DNA of 64,000 bases, taken from contig NC_007516.1 of the NCBI RefSeq assembly GCF_000012625.1, forward strand, positions 1,302,001 through 1,366,000. Direction: 5' to 3'. The notes beneath the pieces are model-generated. The model made no database searches. It was given only the letters and a program-made list of their open reading frames with translations, and was not told the origin of the DNA. This stretch comes from Synechococcus sp. CC9605 (GTDB lineage Bacteria > Cyanobacteriota > Cyanobacteriia > PCC-6307 > Cyanobiaceae). Of this stretch, positions 1-64,000 are shown one piece after another; positions within the stretch are counted from its first letter, which is position 1, and the number at the start of each line of letters is the position of its first letter. A program made the translations under genes and the position numbers.

Positions 1-1378
1 CGGGGTGCTTGAGCGGCACAGGGTCCATGCGCAGCCCCAGAGCCTCCACGCAATCGATCAGGGGAAGGGCCTCGGGTTGATCCAGCCATTGATCCAGATC
101 CGTCGCAAGATCGGCATCCCATCGAGCCACTGCAGCCTTGATGTGATCACGGCTGTAGCCGCGGGCCTGAAGGCCGGGACCCTGCCACAACTCCCGCAGG
201 ATTGCCGCCATGGAGTGGCCCCGCTGACGCAGGCGCACATCAAGGCAGAAAGCCACTGCCGCACCGAGGCGGTAGTAGCTGATCTGGCTGTCCCGCGAGG
301 CTGGCGTCGCTTTGTACAGCTTGATCCACGCCTCACGGGCACTGGCCGCCAGCGACTGGATCGAACAGCCGGGTGACATCAGAACGCTGGACAGCTCCTC
401 TCCCAGATCCTTGAGCAGGGTCGGCCGATCCGAACAGCCCGCCAACATGGGCAGGCTGAGGTCGAAGTAACTGGTGATTCCCTCAGCAAACCAGAGGCCT
501 TCGGTGATCACCGCCTGCCCGTAGTCGTAGGGGCGAAGCTCAACGGGTCGCAGCCGCCGCACATTCCACTGGTGCAGGTATTCATGGCCGATCAGCTGCA
601 AGAGCTGCCGGTAGCCCTTGGGCTTGGCCAGAGCCGACCAGCTGAACTGCAGAACCGCACTGTGGTCGTGTTCCAGGCCGCCATAGCCCTGATCGAGCAG
701 TTGCAGCACCAGCTGATAGCGGTCCCCCGCCGGAGGAGGGGTTCCCAGCAAGCGACAAGTGGCGCTGCACACCTTCTCGATGTCGCTGATGAAGTTCGGC
801 GGCCAACCCATCGGGGGCGTGCCGATCAGCAGCAGCTCATGGCTCTTGCCCTCCACCATGAAGGGTTCTGCCTGGAACGGCCCCGCATGCAGCGGACTGT
901 CCACGAGGGCATCGAAATCGGCAGCGACCCAGCCCTCAGCGCTGGTCTCCAGCGGCAGATGCACACTCCAGTGCTCCGGAGCCCTAACAGCAACGTGATG
1001 CGGTGACCAGCGGCAGCCGTCGATGTCCATCGCAACAGCAGCGAGACAGAGCGACGCGAAATCAGGATCGAGCAAACCGGTGCGGACGGTCAGATCCCGG
1101 GCTTCAAGCTGATAGTTGAGGGTGAGCGGGCTCAGATCCGGCAGATCACAGAGCCACTGGTGCGGCGCCATCCGACGCACCGGAAGCTCCTCGCCGTTGG
1201 CCAGCAGCTGCAGGCTGTGCAGGTGCTGGGCGTGATCACGCACCGTGTACGACCCTGGTGTCCACACCGGCAGCTGGAAGGTCTGGCGTTGGCTCTGCGG
1301 TGTCCACTGGATGGACATCGCAATGGTCTGTATTTCGGGATGGCTCAGATCGAGCCGGACCTGAACCGGTTCGAACAC
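1..1378 (-). CDS. M61-family metallopeptidase (3' end cut by window edge)
   Basis: About 459 residues of a gene whose end lies outside the window. The zinc motif HEYLH is visible at about residues 265-269, followed by QWNVRRLRP, as in M61 glycyl-aminopeptidase-like enzymes, which usually also carry a PDZ domain near the C-terminus. The N-terminal part (VWTPGSYTVRDHAQ) is also typical of the family. The start is GTG at 1376-1378, one base after the stop of the upstream ycf35-like gene, so the two are probably co-transcribed. The family is clear from sequence; the physiological substrate is unknown. Confidence 0.85.
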   Translation of the reverse strand, partial: MFEPVQVRLDLSHPEIQTIAMSIQWTPQSQRQTFQLPVWTPGSYTVRDHAQHLHSLQLLANGEELPVRRMAPHQWLCDLPDLSPLTLNYQLEARDLTVRTGLLDPDFASLCLAAVAMDIDGCRWSPHHVAVRAPEHWSVHLPLETSAEGWVAADFDALVDSPLHAGPFQAEPFMVEGKSHELLLIGTPPMGWPPNFISDIEKVCSATCRLLGTPPPAGDRYQLVLQLLDQGYGGLEHDHSAVLQFSWSALAKPKGYRQLLQLIGHEYLHQWNVRRLRPVELRPYDYGQAVITEGLWFAEGITSYFDLSLPMLAGCSDRPTLLKDLGEELSSVLMSPGCSIQSLAASAREAWIKLYKATPASRDSQISYYRLGAAVAFCLDVRLRQRGHSMAAILRELWQGPGLQARGYSRDHIKAAVARWDADLATDLDQWLDQPEALPLIDCVEALGLRMDPVPLKHP

Positions 1379-1379
1379 G

Positions 1380-1730
1380 TCAGTTGGTCTGCAGGATCAG
1401 CTCGGCGGAACCCATGCGACCAAGGTGCACTTGGTCGATGGCATGGAGCAGGGCGTAGCGACGGGTCACCCGCTGCAAGCGTTGTTCAAGCCCCGGCTGG
1501 CGGCTGATCCGTTGGATATCGCCATGCATCACTATCGTGCCGTCCTCGCGCTGGGTCCAGCCCAGGGGCATGGCAGAGCCTTGGGACGCGAGCACATCCA
1601 CGGCATTGGAGTCGTCCGCGAATCCCTTCAATTCGGTCGATCGCTTCACCGTGAAGCCCTCATCACGAAGGGCCTGGACCAGACGCTCGAGGTCGGTGAA
1701 AACAGTCGGCAGGATGGAGAGATGGGACAT
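1380..1730 (-). CDS. Ycf35-like protein (DUF1257)
   Basis: A 116-aa protein beginning MSHLSILPTV, the usual start of the Ycf35/DUF1257 family found in cyanobacteria and plastids, at the usual family length. No membrane segment or catalytic motif is visible. The function of the family is not established. The gene runs directly into the M61 peptidase gene (stop and start separated by one base). It is divergent from purN, and the two start regions overlap or abut depending on which purN start is used. Confidence 0.85.
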   Translation of the reverse strand: MSHLSILPTVFTDLERLVQALRDEGFTVKRSTELKGFADDSNAVDVLASQGSAMPLGWTQREDGTIVMHGDIQRISRQPGLEQRLQRVTRRYALLHAIDQVHLGRMGSAELILQTN

Positions 1731-2363
1731 GGACCGAACCCCGCTTTGACAGACCCTAGCCACAACAATCGAGCTGACCAGGCCCCGCTGCAGTTGGGGG
1801 TGATGGCATCTGGAAGCGGCAGCAACTTCGAGGCCGTGGTCCAGGCGATTCAGGCGGGGGATCTCAACGCGCGGATCCAGCGGCTGGTGGTGAACAATCC
1901 GGGCTGTGGTGCCCAGCAGCGGGCGGAGCGTCTTGGCATTCCTGTATCGGTGCTCGACCATCGCAGGATCAAGGACCGGCGCGAGCTGGACGGCGAACTG
2001 GTGCGCCTGTTTCGCGCCGACCAGGTGGAGCTGGTAGTGATGGCGGGGTGGATGCGGATCGTCACCAAGGTGTTGGTCAGCGGCTATTCCGATCGTCTGA
2101 TCAACATCCACCCCTCACTGCTGCCCAGCTTCCGTGGCATGGATGCCATCGGGCAGGCCCTGCAGGCCGGGGTGAAGGTCACCGGCTGCACGGTGCACAT
2201 CGTCACCGAGGAACTGGATGCTGGCCCGATTCTGGCCCAGGCAGCCGTTCCCGTTCTTGATGGGGATGACCACGCCAGGCTCGCCCAACGGATTCAGGAA
2301 CAGGAACACCTGCTCCTCCCCAGGGCATTGGCTGAGCTGAAGCCAACCTGGCGTCAGGGATAG
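1722..2363 (+). CDS. purN: Phosphoribosylglycinamide formyltransferase
   Basis: Transfers a formyl group from 10-formyl-tetrahydrofolate to GAR in purine synthesis. Visible motifs are the N-terminal loop MASGSGSNFEAV, the catalytic segment INIHPSLLPSF (Asn and His) and EELDAGPI with the catalytic Asp. The stop is certain; the start is not. The ATG at 1803 would cut off the first beta strand (LQLGV), so the start must be upstream: ATG 1722, which overlaps the divergent ycf35 start by 9 bases, or TTG 1746. The 3' end overlaps the convergent argC by 10 bases. Confidence 0.9.
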   Translation: MGHGPNPALTDPSHNNRADQAPLQLGVMASGSGSNFEAVVQAIQAGDLNARIQRLVVNNPGCGAQQRAERLGIPVSVLDHRRIKDRRELDGELVRLFRADQVELVVMAGWMRIVTKVLVSGYSDRLINIHPSLLPSFRGMDAIGQALQAGVKVTGCTVHIVTEELDAGPILAQAAVPVLDGDDHARLAQRIQEQEHLLLPRALAELKPTWRQG

Positions 2364-3427
2364 AACGACTGCAGGGGCAGCCCCGTCTCTGGAGCGAGGC
2401 CTGCCATCAGATTGATGCACTGCACTCCCTGCCCGGCCTGACCCTTGATCAGGTTGTCGATGGCACTCATCAACACAAGCTGACCGGTGCGGGTGTCCAC
2501 TTGAACCGACAGCAGGGCACGGTTCGTGTGGCGCGCCCACTTGGTGGCTGGGTAGGTGCCCACCGGAAGAACCTGAACGCAGGGGTGGTGGCGGTAGATC
2601 GCCTCCAGAACAGTGGTGCAGTCCTCGGCGGTGAGACCGGGGTCGCGCAGGCGGGCATAGACCGTGGAGAGCAGTCCGCGCACCATCGGCACCAGGTGCG
2701 GCGTGAACTGGAGGCGGATGTCCTGGCCAGCCACCTCCATCGCCATCTGCTCGATCTCAGACGTGTGGCGATGGCCGATTACGCCGTAGGGCGCGATCGA
2801 TTCCGAGGCCTCCGCCAGCAGCATCGCCTCCTTCGGCACGCGGCCCCCGCCTGAGGTGCCCGTCTTGGCGTCGATGATGATGCCGCTGGTCTCGATCAGG
2901 CCCTGCTTGAGGAAGGGCAGCAGGGGCATCAGGCTGGCGGTGGGGAAGCAACCGGGAGCGGCGACAAGCTTCGCGTCAGCGATAGCGGGGCCGTTCCATT
3001 CCGGCAGGCCGTAGACAGCACTGCTGCAGAGCTCAGCGTCTTGACGGTTAAGGGAGCCGGCTTCCTTGGCATACACCTGCAGCCACTGCTCCAGAGAGCG
3101 GTAACGAAAGTCGGCGGAGAGATCCACCACCCGCACACCCCGCTCCAGCAGTTGCGGTGCCAGCTGACAGGCCAGGCCATTGGGGAGGCTCAGAACAGCG
3201 AAATCGGAACAAGCCGCGATCCGATCCGGATCCGCCGATTCCACCTTGGGGTCATCCGGCAAGGGCAGGAAGGAACAAACGGAGCTCCAGCGTTGACCAG
3301 CACTGCGTTCACCGCCGAGGAAACTCACAGACAACCCGGGGTGGCCCTGGAGCAGTCGGATGGTCTGCAGGCCGCCGTAGCCGGAGGCGCCGATCACAGC
3401 AACCCGTCCGCCCTTCACCGTTGCCAT
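2354..3427 (-). CDS. argC: N-acetyl-gamma-glutamyl-phosphate reductase
   Basis: Third step of arginine biosynthesis: NADPH reduction of N-acetylglutamyl phosphate. A 357-aa protein with the nucleotide-binding start VAVIGASGYGG, the catalytic cysteine in AAPGCFPTASL and the conserved GHRHTSEIEQ segment. The start is ATG 3427 (MATVKGGRVAV); an ATG at 3460 would add 11 residues. Its 3' end overlaps purN tail-to-tail by 10 bases. Length and motifs match the family fully. Confidence 0.95.
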   Translation of the reverse strand: MATVKGGRVAVIGASGYGGLQTIRLLQGHPGLSVSFLGGERSAGQRWSSVCSFLPLPDDPKVESADPDRIAACSDFAVLSLPNGLACQLAPQLLERGVRVVDLSADFRYRSLEQWLQVYAKEAGSLNRQDAELCSSAVYGLPEWNGPAIADAKLVAAPGCFPTASLMPLLPFLKQGLIETSGIIIDAKTGTSGGGRVPKEAMLLAEASESIAPYGVIGHRHTSEIEQMAMEVAGQDIRLQFTPHLVPMVRGLLSTVYARLRDPGLTAEDCTTVLEAIYRHHPCVQVLPVGTYPATKWARHTNRALLSVQVDTRTGQLVLMSAIDNLIKGQAGQGVQCINLMAGLAPETGLPLQSFYP

Positions 3428-3624
3428 CGCTTCAACCGCCGACGTTGACCTGCCTGCCATTGAACCAACCAGCCAACGGTCGATCGTACAGAGATCAATA
3501 ATGAAGGCATCTCCCAGCGACCAGGCTCCTGAACCCCAGTTCCCTTGACCCCGCGAACGAACCCATCGCATTTGATGCCATCAGCGACGCGCTGGCGGCG
3601 ATTCGCAATGGGGAATGCGTTGTC

Positions 3625-5160
3625 GTGGTGGACGACGAACAGCGGGAGAACGAAGGCGATCTGATCTGCGCGGCCCAGTTCGCCACCCCGGAAGCGATCA
3701 ACTTCATGGCCACCGAGGCACGGGGCCTGATCTGTCTCGCCATGGAGGGGCAGCGGTTGGACGAACTGGATCTACCGCTGATGGTGGACCGCAACACCGA
3801 TGCCAACGAAACGGCCTTCACCGTGAGCATCGATGCCGGCATCGAGCATGGGGTGACCACCGGAATCTCCGCCGAAGACCGCGCCGCCACGATTCAGGTG
3901 GCCCTCAACCCAGCCACGCGGCCAGCGGAACTGCGCCGCCCTGGGCACATCTTTCCCCTGCGCGCCCGCCCCGGCGGCGTGCTCAAACGGGCCGGCCACA
4001 CCGAAGCCGCCGTGGATCTTGCACAGCTGGCGGGCCTCAGCCCTTCCGGAGTGATCTGTGAAATCCAGAACAGCGATGGCTCCATGGCCCGCTTGCCGGA
4101 GCTGCGCAGCTACGCCGATCGCTGGGGGCTGAAGCTGATCAGCATTGCTGACCTGATCCGTTACCGGCTGGACAACGAGCGCTTCGTTCGCCGCATGGCC
4201 CAGGCCCAGATGCCCAGCCGTTTCGGCAATTTTCAGGCAGTTGGCTACCGCAACGAACTGGATGGCTCCGAACACGTTGCCCTGATCAAAGGTGAGCCCA
4301 ATGCCCTGAGCGAGCCCGTGCTGGTGCGCATGCATTCCGAATGCCTCACCGGCGATGCCTTCGGCTCACTGCGCTGCGATTGCCGGCCCCAGCTGGAGGC
4401 GGCCCTGCACCAGATCGAAGCGGAAGGCGAGGGTGTGGTCGTTTATCTGCGCCAGGAAGGGCGGGGCATCGGCCTGATCAACAAGTTGAAGGCCTACAGC
4501 CTCCAGGAAGCCGGGCTCGACACCGTTGAAGCCAACGAGCGGCTTGGCTTCCCGGCGGATCTGCGCAACTACGGCGTCGGGGCGCAGATCCTCTCCGACC
4601 TCGGAATCCACCGGCTGCGGTTGCTCACCAACAACCCCCGCAAGATCGCCGGCCTCGGCGGCTATGGCCTGCAGGTGGAGGAGCGGGTGCCGCTGGTGAT
4701 GGACCCCGGCGCCTACAACGCCGACTACCTGGCGGCCAAGCGGGAGAAGCTCGGGCACCTGTTCGAATCTGAGAGTCCCTGCGTGGTGTTGGCCCTGGCA
4801 GTGAACGTGGGCCCCGAAAGCTGGCCCACCGTTCGTCGGGAAGTGGAGGCCATCGCCCAGCGCCATGGCTTCAGCCTTGAGGCCCTACATGAACCTCGCT
4901 TGTTAGCTCTGTGGGATCGACCGCAATTCGTCTGGAAATTGATTCCCGACGGCGCCGATGCAGCCCCCCTGCTCAAGAATCTGGCGGCCCTAGCAGCAAC
5001 CGAACGGGTGGGTCTGATGCGCGTTCCCACCGAGCGGATGGCCCTGCACCCGCCCCAAACCCTTGAACGGGTGGAGCATCAACTCAATGAATTGATCAAC
5101 CTGGGCAGTGACGGACTGCTTGAAAACGGCCCATCACTGCTGCATTGGACCCGAAGCTGA
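3625..5160 (+). CDS. ribBA: Bifunctional DHBP synthase / GTP cyclohydrolase II
   Basis: Riboflavin biosynthesis. The N-terminal half is 3,4-dihydroxy-2-butanone-4-phosphate synthase ([17 protein letters not shown], with HTEAAVDLA further on). The second half is GTP cyclohydrolase II ([20 protein letters not shown] with three zinc Cys; RQEGRGIGL). A further ~125-residue C-terminal extension of unknown role follows. The listed start, GTG 3625, is the first conventional start codon in frame, but it trims the family's usual first ~25 residues. Coding-like sequence in the same frame ([19 protein letters not shown]) begins at about 3559, and the frame is open back to 3505 with no ATG, GTG or TTG, so the true start is unsettled. 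Its stop abuts the convergent cyclophilin gene. Confidence 0.9.
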
Positions 5161-5604
5161 TCAGCCTTCCTGGATCGTCACCTTGTTGATCTTGGAGCCG
5201 TTGGCCAGCTTCAGCACCACGTCCATGTTGCCGGTGTGGCCGAACACGGTGTGCACGCCATCGAGGTGAGGCTGGGCCTCATGGCAGATGTAGAACTGGG
5301 AGCCGCCGGTGTTGCGACCGGCATGGGCCATGGCCAGAGTGCCGGCCTGGTGCTTCTGCTGGTTGATCTCGCAATCAATCTGGTAGCCGGGGCCACCGGT
5401 ACCAGCCATGCCGCGGGCGCCTTCACGGCTGTTGGGGCATCCACCCTGAGCCATGAAGCCGGGGATGACGCGGTGAAAGGCCAGACCGTCGTAGAAGCCA
5501 TCCTTGGCCAGCTTCACAAAGTTGGCGACGGTGTTCGGGGCATCGGCTTCGAACAGCTCGAGCTCGATCAGGCCTGCTCCAGTGTCCATCAAGGCCTTGG
5601 TCAT
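5161..5604 (-). CDS. Cyclophilin-type peptidyl-prolyl cis-trans isomerase
   Basis: A 147-aa single-domain cyclophilin. The active-site block [15 protein letters not shown] includes the catalytic Arg, followed by [16 protein letters not shown] and [10 protein letters not shown]. There is no signal peptide, so it is expected in the cytosol as a protein-folding catalyst. The start is ATG 5604 ([11 protein letters not shown]); the divergent mtnP starts 40 bases away. The stop abuts the ribBA stop with no gap. Confidence 0.92.
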
Positions 5605-5644
5605 GGTGGCGCGAGCAAAATTGGAGTGTAAAGAGACGCCGACC

Positions 5645-6553
5645 ATGCCCGACCTCTCCCAAGCCCGCGTCGGTGTAATCGGCGGCAGCGGTCTCTATTC
5701 GATCCCCGGCTTGCGCCAGGTGGAGGAACGCACGGTCGAAACACCCTTCGGGACACCATCCGATCAACTGCGCCTGGGACAGCTCGAGGGCGTCGAAACC
5801 GTCTTCCTGGCCCGCCACGGCCGCCATCACCATCTGCTTCCAAGTGAAATTCCCTACCGGGCCAACATCTGGGCGATGCGTTCACTGGGGGTGCGCTGGC
5901 TGATCTCGCTCTCGGCGGTGGGGTCGTTGCAAGGGCATCTGCAGCCGCGCGACATGGTCGTGCCCGATCAGTTCATCGACCGCACCCGTGATCGGCCCAG
6001 CAGTTTCTTCGGCAACGGCTGCGTAGCCCACGTCAGCCTTGCGGACCCCTTCTGCCCCAATTTGAGTGCTTTGTTGGCCGATGCCGCCGAGCAGGGAATG
6101 CCGGAGGGTCGACGGCTGCACCGCGGTGGCACCTATCTCTGCATGGAGGGCCCAGCCTTTTCCACCCGGGCCGAAAGCAAGCTGTACCGCTCCTGGGACT
6201 GTTCGGTGATCGGGATGACCAATCACACCGAAGCTCGTCTGGCCCGGGAAGCCGAACTGGCCTATGCCTCCCTGAGCATGGTCACCGACTTCGACTGCTG
6301 GCATGAGGATCACGACGCCGTCTCGGTGGAGATGGTGATCGGCAACCTTCAGGCCAATGCCTCAGCCACCGAACCGATCCTGAGTGGATTGATGCAGCGG
6401 CTCAAGCAGGACCCTCCCTCCTCGCCGGCCCACACAGCCCTCGCAGATGCCCTGATCACCCCCAAAGATCAAGTCCCGGCGCAGACCCGGTCCAACCTCG
6501 ATCTGTTCACCGCCCCCTACTGGGGACGGTTCGATCAGGCCTCCGCCAGCTGA
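5645..6553 (+). CDS. mtnP: S-methyl-5'-thioadenosine phosphorylase
   Basis: Phosphorolysis of methylthioadenosine in the methionine salvage / polyamine by-product pathway. A 302-aa protein with the phosphate-binding [28 protein letters not shown], the substrate loop [13 protein letters not shown] and [10 protein letters not shown]. The DFD pair in [10 protein letters not shown] is the feature that separates MTA phosphorylases from guanosine/inosine phosphorylases. The start is ATG 5645. The 3' end overlaps murQ tail-to-tail by 19 bases. Confidence 0.93.
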
Positions 6554-7485
6554 GCGCCGTAGGCGGCCAAGGCAGGCCGCAGCTGCTGGTCGTACTGCTG
6601 CAGATGAGCTTTGGCCTGGTCCACCGACAACCCGGCAGCGGCCATCAACAGGGCGAGTTTCACCGATCCGCCAGCCTCCTCCAGCAGCGTCAGCCCCCGC
6701 TCCCGCTCCACGCCGGCCAGATCACGCAGGATCCGCAGCGACCGGTCCACCAGCTTGCTGTTGCTGGCGGCCACATCCACCATGCGGTTGCCGTAGACCT
6801 TGCCCAGCTTCACCATCACGGCGGTGGAGAGGGTGTTCAACGCCAGTTTTGTGGCGGTTCCGGCCTTCATCCGGGTGGATCCCGTCAGCAGCTCAGGGCC
6901 TGTGAGCAGGCGGATGTCGATATCGCAGGGCAGAGGGGCCTGCTCCGTCGGAACACAGGCCAGGGCGATGGCAAGCGCTCCGATGCTTTTGGCGAACGCC
7001 AGCCCACCGCGCACGTAGGGGGTGGTGCCGCCGGCGGCGATGCCCACCAGGCAGTCCTTGGTGCTGAAGCCCCGCTCCTCCAGATCTGCGCGTCCGGCGG
7101 CCTCAATGTCCTCAAGCCCTTCGGAGCTGCGCAGCAACGCGGCGGAACCACCGGCGAGTACCCCTTGCACCTGCTGGGGATCACTGCAGAAGGTGGGCGG
7201 GCATTCCGCGGCATCCAACACCCCCAGCCGTCCGGAGGTGCCGGCACCCAGGTAGAAGAGGCGGCCTCCGGCGCGGAGGCGATTGGCAACGGCATCAACC
7301 GCCTGGGCCAGGGCCGGGGCCACCGCAGCGACGGCTTCCTGGGGGCGACGATCTTCGTCTGCAAACAACTCCAACAGCGCCAGGGTGTCGAGCTGATCCA
7401 GGTGTGAACTGCGCTGGTTGCTCTGCTCGGTGAGCAGGTGGCCGCGGTCGCTGGAGGGCTGCAGATCGGGGTCGAACACGGCCAT
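6535..7485 (-). CDS. murQ: N-acetylmuramic acid 6-phosphate etherase
   Basis: Cleaves the lactyl ether of MurNAc-6-phosphate in peptidoglycan recycling. A 316-aa SIS-domain protein: GAGTSGRLGVLDAAECPPTF contains the phosphosugar loop and catalytic Glu region, and GSTRMKAGTATK is also conserved. Length is typical for the family. The start is ATG 7485. It sits three bases after the DUF3110 gene stop, so the two are likely in one transcript. Confidence 0.93.
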   Translation of the reverse strand: MAVFDPDLQPSSDRGHLLTEQSNQRSSHLDQLDTLALLELFADEDRRPQEAVAAVAPALAQAVDAVANRLRAGGRLFYLGAGTSGRLGVLDAAECPPTFCSDPQQVQGVLAGGSAALLRSSEGLEDIEAAGRADLEERGFSTKDCLVGIAAGGTTPYVRGGLAFAKSIGALAIALACVPTEQAPLPCDIDIRLLTGPELLTGSTRMKAGTATKLALNTLSTAVMVKLGKVYGNRMVDVAASNSKLVDRSLRILRDLAGVERERGLTLLEEAGGSVKLALLMAAAGLSVDQAKAHLQQYDQQLRPALAAYGAQLAEA

Positions 7486-7488
7486 GGC

Positions 7489-7962
7489 TCAGAGCAGACC
7501 CTCCAGGCGTCGACGCAGCTCATCCAGTTCAGGATTCGATTCCGGTTCGGTCTCCAGTCCCTGGCGCGCCGGCTCCGCGGCCTGCTGCTCTGACACCCCG
7601 CCATCAGAAACAGCCTCGTCCGAAGCCGGGGCGTCCGAAACCATGTCGTCCTTCCAGTTGCTCACATCGCGGTTGCTCTGTGGTGGCGCCATGAACAGAC
7701 GCTCCTCGTCATTGCTGGGCACAAAGCCCGACTCGATCAGCCGGGCCTCGTAGCCGGCCTCACGGCAGAACAGATCCACGTCTTCCCGATCGAGAGCCTC
7801 CACCGTCGGAACAGGAAAGTCCTGGGCCTCCAGAAGGCCGGCATAACGCTCGGCATCGTCGGGGTTCTCAAACAGCAGAACCACGGTTCGACCGGCGATT
7901 TCAAGCGAGTGGATGCCTTCGCTATCCGTACCGGCGTCAAAGAGCAGGACGTGGACGCGCAT
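7489..7962 (-). CDS. DUF3110 family protein
   Basis: A 157-aa protein starting MRVHVLLFDAGTDSEGIHSL, the characteristic DUF3110 fold start in cyanobacteria, with VVLLFENPDDAERYAGLLEAQ following. The C-terminal third (from about residue 100) is acidic, low in complexity and probably disordered. No catalytic motif is visible and the function is unknown. It lies between dnaJ upstream and murQ downstream on the same strand with very short gaps, suggesting a dnaK-dnaJ-DUF3110-murQ transcript. Confidence 0.85.
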   Translation of the reverse strand: MRVHVLLFDAGTDSEGIHSLEIAGRTVVLLFENPDDAERYAGLLEAQDFPVPTVEALDREDVDLFCREAGYEARLIESGFVPSNDEERLFMAPPQSNRDVSNWKDDMVSDAPASDEAVSDGGVSEQQAAEPARQGLETEPESNPELDELRRRLEGLL

Positions 7963-8005
7963 CAGGAAAACCGTCAGATCAACCGGACCGGAGTCTCACC
8001 CATCG

Positions 8006-8938
8006 TCAACCACCCTGCTCGGATTCGCTCGCCAGTTCCTGAAGACGCCTGTAAAGCGCTCGTTCCGCATCACCCAGATCCGACGGAATCACCACAACGA
8101 TCTCCACCAACTGGTCACCCCGCTCATCATCCAGCTGCAGCCCACGCCCCCGCAGCCGCAGCAAACGTCCACTGGATGAGCCTGGAGGAACCTGCAGCGT
8201 CACAGGGCCATCCAGGGTCGGCACATCCACAGCGCAGCCGATGGCCGCATCCGGCGGAAACAGCATCAGCTTGTAGAGCACCCGTAAACCGTCGATCCGC
8301 AGCCCGTCGTCGGTCACGACCCGGAGCTGCAGGAAATGATCACGACCACCAGGGGCAACGCCTTCAAGCCGCAGACGCCATCCATCTCCCGCAAAGGGAG
8401 GCGTGTTCAGCTCGATCACGGTGCCGTCATCGAGCGTCAGTTCCACCACAGTTCCCTGGAGAGCCTGATCCGGGGTGAGATGAACCACCGACTCGAGATC
8501 TTCCACGGCACGCACCGGCGGCGGTGGCGGCGGCGCCGACACCGGAGGTTCATGGCCTCTGGTTTCAAGGCTGGCGTCATCACCCCGGAAGGGTGAATCA
8601 GGCTCGTCCTCAACCTCAGCCGAAGAACGACCTGTTCCGCCGCCAAAGATCACATCGAGGTAATCCTCAAAATCAGGGAAGCCCTGGGCAAAGGGATCGG
8701 CAACATCCGCTCTGGATCCACCCCCCCGCTGCCAGGCCTCACGCCGGCGGGGATCGCTGAGCACCGCATAGGCCTCATTGACCAACTTGAAGCGCTCTTC
8801 AGCAACGGGATCGTTGCTGTTGAGATCGGGATGCCAGCGACGGGCCTCCCGCCGAAAGGCCCGTTTCAGTTGCTGATCAGTGCAGTCGGAATCGACTCCC
8901 AGCAGAGACCAGTAATCAGGCTCAGCGGTAGATGTCAT
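8006..8938 (-). CDS. dnaJ: J-domain co-chaperone (DnaJ/CbpA type, no zinc finger)
   Basis: A 310-aa protein with an N-terminal J domain (DYWSLLGVDSDCTDQQLKRA; the HPD triad in RRWHPDLNSN). A Gly/Pro-rich linker follows, then two DnaJ C-terminal beta domains (VHLTPDQALQGTVVELTLDDG). The Cys-rich zinc-finger region of type I DnaJ is absent, so it resembles CbpA/type II proteins. The start is ATG 8938, inside the end of dnaK (17-base overlap), implying translational coupling with that Hsp70. Confidence 0.9.
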   Translation of the reverse strand: MTSTAEPDYWSLLGVDSDCTDQQLKRAFRREARRWHPDLNSNDPVAEERFKLVNEAYAVLSDPRRREAWQRGGGSRADVADPFAQGFPDFEDYLDVIFGGGTGRSSAEVEDEPDSPFRGDDASLETRGHEPPVSAPPPPPPVRAVEDLESVVHLTPDQALQGTVVELTLDDGTVIELNTPPFAGDGWRLRLEGVAPGGRDHFLQLRVVTDDGLRIDGLRVLYKLMLFPPDAAIGCAVDVPTLDGPVTLQVPPGSSSGRLLRLRGRGLQLDDERGDQLVEIVVVIPSDLGDAERALYRRLQELASESEQGG

Positions 8939-10913
8939 CGTCCCAAGGTGCAGGGTCACGCCGGCTCAGACCACGGCCACGGTCATCCGGACGGCTGGGA
9001 GGACCCCAGGGGTCATCGTCCCAGTCATCGGCAAACAGCTCATCCTTGAGGGAACCCAGGGTGTTGCGGATCCCCTGAAGCGGGCTGCCATCGGCCTGAC
9101 GTTCCGCCGACAGACGACGGTTCAGCCCGAACAACGCCTCTTCGAGACCACTCACGCAGAGATCAAGCTCCTGAAGGTCGTTGTTGGCGATGCAGTCCTG
9201 CACGTCACGCATGGCCATTTCAACGGCCCGTTGCTGCCGTTCAGCCCCATAGGGCCCAAGCTCGAGCGACGCATCCCGCAGCCGCCGTTCCGCTTGGGCG
9301 AGCAAGGTCTGAGCCCGGTTACGGCGCTCGATCTGGTTGCGTTTGCGCCTGTCTTCATCAGCCTTAGCTTCGGCCTCAGCCAGCAGAGCGGTCACATCCT
9401 CTTCATTGAGGTTCGAGCCACCCTGGATCGACACCGACTGTTTGCGGCCCGTGGTGCGGTCGGTGGCACTCACCTGCAGCAGGCCATTGGCATCGATGTC
9501 GAAGGCCACCTGAACCTGGGGCACCCCCCGCGGCGCCGGTGGGATCCCGGAAAGCCGGAAACGACCGAGGGATTTGTTGTCCGTCGCCATCTGGCGCTCC
9601 CCTTGCCAGACATGGATTTCCACGGACGACTGATTGGCCTCCGAGGTGCTGAACACATCGGATTGGCGCACGGGAATCGGCGTGTTGCGGGGAATCAGCA
9701 CCTTCATCAATCCACCGATCGTTTCCAGTCCCAGCGACAGGGGGGTGACGTCATTGAGCAACAGATCTCTGAGTTCACCCGTGAGAATCCCGGCCTGTAC
9801 CGCAGCACCGATCGAGACCACCTCATCCGGATTCACCGATTGGCAGGGATCAATCGGCACCAGGGTGCGCACCAATTGCTGAACCATCGGCATCCGCGTG
9901 GAGCCACCCACCAGCACGACGTCATCAATGTCGTCTGCTGACCAACCGGAATCGCGCAGGGCCGCCTGAACCGGACTCAGCAGACGATCCAGCAGATCCG
10001 GGGAGAGGCCCTCGAAGGTGGCTCGATCCAACCGGGTTTCAATGTGCAGCGGACCATCGCTGCTGGTGGCGATGAAGGGAAGTGAAATCGGAGTGCTGAG
10101 CACACCTGAGAGCTCCTGCTTCGCCTTCTCAGCCGCTTCCGTCAACCGCTGCAGAGCCTGACGATCGCGCCGAAGATCAACCTTGTGCTCTTGCTCAAAG
10201 GCATCAGCCAGCCAGTTGACGATGCGCTGATCGAAATCGTTGCCGCCGAGCTGCGTGTCGCCGTTCGTCGCCTTGACGTCAAAAACGCCATTGGCGATGC
10301 GCAGCAGCGACACGTCAAAGGTGCCGCCACCGAGGTCGAAGACCAAGACCCGTTTGACGGCGCTGCGATCAAAGCCGTAGGCCAGAGCTGCCGCGGTGGG
10401 CTCGTTGAGGATGCGCTCCACCGAGATGCCCGCCAGGCGTCCAGCGTCGCGGGTGGCCTGGCGCTGCGCATCATTGAAATAGGCGGGCACGGTCACCACC
10501 GCCGCCTCCACCGGTTCACCCAGGTAAGTAGACGCGTCATCCACCAATTTGCGGATGATGCTGGCCACCAGCTCTTCGGGCGCGTATTCACGCTCGGTCA
10601 CCGGGCAAGGCACCCGAACCTGCCCCTGGTCGTTGGCACGCACCGTGTAGGGAACCGACAGGCTGCTGTCCTCGAGTTCGTCCCAGTCCCGGCCGACAAA
10701 CCGCTTGAGGTTAGAGAAGGTGTTACGGGGGCTGAGCACCAGCTGACGCCGGGCCAGCTGACCCACCAGCAGTTCCTGATCCTTCGTATAGCCAACAACG
10801 GATGGGGTGGTTCGTCCGCCTTCGGCATTGGCGATCACATGGGGACGACCTGCCTCCAGCACAGCGACAACCGAATTGGTGGTCCCCAGATCGATTCCGA
10901 CGATCCGCCCCAT
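8922..10913 (-). CDS. dnaK: Hsp70 chaperone, DnaK3-like
   Basis: A 663-aa Hsp70. The ATPase domain opens with GRIVGIDLGTTNSVVAVLE; FDLGGGTFDVSLLRI and ILNEPTAAALAYGFD are present. The substrate-binding domain carries DVTPLSLGLETIGG. The tail is unlike canonical DnaK: an acidic, Trp-rich end (DDWDDDPWGPP; PWDDDIYR). Cyanobacteria encode several DnaK copies, and the one adjacent to a dnaJ is usually DnaK3; assignment to that paralogue rests on context and tail and is inference. It is divergent from pstC. Confidence 0.93.
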   Translation of the reverse strand: MGRIVGIDLGTTNSVVAVLEAGRPHVIANAEGGRTTPSVVGYTKDQELLVGQLARRQLVLSPRNTFSNLKRFVGRDWDELEDSSLSVPYTVRANDQGQVRVPCPVTEREYAPEELVASIIRKLVDDASTYLGEPVEAAVVTVPAYFNDAQRQATRDAGRLAGISVERILNEPTAAALAYGFDRSAVKRVLVFDLGGGTFDVSLLRIANGVFDVKATNGDTQLGGNDFDQRIVNWLADAFEQEHKVDLRRDRQALQRLTEAAEKAKQELSGVLSTPISLPFIATSSDGPLHIETRLDRATFEGLSPDLLDRLLSPVQAALRDSGWSADDIDDVVLVGGSTRMPMVQQLVRTLVPIDPCQSVNPDEVVSIGAAVQAGILTGELRDLLLNDVTPLSLGLETIGGLMKVLIPRNTPIPVRQSDVFSTSEANQSSVEIHVWQGERQMATDNKSLGRFRLSGIPPAPRGVPQVQVAFDIDANGLLQVSATDRTTGRKQSVSIQGGSNLNEEDVTALLAEAEAKADEDRRKRNQIERRNRAQTLLAQAERRLRDASLELGPYGAERQQRAVEMAMRDVQDCIANNDLQELDLCVSGLEEALFGLNRRLSAERQADGSPLQGIRNTLGSLKDELFADDWDDDPWGPPSRPDDRGRGLSRRDPAPWDDDIYR

Positions 10914-10971
10914 ATCCCTGAAAACTTGATCCCCACGCTAACGGCAGGTTCAAACCGGCTCCAGCCCACCG

Positions 10972-10990
10972 CTTAAGCCGTTCTTAATGA
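10972..10990 (+). promoter_or_regulatory. Pho-box-like direct repeats upstream of pstC
   Basis: Two 8-mers, CTTAAGCC and CTTAATGA, are spaced 11 bases start to start. This resembles the cyanobacterial PhoB/SphR box built from 8-base PyTTAAPyPy repeats with 3-base spacers. A convincing third repeat is not seen. The position, about 50 bases before the pstC start, fits phosphate-starvation control of the pst operon. Confidence 0.6.
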
Positions 10991-11037
10991 CTAGAAAAGG
11001 GTCGGGTCATACGTTGTAAGGGCGCGCCCCTGGATGC

Positions 11038-11985
11038 ATGTCCGACCCGGACAGTCGTTACTTGCTCCGAAGCCGTCCACCGGCAGAAAAGCTGGTGGAC
11101 ATCAGTTTCAAAAATCTTTCAATCGCCATGGCCTCCGTCGTGGCGATTGTTCTGTTCTCGATTCTGATTGTTGTTTTCCAGGCGAGCCTGGAATCCATGG
11201 CCCGCTACGGCTGGCAGTTCCTGGTCACCTCAGACTGGAATCCGGTGGACGATCAGTACGGGGCCGGGGCGGCCATCTACGGCACCTTGATCACATCACT
11301 GCTGGCCTTGTTGATTGCGGTGCCCCTCGGGGTCGGCACAGCCATCTTCATCACCGAGAACATCATCCCCAAGCGGATCCGGGACGTAATCGGCCTGATG
11401 GTGGAGCTGCTCGCAGCGATCCCATCGGTGGTTCTTGGCCTCTGGGCCATCTTTGTGATGGAGCCATTCATCCGTCCGGGGCTTGAACTGCTTTATCAAC
11501 TGTTCAATTGGTTCCCCCTGTTCAGCACCCCGCCGATGGGTCCAGGCACCATTCCTGCGGTGTTGATTCTGGTAGTGATGATCCTGCCGATCATCACGGC
11601 GATTTCCCGTGATTGCCTGAATCAGGTTCCTCAGAAACTGCGCCAGGCGGCCTATGGAGTAGGCACAACCCGCTGGGGCGCCATCATCAATGTGATTCTC
11701 CCGGCAGCAATTTCAGGAATCATTGGCGGTGTGATGTTGGCCTTGGGCCGCGCCATGGGCGAAACCATGGCCGTGACAATGATCATCGGCAATTCCAACA
11801 ACTTCAGTATTTCGCTGCTGGCACCCGGCAACACCATCTCGGCGATGCTGGCCAATCAATTTGGTGAAGCGGATGGCTCACAGGTGTCATCGCTGATGTA
11901 CGCAGCATTTGTGCTGATTGTTCTCACCCTGTGCGTGAATATTTTTGCCCAGTGGATTGTGAAGCGTTTGAGCCTGAAGTACTGA
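11038..11985 (+). CDS. pstC: Phosphate ABC transporter permease PstC
   Basis: A 315-aa inner-membrane subunit of the high-affinity phosphate importer. About six hydrophobic segments are visible (first near residues 30-50). The permease loop lies in QKLRQAAYGVGTTRWGAIIN, followed by ALGRAMGETMAVTMIIGNS, both typical of PstC. The start is ATG 11038. It is first gene of pstCAB; pstA follows with a one-base gap. No pstS is in the window, so the periplasmic binding protein is encoded elsewhere. Confidence 0.95.
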   Translation: MSDPDSRYLLRSRPPAEKLVDISFKNLSIAMASVVAIVLFSILIVVFQASLESMARYGWQFLVTSDWNPVDDQYGAGAAIYGTLITSLLALLIAVPLGVGTAIFITENIIPKRIRDVIGLMVELLAAIPSVVLGLWAIFVMEPFIRPGLELLYQLFNWFPLFSTPPMGPGTIPAVLILVVMILPIITAISRDCLNQVPQKLRQAAYGVGTTRWGAIINVILPAAISGIIGGVMLALGRAMGETMAVTMIIGNSNNFSISLLAPGNTISAMLANQFGEADGSQVSSLMYAAFVLIVLTLCVNIFAQWIVKRLSLKY

Positions 11986-11986
11986 C

Positions 11987-12904
11987 ATGACTCAGACGCT
12001 CACCCACTACCAAGCCGAGTCAGCCCCTGACCTCAGCTACAAGCCCCTTCAACGCAGAAACATCAGCAGCGGGGCACTCTCGTTTCTGGCGGCACTGTTC
12101 GCAGTCATCGCTGTTCTGCCCCTGATCCTGGTGCTGGGTTACGTGCTGGTGCAGGGGGGCAGCAAGATCAGCCTGGCCCTGCTGACGCAACTGCCTCCAC
12201 CGCCAGGCCTCGAAGAAGGCGGCATCGCCAATGCGATCGTTGGGACCCTGGTAGTGACGGCTGTTGCTGGCCTGATCGCTGTTCCAGTGGGCGTTGGCGG
12301 CGGTGTTTTTCTGGCCGAATATTCCCGATCTGGATGGTTCGCTCAGTTCATCCGCTTCGGCACCAATGTGCTGGCCGGGGTGCCATCGATCATTGCCGGC
12401 GTGTTCATCTACGGAACCATCGTCACCAGCCGAATTCTGTTCGGGAACGCCTACAGCGCTGTCGCCGGTGGCATGGCACTGGCGGTGCTGATGCTGCCCA
12501 CAGTGATCAAAACCACTGATGAAGGCCTGAAGCTGGTGCCCGACGACCTACGGCGTGCTGCCCTGGGGGTGGGCGCATCCCGATTCGTCACCATCATTCG
12601 AATCACACTCCCTGCCGCTTTCACACCAATCGCAACCGGCGTTGTCCTTGCTGTCGCCAGAGCAGCAGGGGAAACGGCTCCGCTGCTTTTCACAGCCCTG
12701 TTCTCACCGTTCTGGTCGGATCTGCTCACGCCGGAAGGGATCTTTTCTCCAATCGCCACCCTCTCGGTGATGATCTACAACTTCGCGATCGAGCCCTACG
12801 AATTTCACAACGAACTGGCCTGGGCCGCATCATTTGTGCTCGTTGTGATGATCCTGGCCCTAAACCTCTTCTCTCGCTGGCTGGCGCGATTTGCTGCCAA
12901 ATAA
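11987..12904 (+). CDS. pstA: Phosphate ABC transporter permease PstA
   Basis: A 305-aa second membrane subunit of the Pst importer. Six membrane segments are apparent. The EAA-type loop [20 protein letters not shown] and [18 protein letters not shown] identify PstA. It lies between pstC (one-base gap) and pstB (20-base gap) and is expected to be co-transcribed under the same Pho-box-like promoter. Confidence 0.95.
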
Positions 12905-12924
12905 ATCACTTCTTACATAAAGCC

Positions 12925-13746
12925 ATGACGACTCTTCAACAGCCTCAAGCCACCGAGTCCCACAACACAGACGTCGCCCTTTCCCTGCAGAACGTCACGA
13001 TCAGCTACGGCAATTTCGAAGCCGTCAAAAACGTCTACTGCGAGATTCCCCGCGGAAAAGTAACAGCCTTCATTGGCCCTTCCGGCTGTGGGAAGTCCAC
13101 GGTGCTGCGTTCATTGAACCGGATGAACGACCTGATCGAGGGCTGCTCACTCAAGGGAAGCATCTTGTTTGGAGGCGTTGACCTCTACGGACCAAAGATT
13201 GATCCGGTGGAAGTGCGCCGCAGGATTGGGATTGTGTTTCAACAACCCAATCCATTCCCGAAGAGCATCTACGAAAACATCGCCTTCGGCGCTCGTATCA
13301 ACGGCTACACGGGAGACATGGATGAGCTGGTTGAGCGGTCCCTCCGCCAGGCGGCGGTTTGGGATGAGTGCAAAGACAAGCTGAATGAGAGCGGTTATTC
13401 GTTGTCCGGCGGACAGCAGCAACGCCTTTGCATCGCCCGCACGATCGCAATTCAGCCGGAGGTCATCCTCATGGATGAACCCTGTTCAGCCCTCGACCCA
13501 ATCTCAACGTTGAAGATCGAGGAGACGATGCATGAGCTCAAGAAGAGCTTCACCATAGTGATCGTCACCCACAACATGCAGCAGGCCGTTCGCGTTAGCG
13601 ACATGACCGCCTTCTACAACGCAGAAGCCGTTGAAGGGGGAACCGGGAAGGTGGGTTACCTCGTGGAATTCAACGACACCGACAAGATCTTCAACGCCCC
13701 CCAACAGCAGGCCACCCAGGACTACGTTTCCGGTCGTTTCGGCTGA
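12925..13746 (+). CDS. pstB: Phosphate ABC transporter ATPase PstB
   Basis: A 273-aa ATPase driving the Pst importer. Walker A is [19 protein letters not shown], the signature is [15 protein letters not shown], Walker B is [13 protein letters not shown] and the switch His is in [14 protein letters not shown]. The start is ATG 12925. Length and all motifs are complete. Downstream lies the convergent tRNA-Ser with its own terminator. Confidence 0.96.
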
Positions 13747-13801
13747 TCGTCCAGCCGGCCCCGAGCAGGGCCGTGATGGGCTTTCCAGCCTCGAAAAAGG
13801 C

Positions 13802-13828
13802 AAAAAAAATCCGGCCCTTATGGACCGG
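13802..13828 (-). terminator. Rho-independent terminator of tRNA-Ser
   Basis: On the minus strand a 7-bp stem (CCGGTCC / GGGCCGG with one G-U pair) around an ATAA loop is followed by an eight-T run (after one A), immediately 3' of the tRNA. Confidence 0.8.
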
Positions 13829-13833
13829 TGAAG

Positions 13834-13920
13834 CGGAGAGCGAGGGATTCGAACCCTCGATAGAGTTGCCCCTATACAGCATTTCCAGTGCTGCGCCTTC
13901 GACCACTCGGCCAGCTCTCC
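13834..13920 (-). tRNA. tRNA-Ser (anticodon GGA)
   Basis: An 87-nt class II tRNA. The acceptor stem GGAGAGC pairs with GCTCTCC with discriminator G. The D-arm starts TGGCCGAGTGG, the anticodon loop is CTGGAAA with anticodon GGA (reads UCC/UCU), a long variable arm follows, and the T-loop is GGTTCGAATCC. CCA is not encoded. Confidence 0.96.
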
Positions 13921-13973
13921 ACCGGCTAAATGGGGCAGGTGAGAATGTAGCAGGGCACTGACAGCTGACCTTC

Positions 13974-14342
13974 ATGCGTCCCAGCCACAGGATCACGATT
14001 CACTGGCGCCAGGAGGGTCGCACCATCACCCACGACGTCCCTGAAGGGGACTACATCCTCCACAGCTTCGAAGAGCAGGGCGATCGACTTCCCTTCTCCT
14101 GCAGAAACGGATGCTGCACAGAGTGCGCCGTTCGTGTGCAGAGCGGCAGCCTCGATCAGCGCGAAGCGATGGGTCTGTCGCGGGAGTTGAGGGACAAGGG
14201 CTACGGCCTTCTCTGCGTGGCCCGCGCTATCGGCCCCCTGGAGGCTGAAACCCAAAATGAGGATGAGGTGTACGAGCTCCAGTTCGGACGCCACTTCGGC
14301 AAAGGGCGCGTCACCGCTCGCATCCCCCTTGAGGAGGAGTGA
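13974..14342 (+). CDS. [2Fe-2S] ferredoxin, FdC2-like
   Basis: A 122-aa plant-type ferredoxin with a C-terminal extension. The cluster motif is CRNGCCTEC (Cys at +0, +5, +8, plus an extra Cys at +4) and the fourth ligand is in LLCVA. The extra Cys, the LSRELRDKGYGLLCVA segment and the tail DEDEVYELQFGRHFGKG match the FdC2 group conserved between cyanobacteria and chloroplasts, not photosynthetic PetF. Its electron partners are unknown. The stop overlaps the next gene's start region (TGA at 14340, ATG at 14345), indicating a shared transcript. Confidence 0.88.
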   Translation: MRPSHRITIHWRQEGRTITHDVPEGDYILHSFEEQGDRLPFSCRNGCCTECAVRVQSGSLDQREAMGLSRELRDKGYGLLCVARAIGPLEAETQNEDEVYELQFGRHFGKGRVTARIPLEEE

Positions 14343-14344
14343 GC

Positions 14345-15232
14345 ATGCCGGAATCGATCTGTAGCCGTGCCGCCCGCGAGGCCGGTCTCAGCCCAAGCGA
14401 TCTGGAGCGTCTTGTGGGCGTGGCGCGTTCAGCGGCCGATGCCGGCGGCCAGGAACTGATGCGCCACTACGGGCGCCTGTCGTCCATCAAGAACAAAGGC
14501 CGCAGCGGCGACCTGGTCACCAATGCTGACCTTGCTGCCGAGCGCATCATCTTGAAGCTGCTGGCGGAGCAGACCCCTGACATTGCTGTGCTGGCGGAGG
14601 AAAGCGGAGCAGCCGGTCAGCAGGACGGTTTGAGGTGGTGTGTTGACCCCCTTGATGGGACCACAAACTTCGCCCACGGCTATCCCTTCTTTGCCACCTC
14701 GATCGGGCTCACCTTCGGCCAGCAGCCTCTTCTCGGCGCCATCGCTGTGCCCTTTCTCAAAGAGATGTATTGGGGGGCACCGGGGATCGGAGCGTTCTGC
14801 AACGACAGCCCCCTTCAGGTGAGCAGCTGCGAACGACTCGAAGACTCCCTGTTGGTGACTGGGTTCGCCTACGACCGGCACACCCGACTAGACAACAACT
14901 ACGCCGAGTTCTGCTGGTTCACCCATCGCTCCCACGGCGTTCGCCGGGGCGGTGCTGCAGCGGTGGACCTGGCCTTTGTGGCCGCTGGCCGCCAGGACGG
15001 CTATTGGGAACGGGGCCTGTCTCCCTGGGATCTGGCGGCGGGAGTGGCGTTGGTGGATTTGGCCGGTGGAACCGTCACCGGCTATGGCAATCGACCCTTC
15101 GAGCTCTCCAGTGGTCGGGTCGTTGCCGCTGGCGCCAGCCTGCATGCGGCGATCACCGAAGGGCTTTCTCAGGTGAAACCACTGCCTGGAGCCGCTTTCG
15201 GTGCACCCGAGGTCACGGCCATGGGATCCTGA
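14345..15232 (+). CDS. Inositol monophosphatase family protein
   Basis: A lithium-sensitive-type sugar phosphatase fold. The metal-binding motifs are [24 protein letters not shown] and, near the end, [20 protein letters not shown]. It could act on inositol-1-phosphate, histidinol phosphate or another sugar phosphate; the sequence does not decide. The start is ATG 14345, preceded by GAGGAG at good spacing; a GTG at 14339 is too close to that site. It sits between an FdC2 ferredoxin and hisZ, so a histidine-related role is possible but unproven. Confidence 0.9.
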
Positions 15233-15254
15233 GGCTTGGCCGAGAGGACGTGAG

Positions 15255-16433
15255 ATGGCGCTGCAACCTGCAGCTGGCGCAAAGGATCTGAATCCACGTC
15301 AGGTGGAGACCAATCGACAGCTGACGGAACGTCTGGCGTCGGTCTACCGCCTCTGGGGCTACGACGAGGTCTCACCACCCCGGGTGGAACGCCTGGCGAC
15401 CCTGATGGCCGGCGGTGCCATCGACAGCTCAGACATTGTTCGTCTTGTGGCCGATGACCCCCTCGGGCTGCGTCCGGAGATGACGGCATCCATCGCCAGA
15501 GCTGCCTGCACCCGATTCGCGGATCGTCAAAGACCGCTTCGGCTCTGGGCCTCCGGCACGGTGTTCCGGACCCGTTCCGCTGATGAGGGGGGGCAGTGCA
15601 TTGAGGAAAACCTGCAGAGCGGCGTCGAACTATTCGGCGTCAGCGGCAGCGAAGCGGAGATGGAGCTGCTCAGCCTGCTGATGGCCTCCGTTCAGACCCT
15701 GGGGCTGCAGACCAGCCAGAAACCAAGGCTGTTGTTGGGGCATACCGCCCTGATGGATCTGGTGCTCCGTCCATTTAATGGTGCAGTGCGTGATCAGATC
15801 CGCACCGCACTGATCGATTTCGATCGTTTGGCCATCGAAAGCTTCGATCTGGCCTACGCCGAGAAGACCAGGCTGCTCTCCCTGATGGACTGCCGCGGCA
15901 CCCCCGACCAGGTGCTGGCTCAGCTCAGCAGTCTCTACGGGGAACAGCCGGTCTTCGATGAGCTGCGGCGGCTCTGTACCCATCTCGCCTCGGCAGCTCA
16001 GGCTCAGGCAGTGACGATCCAGCTCGATCCAACCTTCCAACCCCATTTCGAGCTCTACACCGGCCTGGTGTTCCAGCTCGTTTGTGATGGCCGCAGTTCA
16101 CCGGTGGTGTTTGCCCGCGGCGGTCGCTACGACGACCTGGTGCGCCGTTGCGGCGCTACGGATGATCGGGCCTTTGGCGCAGGGTTCAGCCTCGCGATCG
16201 ATCCGATCCGCGAACTGATTTCAGACCTGGATGCTGCCGAACAACAGCAGTCCGATGTTCTCATTGCTTTTTCAACGGCCTCGAATCTGGAATCCGCGAT
16301 GGAGCGTCAGCGCAGCTGGCACGAGCAGGGACGCACTGCCGTGATGGCCCTTGAACCCTTGTCATCCATGCAGGAGGCTGAGCTGCAGGCGAAAGCCCAG
16401 GGTGGTCTGCAGCTGGATTGGGTCGATCCTTAG
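15255..16433 (+). CDS. hisZ: ATP phosphoribosyltransferase regulatory subunit
   Basis: A 392-aa class II aminoacyl-tRNA-synthetase-like protein without tRNA ligase activity, which partners short-form HisG in the first step of histidine synthesis. Visible are [46 protein letters not shown] and [15 protein letters not shown] (HisS-like motif 3 region). It is shorter than HisS and lacks the anticodon-binding domain, which favours HisZ. The start is ATG 15255, 22 bases after the preceding stop. Confidence 0.88.
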
Positions 16434-16458
16434 GATCCCGCTGTACAGCAGGACCTCC

Positions 16459-16683
16459 ATGGCTCATTCCATCGTCACTGACGTTTGCGAGGGCATCGCT
16501 GACTGCGTTGATGCCTGCCCCGTGGCCTGCATTGACCAAGGCAAAGGAAAGAACAAAAAGGGCACCGACTTCTACTGGATCAATTTCGACACTTGCATCG
16601 ATTGCGGAATCTGCCTGCAGGTGTGTCCCGTTGAAGGAGCCATCGTTGCCGAAGAGCGTCCAGACCTGCAGAAGACGCCCTGA
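16459..16683 (+). CDS. Bacterial-type ferredoxin with two Fe-S clusters
   Basis: A 74-aa protein with eight Cys in two sets: C10, C16, C20, C24 (first cluster, FdxA-like spacing) and C46, C49, C52, C56 (canonical CxxCxxCxxxC followed by Pro). It resembles FdxA-type 7Fe/8Fe ferredoxins. It starts MAHSIVTDVCEGIADC. A 26-base gap separates it from hisZ upstream; htpG follows after about 90 bases. Confidence 0.88.
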   Translation: MAHSIVTDVCEGIADCVDACPVACIDQGKGKNKKGTDFYWINFDTCIDCGICLQVCPVEGAIVAEERPDLQKTP

Positions 16684-16771
16684 GCTGCAGAAAGGTACGG
16701 AGAACCCCCTGAAAAAGCCGTTGAGCCGGGGCAAAACCTGTCTCTAGTGTCTGGTTTTTCGCAGCAAAGGA

Positions 16772-18676
16772 ATGGCGGTGCTGGAGGAACAGGGTCAGAT
16801 TCAGATCCACACCGAAAACATTTTCCCGATCATCAAGAAGGCCGTTTATTCCGGCCACGAGGTGTTTCTTCGGGAGCTTGTGAGCAATGGCGTCGACGCC
16901 ATCAGCAAGCGCCGCATGGCCGCCATGGCCGGCGACTGCAGCGAAGGGGATGACGGAGCCATCCGGATCACGGTGGATCGTGAGGCCAAGACCGTCACCA
17001 TCAGCGACAACGGCATTGGCATGACGGCCGATGAGGTGAAGCGCTACATCAACCAGGTGGCCTTCTCCAGTGCCGAGGATTTCCTGGAGAAGTACAAGCA
17101 GGAAAACGACGCCATCATTGGCCACTTCGGGCTGGGTTTCTATTCCAGCTTCATGGTGGCCGAGCGGGTGGAGCTGCTGACCCGTTCAGCCCGGCCCGAG
17201 GCTGAGGCCGTGCGCTGGAGCTGTGATGGTTCCCCGAACTTCAGCCTCACTGCCGCCGAAAAGGAGCAGCCCGGCACGGACGTGATCCTTCATCTGATGG
17301 AGGACGAGCTCGAATATCTCGAACCGGCCCGGATCCGCACCCTGATCAACACCTACTGCGACTTCATGGCAGTACCGGTGCAGCTGGGAGGGGAAACCAT
17401 CAACAAGATGGATGCCCCCTGGCGCAAAAGCGCCCGAGATCTGAGTGATCAGGACTACATCGATCTCTATCACTACCTGTATCCCTTCCAGGGCGACCCC
17501 CTGCTCTGGGTTCACCTCAACACCGACTATCCCTACAACCTTCAGGGCATTCTTTTCTTCCCCAAGCAGACCGGTCGTGCCGACTGGGAGAAAGGGGAAA
17601 TCAAGCTGTACTGCAACCAGGTGTTCGTCAGCGATTCGATCAAGGAGGTCGTTCCTCGCTACCTGTTGCCCCTGCGGGGAGTGATCGATTCACCCGACAT
17701 CCCCCTAAATGTGAGCCGCAGTGCCCTGCAGACCGACCGACGCGTTCGCTCCATCGGCAACTTCGTCGCCAAGAAGGTGTCCGACCGGCTGCGGAACCTG
17801 AAAAAGGAGGATCCCATGGGTTACGCCGAAGCCTGGGATGCCCTGGCACCCTTCGTGAAGATCGGCGCCATGGAGGACGAAAAGTTCGCGGAGCAGGTGT
17901 CTGAAATGATCCTGTTCGCCACCACCGCAGCAGCAGTGGAAGGTAACGACGCTGACCCGATCGCCTCCGATGGCCGTGCCTTCACCACCCTGGAGGGATA
18001 CCGCAGCCGACTGTCCGCGGATCAGAACAAGCGCGTGCTCTACAGCACCGATGACGTCGCCCAGGCCGGAGCGCTCAACCTCTGGACTTCCCAGGGCGCG
18101 GAAGTGCTGAAGCTGGAGACGGTGATCGACACCCAGTTCATCCCCTGGCTGGAGCATCGCCATGAGGAACTCACCTTCCAGCGCGTTGACTCTGAACTGG
18201 ACGAGAGCCTGAAGGACAACGATGCCGAGCTCACCGATCAGGACGGCACCACGGAGTCAGACCGACTGCGTGATCTGATCAAAGGGGCCCTGGCCAATGA
18301 CAAGGTGACCGTTCAGGTGCAGGCCCTGAAAGCCGAAGGAGCACCGCCGGCCTTGATTCTTCTGCCGGAGCAGATGCGCCGGCTGAACGACATGGGCGCC
18401 TTGATGGAACAACGGCTGCCAGGACTTCCCGAGCATCACGTGCTGCTGGTGAACCGGCGTCACCCCCTTGTGGAAGGGATGCTGAAGTTGCGTGCCGGTG
18501 GTGTGCTGGTGGGAGCGGCGGAAACATCGCCGACCGCAAGCCTGTCCGAGGATGTGGCCCGCCATCTGTATGACATGGCGCGCCTGGGCGTCGGGGGGCT
18601 GGAACCCAATGAACTGGCCGGTTTCCAGACCCGCAGTGCTGAATTGATGGGTGCCTTGATGCAGAGAGGTCTTTGA
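16772..18676 (+). CDS. htpG: Hsp90-family molecular chaperone
   Basis: A 634-aa Hsp90. The N-terminal ATP site has FLRELVSNGVDAISKRR, ISDNGIGMTADEV and GHFGLGFYSSFMVA. The middle domain has RGVIDSPDIPLNVSRSALQ. The C-terminal part is compact, as in bacterial HtpG. The start is ATG 16772. In cyanobacteria HtpG helps heat, cold and oxidative-stress tolerance. The gene precedes rpmB on the same strand. Confidence 0.95.
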   Translation: MAVLEEQGQIQIHTENIFPIIKKAVYSGHEVFLRELVSNGVDAISKRRMAAMAGDCSEGDDGAIRITVDREAKTVTISDNGIGMTADEVKRYINQVAFSSAEDFLEKYKQENDAIIGHFGLGFYSSFMVAERVELLTRSARPEAEAVRWSCDGSPNFSLTAAEKEQPGTDVILHLMEDELEYLEPARIRTLINTYCDFMAVPVQLGGETINKMDAPWRKSARDLSDQDYIDLYHYLYPFQGDPLLWVHLNTDYPYNLQGILFFPKQTGRADWEKGEIKLYCNQVFVSDSIKEVVPRYLLPLRGVIDSPDIPLNVSRSALQTDRRVRSIGNFVAKKVSDRLRNLKKEDPMGYAEAWDALAPFVKIGAMEDEKFAEQVSEMILFATTAAAVEGNDADPIASDGRAFTTLEGYRSRLSADQNKRVLYSTDDVAQAGALNLWTSQGAEVLKLETVIDTQFIPWLEHRHEELTFQRVDSELDESLKDNDAELTDQDGTTESDRLRDLIKGALANDKVTVQVQALKAEGAPPALILLPEQMRRLNDMGALMEQRLPGLPEHHVLLVNRRHPLVEGMLKLRAGGVLVGAAETSPTASLSEDVARHLYDMARLGVGGLEPNELAGFQTRSAELMGALMQRGL

Positions 18677-18755
18677 GCGGAAGACCTTTTGCTAAATTGA
18701 TTTTTTGGAACTGGTTTTTCAGCTCCAAACAACCTCTCAGTAGAAGGACATTGTC

Positions 18756-18992
18756 ATGTCACGGGTGTGTCAGCTCACCGGTACTCGCGCCAACAACGGC
18801 ATGGCTGTGAGCCATTCCCACATCCGCACCAAGAAGCTGCAGCAGGCCAACCTGCAGCAGCGTCGCCTCTGGTGGGCCGAAGGCAACCGCTGGGTGAAGC
18901 TTCGCGTCACCACCCGCGCCCTAAAAACTATCCAGAAGAAAGGCCTCGGCGCCTATGCCAAGTCTCTGGGCATTAACCTGGCCAAGATCTGA
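18756..18992 (+). CDS. rpmB: 50S ribosomal protein L28
   Basis: A 78-aa basic protein. It starts [20 protein letters not shown], the L28 signature, and contains [17 protein letters not shown] and [16 protein letters not shown]-like regions. No Cys pair of the zinc-binding L28 type beyond the single N-terminal Cys is seen. The start is ATG 18756, preceded by AGAAGGA. Confidence 0.96.
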
Positions 18993-19004
18993 GATTTTGA
19001 ACGG

Positions 19005-19565
19005 GTGAATCGGCGGGAATTACTAGTCAAGTCCGGCCTTTTCCTTGCAGCTCTGACGCTCACACCCTCGCGGGCTTCGGCCCTCGGGGGTGTTGTTTTG
19101 GAAACGGGTACAACCGTGCCCGATTTTGATCTGCCCGGATCCAGCCAATCCGAACCCGATCGGAAGCAATGGAGTAGCCGTGATCTGCGCGGCCGCTGGC
19201 TCGCGGCTTACTTCTACCCAAGAGATTTCACCGGCGGATGCACGATCGAAGCCCGGGGCTTCGAAAGCCTTCACAACGACTTCCTTCAGGCCGGGGCCGA
19301 GGTGATCGGCATCAGCGCCGACAGCGTTGATGACCACGAATCCTTCTGTGAAAGCGAAGGATTGAGCTTCCCCCTGCTCTCGGACCCCGACGGAACCGTT
19401 AGCAAGGCCTACGGGTCGTGGATGGCGCCGTACTCGCTACGCCACACCTTCCTGATCGATCCGGACGGGGTGCTGCGCGAACGCTGGGTGGCGGTACGAC
19501 CCAACGGTCACGCCCGGGAGGTGCTGGATTCGTTGGTGACTTTTCAGTCCGAAGCCGCCGTTTGA
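19005..19565 (+). CDS. Bcp/PrxQ-type peroxiredoxin with N-terminal leader
   Basis: A 186-aa thiol peroxidase. The first ~26 residues (NRRELLVKSGLFLAALTL then AxA) look like a secretion leader with a twin Arg, suggesting export to the periplasm or lumen. The thioredoxin-fold core has FYPRDFTGGCTIEARGFESL with the peroxidatic Cys; the resolving Cys five residues later in typical PrxQ is absent, so it is 1-Cys-like. The start is GTG 19005, 12 bases after rpmB. A canonical -35 hexamer TTGACA overlaps its stop, possibly serving ggpS. Confidence 0.85.
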   Translation: MNRRELLVKSGLFLAALTLTPSRASALGGVVLETGTTVPDFDLPGSSQSEPDRKQWSSRDLRGRWLAAYFYPRDFTGGCTIEARGFESLHNDFLQAGAEVIGISADSVDDHESFCESEGLSFPLLSDPDGTVSKAYGSWMAPYSLRHTFLIDPDGVLRERWVAVRPNGHAREVLDSLVTFQSEAAV

Positions 19566-19617
19566 CAAAAAAGGGCTTTTGCTGAATGGTGGACCGAACG
19601 AAGCGTTGTTCGAATAA

Positions 19618-21108
19618 ATGGGTGCGGGTCAGAGTTCGTTTGTAATCCTCTACCACCGCACACCGTTCGACGAATCAAAAGACAAGAACGGCAAAAGAAT
19701 ATGGGTCGATCAGAAAAGCCCTAACGGAATTATTCCAACCCTTCGCAATCTTTTCCGCAGCTGCGAAAAGGGCACCTGGATTGCCTGGAGAAGAGTCAAC
19801 GATCAGTCGAATGAGGGCACAGAACGGTTTGAGATGGATAACCCTTCTCCGTTCACTCTTTGCAGAATCCCCCTGGAAGATGAACAGATCTCCAGTTTTT
19901 ATCACATCACATCCAAAGAATGCTTCTGGCCAATTCTTCATACATTCCCGACATATTTTAATGTTAACAATGCGAACTGGAAGATCTTTGAAGAGGTCAA
20001 CAAACGTTTCGCCATGGCGGCATGCGCCGAAGCTGCCGAAGGTGCAACGGTGTGGGTTCATGACTACAACCTTTGGTTGGCTCCTGGATACATCCGAGCC
20101 GAACGTCCAGACCTGAAGATCGCCTTTTTCCATCACACTCCTTTCCCGGGTAATGATGTTTTCGCCATCCTTCCCTGGCGTGAGCAGATTCTGGAAAGTC
20201 TGCTTTGTTGTGACGTCGTCGGCTTTCATATTCCCCGCTACACGGAAAACTTTGCCCGTGCCGCCACAACCCTTGTGGGTGCCAAACGTGGACCCAAAGT
20301 GCCGGTGGACGAAAAGTTCATTGAGGTCGGCACTGCCCTGTCGGAAGGCACGGTCACCAGTCACCTCGAGCACAACGGCCGCACGATTCAGCTGCTCAGC
20401 TCTCCGGTGGGCACCTCACCGGATCTTATTCAGGAGTTGTGCTGGAGCCCGTCGGTTGAAAGCCATGGCGAATTGATCGTTCAAGACACCAAAAAAGGTC
20501 GAAAATTGATCCTCTCCGCCAGTCGAGTGGATTACACCAAAGGGAACGAAGAGTTACTGCTGGCCTTTGAACGGCTGTTGGAACGACGCAAAGATCTGCA
20601 CGGACAAGTGGTGTTGATGCTGGCCTGTGTGGCCGCCGCCAGTGGAATGAAGATCTACGAAGACACCCAACGCTCGATCGAGGAAATGGCCGGTCGAATC
20701 AACGGCCGCTTCAGCCAGATCGATTGGGTGCCCATCCGCTTTTCCACCCGTCGGATCCCCTACGACGAAATGATCGCCTGGTTCTGCCATGCAGACGTGT
20801 GCTGGATCACGCCGCTGCGGGATGGCCTGAATCTGGTGGCCAAGGAATATGCCGCTGCTCGACGCAACCGTGGCGGCGTTCTCGTGCTCTCAGAATTCAC
20901 CGGAGCCTCGGTTGTGCTCGATGGTGCCGTGCTCACCAACCCGTATTCGAATCGCCGCATGGACGAGGCCATTGAATCGGCACTGGAAATGGATGAAGAC
21001 GAACAACGGGACCGAATGAGCCGCATGACCGATGCTGTTGAGAGCTACACCGTCAGCGACTGGGCGGATGAACAGATGTCTGGTCTGTCGCCCTCGACCC
21101 CGCAATGA
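19618..21108 (+). CDS. ggpS: Glucosylglycerol-phosphate synthase
   Basis: A 496-aa GT20 (trehalose-phosphate-synthase-like) enzyme that joins ADP-glucose and glycerol-3-phosphate to make glucosylglycerol phosphate, a compatible-solute precursor in moderately halotolerant cyanobacteria. Visible are FVILYHRTPFDES, VWVHDYNLWLAPGYIR, FFHHTPFPGNDVFAILPWR, SASRVDYTKGNEELL and TPLRDGLNLVAKEYAA. The length is typical of a stand-alone GgpS with no phosphatase domain. The start is ATG 19618. The stop overlaps the next gene by four bases (ATGA), tying synthesis to transport. No ggpP phosphatase is in the window. Confidence 0.93.
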   Translation: MGAGQSSFVILYHRTPFDESKDKNGKRIWVDQKSPNGIIPTLRNLFRSCEKGTWIAWRRVNDQSNEGTERFEMDNPSPFTLCRIPLEDEQISSFYHITSKECFWPILHTFPTYFNVNNANWKIFEEVNKRFAMAACAEAAEGATVWVHDYNLWLAPGYIRAERPDLKIAFFHHTPFPGNDVFAILPWREQILESLLCCDVVGFHIPRYTENFARAATTLVGAKRGPKVPVDEKFIEVGTALSEGTVTSHLEHNGRTIQLLSSPVGTSPDLIQELCWSPSVESHGELIVQDTKKGRKLILSASRVDYTKGNEELLLAFERLLERRKDLHGQVVLMLACVAAASGMKIYEDTQRSIEEMAGRINGRFSQIDWVPIRFSTRRIPYDEMIAWFCHADVCWITPLRDGLNLVAKEYAAARRNRGGVLVLSEFTGASVVLDGAVLTNPYSNRRMDEAIESALEMDEDEQRDRMSRMTDAVESYTVSDWADEQMSGLSPSTPQ

Positions 21109-22370
21109 AACTGCGCCGCTTGCTCGCAGGCGGTGCCCTGGCGCTGGTGATGGCCCTGGGAGCCCTGATCGGGTCAGCCTCCTTTAGGGCGGAGGAGGTG
21201 AGCATCCTGATGCCGTCATCCTTCACCGATGCCAGTGCTGATCTGGTGAAAGCCTTCAACCGTGAGCATCGCGGCCGGATTCATCTCAGCTTGATCCGAG
21301 GTCCGTTGAACACGGAATCGATCTCAGATCTAGCGATTAGCAGTCTTCTGCTCGGCGATGCGCCCTTCGACGCGCTGTTGATGGATGTCACCTGGCTGCC
21401 GAAATATGCCGCCGCCGGCTGGCTGGAACCCCTGGATCCCTGGTTTGATCAGGGCGACCAGGAGCAGCTGGTGCAAGGGGCACGGCTGGGCAATGACTAC
21501 AACGGCCATCTCTACCGCTGGCCCCTTGTGGCCGATGTGGGACTGCTCTACTGGCGCACGGATCTGATGGATCAGCCACCAGCAACGCCCGATGCACTGG
21601 TGGAGGTTGCTGGACGCCTCGTTAAAAGCGAAGCCGTTGCCAACGGTTTTGTCTGGCAGGGACGTCAGTACGAAGGCCTGAGCTGCGACTTCCTTGAAGT
21701 GCTGCAGGGCTTCGGCGGTGGCTGGATGGACACCACCACCAACACCATGGAACTCGATACGCCTGCGGCGACGGCCGCGGCAGCCTGGTTGGACGATCTA
21801 ATCAGCGAAGGCGTAAGCCCCTACGCCGTGACCAATTACGCCGAGGCGGAGTCGCTTCAGGCCTTCAAGGCAGGGGATGCAGCGCTGATGCGCAACTGGC
21901 CCTACGCCTGGGCTGAGCTGCAGAAGGACGACAGCACGGTGAAAGGCAACGTAGGCATCAGCCTGATGGTGGCGCAACCGGGTGAACGTCCCGGAGCCAC
22001 CCTCGGCAGCTGGGGGCTGAGCCTGATGCGCCAATCGCAGCACCAGGAGGCAGCGGTGGAAGCGATTCGCTACCTCACCAGCGAAACCGCCCAGCGGCAG
22101 CGCTTTCTCAACAATGGCTACACACCCATCCAGGCGGATCTGTTCAACGATCCGGAGATGTTGAAGGCCTCTCCAGTGCTGCCTGATCTGCTGGTGGGCT
22201 TGAACCATGCGGTGGTTCGTCCACCAACCCCGCTTTATGCCCAGCTAAGCGATGTGGTGCAGCGGGAACTCAATGGCTTGTTCACCGCTGCCGGGTCCGC
22301 CGATGAGGCCATGGCCACCACGCAGCAGCGGAGCCAGACCCTGCTGCGTGCTGCGGGAGCCACGCCATGA
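21105..22370 (+). CDS. ggtB: ABC transporter solute-binding protein, probably for glucosylglycerol
   Basis: A 421-aa family 1 extracellular solute-binding protein. It has an N-terminal signal peptide (LLAGGALALVMALGALIG, cleavage near AxA). The body carries PFDALLMDVTWLPKYAAAGWLEPL and FKAGDAALMRNWPYAW, as in MalE/sugar-binding proteins. The gene overlaps ggpS and ggtC by four bases each, which points to osmolyte uptake; the name follows this context and the Synechocystis Ggt system. Substrate is inferred, not shown. Confidence 0.82.
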   Translation: MKLRRLLAGGALALVMALGALIGSASFRAEEVSILMPSSFTDASADLVKAFNREHRGRIHLSLIRGPLNTESISDLAISSLLLGDAPFDALLMDVTWLPKYAAAGWLEPLDPWFDQGDQEQLVQGARLGNDYNGHLYRWPLVADVGLLYWRTDLMDQPPATPDALVEVAGRLVKSEAVANGFVWQGRQYEGLSCDFLEVLQGFGGGWMDTTTNTMELDTPAATAAAAWLDDLISEGVSPYAVTNYAEAESLQAFKAGDAALMRNWPYAWAELQKDDSTVKGNVGISLMVAQPGERPGATLGSWGLSLMRQSQHQEAAVEAIRYLTSETAQRQRFLNNGYTPIQADLFNDPEMLKASPVLPDLLVGLNHAVVRPPTPLYAQLSDVVQRELNGLFTAAGSADEAMATTQQRSQTLLRAAGATP

Positions 22371-23233
22371 CCATGCTTCTAGCTGCTCCTGCGCTGCTGT
22401 TGATCGCGGTGGTGTTCGGCTGGCCGATGCTTCGCTACGCCTGGCTGAGCTTTCACGCTGATTCCGTTCTTACGGGCCTTGAACCGGTGGCCAACGGCGG
22501 GGCCAACTGGTTGCGACTGGCGGCTGATCAGCGCTTCTGGCTGGATGCCGGACAAACCGCGCGATTCGCCCTGATCTCGGTGAGTTTGGAGTTGCTGTTG
22601 GCCCTGGCCATTGCACTGTTGCTGCATCAACGCTGGCGCGGTCGGGGTGCCGTTCGCGCCCTAACCCTGCTGCCCTGGGCCCTGCCCACAACGATGATGG
22701 CTTTGGGCTGGCGCTGGATCTTCAACACGCCTTACGGCCCGATCGAGGTGCTGGCACGAAGCCTTGGCCTCGGCTCCCTGGATCTGCTGTCTACCCCATC
22801 GATCACCTGGCTGGTGACGGTGTTTGCGGATGTCTGGAAAACAACGCCCTTCATCACGCTGATTCTTCTGGCAGGGCTCCAGAGCATTCCCGACGACCTC
22901 TACAGCGCTTTTCGCCTGGAAGGGGGAACGCCCCTTCAGGCACTTCGCAGGGTCACCCTGCCGCTGCTGCTCCCCTACATCCTGCTGAGCCTTCTGTTCC
23001 GGTTGGCCCAGGCTTTCGGGGTGTTTGATCTGGTGCAGGTTCTCACCGGTGGCGGTCCCGCCGGCAGTACCGAAAGCATCGCCCTCTATGCCTACCTCAA
23101 CGGCATGCGCTTCCTCGATTTCGGCTATAGCGCCACGGTGATGCTCGCGGGATTTCTGCTACTCACCGCACTGATTCTGGCGGGCACGTTGCTGCTGAAG
23201 AGCGTCGGTCTGTTGAGGCCCCTCGACCGATGA
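22367..23233 (+). CDS. ggtC: ABC transporter permease, Ggt type (MalF-like)
   Basis: A 288-aa membrane protein with about six membrane segments. The coupling loop that contacts the ATPase is visible as PDDLYSAFRLEGGTPLQALRRVTLPLLLPY (EAA-type motif). It overlaps both neighbours by four bases (ATGA), so expression is coupled to the binding protein and the second permease. Confidence 0.85.
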   Translation: MTMLLAAPALLLIAVVFGWPMLRYAWLSFHADSVLTGLEPVANGGANWLRLAADQRFWLDAGQTARFALISVSLELLLALAIALLLHQRWRGRGAVRALTLLPWALPTTMMALGWRWIFNTPYGPIEVLARSLGLGSLDLLSTPSITWLVTVFADVWKTTPFITLILLAGLQSIPDDLYSAFRLEGGTPLQALRRVTLPLLLPYILLSLLFRLAQAFGVFDLVQVLTGGGPAGSTESIALYAYLNGMRFLDFGYSATVMLAGFLLLTALILAGTLLLKSVGLLRPLDR

Positions 23234-23304
23234 CCCATGAATCACTGACCCATGGACCGATGACACGTGGATCGATGACACTTGGCTTGATGACACAACG
23301 TTCT
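23230..23304 (+). repeat. Five tandem 15-nt units in the ggtD start region
   Basis: Units begin at 23230, 23245, 23260, 23275 and 23290, each close to ATGACACNTGGATCG. In frame they encode repeated Met/Leu-Thr-x-x-x and provide four possible ATG starts. This suggests slippage-driven copy-number variation at the translation start. Confidence 0.8.
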
Positions 23305-24105
23305 CTCTGGATTGCACTGCTGCTGGTTTGGTCGCTCGGGCCAATGTTTTGGCAGCTGGTGAGTTCCTTCACCACTGCAGATGCTCTGGTCAATGACCAA
23401 CTGAGCTTCTGGAGCCGTTGGACGCTCAACAACTACCGGGATCTGCTCAGCACCGATGCGCCCTTCTGGCGTTACCTGTTCAACAGCAGCTTGGTGGCTT
23501 CCCTCACCACACTGCTCACCTTGATGCTGGCCATCCCCGCCGCCTATGGCATGGCCAAGCTCCCGGATCGATGGAAGGGAAGCCTTCGGGCTGCGGTGGT
23601 GGGCGCCGCTCTGTTCCCTTATGTGCTGCTGTTTCTGGCGCTGCTCGAACTGGCCCGCACCTTTGCCCTGGGCAACAACCTGATCGCCATCGCCATTCCC
23701 TACAGCGCTCTGTCGATGCCTCTGGCCCTGCTGCTACTCACGGCGGCGTTTGAAGCCCTGCCCAACGATCTCGAAGATGCAGCAAAGCTGGAGGGGCTGT
23801 CGTTGTGGCAGCGGCTGCGCTGGGTGCTGCTCCCCTTGATTGCACCGGCCTCCGCCAGCACGGCAATCCTGGTGTTTTTGTTCGCCTGGAATGAATATCC
23901 CGTGGCCCTCACCTGGCTGAGCCGCAGCGATCTGCTCACATTGCCGGTGGCCATGGCCCGAATTGCGGGATCATCCACCTATTCCGTCCCCTATGGCACC
24001 TACGCGGCAGCCACCGTGCTCGGCGCCATTCCGCTGCTGGTGCTGGTGCTTGTCTTCCAGCGTCAGATCGTCAGTGGACTCACCAACGGAGCCATCAAGG
24101 GATAA
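23230..24105 (+). CDS. ggtD: ABC transporter permease, Ggt type (MalG-like); host of the insertion junction
   Basis: A 291-aa permease with about six membrane segments. The EAA loop is PNDLEDAAKLEGLSLWQRLRWVLLPL. The N-terminus has five 15-nt repeats giving several in-frame ATG codons; the first overlaps the ggtC stop, while the last (23290) begins the usual MalG-like start MTQRSLWIALLLV. The last codons (gcc atc aag gga) lie inside the 13-bp attachment repeat and the stop TAA is supplied by the inserted element. Its cognate ATPase gene is now about 11.8 kb downstream. Confidence 0.85.
   Translation: MTHESLTHGPMTRGSMTLGLMTQRSLWIALLLVWSLGPMFWQLVSSFTTADALVNDQLSFWSRWTLNNYRDLLSTDAPFWRYLFNSSLVASLTTLLTLMLAIPAAYGMAKLPDRWKGSLRAAVVGAALFPYVLLFLALLELARTFALGNNLIAIAIPYSALSMPLALLLLTAAFEALPNDLEDAAKLEGLSLWQRLRWVLLPLIAPASASTAILVFLFAWNEYPVALTWLSRSDLLTLPVAMARIAGSSTYSVPYGTYAAATVLGAIPLLVLVLVFQRQIVSGLTNGAIKG
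24091..24103 (+). repeat. attL core (13-bp direct repeat)
   Basis: GCCATCAAGGGAT, identical to 35934-35946. It forms the last codons of ggtD; the base pair after it completes a TAA stop. The four bases AACG found six to three bases before the core are also shared with the right copy. Confidence 0.85.
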
Positions 24106-24172
24106 GTCCCTGCTTGAGACTGATCTAGGCATCAAGATCTCAGTCGTCGCAATGCTTTTCAGCCACCGAATG

Positions 24173-24205
24173 TGTAGCTACCGTGTGGCTACCCAGTGGC
24201 TACGT
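24173..24205 (+). repeat. Left arm-type repeats (three 11-mers)
   Basis: TGTAGCTACCG, TGTGGCTACCC and AGTGGCTACGT lie head to tail just upstream of the integrase start. The same unit recurs near the right end. Regularly spaced short repeats flanking an att core are typical binding sites for the N-terminal domain of tyrosine integrases. They may also let the integrase control its own gene. Confidence 0.75.
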
Positions 24206-24212
24206 CCCCTGA

Positions 24213-25796
24213 ATGCCGAGGAAGCCAACGCTTCTGCCGTACTTACAGACGCTGCCCTCAGGAAGGCTGCGTTATGTGCGGCGTGTACCCCCTGATCTGC
24301 AGGAATTTCTGGGCAATCGGCGCTACATCACGGTGCTCATGCCGAATAACGCCCGTGAATCCACCGATAAGCGACTGATCAAGGCCTGGAACGAGGCAAC
24401 AACACAGGTTGAAGCGGAAATTGCTGCAGCACGTGCGGAACAACAGGCCCAATCACTGGGCGCACAGCAGGTATCTGCCTTGTCACCAAAGGATGTGGCG
24501 GGAATTGCGGCTGAACCTTGGCGAAAGCTGCTGAATGCAGGCGATCAGGGGCGAATCACCACCGATATCGAAGACATGCTGGCCGAGGTGGTGCTGATTG
24601 CGCTGGAAGCCATGTCTCAGGCGGGCAAGCCGGGAGCACTAGAGCAAATCGAGGCAGCAAAAGCGGCAATCACGCAACGAATGGTGGGAGAAACGCTGGA
24701 GAAGCTGCAGATCCAGCCTGATTCGCAGGTAATGCGGCAGATCCAGCAGCGATTGCTGGGATACGTCCCGATGTTTGGGGCAGATGAGCAGAAGCGGGCA
24801 GCAGGAGACTTCAGTCCTGGGGATATCGAGACGAAACCACCACCGTTACCCAAGGCCAAGGTCACATACGCACAGCTCATTGATGAATGGGTGCGAGATG
24901 CGGGAGGAATCCGTGAACTTGATGGCGTTGGCGTAGGTCAGAAGCAAGTCGAACAGTATCGAGCGCATATCACTGAGCTGATTGAGGTCACACAGCTGCA
25001 TTACCCCGATGAGTTGGATATCGACACGGCACGGCAGTACTTGACCCACATTCAGCTCTCAAAGCTGGCAACAGCCACGAAGCAGACGAGATTAGTGACG
25101 GTGAGCAACCTGTTTGCCATTGGTGTCCGTGTTGGGCTGCTCAATCAGAACCCATTTGCTGGATTAAGGATCAAGCGACCAAAGGGAGAGAGGGGGAAGG
25201 GCTATCGACCGTTCACACGGGAAGAACTGATGGTCATCTTCAAAGAGATCAACAGGCTGCCGCCCAATCAGAAGAACATCGTGCCGTTGATCCTGCTGAT
25301 GACTGGCGCAAGGCTGGGCGACATCATCTTTCTTAGGCATCGGGACGTTGAGCAAACCAACAAGGGGACTTGGTTCTTTGACATGGTCGATGAGCCCAAG
25401 GATGAGTACCCAAGGACTCTGAAAGGCGGATCTGAGGACGAGCGAATGACACCACTGCATCCACTGCTTGTTGAGCGTGGTGTTCTGCAGATGGTTGAAG
25501 CAGACAAGTCTGGATACGTCTTTGAGAACAGGAGTAACGAAAGCTTGAGCGCCTGGTTCAAGCGCTTGCTGCAAAAGACTGAGATCTATGAGTACAGAAG
25601 GACAGGACTGCACTCATTGCGTGCAACGGCCATCGATGCTTGGCGTGCCGCGCGCTTACCCGCGGACGTCCGTCGTGCATTGACAGGGCACAGCAGCAAA
25701 GACGTCCAAGACAGGACGTATGGCGAGGGGCTGCAGCGAATGCCAGACATCCTGCATGCAGAGCTATCGAAAGTTGACTGGAGCTGGCTGCCATAA
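24213..25796 (+). CDS. Tyrosine recombinase (integrase)
   Basis: A 527-aa phage-type integrase. The catalytic set is complete: Arg near 367 (MTGARLGDIIFL), Lys near 405 (RTLKGGSED), His-x-x-Arg near 467 (GLHSLRATAIDAW), His near 493 (LTGHSSKDVQ) and the nucleophile Tyr near 503 (DRTYGEG). A core-binding SAM-like domain begins near residue 210 (TYAQLIDEWVRDAGG). The first ~200 residues are long for the family and may bind the arm repeats. It lies at the left edge of the element; it presumably integrates and excises it at the ggtD/ggtA junction. Confidence 0.93.
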   Translation: MPRKPTLLPYLQTLPSGRLRYVRRVPPDLQEFLGNRRYITVLMPNNARESTDKRLIKAWNEATTQVEAEIAAARAEQQAQSLGAQQVSALSPKDVAGIAAEPWRKLLNAGDQGRITTDIEDMLAEVVLIALEAMSQAGKPGALEQIEAAKAAITQRMVGETLEKLQIQPDSQVMRQIQQRLLGYVPMFGADEQKRAAGDFSPGDIETKPPPLPKAKVTYAQLIDEWVRDAGGIRELDGVGVGQKQVEQYRAHITELIEVTQLHYPDELDIDTARQYLTHIQLSKLATATKQTRLVTVSNLFAIGVRVGLLNQNPFAGLRIKRPKGERGKGYRPFTREELMVIFKEINRLPPNQKNIVPLILLMTGARLGDIIFLRHRDVEQTNKGTWFFDMVDEPKDEYPRTLKGGSEDERMTPLHPLLVERGVLQMVEADKSGYVFENRSNESLSAWFKRLLQKTEIYEYRRTGLHSLRATAIDAWRAARLPADVRRALTGHSSKDVQDRTYGEGLQRMPDILHAELSKVDWSWLP

Positions 25797-25833
25797 AAGA
25801 AAAAAGAAAAGCCCCCACCCAGAGGGTGAGGGC
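25797..25833 (-). terminator. Terminator after the minus-strand gene at 25841-26563
   Basis: On the minus strand GCCCTCACCC, a 3-base loop and GGGTGGGGGC form a GC-rich stem followed by a T-rich run. The site lies between the convergent integrase and the 240-aa gene. Confidence 0.75.
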
Positions 25834-25840
25834 AAGAGGT

Positions 25841-26563
25841 TCAAGCAATGGCTTGTTCTTTGGTAGCGCTGGCCTTGCGACGGGAGCGCTTGGGTTTGCG
25901 GATCTCGTCGAGTAACTCTTCGATCTCCTCAGCAGGTACCTCGAAAGATTCCTCTTCAACTTGGACCTGAGCCTCAACAAAAGGGCTGTCCTCGTTGTCT
26001 TGGCTGGTTCCGTTGACGTAGCTGATGATGTTCAGCCGCTCGTCATACCCAAGCTTCTCGCCAGTGAAGGCGGATTCAGGCAACTGCACACGGTGGAACT
26101 GTCCGTTTTCGCAGTAGGAGAGATCAACGAAGGTCGCTCGCCCTTTGCTTCTCAAGGTGATGGTCACCTGATCGGCAAGTTGTTGGCGGCTCATGTGTTT
26201 GAACTGCGTGAGGAAACTCGTGGCAGTCCAGCTGTCAAAGCCGCAGCGGTACACATACGTGGTCCCATCAACTGCTGTGACAAGGATGAGCAGCTTCTCC
26301 ACTGGGTCATAGCTTTCGTACTGCTGAGTCTTGATTTGAAGGTCAACAATCCAGCAGCGCAGTGAGTTGGGAACCCACATGCGAGAGCCATCTTCTAAGA
26401 GGAGATAGGCACACCTTCCCTTGCTGGCATCACTGGCACCAGCGATAAACAGCGTGGTCATCATCGATTGCTGAAGCTCAGAGGATTCATCGGTGAACCC
26501 GCTGAGACCATCAGCAATGTTGTCAATGCCTGCCTGGTCGACAGGAACGATTGAGAGAGTCAT
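25841..26563 (-). CDS. Uncharacterised element protein, 240 aa
   Basis: No family is recognised. It starts at ATG 26563 (a GTG precedes it). It has a folded-looking N-terminal two thirds with Trp/Tyr-rich segments (WVPNSLRCWIVDLQIKTQQY; VYRCGFDSWTATSFLTQF). An acidic stretch (EEIEELLDEI) is followed by a basic tail (RKPKRSRRKASA), a layout common in DNA-associated element proteins. It has no signal peptide or membrane segment. The 5' leader contains a terminator-like hairpin, so expression may be attenuated. Confidence 0.7.
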   Translation of the reverse strand: MTLSIVPVDQAGIDNIADGLSGFTDESSELQQSMMTTLFIAGASDASKGRCAYLLLEDGSRMWVPNSLRCWIVDLQIKTQQYESYDPVEKLLILVTAVDGTTYVYRCGFDSWTATSFLTQFKHMSRQQLADQVTITLRSKGRATFVDLSYCENGQFHRVQLPESAFTGEKLGYDERLNIISYVNGTSQDNEDSPFVEAQVQVEEESFEVPAEEIEELLDEIRKPKRSRRKASATKEQAIA

Positions 26564-26622
26564 CACAGTTTTCTGCTAGGTGAACACGACCTTCAGGCTG
26601 ATGAGGCAAGAAGATCACCACG

Positions 26623-26734
26623 AAAAAAGGCGTCCCGTAGGACGCCAGTGGCTGTTGTTTGCTCTGTGTTAGAGCACTTGGAATAAGGCTCGTTGGAACC
26701 GAGCGGGCTGTTATTTGCAGTGAGTTATTGGCAG
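26623..26734 (-). ncRNA. Candidate small RNA or attenuated leader
   Basis: About 112 nt on the minus strand between a predicted start near 26734 and a T-run at 26623. Three hairpins are visible: GCTCG/CGAGC (26688-26704), GCTCT/AGAGC (26661-26675) and the terminator GGCGTCC-CGTA-GGACGCC (26629-26646) with six Ts. It either ends here as a small RNA or is a leader whose read-through feeds the 240-aa gene 60 bases further on. Confidence 0.55.
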
Positions 26735-26740
26735 AAAGAA

Positions 26741-26769
26741 ATTATGTTTGCTAGGTTTGTGACATCCAA
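26741..26769 (-). promoter_or_regulatory. Sigma-70-type promoter of the candidate RNA
   Basis: On the minus strand TTGGAT (26769-26764) and CATAAT (26746-26741) are separated by exactly 17 bases. It is divergent from the AbrB-type gene, whose ATG lies 15 bases from the -35 end, so the regulator could act here. Confidence 0.55.
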
Positions 26770-26783
26770 CAAGCAGTAATCCA

Positions 26784-27152
26784 ATGCTGACTGGCACCGA
26801 CCTTCTCTCGAAGGTGAAAGATCTTGGCGACGTCTCAAAAACAGACTTGGCCCGTGGCTGCGGCTACGTATCCACCAAAAAGGATGGTGGTGAGCGGGTG
26901 AACTTCACCGCTTTCTATGAAGCCTTGCTTGAAGCCAAAGGCGTCACCCTTTCAAACGGTGGCGGCTCTCCTATTGGCAAAGGTGGGCGCAAGCTGTCCT
27001 ACAAAGCTGTGGTTCAAGGCAACGGCAACCTGCTCGTGGGCAAGGCTTACACCGCCATACTTGATCTGGATGCAGGAGATGAGTTTGAAATCAAGCTCGG
27101 CAAGAAAGCCATTCGCCTGGTCCCTGTTGGTGGATCTGACGAAGAGGAGTGA
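26784..27152 (+). CDS. Cyanobacterial AbrB-type transcriptional regulator
   Basis: A 122-aa protein of the cyAbrB family. The N-terminal half (LLSKVKDLGDVSKTDLARGCGYVSTK, then FYEALLEAKGV) is the cyanobacterial-specific part. The C-terminal half (VVQGNGNLLVGKAYTAILDLDAGDEFEIKLG) is the AbrB/SpoVT swapped-hairpin DNA-binding fold, placed C-terminally as in cyAbrB. Host cyAbrB proteins tune nitrogen, carbon and phage-related genes; a copy on a mobile element could regulate the element or interfere with the host. It has its own terminator. Confidence 0.85.
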   Translation: MLTGTDLLSKVKDLGDVSKTDLARGCGYVSTKKDGGERVNFTAFYEALLEAKGVTLSNGGGSPIGKGGRKLSYKAVVQGNGNLLVGKAYTAILDLDAGDEFEIKLGKKAIRLVPVGGSDEEE

Positions 27153-27184
27153 GGACCACGGCTAGCCAATAGCCCTCACCCGTT

Positions 27185-27213
27185 GCCCTGCCACAGATGT
27201 GGTGGGGCTTTTT
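27185..27213 (+). terminator. Terminator of the AbrB-type gene
   Basis: GCCCTGCCACA and TGTGGTGGGGC form an 11-bp stem (two wobble pairs) with a GA loop, followed by TTTTT. Confidence 0.85.
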
Positions 27214-27511
27214 AGCCAGCGTCTATTGGGCTCGTACCAAGCCTGTTCTCAATCACGCATCTACGAGTAGCTATCGAACTACGCTGAGCACCATTTACAA
27301 AGCATGCGCGGGGTCGGCAGAGGCTTTCTTTTTTGCTCCAGCCACCGAGCGAATAATTGGGGAGTTTGGGGCGTCAAATTTTTTGCAGCACATTTTGGCC
27401 TCTATAGCGCTTTTTCTCTTTCCCAAAGCCATCAAGCCAATCAGCACGGTAAATAAATCTAAAAACTGTTGCTTCTGAAAACTATTTTTGATTCCCCAGC
27501 CACTCAAAAGG
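27214..27511. other. No convincing gene
   Basis: Open frames exist on both strands (plus to 27478, minus 27295-27555), but neither has a recognisable family, a ribosome binding site or consistent codon use. The stretch lies between the regulator's terminator and a run of pseudogenes. Confidence 0.5.
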
Positions 27512-27793
27512 ATTGCCATATCTGACCTGCACGAACTCAATGTTCCTGTGAGCAAGGCTGAGCTGGTTTCTGCAGCAACGTGCAGAAGGAACTAGCTCGG
27601 GACTCCTTCAAGTTGCGCCCTTGGAGCCAAAAGGAATTTCTCGAGAAGCTGATTCGCTACTAGGACGCCTTTCCAGGAGAGATCCGGCTCGTGCTTCCCC
27701 TGAAGAAGGTGTGGATGGTGGCGGGTGATGCGGAGAAATGATTTTGCCTCTCGGCTGAGGGAGCAAAAAATCGCTTCATCTCCCCCAAGTGAG
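27512..27793 (+). pseudogene. Decayed small gene with two in-frame stops and a frameshift
   Basis: Read from 27580 (GTG) the plus strand gives VQKELARDSFKLRPWSQKEF, then LEKLIRY, a TAG, DAFPGEIRLVLPLKKVWMVA, GDAEK, a TGA, and FCLSAEGAKNRFISPK before the final stop. The text is strongly protein-like across both stops. A neighbouring frame from 27512 (ISDLHELNVPVSKAELVSAA) looks like its upstream part after a shift of one base. The original function is not recognised. Confidence 0.65.
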
Positions 27794-27852
27794 GGATGCG
27801 AACTCCCATAGGGCAGAAGCATCTTGAGGAGGAACATGCACTCCCATGTCCC

Positions 27853-28215
27853 ATGCCCGCACGCCTTATCACTCCCAGCCAGCTGTCGCTATTTAGCATC
27901 AGCCCAGTGATCGGGGCCTGGTGGGAGGAGCTGCAGGCGCAGAAGCTATTTGACGGGAGCAAGCCAGCGGTGAATGAGCCGGATCAGCAGCTGTTTGCCG
28001 ATGGCCTACGCCACGAGCAGGTGCTGCTCACCAAATTGGAAAAGGCAGGCCACAGCATTGCCCGGCTGCCCGGCAAACAAACCGACGCCGACTACACCGC
28101 AACCCGCCAGGCGATGGCAGAAGGAGCGGAGTTAATCCACCAGGCCTCGCTTTGCAATGAGGAGATGCGCGGCAGTGCCGACTTGCTCAAGCGCATTGAT
28201 CGACCCTTTCGTGTG
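27853..28215 (+). pseudogene. Truncated N-terminus of a TM0106-type RecB-like nuclease
   Basis: ATG 27853 opens MPARLITPSQLSLFSISPVI, then GAWWEELQAQKLFDGS, DQQLFADGLRHEQVLLTKLE and EMRGSADLLKRIDRP. This matches the start of the large TM0106-family RecB-like nuclease of marine Synechococcus. Similarity ends abruptly after DRP near 28205; the open frame runs on to 28374 in unrelated sequence. Only about 120 of several hundred residues remain and the nuclease core is missing, so it cannot be active. Confidence 0.7.
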
Positions 28216-28507
28216 GTCCATGGGTTGACTTTGCAGTCAATTTCTCTTGTTCATTATTCCAGCAAAATCCATTGGCAACAAAGAATTCCTCTACTTAGTC
28301 TTTCTTTTTTGTCCCACCGACCAATCGAGTACACAAAGGATTTAATTCGAAGAATATCTCACAGAACTTTATAGATGCCCAGGGCAATTTAGTCTTTCCC
28401 AAAGTTGACAATTTTTTTAGGCAAGTGCGATTTCCATTCCGAAGTTCGTGAAAGTCTCAATCACACTCCTGAAAGCCGCGCGCTCGTTTCGAAAGTCATA
28501 CGCCCAA
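28216..28507. other. Non-coding, AT-rich junction DNA
   Basis: After the nuclease fragment breaks off there is no gene-like frame. A TTGACA hexamer followed by a T-tract occurs near 28404 without a clear -10. Confidence 0.4.
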
Positions 28508-29236
28508 AACGCTGCAGCGTTAACTACGGAGGCCTGAGAAAGAGCTGCAACCGTTGCAACTCTGCAACTCGACTGCTACAACTGGGATCTCAGTGGCACA
28601 GCATTGCAACTACATCGCAACCATTGCAACCGCAGTCTCAGCAATAGATTTGAGGCAGGCATATACTTTACTTAATCCACAGATCGCGTTTCAATTTGAT
28701 ATATTGGATAGTAGGGGGAGTAGTAGTATTTGCATAAAGAGTTAGAAAGCAAGCAGGCGTTAAAGATGCAAAATTGTGCAGAGTTAAAAACATGGAACAA
28801 CTTCAGAAAAGTTTGAGCTATATGGTGTCCAGCGTCAGCAAGATTTAGTGAACTAAGCCGCAGCAGAGGCTTTCTTATTTGAAGTCTGAAATTTTTGGTG
28901 TCTTCACCCTGTAGTCATTGATCAATGCACCTAGCAGCATTGTGATGTATTGGTTGTCTGCACCAGTCTTCATTTGGAACTTTCTTATTGAGTAGTCCAT
29001 TTCACTAAAGAAATCACGTACGTCCTTTAGTTGTTGCTCTTTTGAAGCCATGAAGGTCAAGAACTTCAAATGGAATACACCAGTTTCATGCGGATATTGA
29101 GTGCTGTCTGTATCAAATGTATTTAGTCTGATCAAAAAAAACCAGTTATGTCAAAGGGGTTGCATTCTGGTTGCAGTTATTCACTTCTAAAAAGCCAGTC
29201 ATACTAGGGGAGTTGCAGAGTTGCAGTGGTTGCAAC
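28508..29236. other. Candidate replication origin with iteron-like repeats
   Basis: Elements in order: a 14-bp perfect palindrome AACGCTGCAGCGTT (28508-28521); five TGCAAC copies (28546, 28555, 28563, 28605, 28625) plus two one-base variants; TAATCCACA (28673-28681), an 8/9 match to the DnaA box; AT-rich DNA to about 28745; a small minus-strand gene; and five GTTGCA copies in inverse orientation (29159, 29170, 29212, 29220, 29229). A RepA-like ATPase gene ends 21 bases beyond. Such a cluster is what an iteron-controlled origin looks like. Function is inferred. Confidence 0.55.
28875..29051 (-). CDS. Small uncharacterised protein inside the candidate origin, 58 aa
   Basis: MASKEQQLKDVRDFFSEMDY followed by SIRKFQMKTGADNQYITMLL. 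The protein is helical-looking and charged; no family is recognised. ATG 29051 is chosen; a TTG at 29135 would extend it to 86 residues. It sits between the two inverted GTTGCA arrays and downstream of the ATPase gene on the same strand, so it may belong to the replication module (for example copy control). That is inference. Confidence 0.5.
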   Translation of the reverse strand: MASKEQQLKDVRDFFSEMDYSIRKFQMKTGADNQYITMLLGALINDYRVKTPKISDFK

Positions 29237-29256
29237 TCTCTCCCACACCCAGCTTT

Positions 29257-30756
29257 TTAGTAATCCGGAAGCAGCTCTTGCTTGATGGAGTAGCTGACTT
29301 CGTAGACCTTTCCGTCTGATGTCTCGTATTCAGTGACGAGTGGCATGCCTCGGTAACGCTCCGCTGTCAGTGCCTTGAGGTTTCTGCTGACTGTCCCTTT
29401 GTTGATCCCACTGTCTAAGACGAGTGTTGTTTGAAGGATGGGAGCGTCATAACCGCGCAGTGCTTCCAACACGTCACGCTTGCCCTGGCTGAGCCCTTTG
29501 ATCTTGGTCAGTAGCGATGGACCATCGAGGTCTTCATTGAGCTGCTCCTCTGACTGGAGCGAAAGGAAGGCGTCATAGAAGTCTCCGTGGCTCTTAACCG
29601 TGCCGCCCTGGAAGTCGAGCTCCACCAATAGATCGATGGGAGTGCCTCGGTGTCCTGACACCAGCCGACGCTTGGGCGACTTGCGGTCAGGCACCGCCTT
29701 GCCATTGACCTTGCTCTTCTGGTCAAGGAAGTTCAGCGTGATGATCTGACCAGCAAAGGCAGGGATTGATCCGTGTCCCCGCAAGCTATCAGCACCAGTG
29801 AATTCCTGAGTGCTCTCCTTCTTTTGATGCGCCAAGAGGATCGGAGTGGCCCCATACCGTTCGCACAGCAGCTTCAAGTCGAGGATGCGTGCGGCGACAA
29901 CAGCTGAATTCTCATCGACTCCTGTGCCTGAGATAGCAGCAAGGAAGCTGTCCACAACAACGATGGAACTTGGCGCTTTCTTCAGAAGAGCCTCCAACTT
30001 GTCGAGGTTGGTGTTGGTAATCCCCCAGCCGCTTTCATTAGGAATGAAATTGAAGCCATCCACAGGAATTCCATCACGAATCAAGCCTGTGTTCCTAAAG
30101 ATGGGCGTGTAGACATTGCGTCCACCATCAAGGCCAATAAAGAAGACTTGGTTGACCAAATCACGGTTGACCTTAAAGCTAAGAAACCGTGGCTCCCGGT
30201 CGTGGTTCATCAGTGAGCTCAGCAGCATCGCAGTGAAGTTCGTCTTGGCTGCGCCTGAGAGGCCTCCAATGATGTTGAGCTCTTCAGCCATCACAAGGTC
30301 TTCAATGATGTGGCGTTGAACCGATTGGAACCATTGTGCTCCCTGGTGCTTGTTAATAACTACTAAACGGGAGCCGTACTTCTGCTTGTTGTGCTCGTCA
30401 CAGAGAATCTGAACAATCCGATTGTGGTCCAACGGATGGCCTGCTTGCTTAGCGGCATATCGAATCAAATCAGACTTAAGCTCCGAAGTCAGGTCGGGCT
30501 TCTGGCAGATCTCCGTGATCTTGGTCTTCAATTCAATCAGAACTCGCTCGTAATCATCAATGGTTTCGGCAACACGCTTGCCATTCTTGCCACACAACTG
30601 CTCATCGAAGCAGTGTGAGACATCAGGGAGAGGCTCAAAGAAAGTCTCTTCATCGTGAGATGAAAGGAAGTCAAATTGTTCGTAGTCAATCGAAGACTCT
30701 TGATTGCTGACGCCCTGAATAGCTCCATACTCGAGTTCACCGAAATCCTTAGTCAT
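29257..30756 (-). CDS. RepA-like RecA-fold ATPase (AAA_25 type), putative replication helicase
   Basis: A 499-aa protein. Walker A is GGLSGAAKT (residues 164-172), Walker B SSIVVVDSF (about 263-271), followed by ILLAHQKKES and ADSLRGHGSIPAFAGQI, the pattern of RepA/AAA_25 hexameric ATPases of plasmids and phage-like elements. The first ~160 residues match nothing I know. The C-terminal ~90 residues (GKRDVLEALRGYDAPILQTT; NKGTVSRNLKALTAERY) look like a winged-helix DNA-binding domain. The start is ATG 30756 (a TTG lies 15 bases upstream). Its 3' end is beside the iteron-like repeats. Confidence 0.75.
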   Translation of the reverse strand: MTKDFGELEYGAIQGVSNQESSIDYEQFDFLSSHDEETFFEPLPDVSHCFDEQLCGKNGKRVAETIDDYERVLIELKTKITEICQKPDLTSELKSDLIRYAAKQAGHPLDHNRIVQILCDEHNKQKYGSRLVVINKHQGAQWFQSVQRHIIEDLVMAEELNIIGGLSGAAKTNFTAMLLSSLMNHDREPRFLSFKVNRDLVNQVFFIGLDGGRNVYTPIFRNTGLIRDGIPVDGFNFIPNESGWGITNTNLDKLEALLKKAPSSIVVVDSFLAAISGTGVDENSAVVAARILDLKLLCERYGATPILLAHQKKESTQEFTGADSLRGHGSIPAFAGQIITLNFLDQKSKVNGKAVPDRKSPKRRLVSGHRGTPIDLLVELDFQGGTVKSHGDFYDAFLSLQSEEQLNEDLDGPSLLTKIKGLSQGKRDVLEALRGYDAPILQTTLVLDSGINKGTVSRNLKALTAERYRGMPLVTEYETSDGKVYEVSYSIKQELLPDY

Positions 30757-30892
30757 AGCTTTCAACAGCAATAGCAGTCAGTCAATGATTGGCGACAAGT
30801 AAACTTTCAAGTCTTATCAAGGCCAATAAATAAAACCAAGAACTTTATGCTAGCGATAAAATAAAGCGCTCGTGGGCATACGCGCAGATGAA

Positions 30893-30908
30893 CATTTTAG
30901 CTAAAATG
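30893..30908. promoter_or_regulatory. 16-bp perfect palindrome between divergent genes
   Basis: CATTTTAGCTAAAATG is fully self-complementary. It lies 38 bases before the ATG at 30946 in the 189-base gap between the ATPase gene and the divergent two-gene operon, a likely operator for a dimeric repressor. Confidence 0.55.
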
Positions 30909-30945
30909 AATAGATGAAATTAGAGAGATGGTTGGAGCCTTTTAG

Positions 30946-31470
30946 ATGAACTACGTGCCGAAAACTAAAGACGAATACATCCAAGCGCAAAGCAAACTAG
31001 TGAGTGAGGCTCTCGCGGGAGACCTCTGTCGAATCAACGTTTACCCAGCTCAGAACCGTGAGCTCTGGTTACTGGACAAGTCGTACAAGGCAATTGGCTT
31101 AATCCACCGTTGGTTATTTTTTTCTGACTACTTGAAGACAGGCAAACCAGAAGAAATGATTTTTTCCGCCTATACCTTCGCCCATCTACTCAAGAGAGCA
31201 GTGAACGCAGGTAAAGCAGAACACCCAGGGCGCAACTTTGTCGGGTTCACGGAAGAGGCCCTAAGCCATATGGCCGAGAGGGGAATTATCGACCTGCTTG
31301 TTCTGGATAATGGGTTCTTAGCTGCCTGCATTAAGAACGGAGGCAAAAGAACGGATAATATTGAGGAAGGCAGAGATCGATATCAGAAACAAGTAAAAGA
31401 GAAAATCACCAGGCGCAATAACGACATTCGCCATCTCAAGCGTTGCTTTGATTTTCCACTCAACAAGTGA
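30946..31470 (+). CDS. Uncharacterised element protein, 174 aa
   Basis: No family is recognised. It starts MNYVPKTKDEYIQAQSKLVS, has a mixed alpha/beta middle (YTFAHLLKRAVNAGKAEHPG) and a very basic end (KQVKEKITRRNNDIRHLKRC). There is no signal peptide or clear membrane helix. ATG 30946 is preceded by GGAG-like sequence. It overlaps or abuts the next gene (stop at 31468-31470), so the two form an operon divergent from the RepA-like ATPase. Confidence 0.65.
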   Translation: MNYVPKTKDEYIQAQSKLVSEALAGDLCRINVYPAQNRELWLLDKSYKAIGLIHRWLFFSDYLKTGKPEEMIFSAYTFAHLLKRAVNAGKAEHPGRNFVGFTEEALSHMAERGIIDLLVLDNGFLAACIKNGGKRTDNIEEGRDRYQKQVKEKITRRNNDIRHLKRCFDFPLNK

Positions 31471-31475
31471 ACGCA

Positions 31476-32177
31476 ATGATCAAGAAGAGAGAGCCAGGCC
31501 ATCCAACTACTAAAAAGTTTTTCAGCGGGCAGGAGTTAAGAGAGCAAGCTGCTGCACGATTAAAAGAAAGAGCAGACTCAGAGTTCTTACCGATTGATCC
31601 AAAGGCTAGAGCTGATGCCCTTGAAGAAATCTGTGAGCTTGACTTTGCAACGATGACGAAGCGCGAACTAAGGCATCTGCACCAGGTGTTTGAGGCGGTC
31701 TATTCTTCGTACCTTGATGATCTTGCAGCACTTAAAGACCTGGAGGCAGAAAGCTGCCCTTCAAGCAAGACTTTTGCAGGAGTTGCTGCAGCTATTGAAG
31801 AAGGTGTTACAGTCGGCACAGGAATGATGAGCCCTGAAGATTGGTGTGAGACCCATAGGCTTAGACCTAATGGTCACCGCAAACCAGGCCCACTTCCAAA
31901 GAAGAAGCCAAACATCTTTGACATTACTGCTGGAACGAAAGGGCCTGCAAAGAAGAAGTATGAACCCGTGCACAAGATCCCCCATGAAACTAAAGAGGGT
32001 TATTTAGTTCGGCGTGAGTTGGAGATTGAAGTCCAAAAGAGCATGCAGCAACCACCTCGCTTGGTCGGTAAGCGGGTGAATCGCAACCCAATCCCCAACC
32101 AGCGCTTCGATAAGACCTTGCGAAAAGCTGATCGTGAGCGTCAGGCTGGTGAAACAGATATCAACAAGGAAATCTAA
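31476..32177 (+). CDS. Uncharacterised element protein, about 233 aa
   Basis: No family is recognised. A basic protein with a helical N-terminal half (ELREQAAARLKERADSEFLP; TKRELRHLHQVFEAVYSSYL). The segment PEDWCETHRLRPNGHRKPG and a Lys/Pro-rich C-terminal half (KPGPLPKKKPNIFD; VGKRVNRNPIPNQRFDK) suggest nucleic-acid contact. The start is ATG 31476; a GTG at 31467 overlaps the upstream stop. It is second gene of the pair. The 3' end faces the DUF4912-like gene six bases away. Confidence 0.65.
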   Translation: MIKKREPGHPTTKKFFSGQELREQAAARLKERADSEFLPIDPKARADALEEICELDFATMTKRELRHLHQVFEAVYSSYLDDLAALKDLEAESCPSSKTFAGVAAAIEEGVTVGTGMMSPEDWCETHRLRPNGHRKPGPLPKKKPNIFDITAGTKGPAKKKYEPVHKIPHETKEGYLVRRELEIEVQKSMQQPPRLVGKRVNRNPIPNQRFDKTLRKADRERQAGETDINKEI

Positions 32178-32183
32178 AAGCTA

Positions 32184-32678
32184 TCAAACTCTTGAACCAA
32201 AGCCTTCAGACCCACCCATCAATGTCGAGTTTCGCATAGCTCTTTCATACATTTCTTGGTGAATATTTTTTGATTCATTTGTGAACCAATCTTCTTCTAC
32301 AGATGGCTCAATAATCTTCAAGCCGAAGTCTACGACTGCAGTTTCAAGCACAGCAAAGTCGCCTGCTGCGTTGTAAAAGCCAAGCTGCATATCGATCATT
32401 CCTGTGACTGGAGGCAAATCAATACGAGCTGATCGTGTTGAGGTAGAGACTTCTATAGCTTTAAAGATACTTGAATTGCCGTGGCTATCACTGGCTCGCA
32501 AAATCAGTGTTGAATTGTGGTAATCGTCGACATAATCAATTGTTTCTGTATCGATTGACCAAGAACACACAACCGAATCATGATCTTTCACCGCACCAAA
32601 ACACGCATCGTCAGGATGAACGAGCGCAGCAAGAAACTTGTTGCCTAAAATCTTTAAAGCTGTGTCGATCCAGCTCAT
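32184..32678 (-). CDS. DUF4912-like protein, 164 aa
   Basis: Start ATG 32678 (MSWIDTALKILGNKFLAAL). The middle reads VVCSWSIDTETIDYVDDYHN, TLILRASDSHGNSS and MIDMQLGFYNAAGDFAVLET. This follows the DUF4912 pattern of a Trp-containing strand, an (L/I)LR-x-(Y/S)D turn and a LGYxxxDGxF strand. The assignment is by pattern only. DUF4912 proteins in other bacteria often occur near regulatory or cell-surface genes; the function is unknown. Confidence 0.5.
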   Translation of the reverse strand: MSWIDTALKILGNKFLAALVHPDDACFGAVKDHDSVVCSWSIDTETIDYVDDYHNSTLILRASDSHGNSSIFKAIEVSTSTRSARIDLPPVTGMIDMQLGFYNAAGDFAVLETAVVDFGLKIIEPSVEEDWFTNESKNIHQEMYERAMRNSTLMGGSEGFGSRV

Positions 32679-32798
32679 ACACAAGTTTCAGCACAAGCAA
32701 ATCTAAATGGTTTAAAACCCTTTGCAGGAAGCTTAATAAAACAAAATAGGCCAGATAACCAAAATCGAATAGTTGAATCTGGTAATCAGCTATTCTTA

Positions 32799-32840
32799 TT
32801 GAACCTAAGAAAGTATTTTTGAAATACTTTTAGGGTTCAA
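32799..32840. repeat. 42-nt near-perfect hairpin
   Basis: TTGAACC-TAAG-AAAGTATTT, loop TTG, then AAATACTTT-TAG-GGTTCAA. About 18 of 20 positions pair. There is no T-run on either side, so it is not a standard terminator. It may be a protein-binding site or a processed RNA. Confidence 0.65.
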
Positions 32841-33718
32841 GAGGAGAGACTGTAGTGCGAACGTAAGCGCAGATGTTTGCGTAGCGCACAGAGACCTTGA
32901 TTAACTGAGGCTGTGCATTATGCATGAATCAAAATGCAAATCTATCAGGAAACTAAACGCTAGTTTGAACAGCGGCAAAACGTCTGATAGGACTGACGTT
33001 AGAACATTTGCGTGGCGAATGTAAAGTTAGTTGAAGGATTAAGGGTTAGAGTCAAAAGCCGGTGACTCCGATTGCAGCAATCGTTGTTGCATTTACAACT
33101 GCAATCGAGGAACATAGGTAAGTGACTGGTGGAAGCAGTAAAGACACTAGACGTACCAATATCTACACGAATACGCAACGTATCCGTGTCACTATTTATC
33201 AATTACTTGGGTCGTAATTTTTCCTAAGCCTTTGCCGCCATTGACCGGATAAGTCTCTTCAACCAATGTCGGACAGTAAGTACCAGTCGATAGAGCAAGG
33301 AAGACCAAGACCCTGCTCGTCCGCCCGAGCTTTCGTGGGACCCGCTTAAGTTGGACTGGTGCTTCCCCGTAGTTGGGTAGTGGCCCACAAGACAAAAGTT
33401 TTCTTACGTTCAATCATTTCTAAAGGCAGCCCAGACCAAAGGTGTAGACCAACCGATTCACGAACGACAAGCTTGTGGTCCTGGGTCGCTACCCAACTAC
33501 GAGAACCACCGGTTCACATAAATGGAAGCCCCCGAAACCGAGGGCGGCTTTAGCAGCGGGTTTGACTAATGAAGCAGTAGCTTTTTATTGAAAACCGTGC
33601 CTCAACCTAGTGGCAGAGGTCACTTCAACAAAAGAAAATAAAAGTAAATCGACCGCTTGCGATCGTCCTTTTCAATGGTGCGGCAATAGGCAGCACAAGT
33701 GGAGGACCAAAGACAAAC
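32841..33718. other. About 0.9 kb without a convincing gene
   Basis: Two short minus-strand frames overlap here (32999-33202 and 33192-33413; the latter includes CGPLPNYGEAPVQLKR), but neither is recognised. The region has an inverted repeat (33368-33501) and a hairpin at about 33524-33552 (AAGCCCCCG/CGAGGGCGGCTT) that resembles a terminator on the plus strand. It may be degraded DNA. Confidence 0.4.
33368..33501. repeat. 13-bp inverted repeat with related inner sequence
   Basis: CGTAGTTGGGTAG at 33368-33380 is matched by its exact reverse complement at 33489-33501. The adjacent inner bases (TGGCCCACAAG and CTTGTGGTCCTGGGTCG) are also partly complementary. Both arms can be read as a peptide containing LPNY, suggesting an inverted duplication of a short coding piece. 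Confidence 0.6.
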
Positions 33719-33736
33719 CAACCGCTTTAGCGGTTG
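33719..33736 (-). terminator. Hairpin overlapping the end of the 63-aa membrane gene
   Basis: CAACCGC-TTTA-GCGGTTG, a 7-bp stem containing the stop codon of the minus-strand gene, followed on that strand by GTTTGTCTTT. A weak terminator. Confidence 0.5.
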
Positions 33737-33918
33737 TCCTTATTAGCAAGCTTGCTATCAATCCACCTCGAGAAAATATAAACACCAACAAACATTGGTG
33801 CATAGATTACCCACATGTTCTCTAGTTGATAGCCACTATTATTCACAAGTACTAAGCCTGAATAGCTGAGGACCATATAAATGGAAACTCTTCGGATGAC
33901 TGGAAATTTGCTGAGCAT
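33727..33918 (-). CDS. Small membrane protein, 63 aa
   Basis: Two hydrophobic segments (about residues 12-25 and 35-50: YMVLSYSGLVLV and WVIYAPMFVGVYIF) separated by a short polar loop, with a charged tail (SRWIDSKLANKDNR). It resembles the next protein (33990-34256) in length, topology and the NxWVxxxPxxxxVYxxxxW motif, so the two are probably paralogues. Function unknown. Confidence 0.55.
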   Translation of the reverse strand: MLSKFPVIRRVSIYMVLSYSGLVLVNNSGYQLENMWVIYAPMFVGVYIFSRWIDSKLANKDNR

Positions 33919-33989
33919 CCAAGATCGACGTGTCTGCTTACCCTAGCAAGTTCAATTAGTCTTCACTTCTTCTCTTGCTTTGGTTGCTT

Positions 33990-34256
33990 CTATGATTTGA
34001 ATCCTTTGGCTGAAGGTTCATTTCTTTTTTTAGCAGGCTTAGCAACTGGAGGCGCTATCGATTCATCTTTGAAGACTTTTCCTTCTACCCAAATAGTTAA
34101 CGCATAGACAAGAATCAATGCTGGCACAAGGACAAGCCATTCATTGTCAAACTCATATGGGATCTGCCTCACACCAAACACAGTCAGATATCCAGTCGCA
34201 AGCGTGAGAATAAGCCGCCATATCGTTCCGGAATTCAATTGACTTATCCAAGGCAT
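33990..34256 (-). CDS. Small membrane protein, 88 aa
   Basis: Two hydrophobic segments (LILTLATGYLTVFGV and WLVLVPALILVYALTIWV), then a Lys/Pro-rich cytosolic tail (PPVAKPAKKRNEPSAKG). The start is ATG 34256; a GTG lies just before. It is a paralogue of the 63-aa protein encoded next on the same strand. Two-helix membrane proteins of this kind on mobile elements are sometimes toxins, holin-like or exclusion proteins, but nothing here decides that. Confidence 0.6.
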   Translation of the reverse strand: MPWISQLNSGTIWRLILTLATGYLTVFGVRQIPYEFDNEWLVLVPALILVYALTIWVEGKVFKDESIAPPVAKPAKKRNEPSAKGFKS

Positions 34257-34259
34257 CAC

Positions 34260-34754
34260 CGCTCACTCTATTGAGAAGAGGGAGTGCTGCCAGATGCTCA
34301 TTCGGTAGCTATCAATTGAATGTGGCTTGCGAAATCGAGCTTTCGCTTTGACTCGAAAGTCACACAAGGGGGTCAAGGGCAAGCAACCAACCTGCCCTTT
34401 CTCCTTAGCTATTGCTAGAGACTAGGTGTGCTGAGCCGAACTCCTCAGACCTGACGTGTCTGGGATTGTGCCGCCGGGATGCAGAGCTGCATTCTCTTGG
34501 TTGGTGCTGGGTTTTACAAGGGCATAGCGCTCTCCTTGAAAAGCTTTGACCAAGCGACTCACATCAGCGGATCGTCCCAAGGAGGAGGACGATGTTTTTG
34601 TGACAACCACTACAAAAAATTACCAGCGGTTTTCACCTTTATGCACGGTTTGCGTACTGACAGCGTGGGACTGGTAGCTTTAGCGGCCGCTAAGACTGGA
34701 GGGGATTGAGGTCTGAAGATCTCCCTCTCACAGCACTTACAACTTCAGATCAAC
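34260..34754. other. Mostly non-coding; one doubtful 62-aa frame (34422-34610, minus)
   Basis: The minus-strand frame contains LVKPSTNQENAALHPGG and could be a fragment of a longer protein; no family is recognised. Also present are the first copy of a 26-bp direct repeat (34559-34584) and a palindrome TTTAGCGGCCGCTAA (34679-34693). Confidence 0.4.
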
Positions 34755-35023
34755 ATGCGGTTTGCAGCAATCCTTTCGTTGATGTTGTTGGCTCCGGCAG
34801 GTGTGTTGGCCCATGAAGCCAAGGCCACGGCCGAAGGAATGTCAAAAGAATTCGCAACTGCTGAGGCAATGCGTAAAGTTCCTGAGGGCGCATCAGTGAC
34901 GGGCACCACTTGCAGAAGTAAAGACGTGGGAATGTCGACCCGTTACTGGTGCACTGTTGAGTACAGCGATTGAGTTGCTGACTTAAATCGTGATGCTTCA
35001 CATCAGCGGATCGTCCCAAGGAG
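34559..35023. repeat. 26-bp direct repeat flanking a small secreted-protein gene
   Basis: Copies at 34559-34584 and 34998-35023 are identical (both contain CAGCGGATCGTCCCAAGGAG). They lie 439 bp apart and bracket the gene at 34755-34973, suggesting that this piece was duplicated or moved as a unit. Confidence 0.8.
34755..34973 (+). CDS. Small secreted protein, 72 aa
   Basis: A signal peptide (MRFAAILSLMLLAPAGVLA, cleavage after VLA-H) is followed by a 52-residue mature part with two Cys (GTTCRSKDV and YWCTVEY), probably a disulfide. It resembles short secreted proteins common in marine Synechococcus, of unknown function. It is bracketed by the 26-bp direct repeats. Confidence 0.65.
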   Translation: MRFAAILSLMLLAPAGVLAHEAKATAEGMSKEFATAEAMRKVPEGASVTGTTCRSKDVGMSTRYWCTVEYSD

Positions 35024-35212
35024 CAGGGATATCGGTATCTGCTGAAGTGTGATTAATGAACTGCAAGAGCGTTTGCCAGGCAGCGGTGATGAGTTGCGTG
35101 CTTGTCAAAGCCAATGGGCAATTGGTGACAACCTACAGGGTGTCCACCGCTTGACTTGCGCAATTCGTCAGATGCGATACCTAATCAGATCGATTGTTTT
35201 CAAAACAACGTC
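35024..35212. other. Gap with only a doubtful 32-aa frame
   Basis: A 32-codon frame at 35056-35154 (contains LVKANGQLVTTYRV) is the only open piece. A similar short peptide (WLEANGQLSV) occurs at 55783-55893. Neither can be called a gene. Confidence 0.3.
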
Positions 35213-35754
35213 TTAAGCAGGTGAATTGCCTGAGGCAGGAGCATTGTCTCGGCGTTGCTTTTTATAGATCAGCTGCTGAAGCCTGGTGAGGTTGAGCTGG
35301 TGCTCACCGTTGGTCCAGTGCATTGGATGAGCTACTCGTGCTTCGAGCTCGGCGATTTCGTTGTTGAGGTTTCTCGCTGGGTCCTCGGACCGTGGAACAC
35401 CTTCACTGTGATGCACCAAGGGGCAGCTGACATCAGTGCAGGTTTGCTTCTTGTCTTGCAGCCCAGGGCGTTGCGTGTGACCAGCCAGCACTGACGTATG
35501 AGCTGTATTCCAGGAGGCAGCAGTCGTTTCTTGAGGTGACAAGCACCCAAGACCTGGCACTGGCTGAGGGTGACGTAGCCAAAGGACGAGCAAGTGGAGC
35601 AGCTTTTGACCTCACAGAAGGGTTCGAGGTCACGCTCATCGAGAAAGTTCCAGTCCTCCATGCTTTTGATAGGCAGCAATACACCTGTACTACAACCAGC
35701 CAAAGGTGAGTGGCAACCACTTGGCACAAGCGAACCGGTTTCTACAGAAATCAC
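35213..35754 (-). pseudogene. Probably one gene broken by a frameshift
   Basis: The 5' part, in one frame from ATG 35754, reads MEDWNFLDERDLEPFCEVKS, then CSTCSSFGYVTLSQCQVLGA, a Cys-rich possible metal-binding segment. The 3' part, in another frame to 35213, reads LNNEIAELEARVAHPMHWTN and QLNLTRLQQLIYKKQRR, a coiled-coil-like end. Each frame loses protein-like character where the other gains it, between about 35400 and 35500. The family is not recognised; two overlapping genes are the alternative. Confidence 0.5.
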
Positions 35755-35786
35755 CCTTAATCTCTGGCTAACAAGTGCCTTGAACC

Positions 35787-35831
35787 TGTGGCTAAACGTG
35801 TGGATTCACTGTGGCTACCGTGTGGCTACCC
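35787..35831 (+). repeat. Right arm-type repeats (four 11-mers)
   Basis: TGTGGCTAAAC (35787), TGTGGATTCAC (35799), TGTGGCTACCG (35810) and TGTGGCTACCC (35821). They share the unit and period of the left array (24173-24205) and lie about 100 bases inside the right att core. Confidence 0.75.
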
Positions 35832-35933
35832 CGTTATTTCAGGCAAGCACTCTCGTTTTATCAAGGCTTGAGAACTCATGCAATGCAGTCGATTCCAATG
35901 AGTCTCAATCACGTCTTAATAAGAAGTAACGCT

Positions 35934-35946
35934 GCCATCAAGGGAT
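35934..35946 (+). repeat. attR core (13-bp direct repeat)
   Basis: GCCATCAAGGGAT, identical to 24091-24103. The final AT forms the first two bases of the ggtA ATG. Confidence 0.85.
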
Positions 35947-36937
35947 GACACTGCAACTTCGGGCCATCAACAAGCGCTTCGGCGAGCGTCAGGTTCTCCA
36001 CAAGCTCGATCTCGATGTGGCAAAGGGCGAATGCATCGCTCTGCTTGGGGCCAGCGGCTGTGGGAAAAGCACGGCCTTGCGTCTGATCGCCGGGCTCGAT
36101 CACCCCGATCAAGGTTCGATTCGCATCAACGATGCGGAAATGGTTGACGTTCCCGCTGAACGTCGCCGGGTGGGGATGGTGTTTCAAAGCTATGCCCTGT
36201 TCCCGCATCTGAATGTTTGGGAGAACCTCGAACTGGGGCTGCGCATGCGGGGAGGCAGCGCCGGCGCCCGCGATGAACGAATCCGCAGCGTCCTGGAGGT
36301 GTTGCAGCTCAGCGAGCAAGCCCAGCAACGACCCTCACAACTGTCCGGCGGCCAGCGCCAGCGCGTCGCCCTGGCCCGAGCCCTGTTGCGGGATCCCCTG
36401 GTGTACCTGCTGGATGAACCGATGAGCAATCTCGATGCCCAGTTGCGCGAAGACCTACGACCTCAACTGCGCCGCCTCATGATCGGCGGTGAACAACCTG
36501 TGGTCTATGTCACCCATGACCAGCAGGAGGCGATGGCGCTGGCGGATCGCATCGCTGTGATGCGCGAGGGAAGGATTGAACAAATCGGAACACCCCGCGA
36601 GCTGTACCAGCAACCGGCCAGCACCTACGTCGCCCAGTTCATCGGCCGCCCGCAGATGAACCTGCTGCCTGCCAAGAACGGGGTGATCACCGGCATCCGA
36701 CCGGACGATCTGCGGCTCGACCCCGCAGGCTCACCCTGCGCGATCCTCAGCCGTGAATGGTTCGGAGCCAATCAGATGTTGCTGGTGCGCTGCGATCGCG
36801 GCGACCTGCGGCTGGTCTGCTCTGGAGAAACAGCGATCGAGGCTGAACCATGCATCAGCTGGCCCAGTGATTGCGAGCACCGCTTTGATGCCGTCAGCGG
36901 CCGTCGTCTGCCGTCAGGTTGTCCGCCATCCGATTGA
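35945..36937 (+). CDS. ggtA: ABC transporter ATPase, Ggt type (MalK-like)
   Basis: A 330-aa sugar-importer ATPase. Walker A is GASGCGKSTALRLIAG, the Q-loop MVFQSYALFPHLNVWENL, signature LSGGQRQRVALARALL, Walker B VYLLDEPMSNLDA and switch VTHDQQEAMALAD, with a C-terminal regulatory beta domain. It was evidently the last gene of ggpS-ggtBCDA; the mobile element now separates it. The only purine-rich bases before its ATG (AAGGG) touch the start codon, so it has lost translational coupling and has no good ribosome site. The 3' end overlaps csaB tail-to-tail by 44 bases. Confidence 0.9.
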   Translation: MTLQLRAINKRFGERQVLHKLDLDVAKGECIALLGASGCGKSTALRLIAGLDHPDQGSIRINDAEMVDVPAERRRVGMVFQSYALFPHLNVWENLELGLRMRGGSAGARDERIRSVLEVLQLSEQAQQRPSQLSGGQRQRVALARALLRDPLVYLLDEPMSNLDAQLREDLRPQLRRLMIGGEQPVVYVTHDQQEAMALADRIAVMREGRIEQIGTPRELYQQPASTYVAQFIGRPQMNLLPAKNGVITGIRPDDLRLDPAGSPCAILSREWFGANQMLLVRCDRGDLRLVCSGETAIEAEPCISWPSDCEHRFDAVSGRRLPSGCPPSD

Positions 36938-38003
36938 GAAGCTCACTGTGCGCTGACGCCTGGCGTCGCAGAGCTTCGGTCTGATCAGGATCCGCTGGAC
37001 GGTCCACTTCGGCCCGCCAAAGGGTCAGCAGATCATCCACAGAGGGAAGCGACCGCAAGGTAATGCAGGGCACTGAGGCCATGGCCGCTGCAGCCTCCAC
37101 CTTCGGGTCGTAGCTGAGGGCAGCCATGGGGCTGTTGGCCAGTCGGGCCAGGATCAGGGCATGCAACCGCATCGGCAGCACCAGACGCGCCCGCTGCACC
37201 AGATCGGACACAGCCTCAAGGGACTGGGGAAACAAGGTTGAGCTGCGCGCTTTCAATCGCGCCGGCAGCAGACCTTGATCACTCAGGTGCTGCAGCAGAG
37301 GCGCGTCCTGATGGTGATGGAACGCAAGCCAGATCACCGGCGCCTCCAAGTCGGCACTGAGCCGATCCAGGGCTTCGGTTAAGCGACGCCAGCCCGCATG
37401 ATCCAACAAAGGTGTCGGACGCCAACTGAGCACGATGGCGTCGCCACCGAGCCAAGGGCGCGCCGGCATCTGCCAGACCGGATCGGCAGCCAGCACCATC
37501 GGCAGCTTGGGGGCCCAACGCTGGGCCCAATCAAAGGAGCGCGGATCCCTCCAGCTCGCTGCCTTGCAGAGCGGCAACACCGTGCGAACCAACAGCCGAC
37601 TGATCCGCCGCTGCAGGGGTCCAAGGCCCTGCCCCCAGAGAACCACCTCGGCGCCACCTAAACGGGCAACCGTCATCACCAGCAGGTAATAGACAAGGCT
37701 GCTGAAGCTGGTGCTGTCCTGCAGCAGGCTCCCCCCACCAAGAACAAGAACATCAGCTCTCAGGGCCGCACGAAGACAGAGCAGCAAGGAACGGCGGTTC
37801 ACCGTCTGCGCCGACGGAGCCAACGCCAAAACAGGGGCCGGATCGCGGGCCGTAATCAGAAGCTGCTGCGGCTGGGGAAGTGACGCGACCAGGACCTGAA
37901 GCAGGCCATCGTCGCCGAGGTTGTGCTCTCCGTAGTAGCCGCAAAGCAGCAATACAGGCGCAGTGGGGCGGACCACGGGCAGCAGCCTGTTCACTCCTGG
38001 CAT
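36894..38003 (-). CDS. csaB: Polysaccharide pyruvyl transferase family protein (CsaB-like)
   Basis: A 369-aa protein. LLLCGYYGEHNLGDDGLLQV is the family's N-terminal signature, followed by LGGGSLLQDSTSF and LPMRLHALILARLANSP with the conserved His region. CsaB proteins add ketal-pyruvyl groups to cell-wall polymers, which anchors S-layer proteins. The start is ATG 38003. It is divergent from the DUF2499 gene 27 bases away. Confidence 0.88.
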   Translation of the reverse strand: MPGVNRLLPVVRPTAPVLLLCGYYGEHNLGDDGLLQVLVASLPQPQQLLITARDPAPVLALAPSAQTVNRRSLLLCLRAALRADVLVLGGGSLLQDSTSFSSLVYYLLVMTVARLGGAEVVLWGQGLGPLQRRISRLLVRTVLPLCKAASWRDPRSFDWAQRWAPKLPMVLAADPVWQMPARPWLGGDAIVLSWRPTPLLDHAGWRRLTEALDRLSADLEAPVIWLAFHHHQDAPLLQHLSDQGLLPARLKARSSTLFPQSLEAVSDLVQRARLVLPMRLHALILARLANSPMAALSYDPKVEAAAAMASVPCITLRSLPSVDDLLTLWRAEVDRPADPDQTEALRRQASAHSELLNRMADNLTADDGR

Positions 38004-38030
38004 TATCAACGGATTCCAAGGATTAAGAGC

Positions 38031-38324
38031 ATGCATGCACTGTCGCTCGGAACCTGGTGGATCCACGTCGCCTCCGTGGTGGAGTGGTGCGTGGCGATCG
38101 TGTTGATGCATCGACGTGGTCTGCTGGGCATGTCCTTGGCGATGCTTCCAGCCCTCGTCAGTGCCATGGCCGCCTGCACCTGGCATCTGTTTGACAACAG
38201 CGAAGCGCTGCGGGGGCTGGTCACCCTTCAGGCCCTGTTCACCGTGATCGGCAACTGCACCCTGGCCTTCGCGGCCTGGCAGCTCCAACGACGCCGGGTG
38301 GTGGACGGAGCCAGTGCTCCATGA
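38031..38324 (+). CDS. DUF2499 (Ycf49-like) membrane protein
   Basis: A 97-aa protein beginning MHALSLGTWWIHVASVVEWC, the DUF2499 hallmark. Three hydrophobic segments are visible. Found in cyanobacteria and plastids; function unknown. It overlaps the next gene by four bases (ATGA), and that partner (DUF3593) is its common neighbour, so the two probably act together in the membrane. Confidence 0.88.
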   Translation: MHALSLGTWWIHVASVVEWCVAIVLMHRRGLLGMSLAMLPALVSAMAACTWHLFDNSEALRGLVTLQALFTVIGNCTLAFAAWQLQRRRVVDGASAP

Positions 38325-38608
38325 GCTTTGATCCCGCACCGCTGTTCGCGGCCTCACTGATCCCCTATCTGCTGTTTCTCTATTGGCTCCGCAAAAGTGA
38401 GGCGCTGCCGCTGATGGCGGAACGGGGCTTTCAGCTCACACTTCTGTTTGTGGCCGTCACGATTGGTGCCGCCATTGCCGCCCTGCGCTGCTGCTCAGCG
38501 GAACTGGTGGAGATTGACTGGTTGCACGGTGGGGCAGAAGCCTTTCTCACCCTCAGCAACACGGTTTTGGTGATCGGACTTTTGTTACCAACCCCCAAAA
38601 AAGGGTGA
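38321..38608 (+). CDS. DUF3593 membrane protein
   Basis: A 95-aa protein with three predicted membrane segments (LFAASLIPYLLFLYWL; LTLLFVAVTIGAAIAAL; LTLSNTVLVIGLLLP). The start overlaps DUF2499 (ATGA). Known only as a conserved cyanobacterial/plant family. psaK follows after about 70 bases on the same strand, suggesting a photosynthetic-membrane context. Confidence 0.88.
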   Translation: MSFDPAPLFAASLIPYLLFLYWLRKSEALPLMAERGFQLTLLFVAVTIGAAIAALRCCSAELVEIDWLHGGAEAFLTLSNTVLVIGLLLPTPKKG

Positions 38609-38676
38609 ACAAGTCTTAAGAGAGGCAGGCAAGGCGTCGCCATCACCGGAAGATGAGGTGTCGCTCATTGGCTCTA

Positions 38677-38934
38677 ATGCTGACCCACCTCTTCGCGATT
38701 GCTCCCGCCTCCGTGTCCTGGTCTCCCAAGGTCGCCTTGGTGATGATCCTCTGCAATGTGGTTGCGATCATGGTCGGCAAGGCCACGATCAAGCACCCCA
38801 ACGTTGGCGCTGCACTCCCTAACGCTTCCTTCTTCGGCGGAATGGGTCATGCAGCCCTGCTCGGCACCACCAGCCTCGGCCACATCATTGGCATCGGCGC
38901 CATCCAGGGTCTGGCCGCCCGCGGCGTGCTCTGA
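38677..38934 (+). CDS. psaK: Photosystem I subunit PsaK
   Basis: An 85-aa subunit of photosystem I at the edge of the complex, near the docking site for antenna and state transitions. Two membrane helices (ALVMILCNVVAIMVGKATI; HAALLGTTSLGHIIGIGAI) flank a polar loop with PNVGAALPNASFFGGMGH, a PsaK signature. The start is ATG 38677 (MLTHLFAIAPASVSW); a short processed leader is usual in the family. Confidence 0.92.
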   Translation: MLTHLFAIAPASVSWSPKVALVMILCNVVAIMVGKATIKHPNVGAALPNASFFGGMGHAALLGTTSLGHIIGIGAIQGLAARGVL

Positions 38935-38947
38935 AGCACATCTCTTG

Positions 38948-38970
38948 AGGGAGGAGCCAGTCTCCTCCCT
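38948..38970. terminator. Hairpin between convergent psaK and the flavoprotein gene
   Basis: AGGGAGGAG, loop CCAGT, CTCCTCCCT: a perfect 9-bp stem midway between two convergent stops. There is no T-run, so terminator function is likely but not classical. Confidence 0.55.
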
Positions 38971-38985
38971 GAAACAACCCTTGGC

Positions 38986-40173
38986 TTAGAGCAGATACGG
39001 CAGCAGCCTCAGGCCGTAACGCTCAAACTTGTAATGGAACAAAAGCTCTGAGAGAGCAGGGGCTTCTGCGGTCGCAGAAAGCCCATGGATCAGACGTTCG
39101 AGACGTCGGTCGGCCATTGGATTGTCGAGGCCCCACCAAGTGCGCCGCGCCAGCCGGCCCGACACCATCCAGCGCCAACTCCGCTGGGCCTTGATCTGTT
39201 CTTGGTAGCGACAGGCCATGGTCGTGGCGTCCCCAGGCATCCCCTCAGCGATCAACAGATCAGCCAGTTGATCCGCGCTGTCCATCGCATGGCGGATCCC
39301 TTCTCCCCCAAGCAGATTGGCGGAACTGGCCGCATCCCCCACCGCCAGCAGTGCACCGGCCACGAAGGGTTCCGAGCGGGCGATGCTGCTGGACACAGGC
39401 CCGCCATGGCGATCCAGCACCGGGCAGGCGCTCAAGCCGCAACGTTGAATCAAGCGCTGAAGGGGCCCAGCCAGGCTGCCGGGGGTCGGACGATCCGCAG
39501 GTGGGAGGTGACAGACGCCCACCTTGAGGCATTGCCCCTGCATGGGGAAGATCCAGCCGTATCCATGGGGGATCCAGTCGGAGCCCAGGAAGAAACTGAT
39601 CCGATCCCGCCATGCAGCGGCCTCACGATCATCGGCCTGCAGCAACCACTCAACGCCGATGCCCTTCAGCAGCGGATCCTCAGGATTGGGGCTGAGGCCA
39701 GCCTGCTGCAGGAGATCTCTGCGCGCACCCGTGGCATCAATCAACCAGCGCGCTGAGCGCAATAACGTCCGCCCATCGCATGTCTGCAGTCGCACGCTGG
39801 CTTGATCGGCCGTGAGCTTGCTCAGCGCAGCCCGGCAGCCCTGGATCAACTCCACCCCATGGCGACGCGCCTCCTCCCAGAGCCAGTACCGAAGCCGGCC
39901 GAAGTCGAGCACCACCCCCAGATCGCTGGCAGACCACCACTGATGAACCAGGCCCGAGGGATCATGCAGCTGCCAGCCCTGCCAGGTGGCGGCAATGGCG
40001 TCATCCGGCAGACCCAACCGATGAAGAGCGTCGAGCGGCAGCGCACCACTGGAGTAGGCGTGGCGATGAGGATCGGCCAAGCGATCCACCAGGGTGACCT
40101 GAGCACCCGCCCGGGCCAGTTGAATCGCCAGGCGAGCACCGGACGGCCCAGCGCCAACGATCAGAACGGACAC
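38986..40173 (-). CDS. FAD-dependent oxidoreductase, geranylgeranyl-reductase-like
   Basis: A 395-aa flavoprotein. The dinucleotide-binding start is VLIVGAGPSGARLAIQLARAG, followed by DATGARRDLL and GDAASSANLLGGEGIRHAM (second FAD motif). The layout fits the ChlP/lycopene-cyclase-like group acting on isoprenoids or pigments; the exact substrate cannot be told. The start is GTG 40173. It lies 13 bases after dxs, the first enzyme of isoprenoid synthesis, on the same strand, which supports an isoprenoid substrate. Confidence 0.85.
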   Translation of the reverse strand: MSVLIVGAGPSGARLAIQLARAGAQVTLVDRLADPHRHAYSSGALPLDALHRLGLPDDAIAATWQGWQLHDPSGLVHQWWSASDLGVVLDFGRLRYWLWEEARRHGVELIQGCRAALSKLTADQASVRLQTCDGRTLLRSARWLIDATGARRDLLQQAGLSPNPEDPLLKGIGVEWLLQADDREAAAWRDRISFFLGSDWIPHGYGWIFPMQGQCLKVGVCHLPPADRPTPGSLAGPLQRLIQRCGLSACPVLDRHGGPVSSSIARSEPFVAGALLAVGDAASSANLLGGEGIRHAMDSADQLADLLIAEGMPGDATTMACRYQEQIKAQRSWRWMVSGRLARRTWWGLDNPMADRRLERLIHGLSATAEAPALSELLFHYKFERYGLRLLPYLL

Positions 40174-40186
40174 TGATGCCCCAGCT

Positions 40187-42118
40187 TCAGGCCTGCAGGG
40201 CCTTGATCGAAGCGCTGGCTGGCAGATCACCCGAGGTGTTGCTGAAGCGCTCAAGGATTCGTTCAGCCATCTGCGCAGGAGTCAGGCCGAGAGCCTCCTT
40301 GCTCTGCTGCGGCGTGGCGTGATCGACCAGCTTGTCAGGGATGCCAATGCGCAGCATCGACACGTTGATGTCCTGATCAGTCAGTGACTCCAGAACCGCT
40401 GCACCAAAACCACCCGGAAGAGCTCCCTCCTCCATGGTGACGACACGGGGGATGCGCCGCGCCAGGGGATGGATCAGCGCTTGATCCAGGGGCCTCAGGA
40501 AGCGGGCGTTGATCACAGTGGTGGAGAGCCCGGCTTCCTCGAGCAGCGTTGCAGTCGCAAGGGCCGGCGCCACCATCGAGCCGTAAGCCACGATCATCAG
40601 ATCGTCGCCTTCCCGCAGCAGTTCACCGCGGCCGATCGGCAGCGTTTCCCAACCCTCTTCCATTAACGGCACGCCTTCCCCGGAGCCCCGGGGAATTCGC
40701 AACGCCGTGGGCCCGTCGTGCTGCAGGCAGGTCACCAGCATCCGCTGCAGCTCAGCTTCATCCTTCGGTGCCATCACTGTGAAGTTGGGAATGGCCCGCA
40801 TGTAGCTGATGTCGTACTGACCCTGGTGGGTCGGACCGTCAGCACCAACGATGCCGGCGCGATCAAGCACGAAGGTGACCGGCAGCTTCTGGATGCCCAC
40901 ATCGTGGATCAACTGGTCGTAGGCGCGCTGCAGGAAGGTGCTGTAGATGGCAACGACGGGGCGCAACCCCTCGCAGGCCATGCCCGCCGCCAGGGTGACG
41001 GCATGCTGCTCAGCAATGCCGACGTCCACGTACTGGTCCGGAACAGCCTTCTGAAGCAGGTCGAGACCGGTACCGGTGGCCATGGCCGCAGTGATGCCGA
41101 TCACCCGACTGTTCTGCTCACAGAGCTTGACCAGGGTCTGCCCAAACACCTTGCTGTAGCTGGGAGGTTTGGGTTTCGATGACGGGATTGCCTTGCCGGT
41201 GCCGAGATCAAAGGCCGATTGGGCGTGATAACCGACCTGATCGGCCTCGGCATAGGGATAGCCCTTGCCCTTTTTGGTGACCACATGCACCAGCACCGGG
41301 CCGCCTTCTCGATGGGCCGCCTGGAAGGTGCGCACCATTTCACCGATGTCATGGCCATCGATCGGCCCCATGTAGGTGAAGCCCAGTTCCTCGAACACGG
41401 CACCCACCTTGGGTACCGCGAGGCGACGCATGCTGCCCTTGAGACGGTTGAGTTCCGCAGGAATCTCGCCACCCATGAACGGCAGGTGCCGAACGCTCTC
41501 CTCAACACTCCCTGAGAGGAACTGCATCGGCGGGCTGAGCCGCGCACGGTTCAGCACGTTCGACAAGGCCCCCACCGGCGGGGAAATCGACATGTCGTTG
41601 TCGTTCAGCACCACCAAGAGCCGTGTATTCGGGAGGTGTCCGGCATGGTTGATGGCCTCCAGAGCCATGCCGCCTGTCAGGGCTCCATCACCGATGACGG
41701 CAACACACTTGAACGATTCACCATGGTTATCTCGCGCCATGGCCATGCCCAGCGCCGCTGAGATGGAGGTGCTGGCGTGGCCCGCTCCGAAGTGGTCGAA
41801 GTCGCTCTCAGTGCGCTTGAGGTACCCCGCTACCCCGTGTTGCTGACGCAGAGAGTCGAAATCGTTGAACCGGCCGGTGATCAATTTGTGGGGGTAAGCC
41901 TGATGGCCCACATCCCAGATCACACGGTCCTGGTCGAGATCCAGCGTTTGGTACAACGCAAGGGTCAGCTCGACAACCCCCAGGCCAGGCCCTAGGTGAC
42001 CACCGCTTGTGGACACCACCTGCAGATGCCGCTCACGAATCTGCCGAGCCACGTCCTCGAGCTGAGCCGGGCTGAGTCCGTGCAGTTCATTCGGATGCTT
42101 CAGATCTCCGAGATGCAT
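40187..42118 (-). CDS. dxs: 1-deoxy-D-xylulose-5-phosphate synthase
   Basis: A 643-aa thiamine-diphosphate enzyme, first step of the MEP isoprenoid pathway. The N-terminal domain has [20 protein letters not shown] and [20 protein letters not shown] with the GDG-N ThDP motif (NDNDMSI). The middle domain has [17 protein letters not shown] and [12 protein letters not shown]. Full family length. The start is ATG 42118 ([16 protein letters not shown]). It is divergent from ilvA. Confidence 0.96.
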
Positions 42119-42198
42119 GCACTGACAACTCCAATCCATGCAATCTACGGGAACCAACCCGGATCCTGTCTGGATCGAACCCTTGGAAGAATGGTGGG

Positions 42199-43728
42199 AT
42201 GACCGATTACCTGCAGCGGATCCTGCGTGCCCGCGTCTACGACGTGGCGCGGGAAACCCCCTTGGATCCCGCCCCCAATCTGAGCCGCCGCCTGAACAAC
42301 ACGGTCTGGCTGAAGCGTGAGGATCTCCAGCCGGTGTTCTCGTTCAAGCTGCGCGGCGCTTACAACCGCATGGCGCAGCTCAGCGACGACGAACTCGAGC
42401 GCGGTGTGATTGCCTCCAGCGCCGGGAACCATGCCCAGGGCGTCGCCCTTAGTGCCCAGCGGCTCGGCTGTCGAGCGGTGATCGTGATGCCGAGCACCAC
42501 ACCCGAGGTGAAAGTGCGCGCCGTGCGGGCCCTTGGTGGTGACGTGGTCCTCCATGGCGAGACCTACGACGAGTGCTCCGCTGAAGCGCAGCGACGCTGC
42601 AAAGCCGATGGACTTACGTTCATTCACCCGTTCGACGATCCGGAAGTGATCGCAGGCCAGGGCACGATCGGGATGGAGATCATGCGCCAGGCCGAGCAGC
42701 CACCCAACGCGATCTATGTGGCCGTAGGTGGAGGTGGCCTGATCGCAGGCATCGCCGCCTACGTCAAACGGCTGTGGCCGGAAACGGAGGTGATCGGCGT
42801 GGAGCCGGTCGATGCCGATGCCCTGAGCCGCTCCCTCGAGCAGGGCCAGCGGGTAGAACTGGAACAGGTGGGGCTGTTTGCCGATGGCGTCGCCGTGAGA
42901 AAGGTGGGCGAACACAACTTTGAGTTGGCCCAGCAGTTCGTCGATCACATGGTGCGGGTCGACACCGATGCCATCTGTGCCGCGATCAAGGACGTCTTTG
43001 AAGACACCCGTTCCATCCTGGAGCCCGCCGGTGCCCTGGCAGTTGCCGGGCTCAAACAGGACGTGGCCGAGCGCCAACTGGAGGGGCGCCATCTGGTGGC
43101 GGTGGCCTGCGGGGCCAACATGAATTTCGATCGCCTGCGCTTCATCGCGGAACGGGCTGAGCTCGGGGAAGAGCGGGAAGCGATGCTGGCCGTGGAGATT
43201 CCCGAATCACCCGGCAGCCTGAGGCGGCTGTGCGAACTGCTGCGGGAGCGCAGCCTCACGGAATTCAGCTATCGCATGACCGATGGCACTTCGGCGCAGA
43301 TCTTCATCGGTGTGCAGGTGTACGACGACAACGACCGTGCATCACTGCTGAGCCAACTGGAGCGTGGGGGCTTCCCATGCCTCGATCTCAGCGAGAACGA
43401 ATTTGCCAAGGTTCACCTGCGCCACATGGTTGGGGGCCGTCTGCCGGCTTCAGCGCGCACGGCCTGTGCCGGGGAATGCAAAGAGCTGCTGTATCGCTTC
43501 GAATTTCCCGAACGACCGGGCGCCTTGATGAGCTTCGTGGATGCTCTGCACCCCGGCTGGAGCATCAGCATCTTCCACTACAGAAATCACGGTGCTGACG
43601 TGGGGCGCATCGTTGTTGGCGTGCTGGTGCCGGAAAAGGAGATGCAGGGCTGGACCGAATTCCTCAATGACCTGGGCTATCGCCACTGGGATGAAACCAA
43701 CAACCCCGCCTATGGGCTGTTCCTCTGA
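42199..43728 (+). CDS. ilvA: Threonine ammonia-lyase, biosynthetic
   Basis: A 509-aa PLP enzyme that converts threonine to 2-oxobutanoate at the start of isoleucine synthesis. The PLP lysine is in [13 protein letters not shown], the phosphate loop is [12 protein letters not shown], and [15 protein letters not shown] is also present. Two ACT-like regulatory domains fill the last ~180 residues ([30 protein letters not shown]), as in the isoleucine-inhibited form. The start is ATG 42199. Confidence 0.95.
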
Positions 43729-43767
43729 GTTTCTGGGCGGTAACTTGAGTTCTCTCGAGGGGTTGTG

Positions 43768-44265
43768 ATGACGTCTCCATCACTGCCCACCCGGCTCGAG
43801 GCGATTCTTTATCTCAAGGGTCGGCCCGTGAGCATCGGCGAACTGGCCGAGCTGGCCGACTCCGACCGTCGAAGCGTCGAAGAAGCCCTCGTGGCCCTGA
43901 CGGCCTCCTACGCCCAGCGGGACAGTGCCCTGGAGATCGTTGAACAGAGCGGTCGCTACGGGCTGCAGCTCAGGCCAGGCATGGGCGATCTGGTCAAAGA
44001 CCTGCTGCCGGTGAATCTCTCCACGGCAACCCTGCGAACCCTCGCCACCATTGCCCTGAAGAAACGCATCCTTCAATCGGATCTTGTGGATCTGCGAGGC
44101 TCAGGGGCCTACGACCACATCAAGGAACTGCTGGCGCAGGAATTCATTGAACGGCGTCGTCAGACCGAGGGGCGGTCCTACTGGCTCACCCTCACCGAAA
44201 AATTCCATCGCACCTTCTCCGTGCTTCCTGATCTTGGGACAACCGATCTGACGGAAGCTGCATAA
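43768..44265 (+). CDS. scpB: Segregation and condensation protein B
   Basis: A 165-aa kleisin-associated protein with two winged-helix domains, partner of SMC-ScpA in chromosome compaction. The N-terminal wing starts LEAILYLKGRPVSIGELAEL and the second carries RGSGAYDHIKELLAQEFIER. The start is ATG 43768, with a GTG directly before. It sits between ilvA and ycf19 on the same strand. Confidence 0.88.
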   Translation: MTSPSLPTRLEAILYLKGRPVSIGELAELADSDRRSVEEALVALTASYAQRDSALEIVEQSGRYGLQLRPGMGDLVKDLLPVNLSTATLRTLATIALKKRILQSDLVDLRGSGAYDHIKELLAQEFIERRRQTEGRSYWLTLTEKFHRTFSVLPDLGTTDLTEAA

Positions 44266-44289
44266 AGTCGGAGAAGATCAGCCTCCGCC

Positions 44290-44586
44290 ATGGAATCTCT
44301 ACCCGTCACCCTGCTGCAGGTGCTGGCCCAGACCCTGCAGATCTACTCCCTGGTGCTGATCGTTCGGGTTCTGCTGAGCTGGTTCCCGAACCTGGACTGG
44401 GGCAATCCGGTGCTGAGCAGCTTGAGTGCGATCACCGATCCTTACCTCAACGCCTTCAGGGGTTTGATCCCACCGCTGGGGGGCATTGATCTCTCCGCCA
44501 TCCTGGCCTTCCTCGCCCTGAATCTGTTGCAGAGCCTTGTGGGGCAGTCGATCAGCGCCTTCTACATGTCGGGCTCCAGCTGGTGA
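44290..44586 (+). CDS. YggT/Ycf19 family membrane protein
   Basis: A 98-aa protein with two membrane helices (LQIYSLVLIVRVLLSWF and ILAFLALNLLQSLVG). Between them is the family motif SWFPNLDWGNPVLSSLSAIT followed by DPYLNAFRGLIPP. Members affect thylakoid or cell-division membrane organisation. ATG 44290; 24 bases after scpB. Confidence 0.9.
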   Translation: MESLPVTLLQVLAQTLQIYSLVLIVRVLLSWFPNLDWGNPVLSSLSAITDPYLNAFRGLIPPLGGIDLSAILAFLALNLLQSLVGQSISAFYMSGSSW

Positions 44587-44600
44587 TCACTCCTTGGTAA

Positions 44601-45074
44601 TCACTGCTGGTTAATGCCGCGCTCCAGCGGCAGCAAGTCATCATCGTCAACATCAACGCGGGTTCGGACCGGAGCATTGAAGCCTCGGGCGCGGGGATTT
44701 TTGATCACGAACGGTCCTGGGGTTCCGGCAGGCACTGAGATTCGCAGGGCGAACGCGGAGTGACCCGGGTTCACATCCCCGATCGATCCCACCCGGGTTC
44801 TGTTGGGAAGAACGGGTTCACCACTGGCATCCAGGATCCGTGCGTACACATCCGTGTCGATGACGCTGTTCTTGCTTCGGTTCTCAACATCTCCCGTCAG
44901 CACATAACAGCTGGCACCCACCGGCCGGCTCAGTTCGGGTTGATTGCCAGCATCAAGCTCTCCACAAGGATCTAGGCGAACCTCACTGAGTTGCAGTTCA
45001 GCGGCATCGCATGGGAGCGCCAGTCCCAGCAGCAAAGGGAGGCTGCACATCAAGGCAAGAAGTCGACGGAGCAT
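44601..45074 (-). CDS. Secreted protein of unknown function, 157 aa
   Basis: Signal peptide (MLRRLLALMCSLPLLLGLAL, cleavage near CDAAE) followed by a compact beta-rich domain (VSCYVLTGDVENRS-like strand; VYARILDASGEPVLPNRTRV). An acidic stretch VDVDDDDLLPLE lies near the end. The layout suggests a FxLYD-like or immunoglobulin-like extracellular domain, but no family is recognised. ATG 45074 lies seven bases after the MazG-like gene's stop. Confidence 0.75.
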   Translation of the reverse strand: MLRRLLALMCSLPLLLGLALPCDAAELQLSEVRLDPCGELDAGNQPELSRPVGASCYVLTGDVENRSKNSVIDTDVYARILDASGEPVLPNRTRVGSIGDVNPGHSAFALRISVPAGTPGPFVIKNPRARGFNAPVRTRVDVDDDDLLPLERGINQQ

Positions 45075-45081
45075 CAGGAGA

Positions 45082-45411
45082 TCAACGTTGGTCACCGCTG
45101 CCGCCGATGCGCCCGCGGGCAGCTCGGCTCGACAGTTTCTGCAGGTTGGCGTCAGCCACCCCATTCAGGTCATAACCCAGTTCGCTGGCCAACTGAGCCA
45201 CGTACCAGAGCACATCTCCCAGCTCCAACTTGATGGCTTCGCGGGTGTCGGCATCAAAAACTCCTCCACGATCACGAATCACCTTTTTCACCTTGTCGGC
45301 CACTTCTCCGGCTTCACCGGTCAGGCCAAGGGTCGGATAGATGGGATTACGGCCAACATCCGGGTAGGCAGCCGTCTTTCGGGCGGCGTCCTGATAGGAA
45401 TTCATCTCCAT
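45082..45411 (-). CDS. MazG-like nucleotide pyrophosphohydrolase
   Basis: A 109-aa single-domain all-alpha NTP pyrophosphatase. The metal-binding Glu/Asp motif is visible as LTGEAGEVADKVKK and LELGDVLWYVAQLA (ExxE...ExxD). Such proteins remove damaged or signalling nucleotides. The start is ATG 45411; another ATG follows two codons later. Divergent from pyk, about 57 bases apart. Confidence 0.88.
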   Translation of the reverse strand: MEMNSYQDAARKTAAYPDVGRNPIYPTLGLTGEAGEVADKVKKVIRDRGGVFDADTREAIKLELGDVLWYVAQLASELGYDLNGVADANLQKLSSRAARGRIGGSGDQR

Positions 45412-45467
45412 GGGGCCGGTTGGGAAACGCCCGGATGGTAGTTTCCGCAGGGATTTTCAGCCGCGAT

Positions 45468-46919
45468 ATGGGCCAGTTCGACCTGAACCGACGGACCAAG
45501 ATCGTGGCCACCATCGGCCCTGCCACGGAGAGTCCAGAGCGGATCAAAGAGCTGGTGAAGGCTGGTGCTACCACCTTCAGGCTGAATTTTTCCCACGGGG
45601 ACCACAGCGAGCACGCCGCACGCATCGCCACGATCCGTCAGGTGTCTGAGGAACTGGGCCAGACCATCGGCATCCTCCAAGACCTCCAGGGTCCGAAGAT
45701 CCGGCTCGGGCGGTTCGCCGAGGGGCCGATCACCCTGGCCAACGGCGATCCGTTCACGCTCACCTCACGGCCGGTGAGCTGCGACAAGACGATCGCAACG
45801 GTCACCTACGACAAGCTCGCCGACGAAGTAACCGCCGGCAGTCGCATCCTGCTCGACGACGGCCGTGTGGAGATGAAGGTCGATACCGTCGACAAAGCGG
45901 AGCAGACCTTGCATTGCACCGTCACCGTGGGCGGTGTTCTCTCCAACAACAAAGGCGTCAACTTCCCAGATGTTCAACTTTCTGTTCGTGCCCTCACGGA
46001 CAAGGACAAGACCGACTTGGCCTTTGGCCTCAGCCAGGGGGTGGACTGGGTGGCCCTCAGCTTCGTGCGCAATCCCTCGGACATGGAGGAGATTCGCGGA
46101 TTGATTTGTGAACAGGGCCATGAGACCCCTGTAGTGGCGAAGATCGAAAAGTTTGAGGCCATCGATCAGATCGATTCAATCCTGCCGCTCTGTGACGGCG
46201 TGATGGTGGCCCGCGGTGACCTCGGCGTGGAGATGCCGGCCGAGGAAGTGCCGTTGCTGCAGAAGGAACTGATCCGCAAGGCCAACAGCCTGGGCATCCC
46301 CATCATTACTGCCACCCAGATGCTGGATTCCATGGCCTCCAGCCCCCGGCCCACCCGAGCCGAAGTTAGCGACGTGGCCAACGCCATCCTGGATGGCACC
46401 GACGCCGTGATGCTCTCCAACGAGACTGCAGTGGGGGATTTCCCCGTGGAAGCCGTCCAAACCATGGCGACCATTGCCCGAAGGATCGAGAAGGACTACC
46501 CCCAACGCTCGATCGACAGCCACCTTCCCAGCACCATTCCCAACGCCTTGAGCGGTGCGGTCAGCACCATCGCCAGCCAGCTCAATGCCTCGGCGATTCT
46601 CCCCCTCACCCGAAGTGGGGCCACAGCTCGCAACGTCAGCAAGTTCCGGCCTGCGGCACCCATCCTTGCCATCACTCCTGATCGCACCGTCGCCTGTCGT
46701 CTGCAGTTGGTGTGGGGCGTGACACCGCTGGTGATTCCCGAAGGCGAGCGAACCACGCAGACCTTCCAGGCAGCGATGCTCAAAGCCAAGGAGCTCAACC
46801 TGCTGAAGGAGAGTGATCTCGTGGTTCAGTCCGCAGGCACCCATGCCGGAGTTTCCGGATCCACGGATCTGGTCAAGGTGAGCATCGTGGGCAACGAAGC
46901 AGAGGCGACACTGATCTGA
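45468..46919 (+). CDS. pyk: Pyruvate kinase
   Basis: A 483-aa glycolytic enzyme making ATP and pyruvate from PEP. RRTKIVATIGPATESPERI opens the barrel, and LQDLQGPKIRLG and VMVARGDLGVEMPAEEVP follow. The catalytic Lys is in VVAKIEKFEAID and the substrate helix in PIITATQMLDSM. ATG 45468 (MGQFDLNRRTKIV) is chosen; in-frame starts at 45420 (TTG) and 45435 (ATG) give longer, less conserved leaders. Confidence 0.95.
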   Translation: MGQFDLNRRTKIVATIGPATESPERIKELVKAGATTFRLNFSHGDHSEHAARIATIRQVSEELGQTIGILQDLQGPKIRLGRFAEGPITLANGDPFTLTSRPVSCDKTIATVTYDKLADEVTAGSRILLDDGRVEMKVDTVDKAEQTLHCTVTVGGVLSNNKGVNFPDVQLSVRALTDKDKTDLAFGLSQGVDWVALSFVRNPSDMEEIRGLICEQGHETPVVAKIEKFEAIDQIDSILPLCDGVMVARGDLGVEMPAEEVPLLQKELIRKANSLGIPIITATQMLDSMASSPRPTRAEVSDVANAILDGTDAVMLSNETAVGDFPVEAVQTMATIARRIEKDYPQRSIDSHLPSTIPNALSGAVSTIASQLNASAILPLTRSGATARNVSKFRPAAPILAITPDRTVACRLQLVWGVTPLVIPEGERTTQTFQAAMLKAKELNLLKESDLVVQSAGTHAGVSGSTDLVKVSIVGNEAEATLI

Positions 46920-46932
46920 ACGACGCCAAACC

Positions 46933-48162
46933 ATGAAGCGGCGCATGCCCGCAACGGAAACGGTGCGGATGGCCCTGTCCACCCTGCGGAGCAACCGCCT
47001 CCGCAGCCTCCTCACGATGGTGGGCATCGTGATCGGTAACGCCTCTGTGATCACCCTGGTGGGGGTTGGACGGGGGGCACAGTTACTGGCTGAAGGTCAG
47101 TTGAACAACCTCGGGGCCAATGTGCTGTTTGTGGTTCCGGGCAACACAAACGCCAGACGCCAAGGTGTCACCCGACCCAAAACGCTTGTGCTGGAGGATG
47201 CCGAAGCCATCGCCAGCCAGGTTCCCAGCGTCAAGCGCGTGGCGCCCGTGATCAACACCAATCAGGTGGTTCAGGCCGGAGCCCGCAGCTCCACGGGTGC
47301 GGTCTTCGGCGCGACATCGGAGTTCCTCCCAGTGCGCAGCTTCGAGGTAGCCAAGGGCCGTTTCATCAACGCCAGGGACGTCGCCGGCGCGAAAGCCATT
47401 GCCGTGCTTGGCTCTGATCTGCGGATCAAGTTGTTTCCCACTGGCTCAGCCATTGGCCAGCAGGTGCGCATCGGCAATCAGAGCTTTGAGGTGGTCGGTG
47501 TGATGGCCCCCAAAGGAGCCGTCTTCGGCAGCAACCAGGATGAAAACACCTACATCCCAATCACAACAATGGTGAACCGGATCACCGGTCGGGATCCGAT
47601 TTACGGCGTCAGCCTCAACTCCATCAGTGTTGAAGCCAGGGATGAAAACAGCATCAGCGCAGCCAGCTTTCAGATCAACAACCTGCTGAGGCAGCGGCAC
47701 CGGATTCTCCGGGACGACGATTTCGTGGTGCGATCCCAGAAGGACGCCCTCACCATCGTGAGCACCATCACCGGAGGACTCACCCTGATGCTCGGGGCTA
47801 TCGGTGGGATCTCCCTCCTGGTGGGAGGCATCGGGATCATGAACATCATGCTGGTGTCCGTCAGTGAACGCACCGAAGAGATCGGTCTGCGCAAAGCCCT
47901 GGGCGCCCGCAGCAGTGATGTGCTGCAACAGTTTCTGGTGGAATCACTTGCTCTCGCCAGCCTGGGCGGCGCCATCGGCACGCTGGCGGGTCTTGGAACA
48001 GTGAGCCTCGTGGCGGCGGTCACGCCCCTGCCAGCAACGATCGGCACAACGATGGTGGTGGTCACCGTTGGACTCTCGGGATCCATCGGTCTGTTCTTCG
48101 GAGTCGTTCCAGCCCGACGAGCCGCAAAACTCGACCCGATTGTTGCCCTGAGAAGCCTTTGA
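46933..48162 (+). CDS. MacB/FtsX-type ABC transporter permease
   Basis: A 409-aa four-helix permease. The first helix (about residues 22-45, [20 protein letters not shown]) is followed by a large periplasmic MacB domain ([17 protein letters not shown]). Three C-terminal helices follow with the FtsX motif [20 protein letters not shown]. No ATPase gene is adjacent, so its partner is elsewhere. It starts 13 bases after pyk. Confidence 0.88.
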
Positions 48163-48220
48163 AAAAGGCCTCAAAAATCAGGCCAACTCCTTTACACTAA
48201 TTAACGAATTTCTTCAGCTC

Positions 48221-50140
48221 ATGAATCAGCGCTGGCGCCTTCTTGCCCTCTGGCTGTTGCCAATCGGCGTCGTGTTGCTGATCGGCTGGCAGGTCGTGAG
48301 CAATGGAGGCATGAATGGCCTCAGCCAAGACAGCAATGGCACCACAGTCGCTCCTCGCAATGCTGCGGTGGCACGGATGAGCTACGGCCGCTTCCTCGAT
48401 TACGTCGAGGCCGGTCGCGTCACAGCCGTTGACATCTACGACGGTGGCCGCAACGCCGTGATCGAAGCCGTTGACCCCGACCTCGACAACCGCGTCCAGC
48501 GCCTTCGCGTTGATCTTCCTGGTCTGGCACCTGAGCTGATCAACACGCTGAAGACCGAAGGCATCAGCTTTGACATTCATCCCCCCCGCACAGCTCCACC
48601 GGCGCTCGGAGTTTTGGGCAATCTGGCGTTCCCGCTGCTGCTGATCGGTGCCCTGATCTTCCTGGCCCGCCGCAACAGCAACATGCCTGGCGGCCCTGGC
48701 CAAGCCATGCAGTTCGGCAAAAGCAAAGCCCGCTTCATGATGGAAGCGGAGACCGGAGTCATGTTCGATGACGTGGCCGGCGTCACCGAGGCCAAGCAGG
48801 AACTACAAGAAGTGGTCACCTTCCTGAAGCAGCCCGAGAGGTTCACTTCCGTGGGTGCTCAGATTCCCCGTGGCCTTCTGCTGGTCGGCCCTCCCGGCAC
48901 AGGCAAAACCCTGCTCGCCAAGGCCATTGCCGGTGAAGCGGGAGTTCCCTTCTTCTCCCTCTCTGGTTCGGAGTTCGTTGAGATGTTCGTTGGCGTGGGT
49001 GCCAGCCGCGTCCGCGATCTGTTCAAAAAGGCCAAAGAAAACAGCCCCTGTTTGATCTTCATCGACGAAATTGATGCCGTTGGCCGCCAGCGCGGCGCCG
49101 GCATCGGTGGAGGAAATGACGAACGTGAACAGACTCTCAACCAGCTCCTGACGGAGATGGATGGCTTCGAGGGCAACAGCGGCATCATCATCATCGCCGC
49201 CACCAACCGCCCCGATGTTCTGGACTCAGCTTTGATGCGTCCCGGCCGTTTCGACCGTCAGGTCACCGTGGACGCCCCCGACATTAAGGGTCGTCTCGCC
49301 ATCCTGGACGTCCATTGCCGCAACAAGAAGCTCGAAGAAGAGCTGTCCCTCGAGAGCATCGCCCGCCGCACCCCTGGCTTCACTGGTGCTGACCTGGCCA
49401 ACCTGATGAATGAGGCGGCCATCCTCACCGCACGGCGCCGCAAGGAAGCCATCGGCTTGAGCGAGATCGACGACGCTGTCGATCGGATCATTGCTGGCAT
49501 GGAGGGTCGTCCCCTCACCGACGGTCGCAGCAAGCGACTGATCGCATACCACGAGGTGGGCCATGCCCTGATCGGGACGCTGGTTAAAGACCACGACCCT
49601 GTTCAGAAAGTCACTTTGGTTCCCCGTGGTCAGGCCCAGGGTCTTACCTGGTTCTCCCCGGACGAGGAGCAAACCCTCGTCACCCGCGCCCAGCTCAAGG
49701 CACGCATAATGGGAGCCCTTGGTGGCCGCGCCGCTGAAGATGTGGTGTTCGGCCACCAGGAAGTGACCACCGGAGCCGGTGGCGACATCCAGCAGGTTGC
49801 TTCCATGGCCCGCAATATGGTGACCCGACTCGGCATGAGTGATCTCGGCCCTGTTGCCCTCGAAGGCGGCAGCCAGGAAGTGTTCCTGGGCCGCGATTTG
49901 ATGTCACGCAGTGATGTGTCGGAATCGATCTCCCAGCAGATCGATATTCAAGTGCGCAACATGGTGAAGCGCTGTTATGACGAAACCGTGGAAATCGTGG
50001 CTGCCAACCGCGAAGCCATTGATCGTCTAGTGGAACTGCTGATCGAGAAGGAAACCATGGATGGTGATGAGTTCAAGGCCGTTGTGGCTGAATTCACCGC
50101 TGTTCCTGAGAAAGACCGCACCGTCGTCACCCTGGATTGA
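48221..50140 (+). CDS. ftsH: ATP-dependent zinc metalloprotease FtsH
   Basis: A 639-aa membrane protease that in cyanobacteria degrades damaged D1 in photosystem II repair. Two N-terminal helices ([31 protein letters not shown]) are followed by the AAA domain: Walker [18 protein letters not shown], Walker [29 protein letters not shown]. The zinc motif is HEVGH ([11 protein letters not shown]). Full length. A strong 19-bp hairpin follows the stop. Confidence 0.95.
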
Positions 50141-50150
50141 TTCTTGGTCC

Positions 50151-50193
50151 AGTAAACCCCCCCCCGTCTTATTCAGACGGGGGGGGGTTTACT
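50151..50193. terminator. Perfect 19-bp hairpin shared by ftsH and the DUF2256 gene
   Basis: AGTAAACCCCCCCCCGTCT, loop TATTC, and its exact complement to 50193. The stem contains nine consecutive C/G pairs. The convergent DUF2256 stop codon (50189-50191) lies inside it, so it can serve both directions, although the T-tracts are very short. Confidence 0.85.
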
Positions 50194-50344
50194 GATTGGA
50201 TTTATTTTTTCTTCGCCGACAACGCTCGGAGCAATACACAACTTCGTCCCAACAATTTCTCCAGGCTTTGCGCCACTCAAAGGGACGATCGCAGACTGGG
50301 CAGATCTTGCTGGGACGGTTGGCTTTTGAACTTCCTTTCTTCAA
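50189..50344 (-). CDS. DUF2256 small zinc-binding protein, 51 aa
   Basis: Read directly from the minus strand: [20 protein letters not shown], then [20 protein letters not shown] and [10 protein letters not shown]. The CxxC ... C ... CSxxC arrangement and the FEWRKKW/WDEVxYCSxRCR core are the DUF2256 signature, a compact zinc ribbon of unknown function. The only usable start is TTG 50342-50344, which overlaps the clpP stop (TTGA), so translation is coupled to clpP. The gene is short and easily missed. Confidence 0.85.
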
Positions 50345-50997
50345 GCGACCGCCTGAACTGGACGCTTGTCGATCACCGAATCAATCAAGCCGTAGTTCAT
50401 CGCTTCGGTGGGTGACATGAAGAAGTCACGGTCGGTGTCCTGTTGGATCCGATCAAGGGTTTGCCCAGTGCGATCGGACAGCTCCTTGTTGAGGCGTTCT
50501 TTCAGGAAGAGGATCTCGTCCGCCTGAATGCGGATGTCGCTGGCTTGACCCTGGGCACCACCCAACGGCTGATGAATCATGATCCGGGAGTGCTGCAGGC
50601 TGCTTCGCTTGCCCTTGGTGCCGGCACAGAGCAGGAAAGCTCCCATGCTTGCGGCGAGGCCGACACACACCGTGTGCACATCCGGTTTGATGTGCTGCAT
50701 CGTGTCGAAGATGCCGAGGCCGTCGTAGACCGAACCTCCGGGAGAGTTGATGTAGAGGTAGATATCTTTTTCGGGGTCCTCAGCTTCGAGGAACAACATC
50801 TGGGCCACGATCCGGTTGGCGGAGTCACTGGTGACGGCCTCACCAAGGAAGATGATTCGCTCGCGCAGAAGCCTGGAATAAATGTCAAAGGCCCTTTCTC
50901 CCCGGCCGGACTCCTCAATCACAATGGGGATCATCTGAGCAACAGTAGGGTCGAGCAATCCTAACGGCGATGTCTGCGGCGCTAGGGTTTCGGCCAT
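50341..50997 (-). CDS. clpP: ATP-dependent Clp protease proteolytic subunit
   Basis: A 218-aa serine peptidase. Catalytic Ser in [17 protein letters not shown], His in [16 protein letters not shown] and Asp in [12 protein letters not shown] are all present, so this is an active ClpP, not a Clp[19 protein letters not shown] is also typical. ATG 50997. The DUF2256 gene overlaps its stop. Divergent from thf1. Confidence 0.95.
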
Positions 50998-51015
50998 TCA
51001 TTCCTGGACTGCACG

Positions 51016-51663
51016 TTGGCCGCAAGTCAGACCATTGCCGACAGCAAACGAGCGTTTCATCAGGCCTTTCCCCACGTCATTGCACCGCTGTACCGCCGCC
51101 TTGCTGATGAGCTGCTGGTGGAGCTGCATTTGCTGAGCCATCAAAGCCGATTTGAAGCCAACGAGCTCTTTAGCGTTGGGCTCTGCACCGTGTTTGACAC
51201 CTTCATCAAGGGCTATCGGCCCGAAGCGCAGACCGACGCACTGTTTAGAGCCCTCTGCAGCAGCAATGGCTTCGACGCAGCGAAGCTGCGCAAAACCTAC
51301 GCTTCTCTGGTTGAGCAGGCCAAAGGCAAGGATCCCGAGAGCCTCAAGGATTGGCTGTCATCCCACGCCCTCAAAGAGGGCAGCCACTACTCGCGTTTGA
51401 TGGCCGTTGGACTGATGAGCCTTCTCAAGGCGGCCGCGGCGGATGCGACAGACTCGGACACCGAGGCCATCGTCAAACAGAGCAAGGAACTTGCCGAAGG
51501 GCTCGGTTTGCCCACGGATCGCGTCGAGAAGGATCTGACCCTGTTTGGCTCCAATAGTGAACGGATGGATCAGGCCGTTGAGCTTGTGGAAGAGACCATC
51601 GCTGCCGAGAAGCGCAAGAAGGAGCGTCGTTTGGAAGAGCAGGCTCAACGCACCTCCAGCTGA
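51016..51663 (+). CDS. thf1: Thf1/Psb29 photosystem II biogenesis protein
   Basis: A 215-aa protein starting with TTG (51016): AASQTIADSKRAFHQAFPHV, the family's opening, and ELFSVGLCTVFDTFIKGYRP. A C-terminal coiled coil (AAEKRKKERRLEEQAQ) is present. Thf1 interacts with FtsH and supports photosystem II assembly and repair, which fits the nearby ftsH and clpP. The 3' end overlaps the next, convergent gene by 19 bases. Confidence 0.92.
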   Translation: MAASQTIADSKRAFHQAFPHVIAPLYRRLADELLVELHLLSHQSRFEANELFSVGLCTVFDTFIKGYRPEAQTDALFRALCSSNGFDAAKLRKTYASLVEQAKGKDPESLKDWLSSHALKEGSHYSRLMAVGLMSLLKAAAADATDSDTEAIVKQSKELAEGLGLPTDRVEKDLTLFGSNSERMDQAVELVEETIAAEKRKKERRLEEQAQRTSS

Positions 51664-52919
51664 AGCCGAATCCATCCGGGCTGTTGCGGCTTAGGCAGTG
51701 CGGTCATCTCAAGCTCCAGTTGAGATGCCTGGCGAAGCACCCGCGGCCAGCCCGGTCTGAGCCAATCCAACCGGACCAATTGATCCGGTCGTGCCTGAAG
51801 GCAAAGCCACTGTTGGCCCCTCCGTTTCAGCGGATTCGGGCCGAGCTTCGGGGCGTCCCCCAGAGCCAGCAGCAACTCCACCTGGCCTCGAAGTGGGGGG
51901 CTCAGAGACCAGCCACCTTGGGGATGCCCCTGGGGATCCAACCAAACATCAGCGACACGGTCTGAAGGCTGACCTTCCAGAGACAGCAGTGACCGTTGCA
52001 CCGGTTGAAAACCACGCTGCAACAAAGCGGAGGCAACGGCATCGAGACTTCGCTTGATCCTGTCGGTTTGATCAGCAGCCAGCATCAACCTGGCTTGAAT
52101 CAAAGCCTGGAAACGGCCAGCCTCGAGCGCATCGAGCCGTACAACGACAGGTGCATTGAGAAGAACTTCGCGCACCTCCTTCGGCAGTCCGTATCGGCTG
52201 TCGAGTTGTTCTGCAAACAGTGAATTGTTGAACAAAGATCCCAGCAGCGGCTGTAGGGAAACGCTGTTGAGCTCCAGATAGGCCGACGGCGGATCGAAGC
52301 GAACGAAATTGGCTGGGTGTTTCTCGTGATGAGGCTGCAGGAATGCGAAGGTGCCGGGGGCCACAGGTCCTTCAGCCAACAGACGATCGCCCTGCAGCGC
52401 AACACGCAGACAGCCATGGGACACGCTCGCCAAGGCGGGAAAAAGGGAACCGCTGATCGAGGCCAGTCCAGAGGGTTGCCACTGAACGGCCGTTCCGCTG
52501 GTCAACCGCTGCAAGCAGCTCTGCTCCAGGGCCGAGGGCTCCTGTCGCTTGAGCGATGGGAGTTGATCAAAACTGCTGCGATGCAGTTCATCAGCAAACA
52601 GCAGATCCAGGGAAGACGAATGCGATGCGGCCGGAAGCGCCAAAAGGGGTTCGCCGTCTTCAAGCCAGATCAGCCACCAGAGACCGCGGCCATGACGGGC
52701 CCAGCGACCAGGGGCTGCCGTAGGACCAAGCCGCTGCTGCCAGATCCTCGGCACCGGTGCAGAGGGGTCCGCCTCAAAGCTCTGAACCAGGCGTGCCCGC
52801 TGACTGATCTCAAACAGCTCTGCTGTTCCACGGCGATTCAGGGAAGGCGTCTGCAGGCTGGACGTGCCAAGCAGCAGGGCGGGCAAAAAAAGCACAACCC
52901 CAGAAGAAGGGCTGTGCAA
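51645..52919 (-). CDS. Uncharacterised secreted or membrane-anchored protein, 424 aa
   Basis: The N-terminus is hydrophobic (GVVLFLPALLLGTSSLQTP), consistent with a signal peptide. The body is beta-rich with many Trp, Gln and Arg (WARHGRGLWWLIWLEDGEPL; VRFDPPSAYLELNSVSLQPL; SRYGLPKEVREVLLNAPVVV). It resembles the DUF3352-like cyanobacterial group in general layout, but no motif confirms that. It lies downstream of petN and the 49-aa gene on the same strand. Confidence 0.75.
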   Translation of the reverse strand: MHSPSSGVVLFLPALLLGTSSLQTPSLNRRGTAELFEISQRARLVQSFEADPSAPVPRIWQQRLGPTAAPGRWARHGRGLWWLIWLEDGEPLLALPAASHSSSLDLLFADELHRSSFDQLPSLKRQEPSALEQSCLQRLTSGTAVQWQPSGLASISGSLFPALASVSHGCLRVALQGDRLLAEGPVAPGTFAFLQPHHEKHPANFVRFDPPSAYLELNSVSLQPLLGSLFNNSLFAEQLDSRYGLPKEVREVLLNAPVVVRLDALEAGRFQALIQARLMLAADQTDRIKRSLDAVASALLQRGFQPVQRSLLSLEGQPSDRVADVWLDPQGHPQGGWSLSPPLRGQVELLLALGDAPKLGPNPLKRRGQQWLCLQARPDQLVRLDWLRPGWPRVLRQASQLELEMTALPKPQQPGWIRLQLEVR

Positions 52920-52953
52920 GGATGAAGTCCGAGTTGGCGTCGGATCGAGTCAA

Positions 52954-53103
52954 TCAAGAAGATGATTTGGATGAACCTTGACGGCGTCGACGGTCTCTCC
53001 ATTCGATCGTTGAGAGATAGATCACGGCAACGCTGACGAAGACAAGAAGCACTGCCGCCGTGACCGCCAGGGTCTGGCTGAGGAGGGGTGCGTCTTGAAG
53101 CAC
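52954..53103 (-). CDS. Small single-helix membrane protein downstream of petN, 49 aa
   Basis: GTG 53103 opens VLQDAPLLSQTLAVTAAVLL, VFVSVAVIYLS, then a charged tail (TIEWRDRRRRQGSSKSSS). One membrane helix spans about residues 10-30 with a positive cytoplasmic end. It begins eight bases after the petN stop on the same strand, so the pair is probably one transcript. It matches no named thylakoid small subunit that I recognise. Confidence 0.7.
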   Translation of the reverse strand: MLQDAPLLSQTLAVTAAVLLVFVSVAVIYLSTIEWRDRRRRQGSSKSSS

Positions 53104-53111
53104 AGATTCGA

Positions 53112-53213
53112 TCAGAAGTTCAAGGTGCCGTCACCATTGCGTCCCCAGACGACCATGGCGATAGAAAAACTGAACATGGCGGCCAAGGACGCCCAACCCA
53201 GAGTGAACAACAT
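53112..53213 (-). CDS. petN: Cytochrome b6f subunit PetN (VIII)
   Basis: A 33-aa protein read directly: [20 protein letters not shown], then [14 protein letters not shown] single membrane helix with the VWGRNG motif is diagnostic of PetN, the smallest b6f subunit, needed for complex stability. ATG 53213, stop 53112. It is divergent from clpS and followed by the 49-aa membrane protein. Confidence 0.93.
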
Positions 53214-53285
53214 GCTCTTGACCACTTAACTGATGTGATCCTACCTAGGGTTCGACACCTTTTCGTCCGCCCGAAGGCAACTGTC

Positions 53286-53582
53286 ATGACCAGCTCCAGC
53301 CCCGGTTCATCAGCAGTGCTGGAGCGTCAAGGAACGACCCAGCGTTATCCCCAGGCTCGCGTGATCGTTCTGGACGACGACGTGAACACCTTCCAGCACG
53401 TGGTGGATTGCCTGCGCAAGATCATTCCCGGCATGAGTGAGGACAACGCCTGGAACCTCGCCAACAGAATTGATGGACAGGGTTCGGCAGAAGTCTGGTG
53501 CGGGCCGCTGGAGCAGGCCGAGCTGTACCACCAGCAGCTTCAGGCCGAAGGCTTAACGATGGCCCCGCTGGAACGCTGCTAA
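53286..53582 (+). CDS. clpS: Clp protease adaptor ClpS
   Basis: A 98-aa N-end-rule adaptor that hands substrates to ClpC/ClpA. Visible are ARVIVLDDDVNTFQHVVDCL (DDxxNTFxHV) and the conserved C-terminal core around ELYHQQLQAEGL. The Arg-rich family segment is shortened. ATG 53286. Its partner clpP is 2.3 kb away on the other strand. Confidence 0.9.
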   Translation: MTSSSPGSSAVLERQGTTQRYPQARVIVLDDDVNTFQHVVDCLRKIIPGMSEDNAWNLANRIDGQGSAEVWCGPLEQAELYHQQLQAEGLTMAPLERC

Positions 53583-53583
53583 G

Positions 53584-53811
53584 TCAGGCCGCAGGCTTGC
53601 GGCTGGCTTTGGTGAGCCGCAGCAGATCAGCCACCTGCAAGCGCTGCAGCTGCTCGTCCATTACGAAACGCACCACGCGGCCAGGACACAAGGCCAGTCC
53701 CCGGACCTCCGTTCCGTGCACTTCAGCGGTGAGCATGCGGGCCTGTGGGCCGCATGCGTCCTCTAGCGGTCCGCTGATCGCGTGGCGGAGAGCGTCAACT
53801 GATTTCAGCAT
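53584..53811 (-). CDS. Conserved small protein of unknown function, 75 aa
   Basis: MLKSVDALRHAISGPLEDAC, then MLTAEVHGTEVRGLALCPGR and a basic helical end (LQRLQVADLLRLTKASRKPA). No family is recognised. ATG 53811 is chosen (a GTG precedes). It is convergent with clpS (gap one base) and divergent from the DUF2103 gene. Confidence 0.6.
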   Translation of the reverse strand: MLKSVDALRHAISGPLEDACGPQARMLTAEVHGTEVRGLALCPGRVVRFVMDEQLQRLQVADLLRLTKASRKPAA

Positions 53812-53846
53812 CACAGCCCCGGAGCGCTCTCTCTGGCATAGCCAAA

Positions 53847-54161
53847 GTGGCTAACTTTCACCAGTTCTCGGGTTTTCGTTCAGCTTTGGGCCGGGTCGTC
53901 ATCACCCACAGCACCTATGTAGACGGCTTGATCCCGTGGCTGAAGGCCCTGTCCCATGAGACGGATATTCAGACGATCACCCCCGCCGTGATCAGCCGGG
54001 TGCGTGGACGCAGTCCTGAGCTGCAACTGCGGGTGTCCACCCCGATCACAGGGGGATACAAGCTGGTGGCCCGCAAGGGCACATCAGCCCAGGAAGTCTT
54101 TGTGGTGACTTCGATGAGTCGGCCAGACCTGGAACAGGCCGTTCTGCATCACCGCCCCTGA
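53847..54161 (+). CDS. DUF2103 family protein
   Basis: A 104-aa protein beginning with GTG: ANFHQFSGFRSALGRVVITH, then YVDGLIPWLKALSHETDIQT. The conserved HSTYVDG and the basic strand RGRSPELQLRVS match DUF2103, annotated elsewhere as a putative metal-binding protein in cyanobacteria. It has no signal or membrane segment. Confidence 0.82.
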   Translation: MANFHQFSGFRSALGRVVITHSTYVDGLIPWLKALSHETDIQTITPAVISRVRGRSPELQLRVSTPITGGYKLVARKGTSAQEVFVVTSMSRPDLEQAVLHHRP

Positions 54162-54529
54162 ACGGGTTGGCCTTACTCGAATCCGGCAGCACGACAGGCC
54201 TCAGGATGACCAACGGCAACGCCGGGATCGCGGGCACAGAGTTCAGCCCAATCGGATCAGCGGAAACATAGGGGAAGGATGGCCCGGCATGCGACTTCAG
54301 CGTTATCCGGTAGAAGGGGTCAGCGTCAGCCGCGGGGCTGCCAAAACAACCCACAAGCAGCGCGATTAGCACCAACCAGAAAAAAGGCGAAAAGAATGAA
54401 ACCAGAACGGAAGAATGACAGTGAAGCGATGCAGAAAAATAATTCTCAACAACACCATCAACCAACAAACTCAATCTGAGAACAAATTTGATTCCCTGGA
54501 TCCATGCACAGTGACATCAGACAGTAGTA
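54162..54529. other. Gap with a possible broken secreted-protein gene on the minus strand
   Basis: A minus-strand frame (from about 54474) gives a signal-peptide-like LVLIALLVGCFGSPAADADP. Another frame ending at 54178 gives WAELCARDPGVAVGHPEACR, protein-like, with a stop separating them. This looks like a small lipoprotein or secreted protein broken by a frameshift, but the case is weak. Confidence 0.3.
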
Positions 54530-54682
54530 TCAATCGTTGGCGTCAGTTGCAGGGATCTTGAATTCCATAAACAGCGCTTCCGCGTCAGCGTAATCTTTCT
54601 TTTCGCGCAAATAAAAGACCTGAGCTTTCCACCAATCCCAGGTTTCCATTTGGATCAGTTCATCCAGGCGTGGATCACGCAT
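54530..54682 (-). CDS. Small uncharacterised protein, 50 aa
   Basis: MRDPRLDELIQMETWDWWKA, then QVFYLREKKDYADAEALFME, FKIPATDAND. Acidic, with a Trp cluster and helical character. Codon use and composition are protein-like throughout. No family is recognised. ATG 54682, stop 54530. Confidence 0.6.
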   Translation of the reverse strand: MRDPRLDELIQMETWDWWKAQVFYLREKKDYADAEALFMEFKIPATDAND

Positions 54683-54809
54683 CGCAGCACTGCAATCAAC
54701 CAAACGCTAAGGACAGGCAAAGCGCTGACAAGCTTTGTTCACACAGCCGTAAGCATCATCGACTACACAACAGCACAGGGGTAGCCTTGATGGCTGCAGC
54801 GATCGAACC

Positions 54810-55022
54810 ATGCCCCTCGAAATAGCCGTCAAACAAGGGCAACAAACAATGGAGAGCATGGGCAGTTTCGACGACCTCGAAGACGCTTTGACCGAATTCA
54901 ACGAATTGATCAACCGTCGAAACTGGCGTCAGAGCGTGACCACCATCTCGCTGACCGACACCGATAAAAACAAATGCCTCGCCCAATATGCGCTACAGGA
55001 GTTCAACCATTCAGAGATCTAG
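54810..55022 (+). CDS. Small uncharacterised protein, 70 aa
   Basis: MPLEIAVKQGQQTMESMGSF, then DDLEDALTEFNELINRRNWR. An acidic helical protein with no signal or membrane segment. No family is recognised. ATG 54810. It lies in a patch of tiny genes between DUF2103 and purK. Confidence 0.6.
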   Translation: MPLEIAVKQGQQTMESMGSFDDLEDALTEFNELINRRNWRQSVTTISLTDTDKNKCLAQYALQEFNHSEI

Positions 55023-55088
55023 ACCCTCAAGCCGATCAATAGCAAGCGAATAAAAACAAATCTAGAATTCGAGCAAAGCGAAATTGAC

Positions 55089-55184
55089 ATGATGAACGGC
55101 AAGGTTCTGGTTATGGGAATTGGCCTCTTCTTCCTTTTATTTTTTGTAATTGAGTCTTGGCTGATGAGGGGCATACCCCACTAG
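55089..55184 (+). CDS. Tiny single-helix membrane protein, 31 aa
   Basis: MMNGKVLVMGIGLFFLLFFV, then IESWLMRGIPH. One hydrophobic helix of about 20 residues with a charged end. The size and layout resemble small thylakoid subunits but match none I know. No clear ribosome binding site. Confidence 0.45.
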   Translation: MMNGKVLVMGIGLFFLLFFVIESWLMRGIPH

Positions 55185-55340
55185 CCAATCAGAAATGTTG
55201 GTCAGGCAAGTCACAATCAACTAACCCACTGAACTCGGCGTCATCCACGCACGGGGATTGATCAAAGAATTTAATTGACATGCATCCAACAGCTCACCGA
55301 ATGAACACCAAAAGAACACTAAAAATTAGGCATGCTCAAC
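55185..55340. other. Gap, nothing recognised
   Basis: AT-rich DNA between the 31-aa ORF and the convergent 133-aa membrane gene. No hairpin with a T-run and no open frame of note. Confidence 0.5.
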
Positions 55341-55742
55341 TCAGCTTGTAAAACTGCGATATGTGCGACTGATTAAAAAGTAATTGGCAGCAAAGATAGC
55401 TGCCAAAGCAAGGTGAAATTGCGGTCCAAATGGAATACCCATTCCATTCACAGTGATCCAAGTGTTGACAACAAAGAAAGCAATGTTGCCAACGAGCAGA
55501 AGGGCAAGCAAGATCTTTTTCAGCGCATTTGACTGCAAGAGAAGGAGGACCAAAGCCCCATAAACACCAAAAACAAGTCCAAGGTCGGAGTAGCCATGCA
55601 GGATCCTCATCGAGACATCGGAATGGCTATGGGTGAAGGCTGCTGCCAGAAGGTTTAAAGGAACCAAAGCCGTCACGTTGGGCCCCAGGAAATGACGGGG
55701 AGCGCCTTGCAACCACATGGCCTGCTGCAACTGCTTGTTCAT
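55341..55742 (-). CDS. Four-helix membrane protein, 133 aa
   Basis: Hydrophobic segments at about residues 22-37 (NVTALVPLNLLAAAF), 50-70 (LGLVFGVYGALVLLLL), 75-92 (ILLALLLVGNIAFFVV) and 105-122 (FHLALAAIFAANYFLI). No signal peptidase site. It resembles small cyanobacterial integral membrane proteins without assigned function. ATG 55742. Confidence 0.65.
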   Translation of the reverse strand: MNKQLQQAMWLQGAPRHFLGPNVTALVPLNLLAAAFTHSHSDVSMRILHGYSDLGLVFGVYGALVLLLLQSNALKKILLALLLVGNIAFFVVNTWITVNGMGIPFGPQFHLALAAIFAANYFLISRTYRSFTS

Positions 55743-55941
55743 AGTCGAACCAGTGGCTCAAAGCTGCGCCAAAGCACTCATAATGACGTACTCCACCAGT
55801 TTCCGCACGGAGGGTTGGTGCTGGCTAGAAGCCAATGGGCAGTTGTCGGTGAACGACAAGAGCCTGACAAGTTCTTTTTCTCCTCCCAGATAAACCACCG
55901 CAATACGTTGGCGACGAACGTGGCAGGAGAAAGCTAATCAA
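55743..55941. other. Gap with only a doubtful 36-aa frame
   Basis: A plus-strand frame 55783-55893 contains WCWLEANGQLSVNDKSLT. It shares ANGQL with a short frame at 35056-35154 inside the element, but is too short to call. Confidence 0.3.
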
Positions 55942-56390
55942 TCAGATCTGCGGATAAAGACCAGGCAAGTGATTTGCACCTCGAATAAGCCGCATAAATT
56001 TCTTGGAAAGTGATGCTCCGGTTGATTGACCAAATTTGAGCGGCGAGATCAACGCTTCAAGGCTGATGGATTCGTTCGCCTCCTCAGATCCGACCAAGGC
56101 TCTTGGCACGGGCCAGCACTATGCGCAGTTCAAGCGAAAAGCCTCTTTGGCACCTGGGTGTCAGATCCCCCTTGATCGATGTGGGTGAAGACCTCAAACG
56201 CTTCTGGAGAAAATTCATACCAGACCCTGTTCACGTCCCTGATGAGGTGAACCGCCATGCCGTGCGAGCCCCAGTGGTCGACCTGGAAGAACCAGAAGGG
56301 GCGACAAAGTGGGGTTTCGTTTCCGGCTGCATGGCCGGTCTACGTCACCGTCACGACAGTCTCCCCAAGTCGAAAGAGAGTCAGATCAGA
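55942..56390 (-). pseudogene. Decayed gene with a stop and at least two frameshifts
   Basis: Successive protein-like pieces on the minus strand: SDLTLFRLGETVVTVT, a TAG (56340-56342), then TGHAAGNETPLCRPFWFFQV and VDHWGSHGMAVHLIRDVNRV (frame ends 56130). In a second frame FSLELRIVLARAKSLGRI follows, and in a third SISLEALISPLKFGQSTGAS and RGANHLPGLYPQI to the stop at 55942. The plus-strand frame over the same DNA is less protein-like. The family is not recognised. Confidence 0.5.
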
Positions 56391-56435
56391 GCACTAGAAA
56401 AAGGCCGTCACCAACACAGCAGTTCAATACTTAGC

Positions 56436-57596
56436 CTAGTCCTGACTCTCGCTCGCGTGGGGCCAGATCCTGCGAATGGCGGCAAGTGCTGACTCGGCCT
56501 CATCGCGACGCATCGCCACCGTTTCAGTCTCGAGCAGCAGCGTCACGTGGCCCAACTTGCGCCCCGGAGTTTCCGGTGACTTGCCGTACCAGTGCAGGTG
56601 AAGCCCTGGCATGGCTTCCAGCGCCTGGAGCCGCTGGTCCAAGGGATCATGGCGTTCGGGGTCCAGGCCCAGCAGGTTGACCATCAAGGCACCGCGGCTT
56701 TTGAGCTCGGGATCAGGCACGGGAAGACCAGCCGCGATGCAGAGCTGCTGATCGAACTGACTGCTGGTGCAGGCTTCGATCGAGAAATGGCCTGAATTGT
56801 GGGTACGGGGGGCGATCTCATTCACCTGCAGGCCAGCTGGTCCATAGAAAAACTCCAGAGCCAACACCCCCACATAGCCGAGCTTCGTCATCAGCGACGC
56901 AGCAACGTTGTAGGCCAAGGCCGCTACGGAAGGGTCCACCGGTGCCGGTGCCAGAACCCAGTCACAAACCTGCTGATGCTGATGGGTCTGCGCCAGAGGG
57001 AAATGGCGGATCCGGCCGCGCTGATCGCGGCTGACCACGAGAGCCAGCTCAAGTTCATAGTCCACCCAGGATTCCAGCAACCAATCCTCGGCAGGGACGG
57101 CTCGCAACAACTGCGACAGGGCATCGATATCGCGCAACACCACCGTGCCCTTCCCGTCATATCCCCCGCGGGAGGCCTTGGCCATGACGGGAAAGGTCCA
57201 GCCCTGAGGAAGCGCAGGTTGGGCCGGCGAAATCAAACGCAGCGGACACCAGGGCGGGCTTGGGATCGCCAGATCGTCGAGCAGCTGACGCTGCGACAAC
57301 TTGTCGACCAGGGGCGAGAGCACAGCCAGGGATGGCTGGAAACGAACGCCCTGCTGCTCCAACGGCAGAAGGGCGTCGATGTTGACCCACTCGTTCTCGA
57401 AGGTGACGCCGTCACAGCCCACCACCAGCTCCCGGGTTCCAGCCACATCCCGCGGATCCGCCGACACGAGACGCGAAGCCAATCCAGCGGCGGGATCCGC
57501 TGGATTGGCTGTCTGAACGGCGATCGGAACCTCGCGTTGCGCGGCGGCCTGCACAAGCATCCGTGCCAGCTGACCACCTCCCACAACGCCGATCAT
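56436..57596 (-). CDS. purK: N5-carboxyaminoimidazole ribonucleotide synthase
   Basis: A 386-aa ATP-grasp enzyme of purine synthesis. IGVVGGGQLARMLVQAAAQR is the N-terminal signature, MAKASRGGYDGKGTVVLRDI the ATP-grasp core, and VNEIAPRTHNSGHFSIEACT the metal/phosphate site. Full length. ATG 57596. purN is also in the window but far away, so there is no purine operon here. Confidence 0.95.
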   Translation of the reverse strand: MIGVVGGGQLARMLVQAAAQREVPIAVQTANPADPAAGLASRLVSADPRDVAGTRELVVGCDGVTFENEWVNIDALLPLEQQGVRFQPSLAVLSPLVDKLSQRQLLDDLAIPSPPWCPLRLISPAQPALPQGWTFPVMAKASRGGYDGKGTVVLRDIDALSQLLRAVPAEDWLLESWVDYELELALVVSRDQRGRIRHFPLAQTHQHQQVCDWVLAPAPVDPSVAALAYNVAASLMTKLGYVGVLALEFFYGPAGLQVNEIAPRTHNSGHFSIEACTSSQFDQQLCIAAGLPVPDPELKSRGALMVNLLGLDPERHDPLDQRLQALEAMPGLHLHWYGKSPETPGRKLGHVTLLLETETVAMRRDEAESALAAIRRIWPHASESQD

Positions 57597-57648
57597 CGTG
57601 TCCGAGCTGATGTCCGCAGCTTGCCACTCTGCAGGGTCAGTGAAAGCG

Positions 57649-58584
57649 TCAGATCAGCGGCCGGTCGCCGGCTAAGGCCAAGCGAACCATGGTGAACAGC
57701 AGCACCATCAGGAACAGGGCCAGGCCAAGGGTGCAGGCGTAGCTGATCTCCAATTCAGCGAAAGCCTGTTCGTACGCGTAATAAACGATGGTTCGGGTGG
57801 CATCCGCAGGACCTCCCTGCGTCATCAGGAACGCCTCCTCGAACACCTTCGTGGCCGCGATCGACGACACCACAGCGACCAGTGTCACGTAGGGCCCCAT
57901 CAAGGGCAGGGTGATGTCGAGATGTTTTCTCCAGCCCTCGCTGCCATCCAGCTCCGCAGCTTCATAGAGCTCCTTGGGAATGCCCTGAAGACCCGCTAGG
58001 AAGATCACCATGTAATAGCCTAGTCCTTTCCAGAGGGTCACCAACATCACGGCGGGCAGGGCCAGCTGTGGCGTGGTGAGGAATCCAATCGGACTGAAGG
58101 CATCGCCAAGCAGGGCGCTTAACCATCCATTGATTAATCCGTTCTCGGCATACAGCCAGCGGAAGGCGATCGCTGCAACAACGATTGATACCAGCACCGG
58201 GGTGTAGAAGGCGCCCCGCAGCAGGGAACGCCCCGGCAGCCCCTGGTTCACCAGCACCGCCAGCGCCATCGCCCCCAGAACGATGGGAGGCACCACACCA
58301 ACCAGATAGAGAAAGGTGGTGAGCAGCACCTGCCGCGCCATCGGGTCCGACAGCAGGCGCTCCAGGTTGGCCAAACCGACAAAACGCAGGGGTTCACTGA
58401 CATCCAGCCCCGTGGCGGTAAAGCTCATCACCAGAGCCATCAGGGCCGGCACCAGCACCGACAAACTGATCAGCACCACAGCCGGCAGCAGGAACGCCCA
58501 GGCCGAAAGAGAGTTGCGCACTGATCTCTCGCGCACAGGACCAGCGACACTGTTGCGAGAGTAGGTGGGTTCCAACGGTTTCAT
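57649..58584 (-). CDS. Sugar ABC transporter permease (MalF/UgpA type)
   Basis: A 311-aa membrane protein with six apparent helices. The EAA loop is [22 protein letters not shown]. The N-terminal segment before the first helix is polar. No binding protein, second permease or ATPase gene adjoins it, so it is orphaned here; it might share another system's ATPase. ATG 58584 lies in a CATG shared with the divergent aroB ATG (58583); MIVVMKPLE further upstream is an alternative. Confidence 0.85.
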
Positions 58585-59698
58585 GACCACAATCACCCCG
58601 TTGCATCACATCCGCGTTGCGCTGGAGCGCAATCCCTACGAGGTGGTGATTGGAAACGGCGGCCTTGCCAGACTTGGTCAGCAGATGCTGGACGCTGGTG
58701 TGCAGGCTGATCGGCGTGTGCTGGTGGTCAGCAATCCCGATGTCGCCAACCCCTATGGCGATGCCTGCCTTAACAGCCTCAGAGAGGCAGGTTTCAGCGT
58801 GGAGCTTTTGGTGATTGACGCCGGCGAACACCAGAAGACGCCCGCCACGGTGGCGGAGATCCACGACGCGGCTTACAGCGCCAAGCTCGAACGCAGCTCC
58901 TTGATGGTGGCCCTTGGCGGAGGCGTTGTGGGGGACATGACCGGTTTTGCAGCAGCCACCTGGCTGCGGGGCATCCAGGTGGTGCAAGTGCCCACAACCC
59001 TGCTGGCCATGGTGGATGCGTCGATCGGGGGTAAGACCGGGGTCAACCATCCCCGCGGCAAAAACCTGATCGGTGCCTTTCACCAGCCGCGGCTGGTGCT
59101 GATCGATCCATCGACCCTCAACACTCTGCCCGAACGCGAGTTCCGGGCCGGCATGGCCGAAGTAATCAAGTATGGAATCCTCGGCGATACGGCGCTGTTC
59201 GAAGAACTGGAAGCTTGCCCCGACCCGAGCACGCCTGCGGGTCTTGGTGCGGAACGCCTGAGCTCGATTCTGCAGCGATCGGCCGCGGCCAAGGCACGGG
59301 TGGTGGCCGCCGACGAAAAAGAAGGTAGCCTGCGGGCGATCCTCAACTACGGCCATACCTTCGGCCATGTGGTGGAGACCCTCTGCGGCTATGGCACCTG
59401 GCTCCATGGTGAAGCGGTCGCCATTGGCATGGTGGCGGTGGGCGAACTTGCGGTACTTCGGGGCAGCTGGAGCCGCGATGATGCTGAGCGCCAACGCCGA
59501 CTGATCGAGAGCGCCGGACTCCCCACCGCCTGGCCGGATCTCTCCGCTGATGCGGTTTTAAACAGCCTGCAGGGGGACAAAAAGGTGCGTGACGGCCGCC
59601 TGCGCTTCGTGATGCCCACCGGCATCGGATCCGTTGAGATCCGCGATGACGTCAGTCGTGAGGAAATTCTGAGCTGCCTGGAGCGCCTGAAAGGCTGA
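58583..59698 (+). CDS. aroB: 3-dehydroquinate synthase
   Basis: A 371-aa NAD- and metal-dependent enzyme, second step of the shikimate pathway. [40 protein letters not shown] and the metal ligands in [14 protein letters not shown] and HGEAVAIGM are present. ATG 58583 shares the CATG with the divergent permease start. The 3' end overlaps the MidA-type gene tail-to-tail by 47 bases. Confidence 0.94.
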
Positions 59699-60851
59699 AG
59701 CCGCCTTCCGGCAACCCGCGGAGGTAGGTGAGCCAGCGGAACGCACCCAGCCCCGCAGGATCAACCAGGCGAAGCAAGGCTTCGCGGCGTTGCAGGGCTT
59801 CCGCCAGCTGTTGGCCCGGTAGCTGCTGCAGCCCATGCAGACGCTGCGCAAGCCCCAAGGCCAGCAGTGCCTCGCCCTGCTTGATCTGATCACCCACCAG
59901 CCAGCCGTTGCGCTGGGCCGCCTCATCAACAACCTCGATGCAGAGGTGGGCCGTGAGGTCCTGCTCACCAGGCTGATCCAAGGGCGACAGCCCCGCCTGC
60001 TGAGCGCAAACAGCCATCAAGGTGCCGTCGGAGCGCCGGGCCGTGTAATAACGCTCGGCCTCCAGGGCGTAATCAATCACCAGCAGAACGCCCGCATCCA
60101 CGGCAGCGGCCGCCGCCGCGAACCAGTCGAGCATTGCACTGTTCCACTCCGTGGTCCACCCCTCTTCGGCATCGGGGGGCGGCAACTGAATGCCGCTTTG
60201 GCCGCACACGCGCCTGATCTCCTGGTGCAAACCATCGGGGAGGGGCCGATGCGTTGTTCTCAGATCACCCTTTGGAGCGAGCTCCACCCACTGCTGCTGG
60301 AGAGATCCCTCCCGCCAGATCAGTCGTTCCACCGGGAGGGCATCCAGCAACTCATGGGCGATCACCACGCCCTGAACCGGAGCGCGGCGCAACTCGTCCA
60401 GAGAACACCAGCGCAGCGGCAGATCGTCCGCCTCTTGCAGCAGAGCCTGTTGCCGCCGCCGCATGCCGGGGTTGGCCTCCACCAACACCAATTCGATCCG
60501 AGCCAGGAGTTCTGGATCAGCACCATGCAACGCAGCGACCAGATCCCGGGCCAGATGACCCTCGCCAGGACCGATTTCCACAATCGACAGGCGTTGATCA
60601 GGATCGCTTCGGGGAATCGACGTCAGCCAGGCCAGGATCTGAGGAGCCAGAAGGACTGCAAAATCACTGCCCAACGCTGGGGAGGTGACGAAATCACCCT
60701 GGGCACCAATGCGCGCGCGGCCTGAGCCGTAATACCCGTGCTCCGGCTCATTCAGAGCCAGATCCATGAATCGGGAAAACGGAACAGCACCCCCCGCCTG
60801 ATGCAGATGCGTTGCCAACCATTCAGGACAGGACGCAACCATCGGTTCCAT
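59652..60851 (-). CDS. MidA/NDUFAF7-type SAM-dependent methyltransferase
   Basis: About 399 aa. The DUF185 N-terminal segment has [20 protein letters not shown] and [20 protein letters not shown], and the SAM site is [19 protein letters not shown]. The family methylates an arginine of the 49-kDa subunit (NdhH/NuoD-like) in complex I assembly; in cyanobacteria that would be NDH-1. ATG 60851 ([13 protein letters not shown]) is chosen; an ATG at 60884 would overlap the divergent gene's start. Confidence 0.85.
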
Positions 60852-60882
60852 TGGAGAGAATGCCGGTCGCTGCAGCAGCTCC

Positions 60883-61692
60883 ATGGGAACACATCACACC
60901 CGACATCTGTGGAGCCTTGTCGTGGTGGCTCTGGTCAGCCTGGGTGTTCTGGTGACCCCGGCTGAGGCCTACGACAACCCGGAGCTGCTGCCAGATCACC
61001 CCACCCCGGTGATCGACCTCGCCAAGGTGTTCAGTGACACCCAGAGAAGCCAGTTGGAGGCATCCCTGGCGGATGTGGAAGAACGCACCGGCTGGAAGAT
61101 GCGGGTGTTGACTCAGTACGAACGCACACCAGGTCTGGCCATTCGCGAGTTCTGGGGGCTGGATGAAAGCAGCCTGCTGCTGGTGGCCGACCCCCGCGGC
61201 GGGAACCTGCTGAACTTCAACGTTGGCGATGCCTACTTCGCGATGATGCCGCGCACCTATTGGGTGGAGCTGCAGACCCGCTACGGCAACCAGTACTACG
61301 TGAAGGATCACGGCGAGGACGGAGCCGTGTTGGATGCCCTCAATGCGGTGGAAATCTGTCTGGACCGTGGTGGCTGTCAGGTGGTGCCAGGCCTTCCCCA
61401 GGAACAGTGGCTTTGGACGCTGACCACCTCGATCTTCGGCGGCTTGATTGCTGGCTTTGCGGCCTATCCACGGAAGGAGGGCGAAACCATCGCCTGGGCC
61501 TGGTTGCTGCTGCTCTCACCGCTGTGGGTGATGCTCTTCGGGGTCTTCGGCGTTGCCCCTGTGGTCACACGGACGTCTGAAGTGATGCCCCTGCTGCGCA
61601 ATGGGGTCGGCTTCCTGGCTGGTGGCATCGCCGCTTATCTGATCGCCCAGGCCACGGTTGGTCGAAAGCTTCAGAACGACGCTGAGGGTTGA
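60883..61692 (+). CDS. TPM-domain protein (TLP18.3/Psb32-like)
   Basis: A 269-aa protein. Signal peptide (SLVVVALVSLGVLVTPAEA), then the TPM domain (DLAKVFSDTQRSQLEASLAD, TGWKMRVLTQYERTPGLAI, LNFNVGDAYFAMMP). Two C-terminal membrane helices (WTLTTSIFGGLIAGFAA; WAWLLLLSPLWVMLFGVFG) are present. Related proteins aid photosystem II repair in plants and cyanobacteria. The start is ATG 60883. Confidence 0.85.
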   Translation: MGTHHTRHLWSLVVVALVSLGVLVTPAEAYDNPELLPDHPTPVIDLAKVFSDTQRSQLEASLADVEERTGWKMRVLTQYERTPGLAIREFWGLDESSLLLVADPRGGNLLNFNVGDAYFAMMPRTYWVELQTRYGNQYYVKDHGEDGAVLDALNAVEICLDRGGCQVVPGLPQEQWLWTLTTSIFGGLIAGFAAYPRKEGETIAWAWLLLLSPLWVMLFGVFGVAPVVTRTSEVMPLLRNGVGFLAGGIAAYLIAQATVGRKLQNDAEG

Positions 61693-61720
61693 GGGGGTTA
61701 GACGACCTCGAAAATGTCTC

Positions 61721-62440
61721 TCACAGCCGGGTGGCGCATTCGATGCGCGACCCGGTACAAAGTGCCGGAGGAGGAGCGACGAGCGCCTGGCGCTTGATAT
61801 CACGCAAACGACGCAACTCCGCAAGATTCACGTCATAGAAGGAACGCAGACGCGCATATTTTTTGACGGGTTGGCCGTAATAGCTGCGACCGGCGAGTGT
61901 GGGGAAGGACGCCCATTCGGGAGCCAGCATGGCCGCGAGAAGCGGGCTGAGAACACCGGTGTCGGTCAAACCCAAAGCTTTGCGCCGCTGGATCAGAAAC
62001 AAGGCGCCCTGGTCCTGGGCCTCAGGTCCGAAACCGCGCACGCCGATGCTGCGCTGAACCAGATTCCAGGTGAAGGGCATGAACTGGTAGGCCCCGGCAG
62101 CTGCACTGGCGTAGCGGGAGCTATAGATCACCCGGTTGGGATGACGGTCTAGGGAAGGCATCAAACCACCTCCGAACATCACCCGGTAGCCCACATCGAG
62201 GCCACCTTTCCAGGTGCCTTCCGCGAAGCGGATCGTGTTGAGCATCGCCCGACGTTCAGGCGTGATCAAGTAGGGAATCGCCCGGCTGGGCTGGATATCA
62301 GAGGTGTGAATCAACTGCGCCCGCGAGGCGGGGGGCAACAGGCTCGCCCGGGCTGACAGCGGTGAACAGAGGGCAGGCAGAACTCCGACGATCACGGCCG
62401 CTTGAAGCGTCTGACGACCGATGAATGCAGAGATAGCCAT
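61721..62440 (-). CDS. Lysozyme-like (GH104-type) secreted protein
   Basis: A 239-aa protein. A hydrophobic N-terminus (LQAAVIVGVLPALCSPLSA) suggests secretion. The catalytic-type segment is IRFAEGTWKGGLDVGYRVMF, with Glu, then YSSRYASAAAGAYQFMPFTW, the pattern of phage-type muramidases (lambda endolysin/GH104-like). It may act in peptidoglycan remodelling. ATG 62440. Confidence 0.8.
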   Translation of the reverse strand: MAISAFIGRQTLQAAVIVGVLPALCSPLSARASLLPPASRAQLIHTSDIQPSRAIPYLITPERRAMLNTIRFAEGTWKGGLDVGYRVMFGGGLMPSLDRHPNRVIYSSRYASAAAGAYQFMPFTWNLVQRSIGVRGFGPEAQDQGALFLIQRRKALGLTDTGVLSPLLAAMLAPEWASFPTLAGRSYYGQPVKKYARLRSFYDVNLAELRRLRDIKRQALVAPPPALCTGSRIECATRL

Positions 62441-62647
62441 TAAGAGCGTTCAAAGTGCATGCCCTCAGAAGAGGACGATGAGCAGATCAGAAGCGGATGA
62501 AATGCTCGGGCGAGAAAAAATCCCACTCCGTGCGACTTTCTCGAACCGAAGGCTCAAAGCAATAGGTATATATGCCAGTCAAATAATCGGCCAGGGCATC
62601 AACTTGGCAGCAAATTGACGCGACAAGAAGTAGTTTTTTCGTGAAAA
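62441..62647. other. Gap, nothing recognised
   Basis: AT-richer spacer between two minus-strand genes. No hairpin with a T-run and no credible small frame. Confidence 0.5.
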
Positions 62648-63733
62648 TCAAATGGTCTGCTCAGCCCAACCCACCAGTGCCAGAGCGGCTTCTTCAGCCC
62701 CTGATGCAGAAAGAGGAGCTTCGCTCGGCGCCAGCAATGGCTGGTCCAGCTGCCATGCCCCGGCATCCAGCTCCTGACGCGTGAGGCAGCGGTGCTGACC
62801 GTGGCGACGCAGACCATCCATCAACGCCGCCGCTTCAGCGAATCCGCTGCGCTCCACCACGTGCATCCCAACCCCTTGTGCAATCGCCTCGCAGAAGCTG
62901 CTGAAACCGGGCTTGCCCAGAAAACGGGAGCAACGGCCCAGCACATCAACGGGACGCAGCCCATCTGGAAGAAGCGTGAGGTTGGGGAGCGCTGCCAACT
63001 CAGGTGCTTGCGAACCATCTGCTGAAGTCGGCAGCAGGAAATGGTGGTTGGGCCAGAGCTGAAACAGATCCCGCGAAAGGGACAAGCCCAAGCCTCCAAA
63101 TCCCACCAGCACCAGGGAAGCATCCTGGCCATCAAGGGAAGCCTCAAGATCCGCCGGGATGGTCCGCGGGCTGGCACAGACCAACCCGATCCTCTGTTCA
63201 GGCAACCCCCAATTCATGGCGAGGTCAAACGGACAGCGCAGCAGGAGATCACCGCAGCAGTAGGCCTCAGCGGCGGCATCGGCCCAGCCTTGGAAAGCAG
63301 GGCCCAAGGGGCCATAGATGTCATCCCAGCCGAAATTGCTCATCCACACCATGGGTGCATCGAGGCGCTTGGCCAGGGCGGCCGCGGCCGGGGGAATGTC
63401 CCCGATGATCAACACCGGCTGCCCCTGCGACGCCATCCAGACGGCTTCAGCCTCGATCAGGGCCGGCAGCCGTTGTTCAAGCTGATCCAGGGCACTAAGG
63501 GTGGCGGCGCAATCCACACCGAGCGCATCGGCCTGCACCATGCCCACATCCCACTGACAGCAGCGTTGCTCAATCGCTGCATCCCCCAACAACAGCTGGA
63601 GTACCGGGGAGGGCAGGCCCGAGCTCATCACCAACGTCCACTCAGGACGCAGGCGGCGCAGCTGCTGCAACACCGCAGCATCGCGAGCCGCATGGCCGAA
63701 GCCATGGCTGCTGCTGCAGAGATAGATCAGCAC
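62648..63733 (-). CDS. GT-B fold glycosyltransferase-like protein
   Basis: A 361-aa protein. The N-terminal MLIYLCSSSHGFGHAARDAA and the C-terminal LLPDGLRPVDVLGRCSRFLG and GKPGFSSFCEAIAQGVGMHV follow the MurG/UDP-glycosyltransferase layout (nucleotide site in the second half, Gly-x-x-SFCEA loop). The donor and acceptor are unknown. Its start overlaps the metallophosphoesterase end by seven bases. Confidence 0.78.
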   Translation of the reverse strand: MLIYLCSSSHGFGHAARDAAVLQQLRRLRPEWTLVMSSGLPSPVLQLLLGDAAIEQRCCQWDVGMVQADALGVDCAATLSALDQLEQRLPALIEAEAVWMASQGQPVLIIGDIPPAAAALAKRLDAPMVWMSNFGWDDIYGPLGPAFQGWADAAAEAYCCGDLLLRCPFDLAMNWGLPEQRIGLVCASPRTIPADLEASLDGQDASLVLVGFGGLGLSLSRDLFQLWPNHHFLLPTSADGSQAPELAALPNLTLLPDGLRPVDVLGRCSRFLGKPGFSSFCEAIAQGVGMHVVERSGFAEAAALMDGLRRHGQHRCLTRQELDAGAWQLDQPLLAPSEAPLSASGAEEAALALVGWAEQTI

Positions 63734-64000
63734 GGCAGCGGAGCATCGATCGGCAACCGCTCCTGATGGATCAGCTCAGCATCGGGGGTGTACCAGCGAT
63801 GGGCGAGCTGGGTGAGGCGGGAACCCTGGAATTCAGCCCAGGAGAGATGCAGCAGCGATCGACCCTGCCTATCCACCCCTGAACGAGGCACACAAGCGGC
63901 GTTGATCAGAGCGGTTCCATGGCGATGGCGCAACAGCGTCTGGCGGACACCGGAGCCGCGCTTGAGGGCATGGTGCATGTGACCGAAAATCACCAGATCG
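63727..64000 (-). CDS. Metallophosphoesterase C-terminus (5' end outside window)
   Basis: The frame is open to the window edge and reads DLVIFGHMHHALKRGSGVRQ at its start, the GHxHH metal-binding motif of calcineurin-like phosphoesterases (TIGR04168-type in cyanobacteria). The tail ends LIHQERLPIDAPLPC. It overlaps the glycosyltransferase-like gene by seven bases. Confidence 0.82.
   Translation of the reverse strand, partial: DLVIFGHMHHALKRGSGVRQTLLRHRHGTALINAACVPRSGVDRQGRSLLHLSWAEFQGSRLTQLAHRWYTPDAELIHQERLPIDAPLPC

Follow-up and report, generated by a model that had tools for sequence, protein, structure and literature searches.

A probable replication origin with mirror-image iteron arms beside a RepA-like helicase gene in an integrated element of Synechococcus sp. 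CC9605

Results

An integrated element lies between two ABC transporter genes

We analysed a window of 64,000 nucleotides, bases 1,302,001–1,366,000 of the single-contig 2.51-Mb genome of Synechococcus sp. CC9605; positions below are counted within this window, and G and L numbers denote genomes and loci that were compared with it. The element and genes listed here are flanked by an ABC permease gene, whose end is near 24105, and by an ABC ATPase gene with its start at 35945.

24091–35946, no strand: integrated element of about 11.84 kb, between the ABC permease gene and the ABC ATPase gene
24213–25796, forward strand: tyrosine recombinase (integrase), 527 aa; phrog_1 integrase, E 2.3e-29
25841–26566, reverse strand: conserved element gene; 57% identical homolog in G295 (L033), fragments in G216 (L067)
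26784–27152, forward strand: AbrB-like regulator; Pfam AbrB-like, E 3.2e-27; homologs in L033 (G295) and L067 (G216)
29257–30771, reverse strand: Rep, 504 aa; RepA-like helicase domain and probable C-terminal winged helix; Pfam AAA_25, E 1.9e-10
30946–31470, forward strand: conserved partner gene, divergent from rep; 60% identical homolog in the same place in G295

A 13-bp core, GCCATCAAGGGAT, is duplicated at the ends of the element (24091–24103 and 35934–35946). To survey empty sites, we searched 34 genomes of the genus and compared 30 loci around the ABC ATPase gene, one of them being the window. The site is empty in 25 of the 29 other loci, where the flanks meet directly and overlap by exactly 13 bp; of the remaining four, three have no left flank in the stretch examined, and one (L063) shows a 706-bp gap. 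We read this as a probably mobile element that is integrated in the chromosome, with an empty site in relatives. The pairing of an integrase with a specific attachment site, by which PICI-type elements are judged, is found here in the shape of the 13-bp core and the 25 empty loci. Against the Pfam family Phage_integrase, the recombinase gave an E value of 7e-6 at 0.7 bits under the cut-off. The G+C content of the element is lower than that of its flanks, and its AT content as a whole is 50.6%.

The attachment core lies at the end of the permease gene, and the sole tRNA found in the window lies at 13833–13920. We also observed that the element splits a permease gene and an ATPase gene whose stop and start overlap in relatives, and that both frames look intact. 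The interrupted ABC operon presumably resembles a cluster for glucosylglycerol synthesis and uptake. An Rfam scan of 24000–36000 at gathering thresholds gave no match. Tycheposons, first described in Prochlorococcus, are likewise chromosomal elements with a tyrosine recombinase; the described ones are bordered by a tRNA gene (PMC10872708), whereas the present element sits in an ABC operon. The same attachment site seems to hold other DNA in G216 (L067), in G303 (L068) and in L063: integrase remnants and an AbrB-like gene with no rep in G216, and other genes beside the site in G303. Repeats of the type GTGTGGCTACC lie inside both ends of the element (24169–24203 and 35795–35840) and are possibly arm sites of the integrase.

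Two mirror-image arms of short sites flank an AT-rich spacer

An origin of the iteron type had been predicted next to rep, and we resolved the region into the parts listed here.

28545–28630, forward strand: left iteron arm; 7-bp sites at 28545, 28554, 28562, 28604, 28615 and 28624
28570–28593, forward strand: linker motif of the left arm; rank 4 of 23,724 element positions by matrix score
28631–29149, no strand: AT-rich spacer between the arms; 519 bp, 61.7% AT
28710–28729, forward strand: 20-base box AGTAGGGGGAGTAGTAGTAT, identical in the G295 origin
28875–29135, reverse strand: ORF of 86 aa in the spacer, TTG start; best family match phrog_5343, E 0.0086
29150–29235, reverse strand: right iteron arm, mirror image of the left; sites at 29229, 29220, 29212, 29170 and 29159, and a lost site at 29150
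29187–29210, reverse strand: linker motif of the right arm, a weak match; rank 46 of 23,724 positions

The five TGCAAC copies of the original prediction (28546, 28555, 28563, 28605 and 28625) and its five inverted copies (29159, 29170, 29212, 29220 and 29229) were recovered at these coordinates. Two extra copies, one inverted at 28553 and one forward at 29231, are the other halves of GTTGCAAC palindromes. Beyond what had been predicted, the spacing of the sites is fixed and mirrored: read from the outside to the inside it is 9-8-42-11-9 on both arms. Ten of the twelve sites match NTGCAAC, one reads TCGCAAC (one mismatch) and the twelfth is lost. The predicted AT-rich DNA is the spacer, the AT content of which exceeds that of the element. 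Since the stop-side end of the ATPase gene is at 29257, the gene adjoins the repeats as predicted, and the array lies 3' of rep.

Three further components had been proposed for the origin. The 14-bp palindrome AACGCTGCAGCGTT is exact (28508–28521); it lies outside the arms and was set aside as an origin part. The DnaA-box-like sequence TAATCCACA is present at 28673–28681, but the window has no excess of DnaA-type boxes with one mismatch (44 found, 52.3 expected) and the G295 origin holds none, and a DnaA-dependent origin was rejected on these two grounds. The small gene between the arms exists as the 86-aa ORF. Its NCBIfam match is far below the cut-off of that family, and it has no homolog at E 1e-3 in the five stretches compared, which include L033 and L034 of G295; G295 does not share it, and we do not count it as a component of the layout.

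The repeats are genuine and well beyond what chance would produce. A count of the hexamer had been proposed as a test of enrichment, and what we found is clustering: of the 40 TGCAAC copies in the window, 12 fall within about 700 bp, although the window as a whole has no excess (40 observed against 44.5 expected). We shuffled the 11,862-bp element with dinucleotide frequencies preserved and accepted any 6-mer with arms of up to 100 bp less than 700 bp apart. None of 1000 shuffles gave a 3+3 inverted array, compared to the 5+5 array observed. Under a looser test (arms of 110 bp, 1500 bp apart, first-order Markov), an array appeared in 1 of 200. The commonest 6-mer within 730 bp occurs 12 times, compared to at most 9 times in 200 shuffles and 8 times in the DNA on either side of the element.

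Between the outer and inner sites of each arm lies a linker motif, near CCCnTGCAGCGCAAnnGATCTnAG, that was likewise not part of the prediction. Its matrix was trained on 16 chosen arms of eight loci, with the window and G295 excluded and the arms of L008, L014, L016, L028 and L003 left out. When applied to G295, it ranked the two arms 1 and 11 of 35,956 positions. In the window, three other positions of the element outscore the left-arm linker, as do at least six in the 64 kb; because of the latter, the motif is useful only where the position is already known.

Rep looks like a helicase joined to a winged helix

From its sequence, Rep looks like a helicase of the RSF1010-RepA type that carries a winged helix at its C-terminus. 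AAA_25 is matched by all 16 members of the Rep family alignment, and the best PDB match of the family profile is RSF1010 RepA (1g8y) with a weak score (E 5.8e-4); T7 gp4 was matched at E 0.37 or worse. Window Rep alone found no solved relative (best E 0.45). Towards the C-terminus, at about positions 360–429 of the 444 in the profile, weak scores point to HrcA (E 0.0026) and LexA (E 0.0095). Winged-helix families are matched by a minority of single family members at E up to 0.5, and window Rep itself matches HTH_IclR at E 0.0043, below the Pfam cut-off. Predicted structures of Rep and of its C-terminus were unusable, with mean pLDDT of 35 and 40.

At E 1e-3, Rep has matches in 63 of 300 family genomes, its own included. 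The closest of these other than itself is the Rep of G295, which is 62% identical over 486 residues; after its own genome and G295, the best match by E value is 31% identical (E 2.9e-20). A search with an alignment of two Rep sequences, those of the window and G295, returned G295 alone among 31 genomes of its genus (E up to 1e-25); among 388 genomes of the class, it returned nothing but the own genome (E up to 1e-20). Scans with peptide patterns for Rep relatives gave none in genome contigs or viral contigs, and tblastn with window Rep at 1e-5 found no free relative in plasmid and phage collections.

The G295 relative keeps the layout and changes the word

In G295, the arms lie directly 3' of rep with the same 9-8-42-11-9 spacing on both sides, and all 12 sites read TGGAAAC. 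The copies thus differ from those of the window at the second base (T to G) and the fourth base (C to A). A thirteenth TGGAAAC copy lies inside the right arm in the opposite orientation. The spacer is shorter (384 bp compared to 519) and equally AT-rich, at 61.7%. The region also has an integrase ORF (41% identical), an AbrB-like gene, the adjoining conserved gene and the divergent partner gene. With the layout kept and every copy of the word changed, it is difficult to see an explanation other than a single protein that reads all of them. Identity between the two Rep proteins is 81% over residues 161–400 (helicase), 8% over 401–426 and 54% over 427–504 (winged helix). Since the winged helix is less conserved than the helicase, the presumed reader of the word changes faster.

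These observations bear on two other readings of the arms. Transposons such as Tn7 and Mu can carry inverted arrays of protein sites at their termini, and by that analogy the arms could delimit a small unit, about 690 bp long, that resembles a transposon. We regard this as scarcely credible: the arms occupy the same place beside rep in G295, and in the own genome the fixed-spacing triplet is found only in the two arms and at one place with one mismatch. A second place of TGCAACCGTTGCAAC in the own genome has no inverted array. The arms might instead be an operator, to which Rep or another element protein binds and so controls transcription of rep or of the small ORF. Initiator proteins often regulate themselves, and the AT-rich spacer holds the box conserved with G295, which could include a promoter. 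Yet the arms are at the 3' end of rep and not at its start, six sites per arm with a second arm in mirror image exceed the needs of an operator, and the spacer ORF is without a homolog in the stretches compared, which makes this reading improbable. With up to two mismatches, the AGTAGGGGGAGTAGTAGTAT box is found in 3 of 400 family genomes (G000, G295 and G201); the G201 copy has two mismatches and no inverted array in the 3 kb examined.

Inverted arrays recur beside related rep genes

Next to the fixed spacing and the linker, recurrence beside related genes is the third finding that goes beyond the original prediction. At 44 AAA_25 rep loci, a subset of the places matched by Rep in family genomes, we searched for arrays in a region that spans the rep stop, from 450 bp on its 5' side to 850 bp on its 3' side. 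This count omits L073, L074, L075 and L081, which are the same places as L003, L020, L024 and L029, and also L087 and L092, which are cut by a contig end or have lost the frame. Inverted arrays of 3+3 or larger are present at the 3' end of 15 of the 44 loci, the window and G295 counted, and when each region was shuffled 300 times, at most one shuffle attained the array observed there. In 12 of the 15 the array begins beyond the rep stop, and in three it falls inside the 3' end of the reading frame. The other 29 loci showed no array at the threshold used, two of them having short 3' flanks. Outside this count, L075 has a direct row only (TGTCCG, six copies). As controls, windows of 1.3 kb from other DNA gave no array (0 of 91), and overlapping windows elsewhere in 14 regions, those of the window's element and 13 others, gave 2 of 315. 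At looser limits, control DNA totalling 195 kb yielded four 3+3 pairs, all of them widely separated.

One close lineage, in which the helicase part is at least 96% identical, accounts for seven of the 15 positive loci. Because these seven share a nearly identical Rep, we count about eight independent cases. Within this close group, the winged helices are 81–97% identical and the chosen words range from GATTCTTTG to ATCTTTG; between groups the words differ widely (TGCATC, GGAATC, GGGTTC, CTCAACTAC and TGGCTCAC). The geometry of the arms was compared with a word chosen by hand for each locus and one or two mismatches allowed. By this measure it recurs in 12 of 15 loci, with sites at 0 and 9 and then at about 59–63, 70–73 and 79–82, not all of which are present in each; four of the 12 have a third site at 17–18. 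A shorter geometry (0, 8–9, 40–41, 52–53) is seen in L028 and L088, and neither form fits L003 (the same place as L073). In several relatives, fewer than six sites per arm can be recognised. A family search found a tyrosine recombinase no more than 12 kb from rep in 7 of 13 genomes, six of the seven being of the close group; the 13 comprise 12 genomes with inverted arrays and G142 with a direct row.

A centromere-like partition site for the excised form would be another way to read the arms, since partition sites are also arrays of short repeats. The arrays, however, recur beside a helicase gene in about eight lineages, and no ParA or ParB family was found in a Pfam scan confined to 10 proteins, nine of them of the element. 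We consider a partition role very unlikely. The same 10 proteins gave no match to a primase family.

More distant relatives of Rep occur on free replicons. The Rep of G274 has relatives in 5 plasmid records and in 6 phage records that represent three distinct phages, and the Rep of G198 has relatives in 5 plasmid records, which with those of G274 make seven distinct plasmids. No inverted array lies 3' of the gene in phages S-CBS3 and S-CBS1 or in three of the seven plasmids, and for this reason the array is not general to this helicase family. Rows of other kinds were noticed on some of these replicons. Plasmid AP018311.1 (L114) has rows of GGCAGA (4) and TCTGCC (4) at 733–957, on the 5' side of its AAA gene, and plasmid CP101713.1 (L116) has a direct row of four CTAACA near 4018, near the 3' end of an AAA ATPase gene. 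In phage S-CBS3 (L112, GU936715.1), a stretch of at least 40 bases on the 3' side of the RepA gene reappears, inverted, near the end of the record (near 4100 and 4870).

We also searched for the words themselves. Neither the 20-base box nor the TGCAAC triplet with a fourth site was matched in viral contigs. The TGGAAAC triplet with 9-8 spacing is found in two viral contigs, L117 and L118, which carry the same AT-rich sequence with no inverted TGGAAAC; the 6-mer TGGAAA forms a 4+3 inverted array in L117 that is probably due to chance. No inverted array accompanies the TGCAAC triplets of G274 and G145 within the 3 kb examined. The triplet on contig G274:C15 (L094) has the 9-8 spacing of the window, with no detectable rep or inverted partner within 3 kb.

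Discussion

Comparison strongly supports the original prediction of an iteron-type origin beside a RepA-like helicase gene in a mobile element. We conclude that the two arms are, with high probability, the replication origin of the integrated element, recognised by the adjacent Rep. From the sequence we infer a Rep hexamer, its binding to the sites, six sites per hexamer, melting, replication and excision. The C-terminal winged helix of each Rep subunit would bind one 7-bp site, so that one arm of six sites would seat one hexamer, and the mirror-image arms would seat two hexamers in opposite directions. The AT-rich spacer would then be melted and each ring loaded on one strand, after which host replication enzymes would proceed bidirectionally on the excised circle or on the integrated copy. 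That the six sites of an arm would match the six winged helices of the ring is an attractive idea.

The layout differs from that of several known replicons. Classical iteron plasmids have a Rep_3-type initiator with long direct iterons; Pfam and NCBIfam scans of the selected proteins found no Rep_3-type initiator, and the sites here are 7 bp long in inverted arms, so this type was rejected. The hexameric helicase RepA of the IncQ plasmid RSF1010 is the best, though weak, match of the Rep family profile and is not matched by window Rep alone. RSF1010 has separate genes for the RepC initiator, which binds longer iterons, and the RepB primase. In the present element, by contrast, the winged helix appears joined to the helicase, the sites are 7 bp, and the scanned proteins, which take in part of the small ORFs, include no separate RepC or RepB.

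In PICIs, too, the origin sits downstream of rep and its two sets of iterons enclose AT-rich DNA, a layout called unique among known bacterial replicons (PMC6092414). The present array shares with PICIs and SaPIs both the position immediately 3' of rep and the two iteron sets around AT-rich DNA. The helicase here appears to be of another type, since by profile it is nearest to RSF1010 RepA; the 29 PDB matches listed at E up to 1 include none with the label SaPI Rep. SCCmec Cch2 resembles the arrangement predicted here, in that an initiator helicase ends in a DNA-binding domain and its gene is followed by iterons; Cch2 has three direct iterons of 5 nt and is compared with MCM and D5 helicases (PMC7581432), whereas the present element has two mirrored arms of six sites. 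The satellite PLE replicates with its own initiator, RepA_N, and iterons, and that report does not predict RepA_N to be a helicase (PMC7145576); initiator family and iteron type both differ from those of the element. In a literature search whose scope excluded most subscription papers and all bioRxiv preprints, we found no account of an origin of this kind in integrative elements of Synechococcus.

The recurrence of the arrays raises a broader proposal, to which we give even odds: that they represent a widespread, undescribed class of origins in integrative elements of picocyanobacteria and their kin. In such an origin, two hexamers of a RepA-like ring helicase fused to a winged helix would load themselves, facing opposite ways, on arms that mirror each other in a fixed geometry. 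The word would drift or be swapped together with the winged helix while the spacing and the linker motif stay, and each element would copy only itself. If this is true, a PICI-type origin layout has been reached with an unrelated helicase. The occurrence of the layout beside another helicase type would make it convergent, or else a general solution for ring helicases that load themselves. The conserved partner gene divergent from rep, which is without a family match, may belong to the replication module.

The window and G295 together amount to a natural swap experiment, with the same layout, a different word and a different winged helix. The pair thus allows one to ask by experiment which bases are read by which residues and whether one hexamer occupies six sites. 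The G295 region (L098, L033 and L034; G295:C1:1768000-1815000) also contains a 450-aa ORF and a row of short ORFs; we take the former to have a P-loop-like motif and the latter to look like Nif11-type leader peptides.
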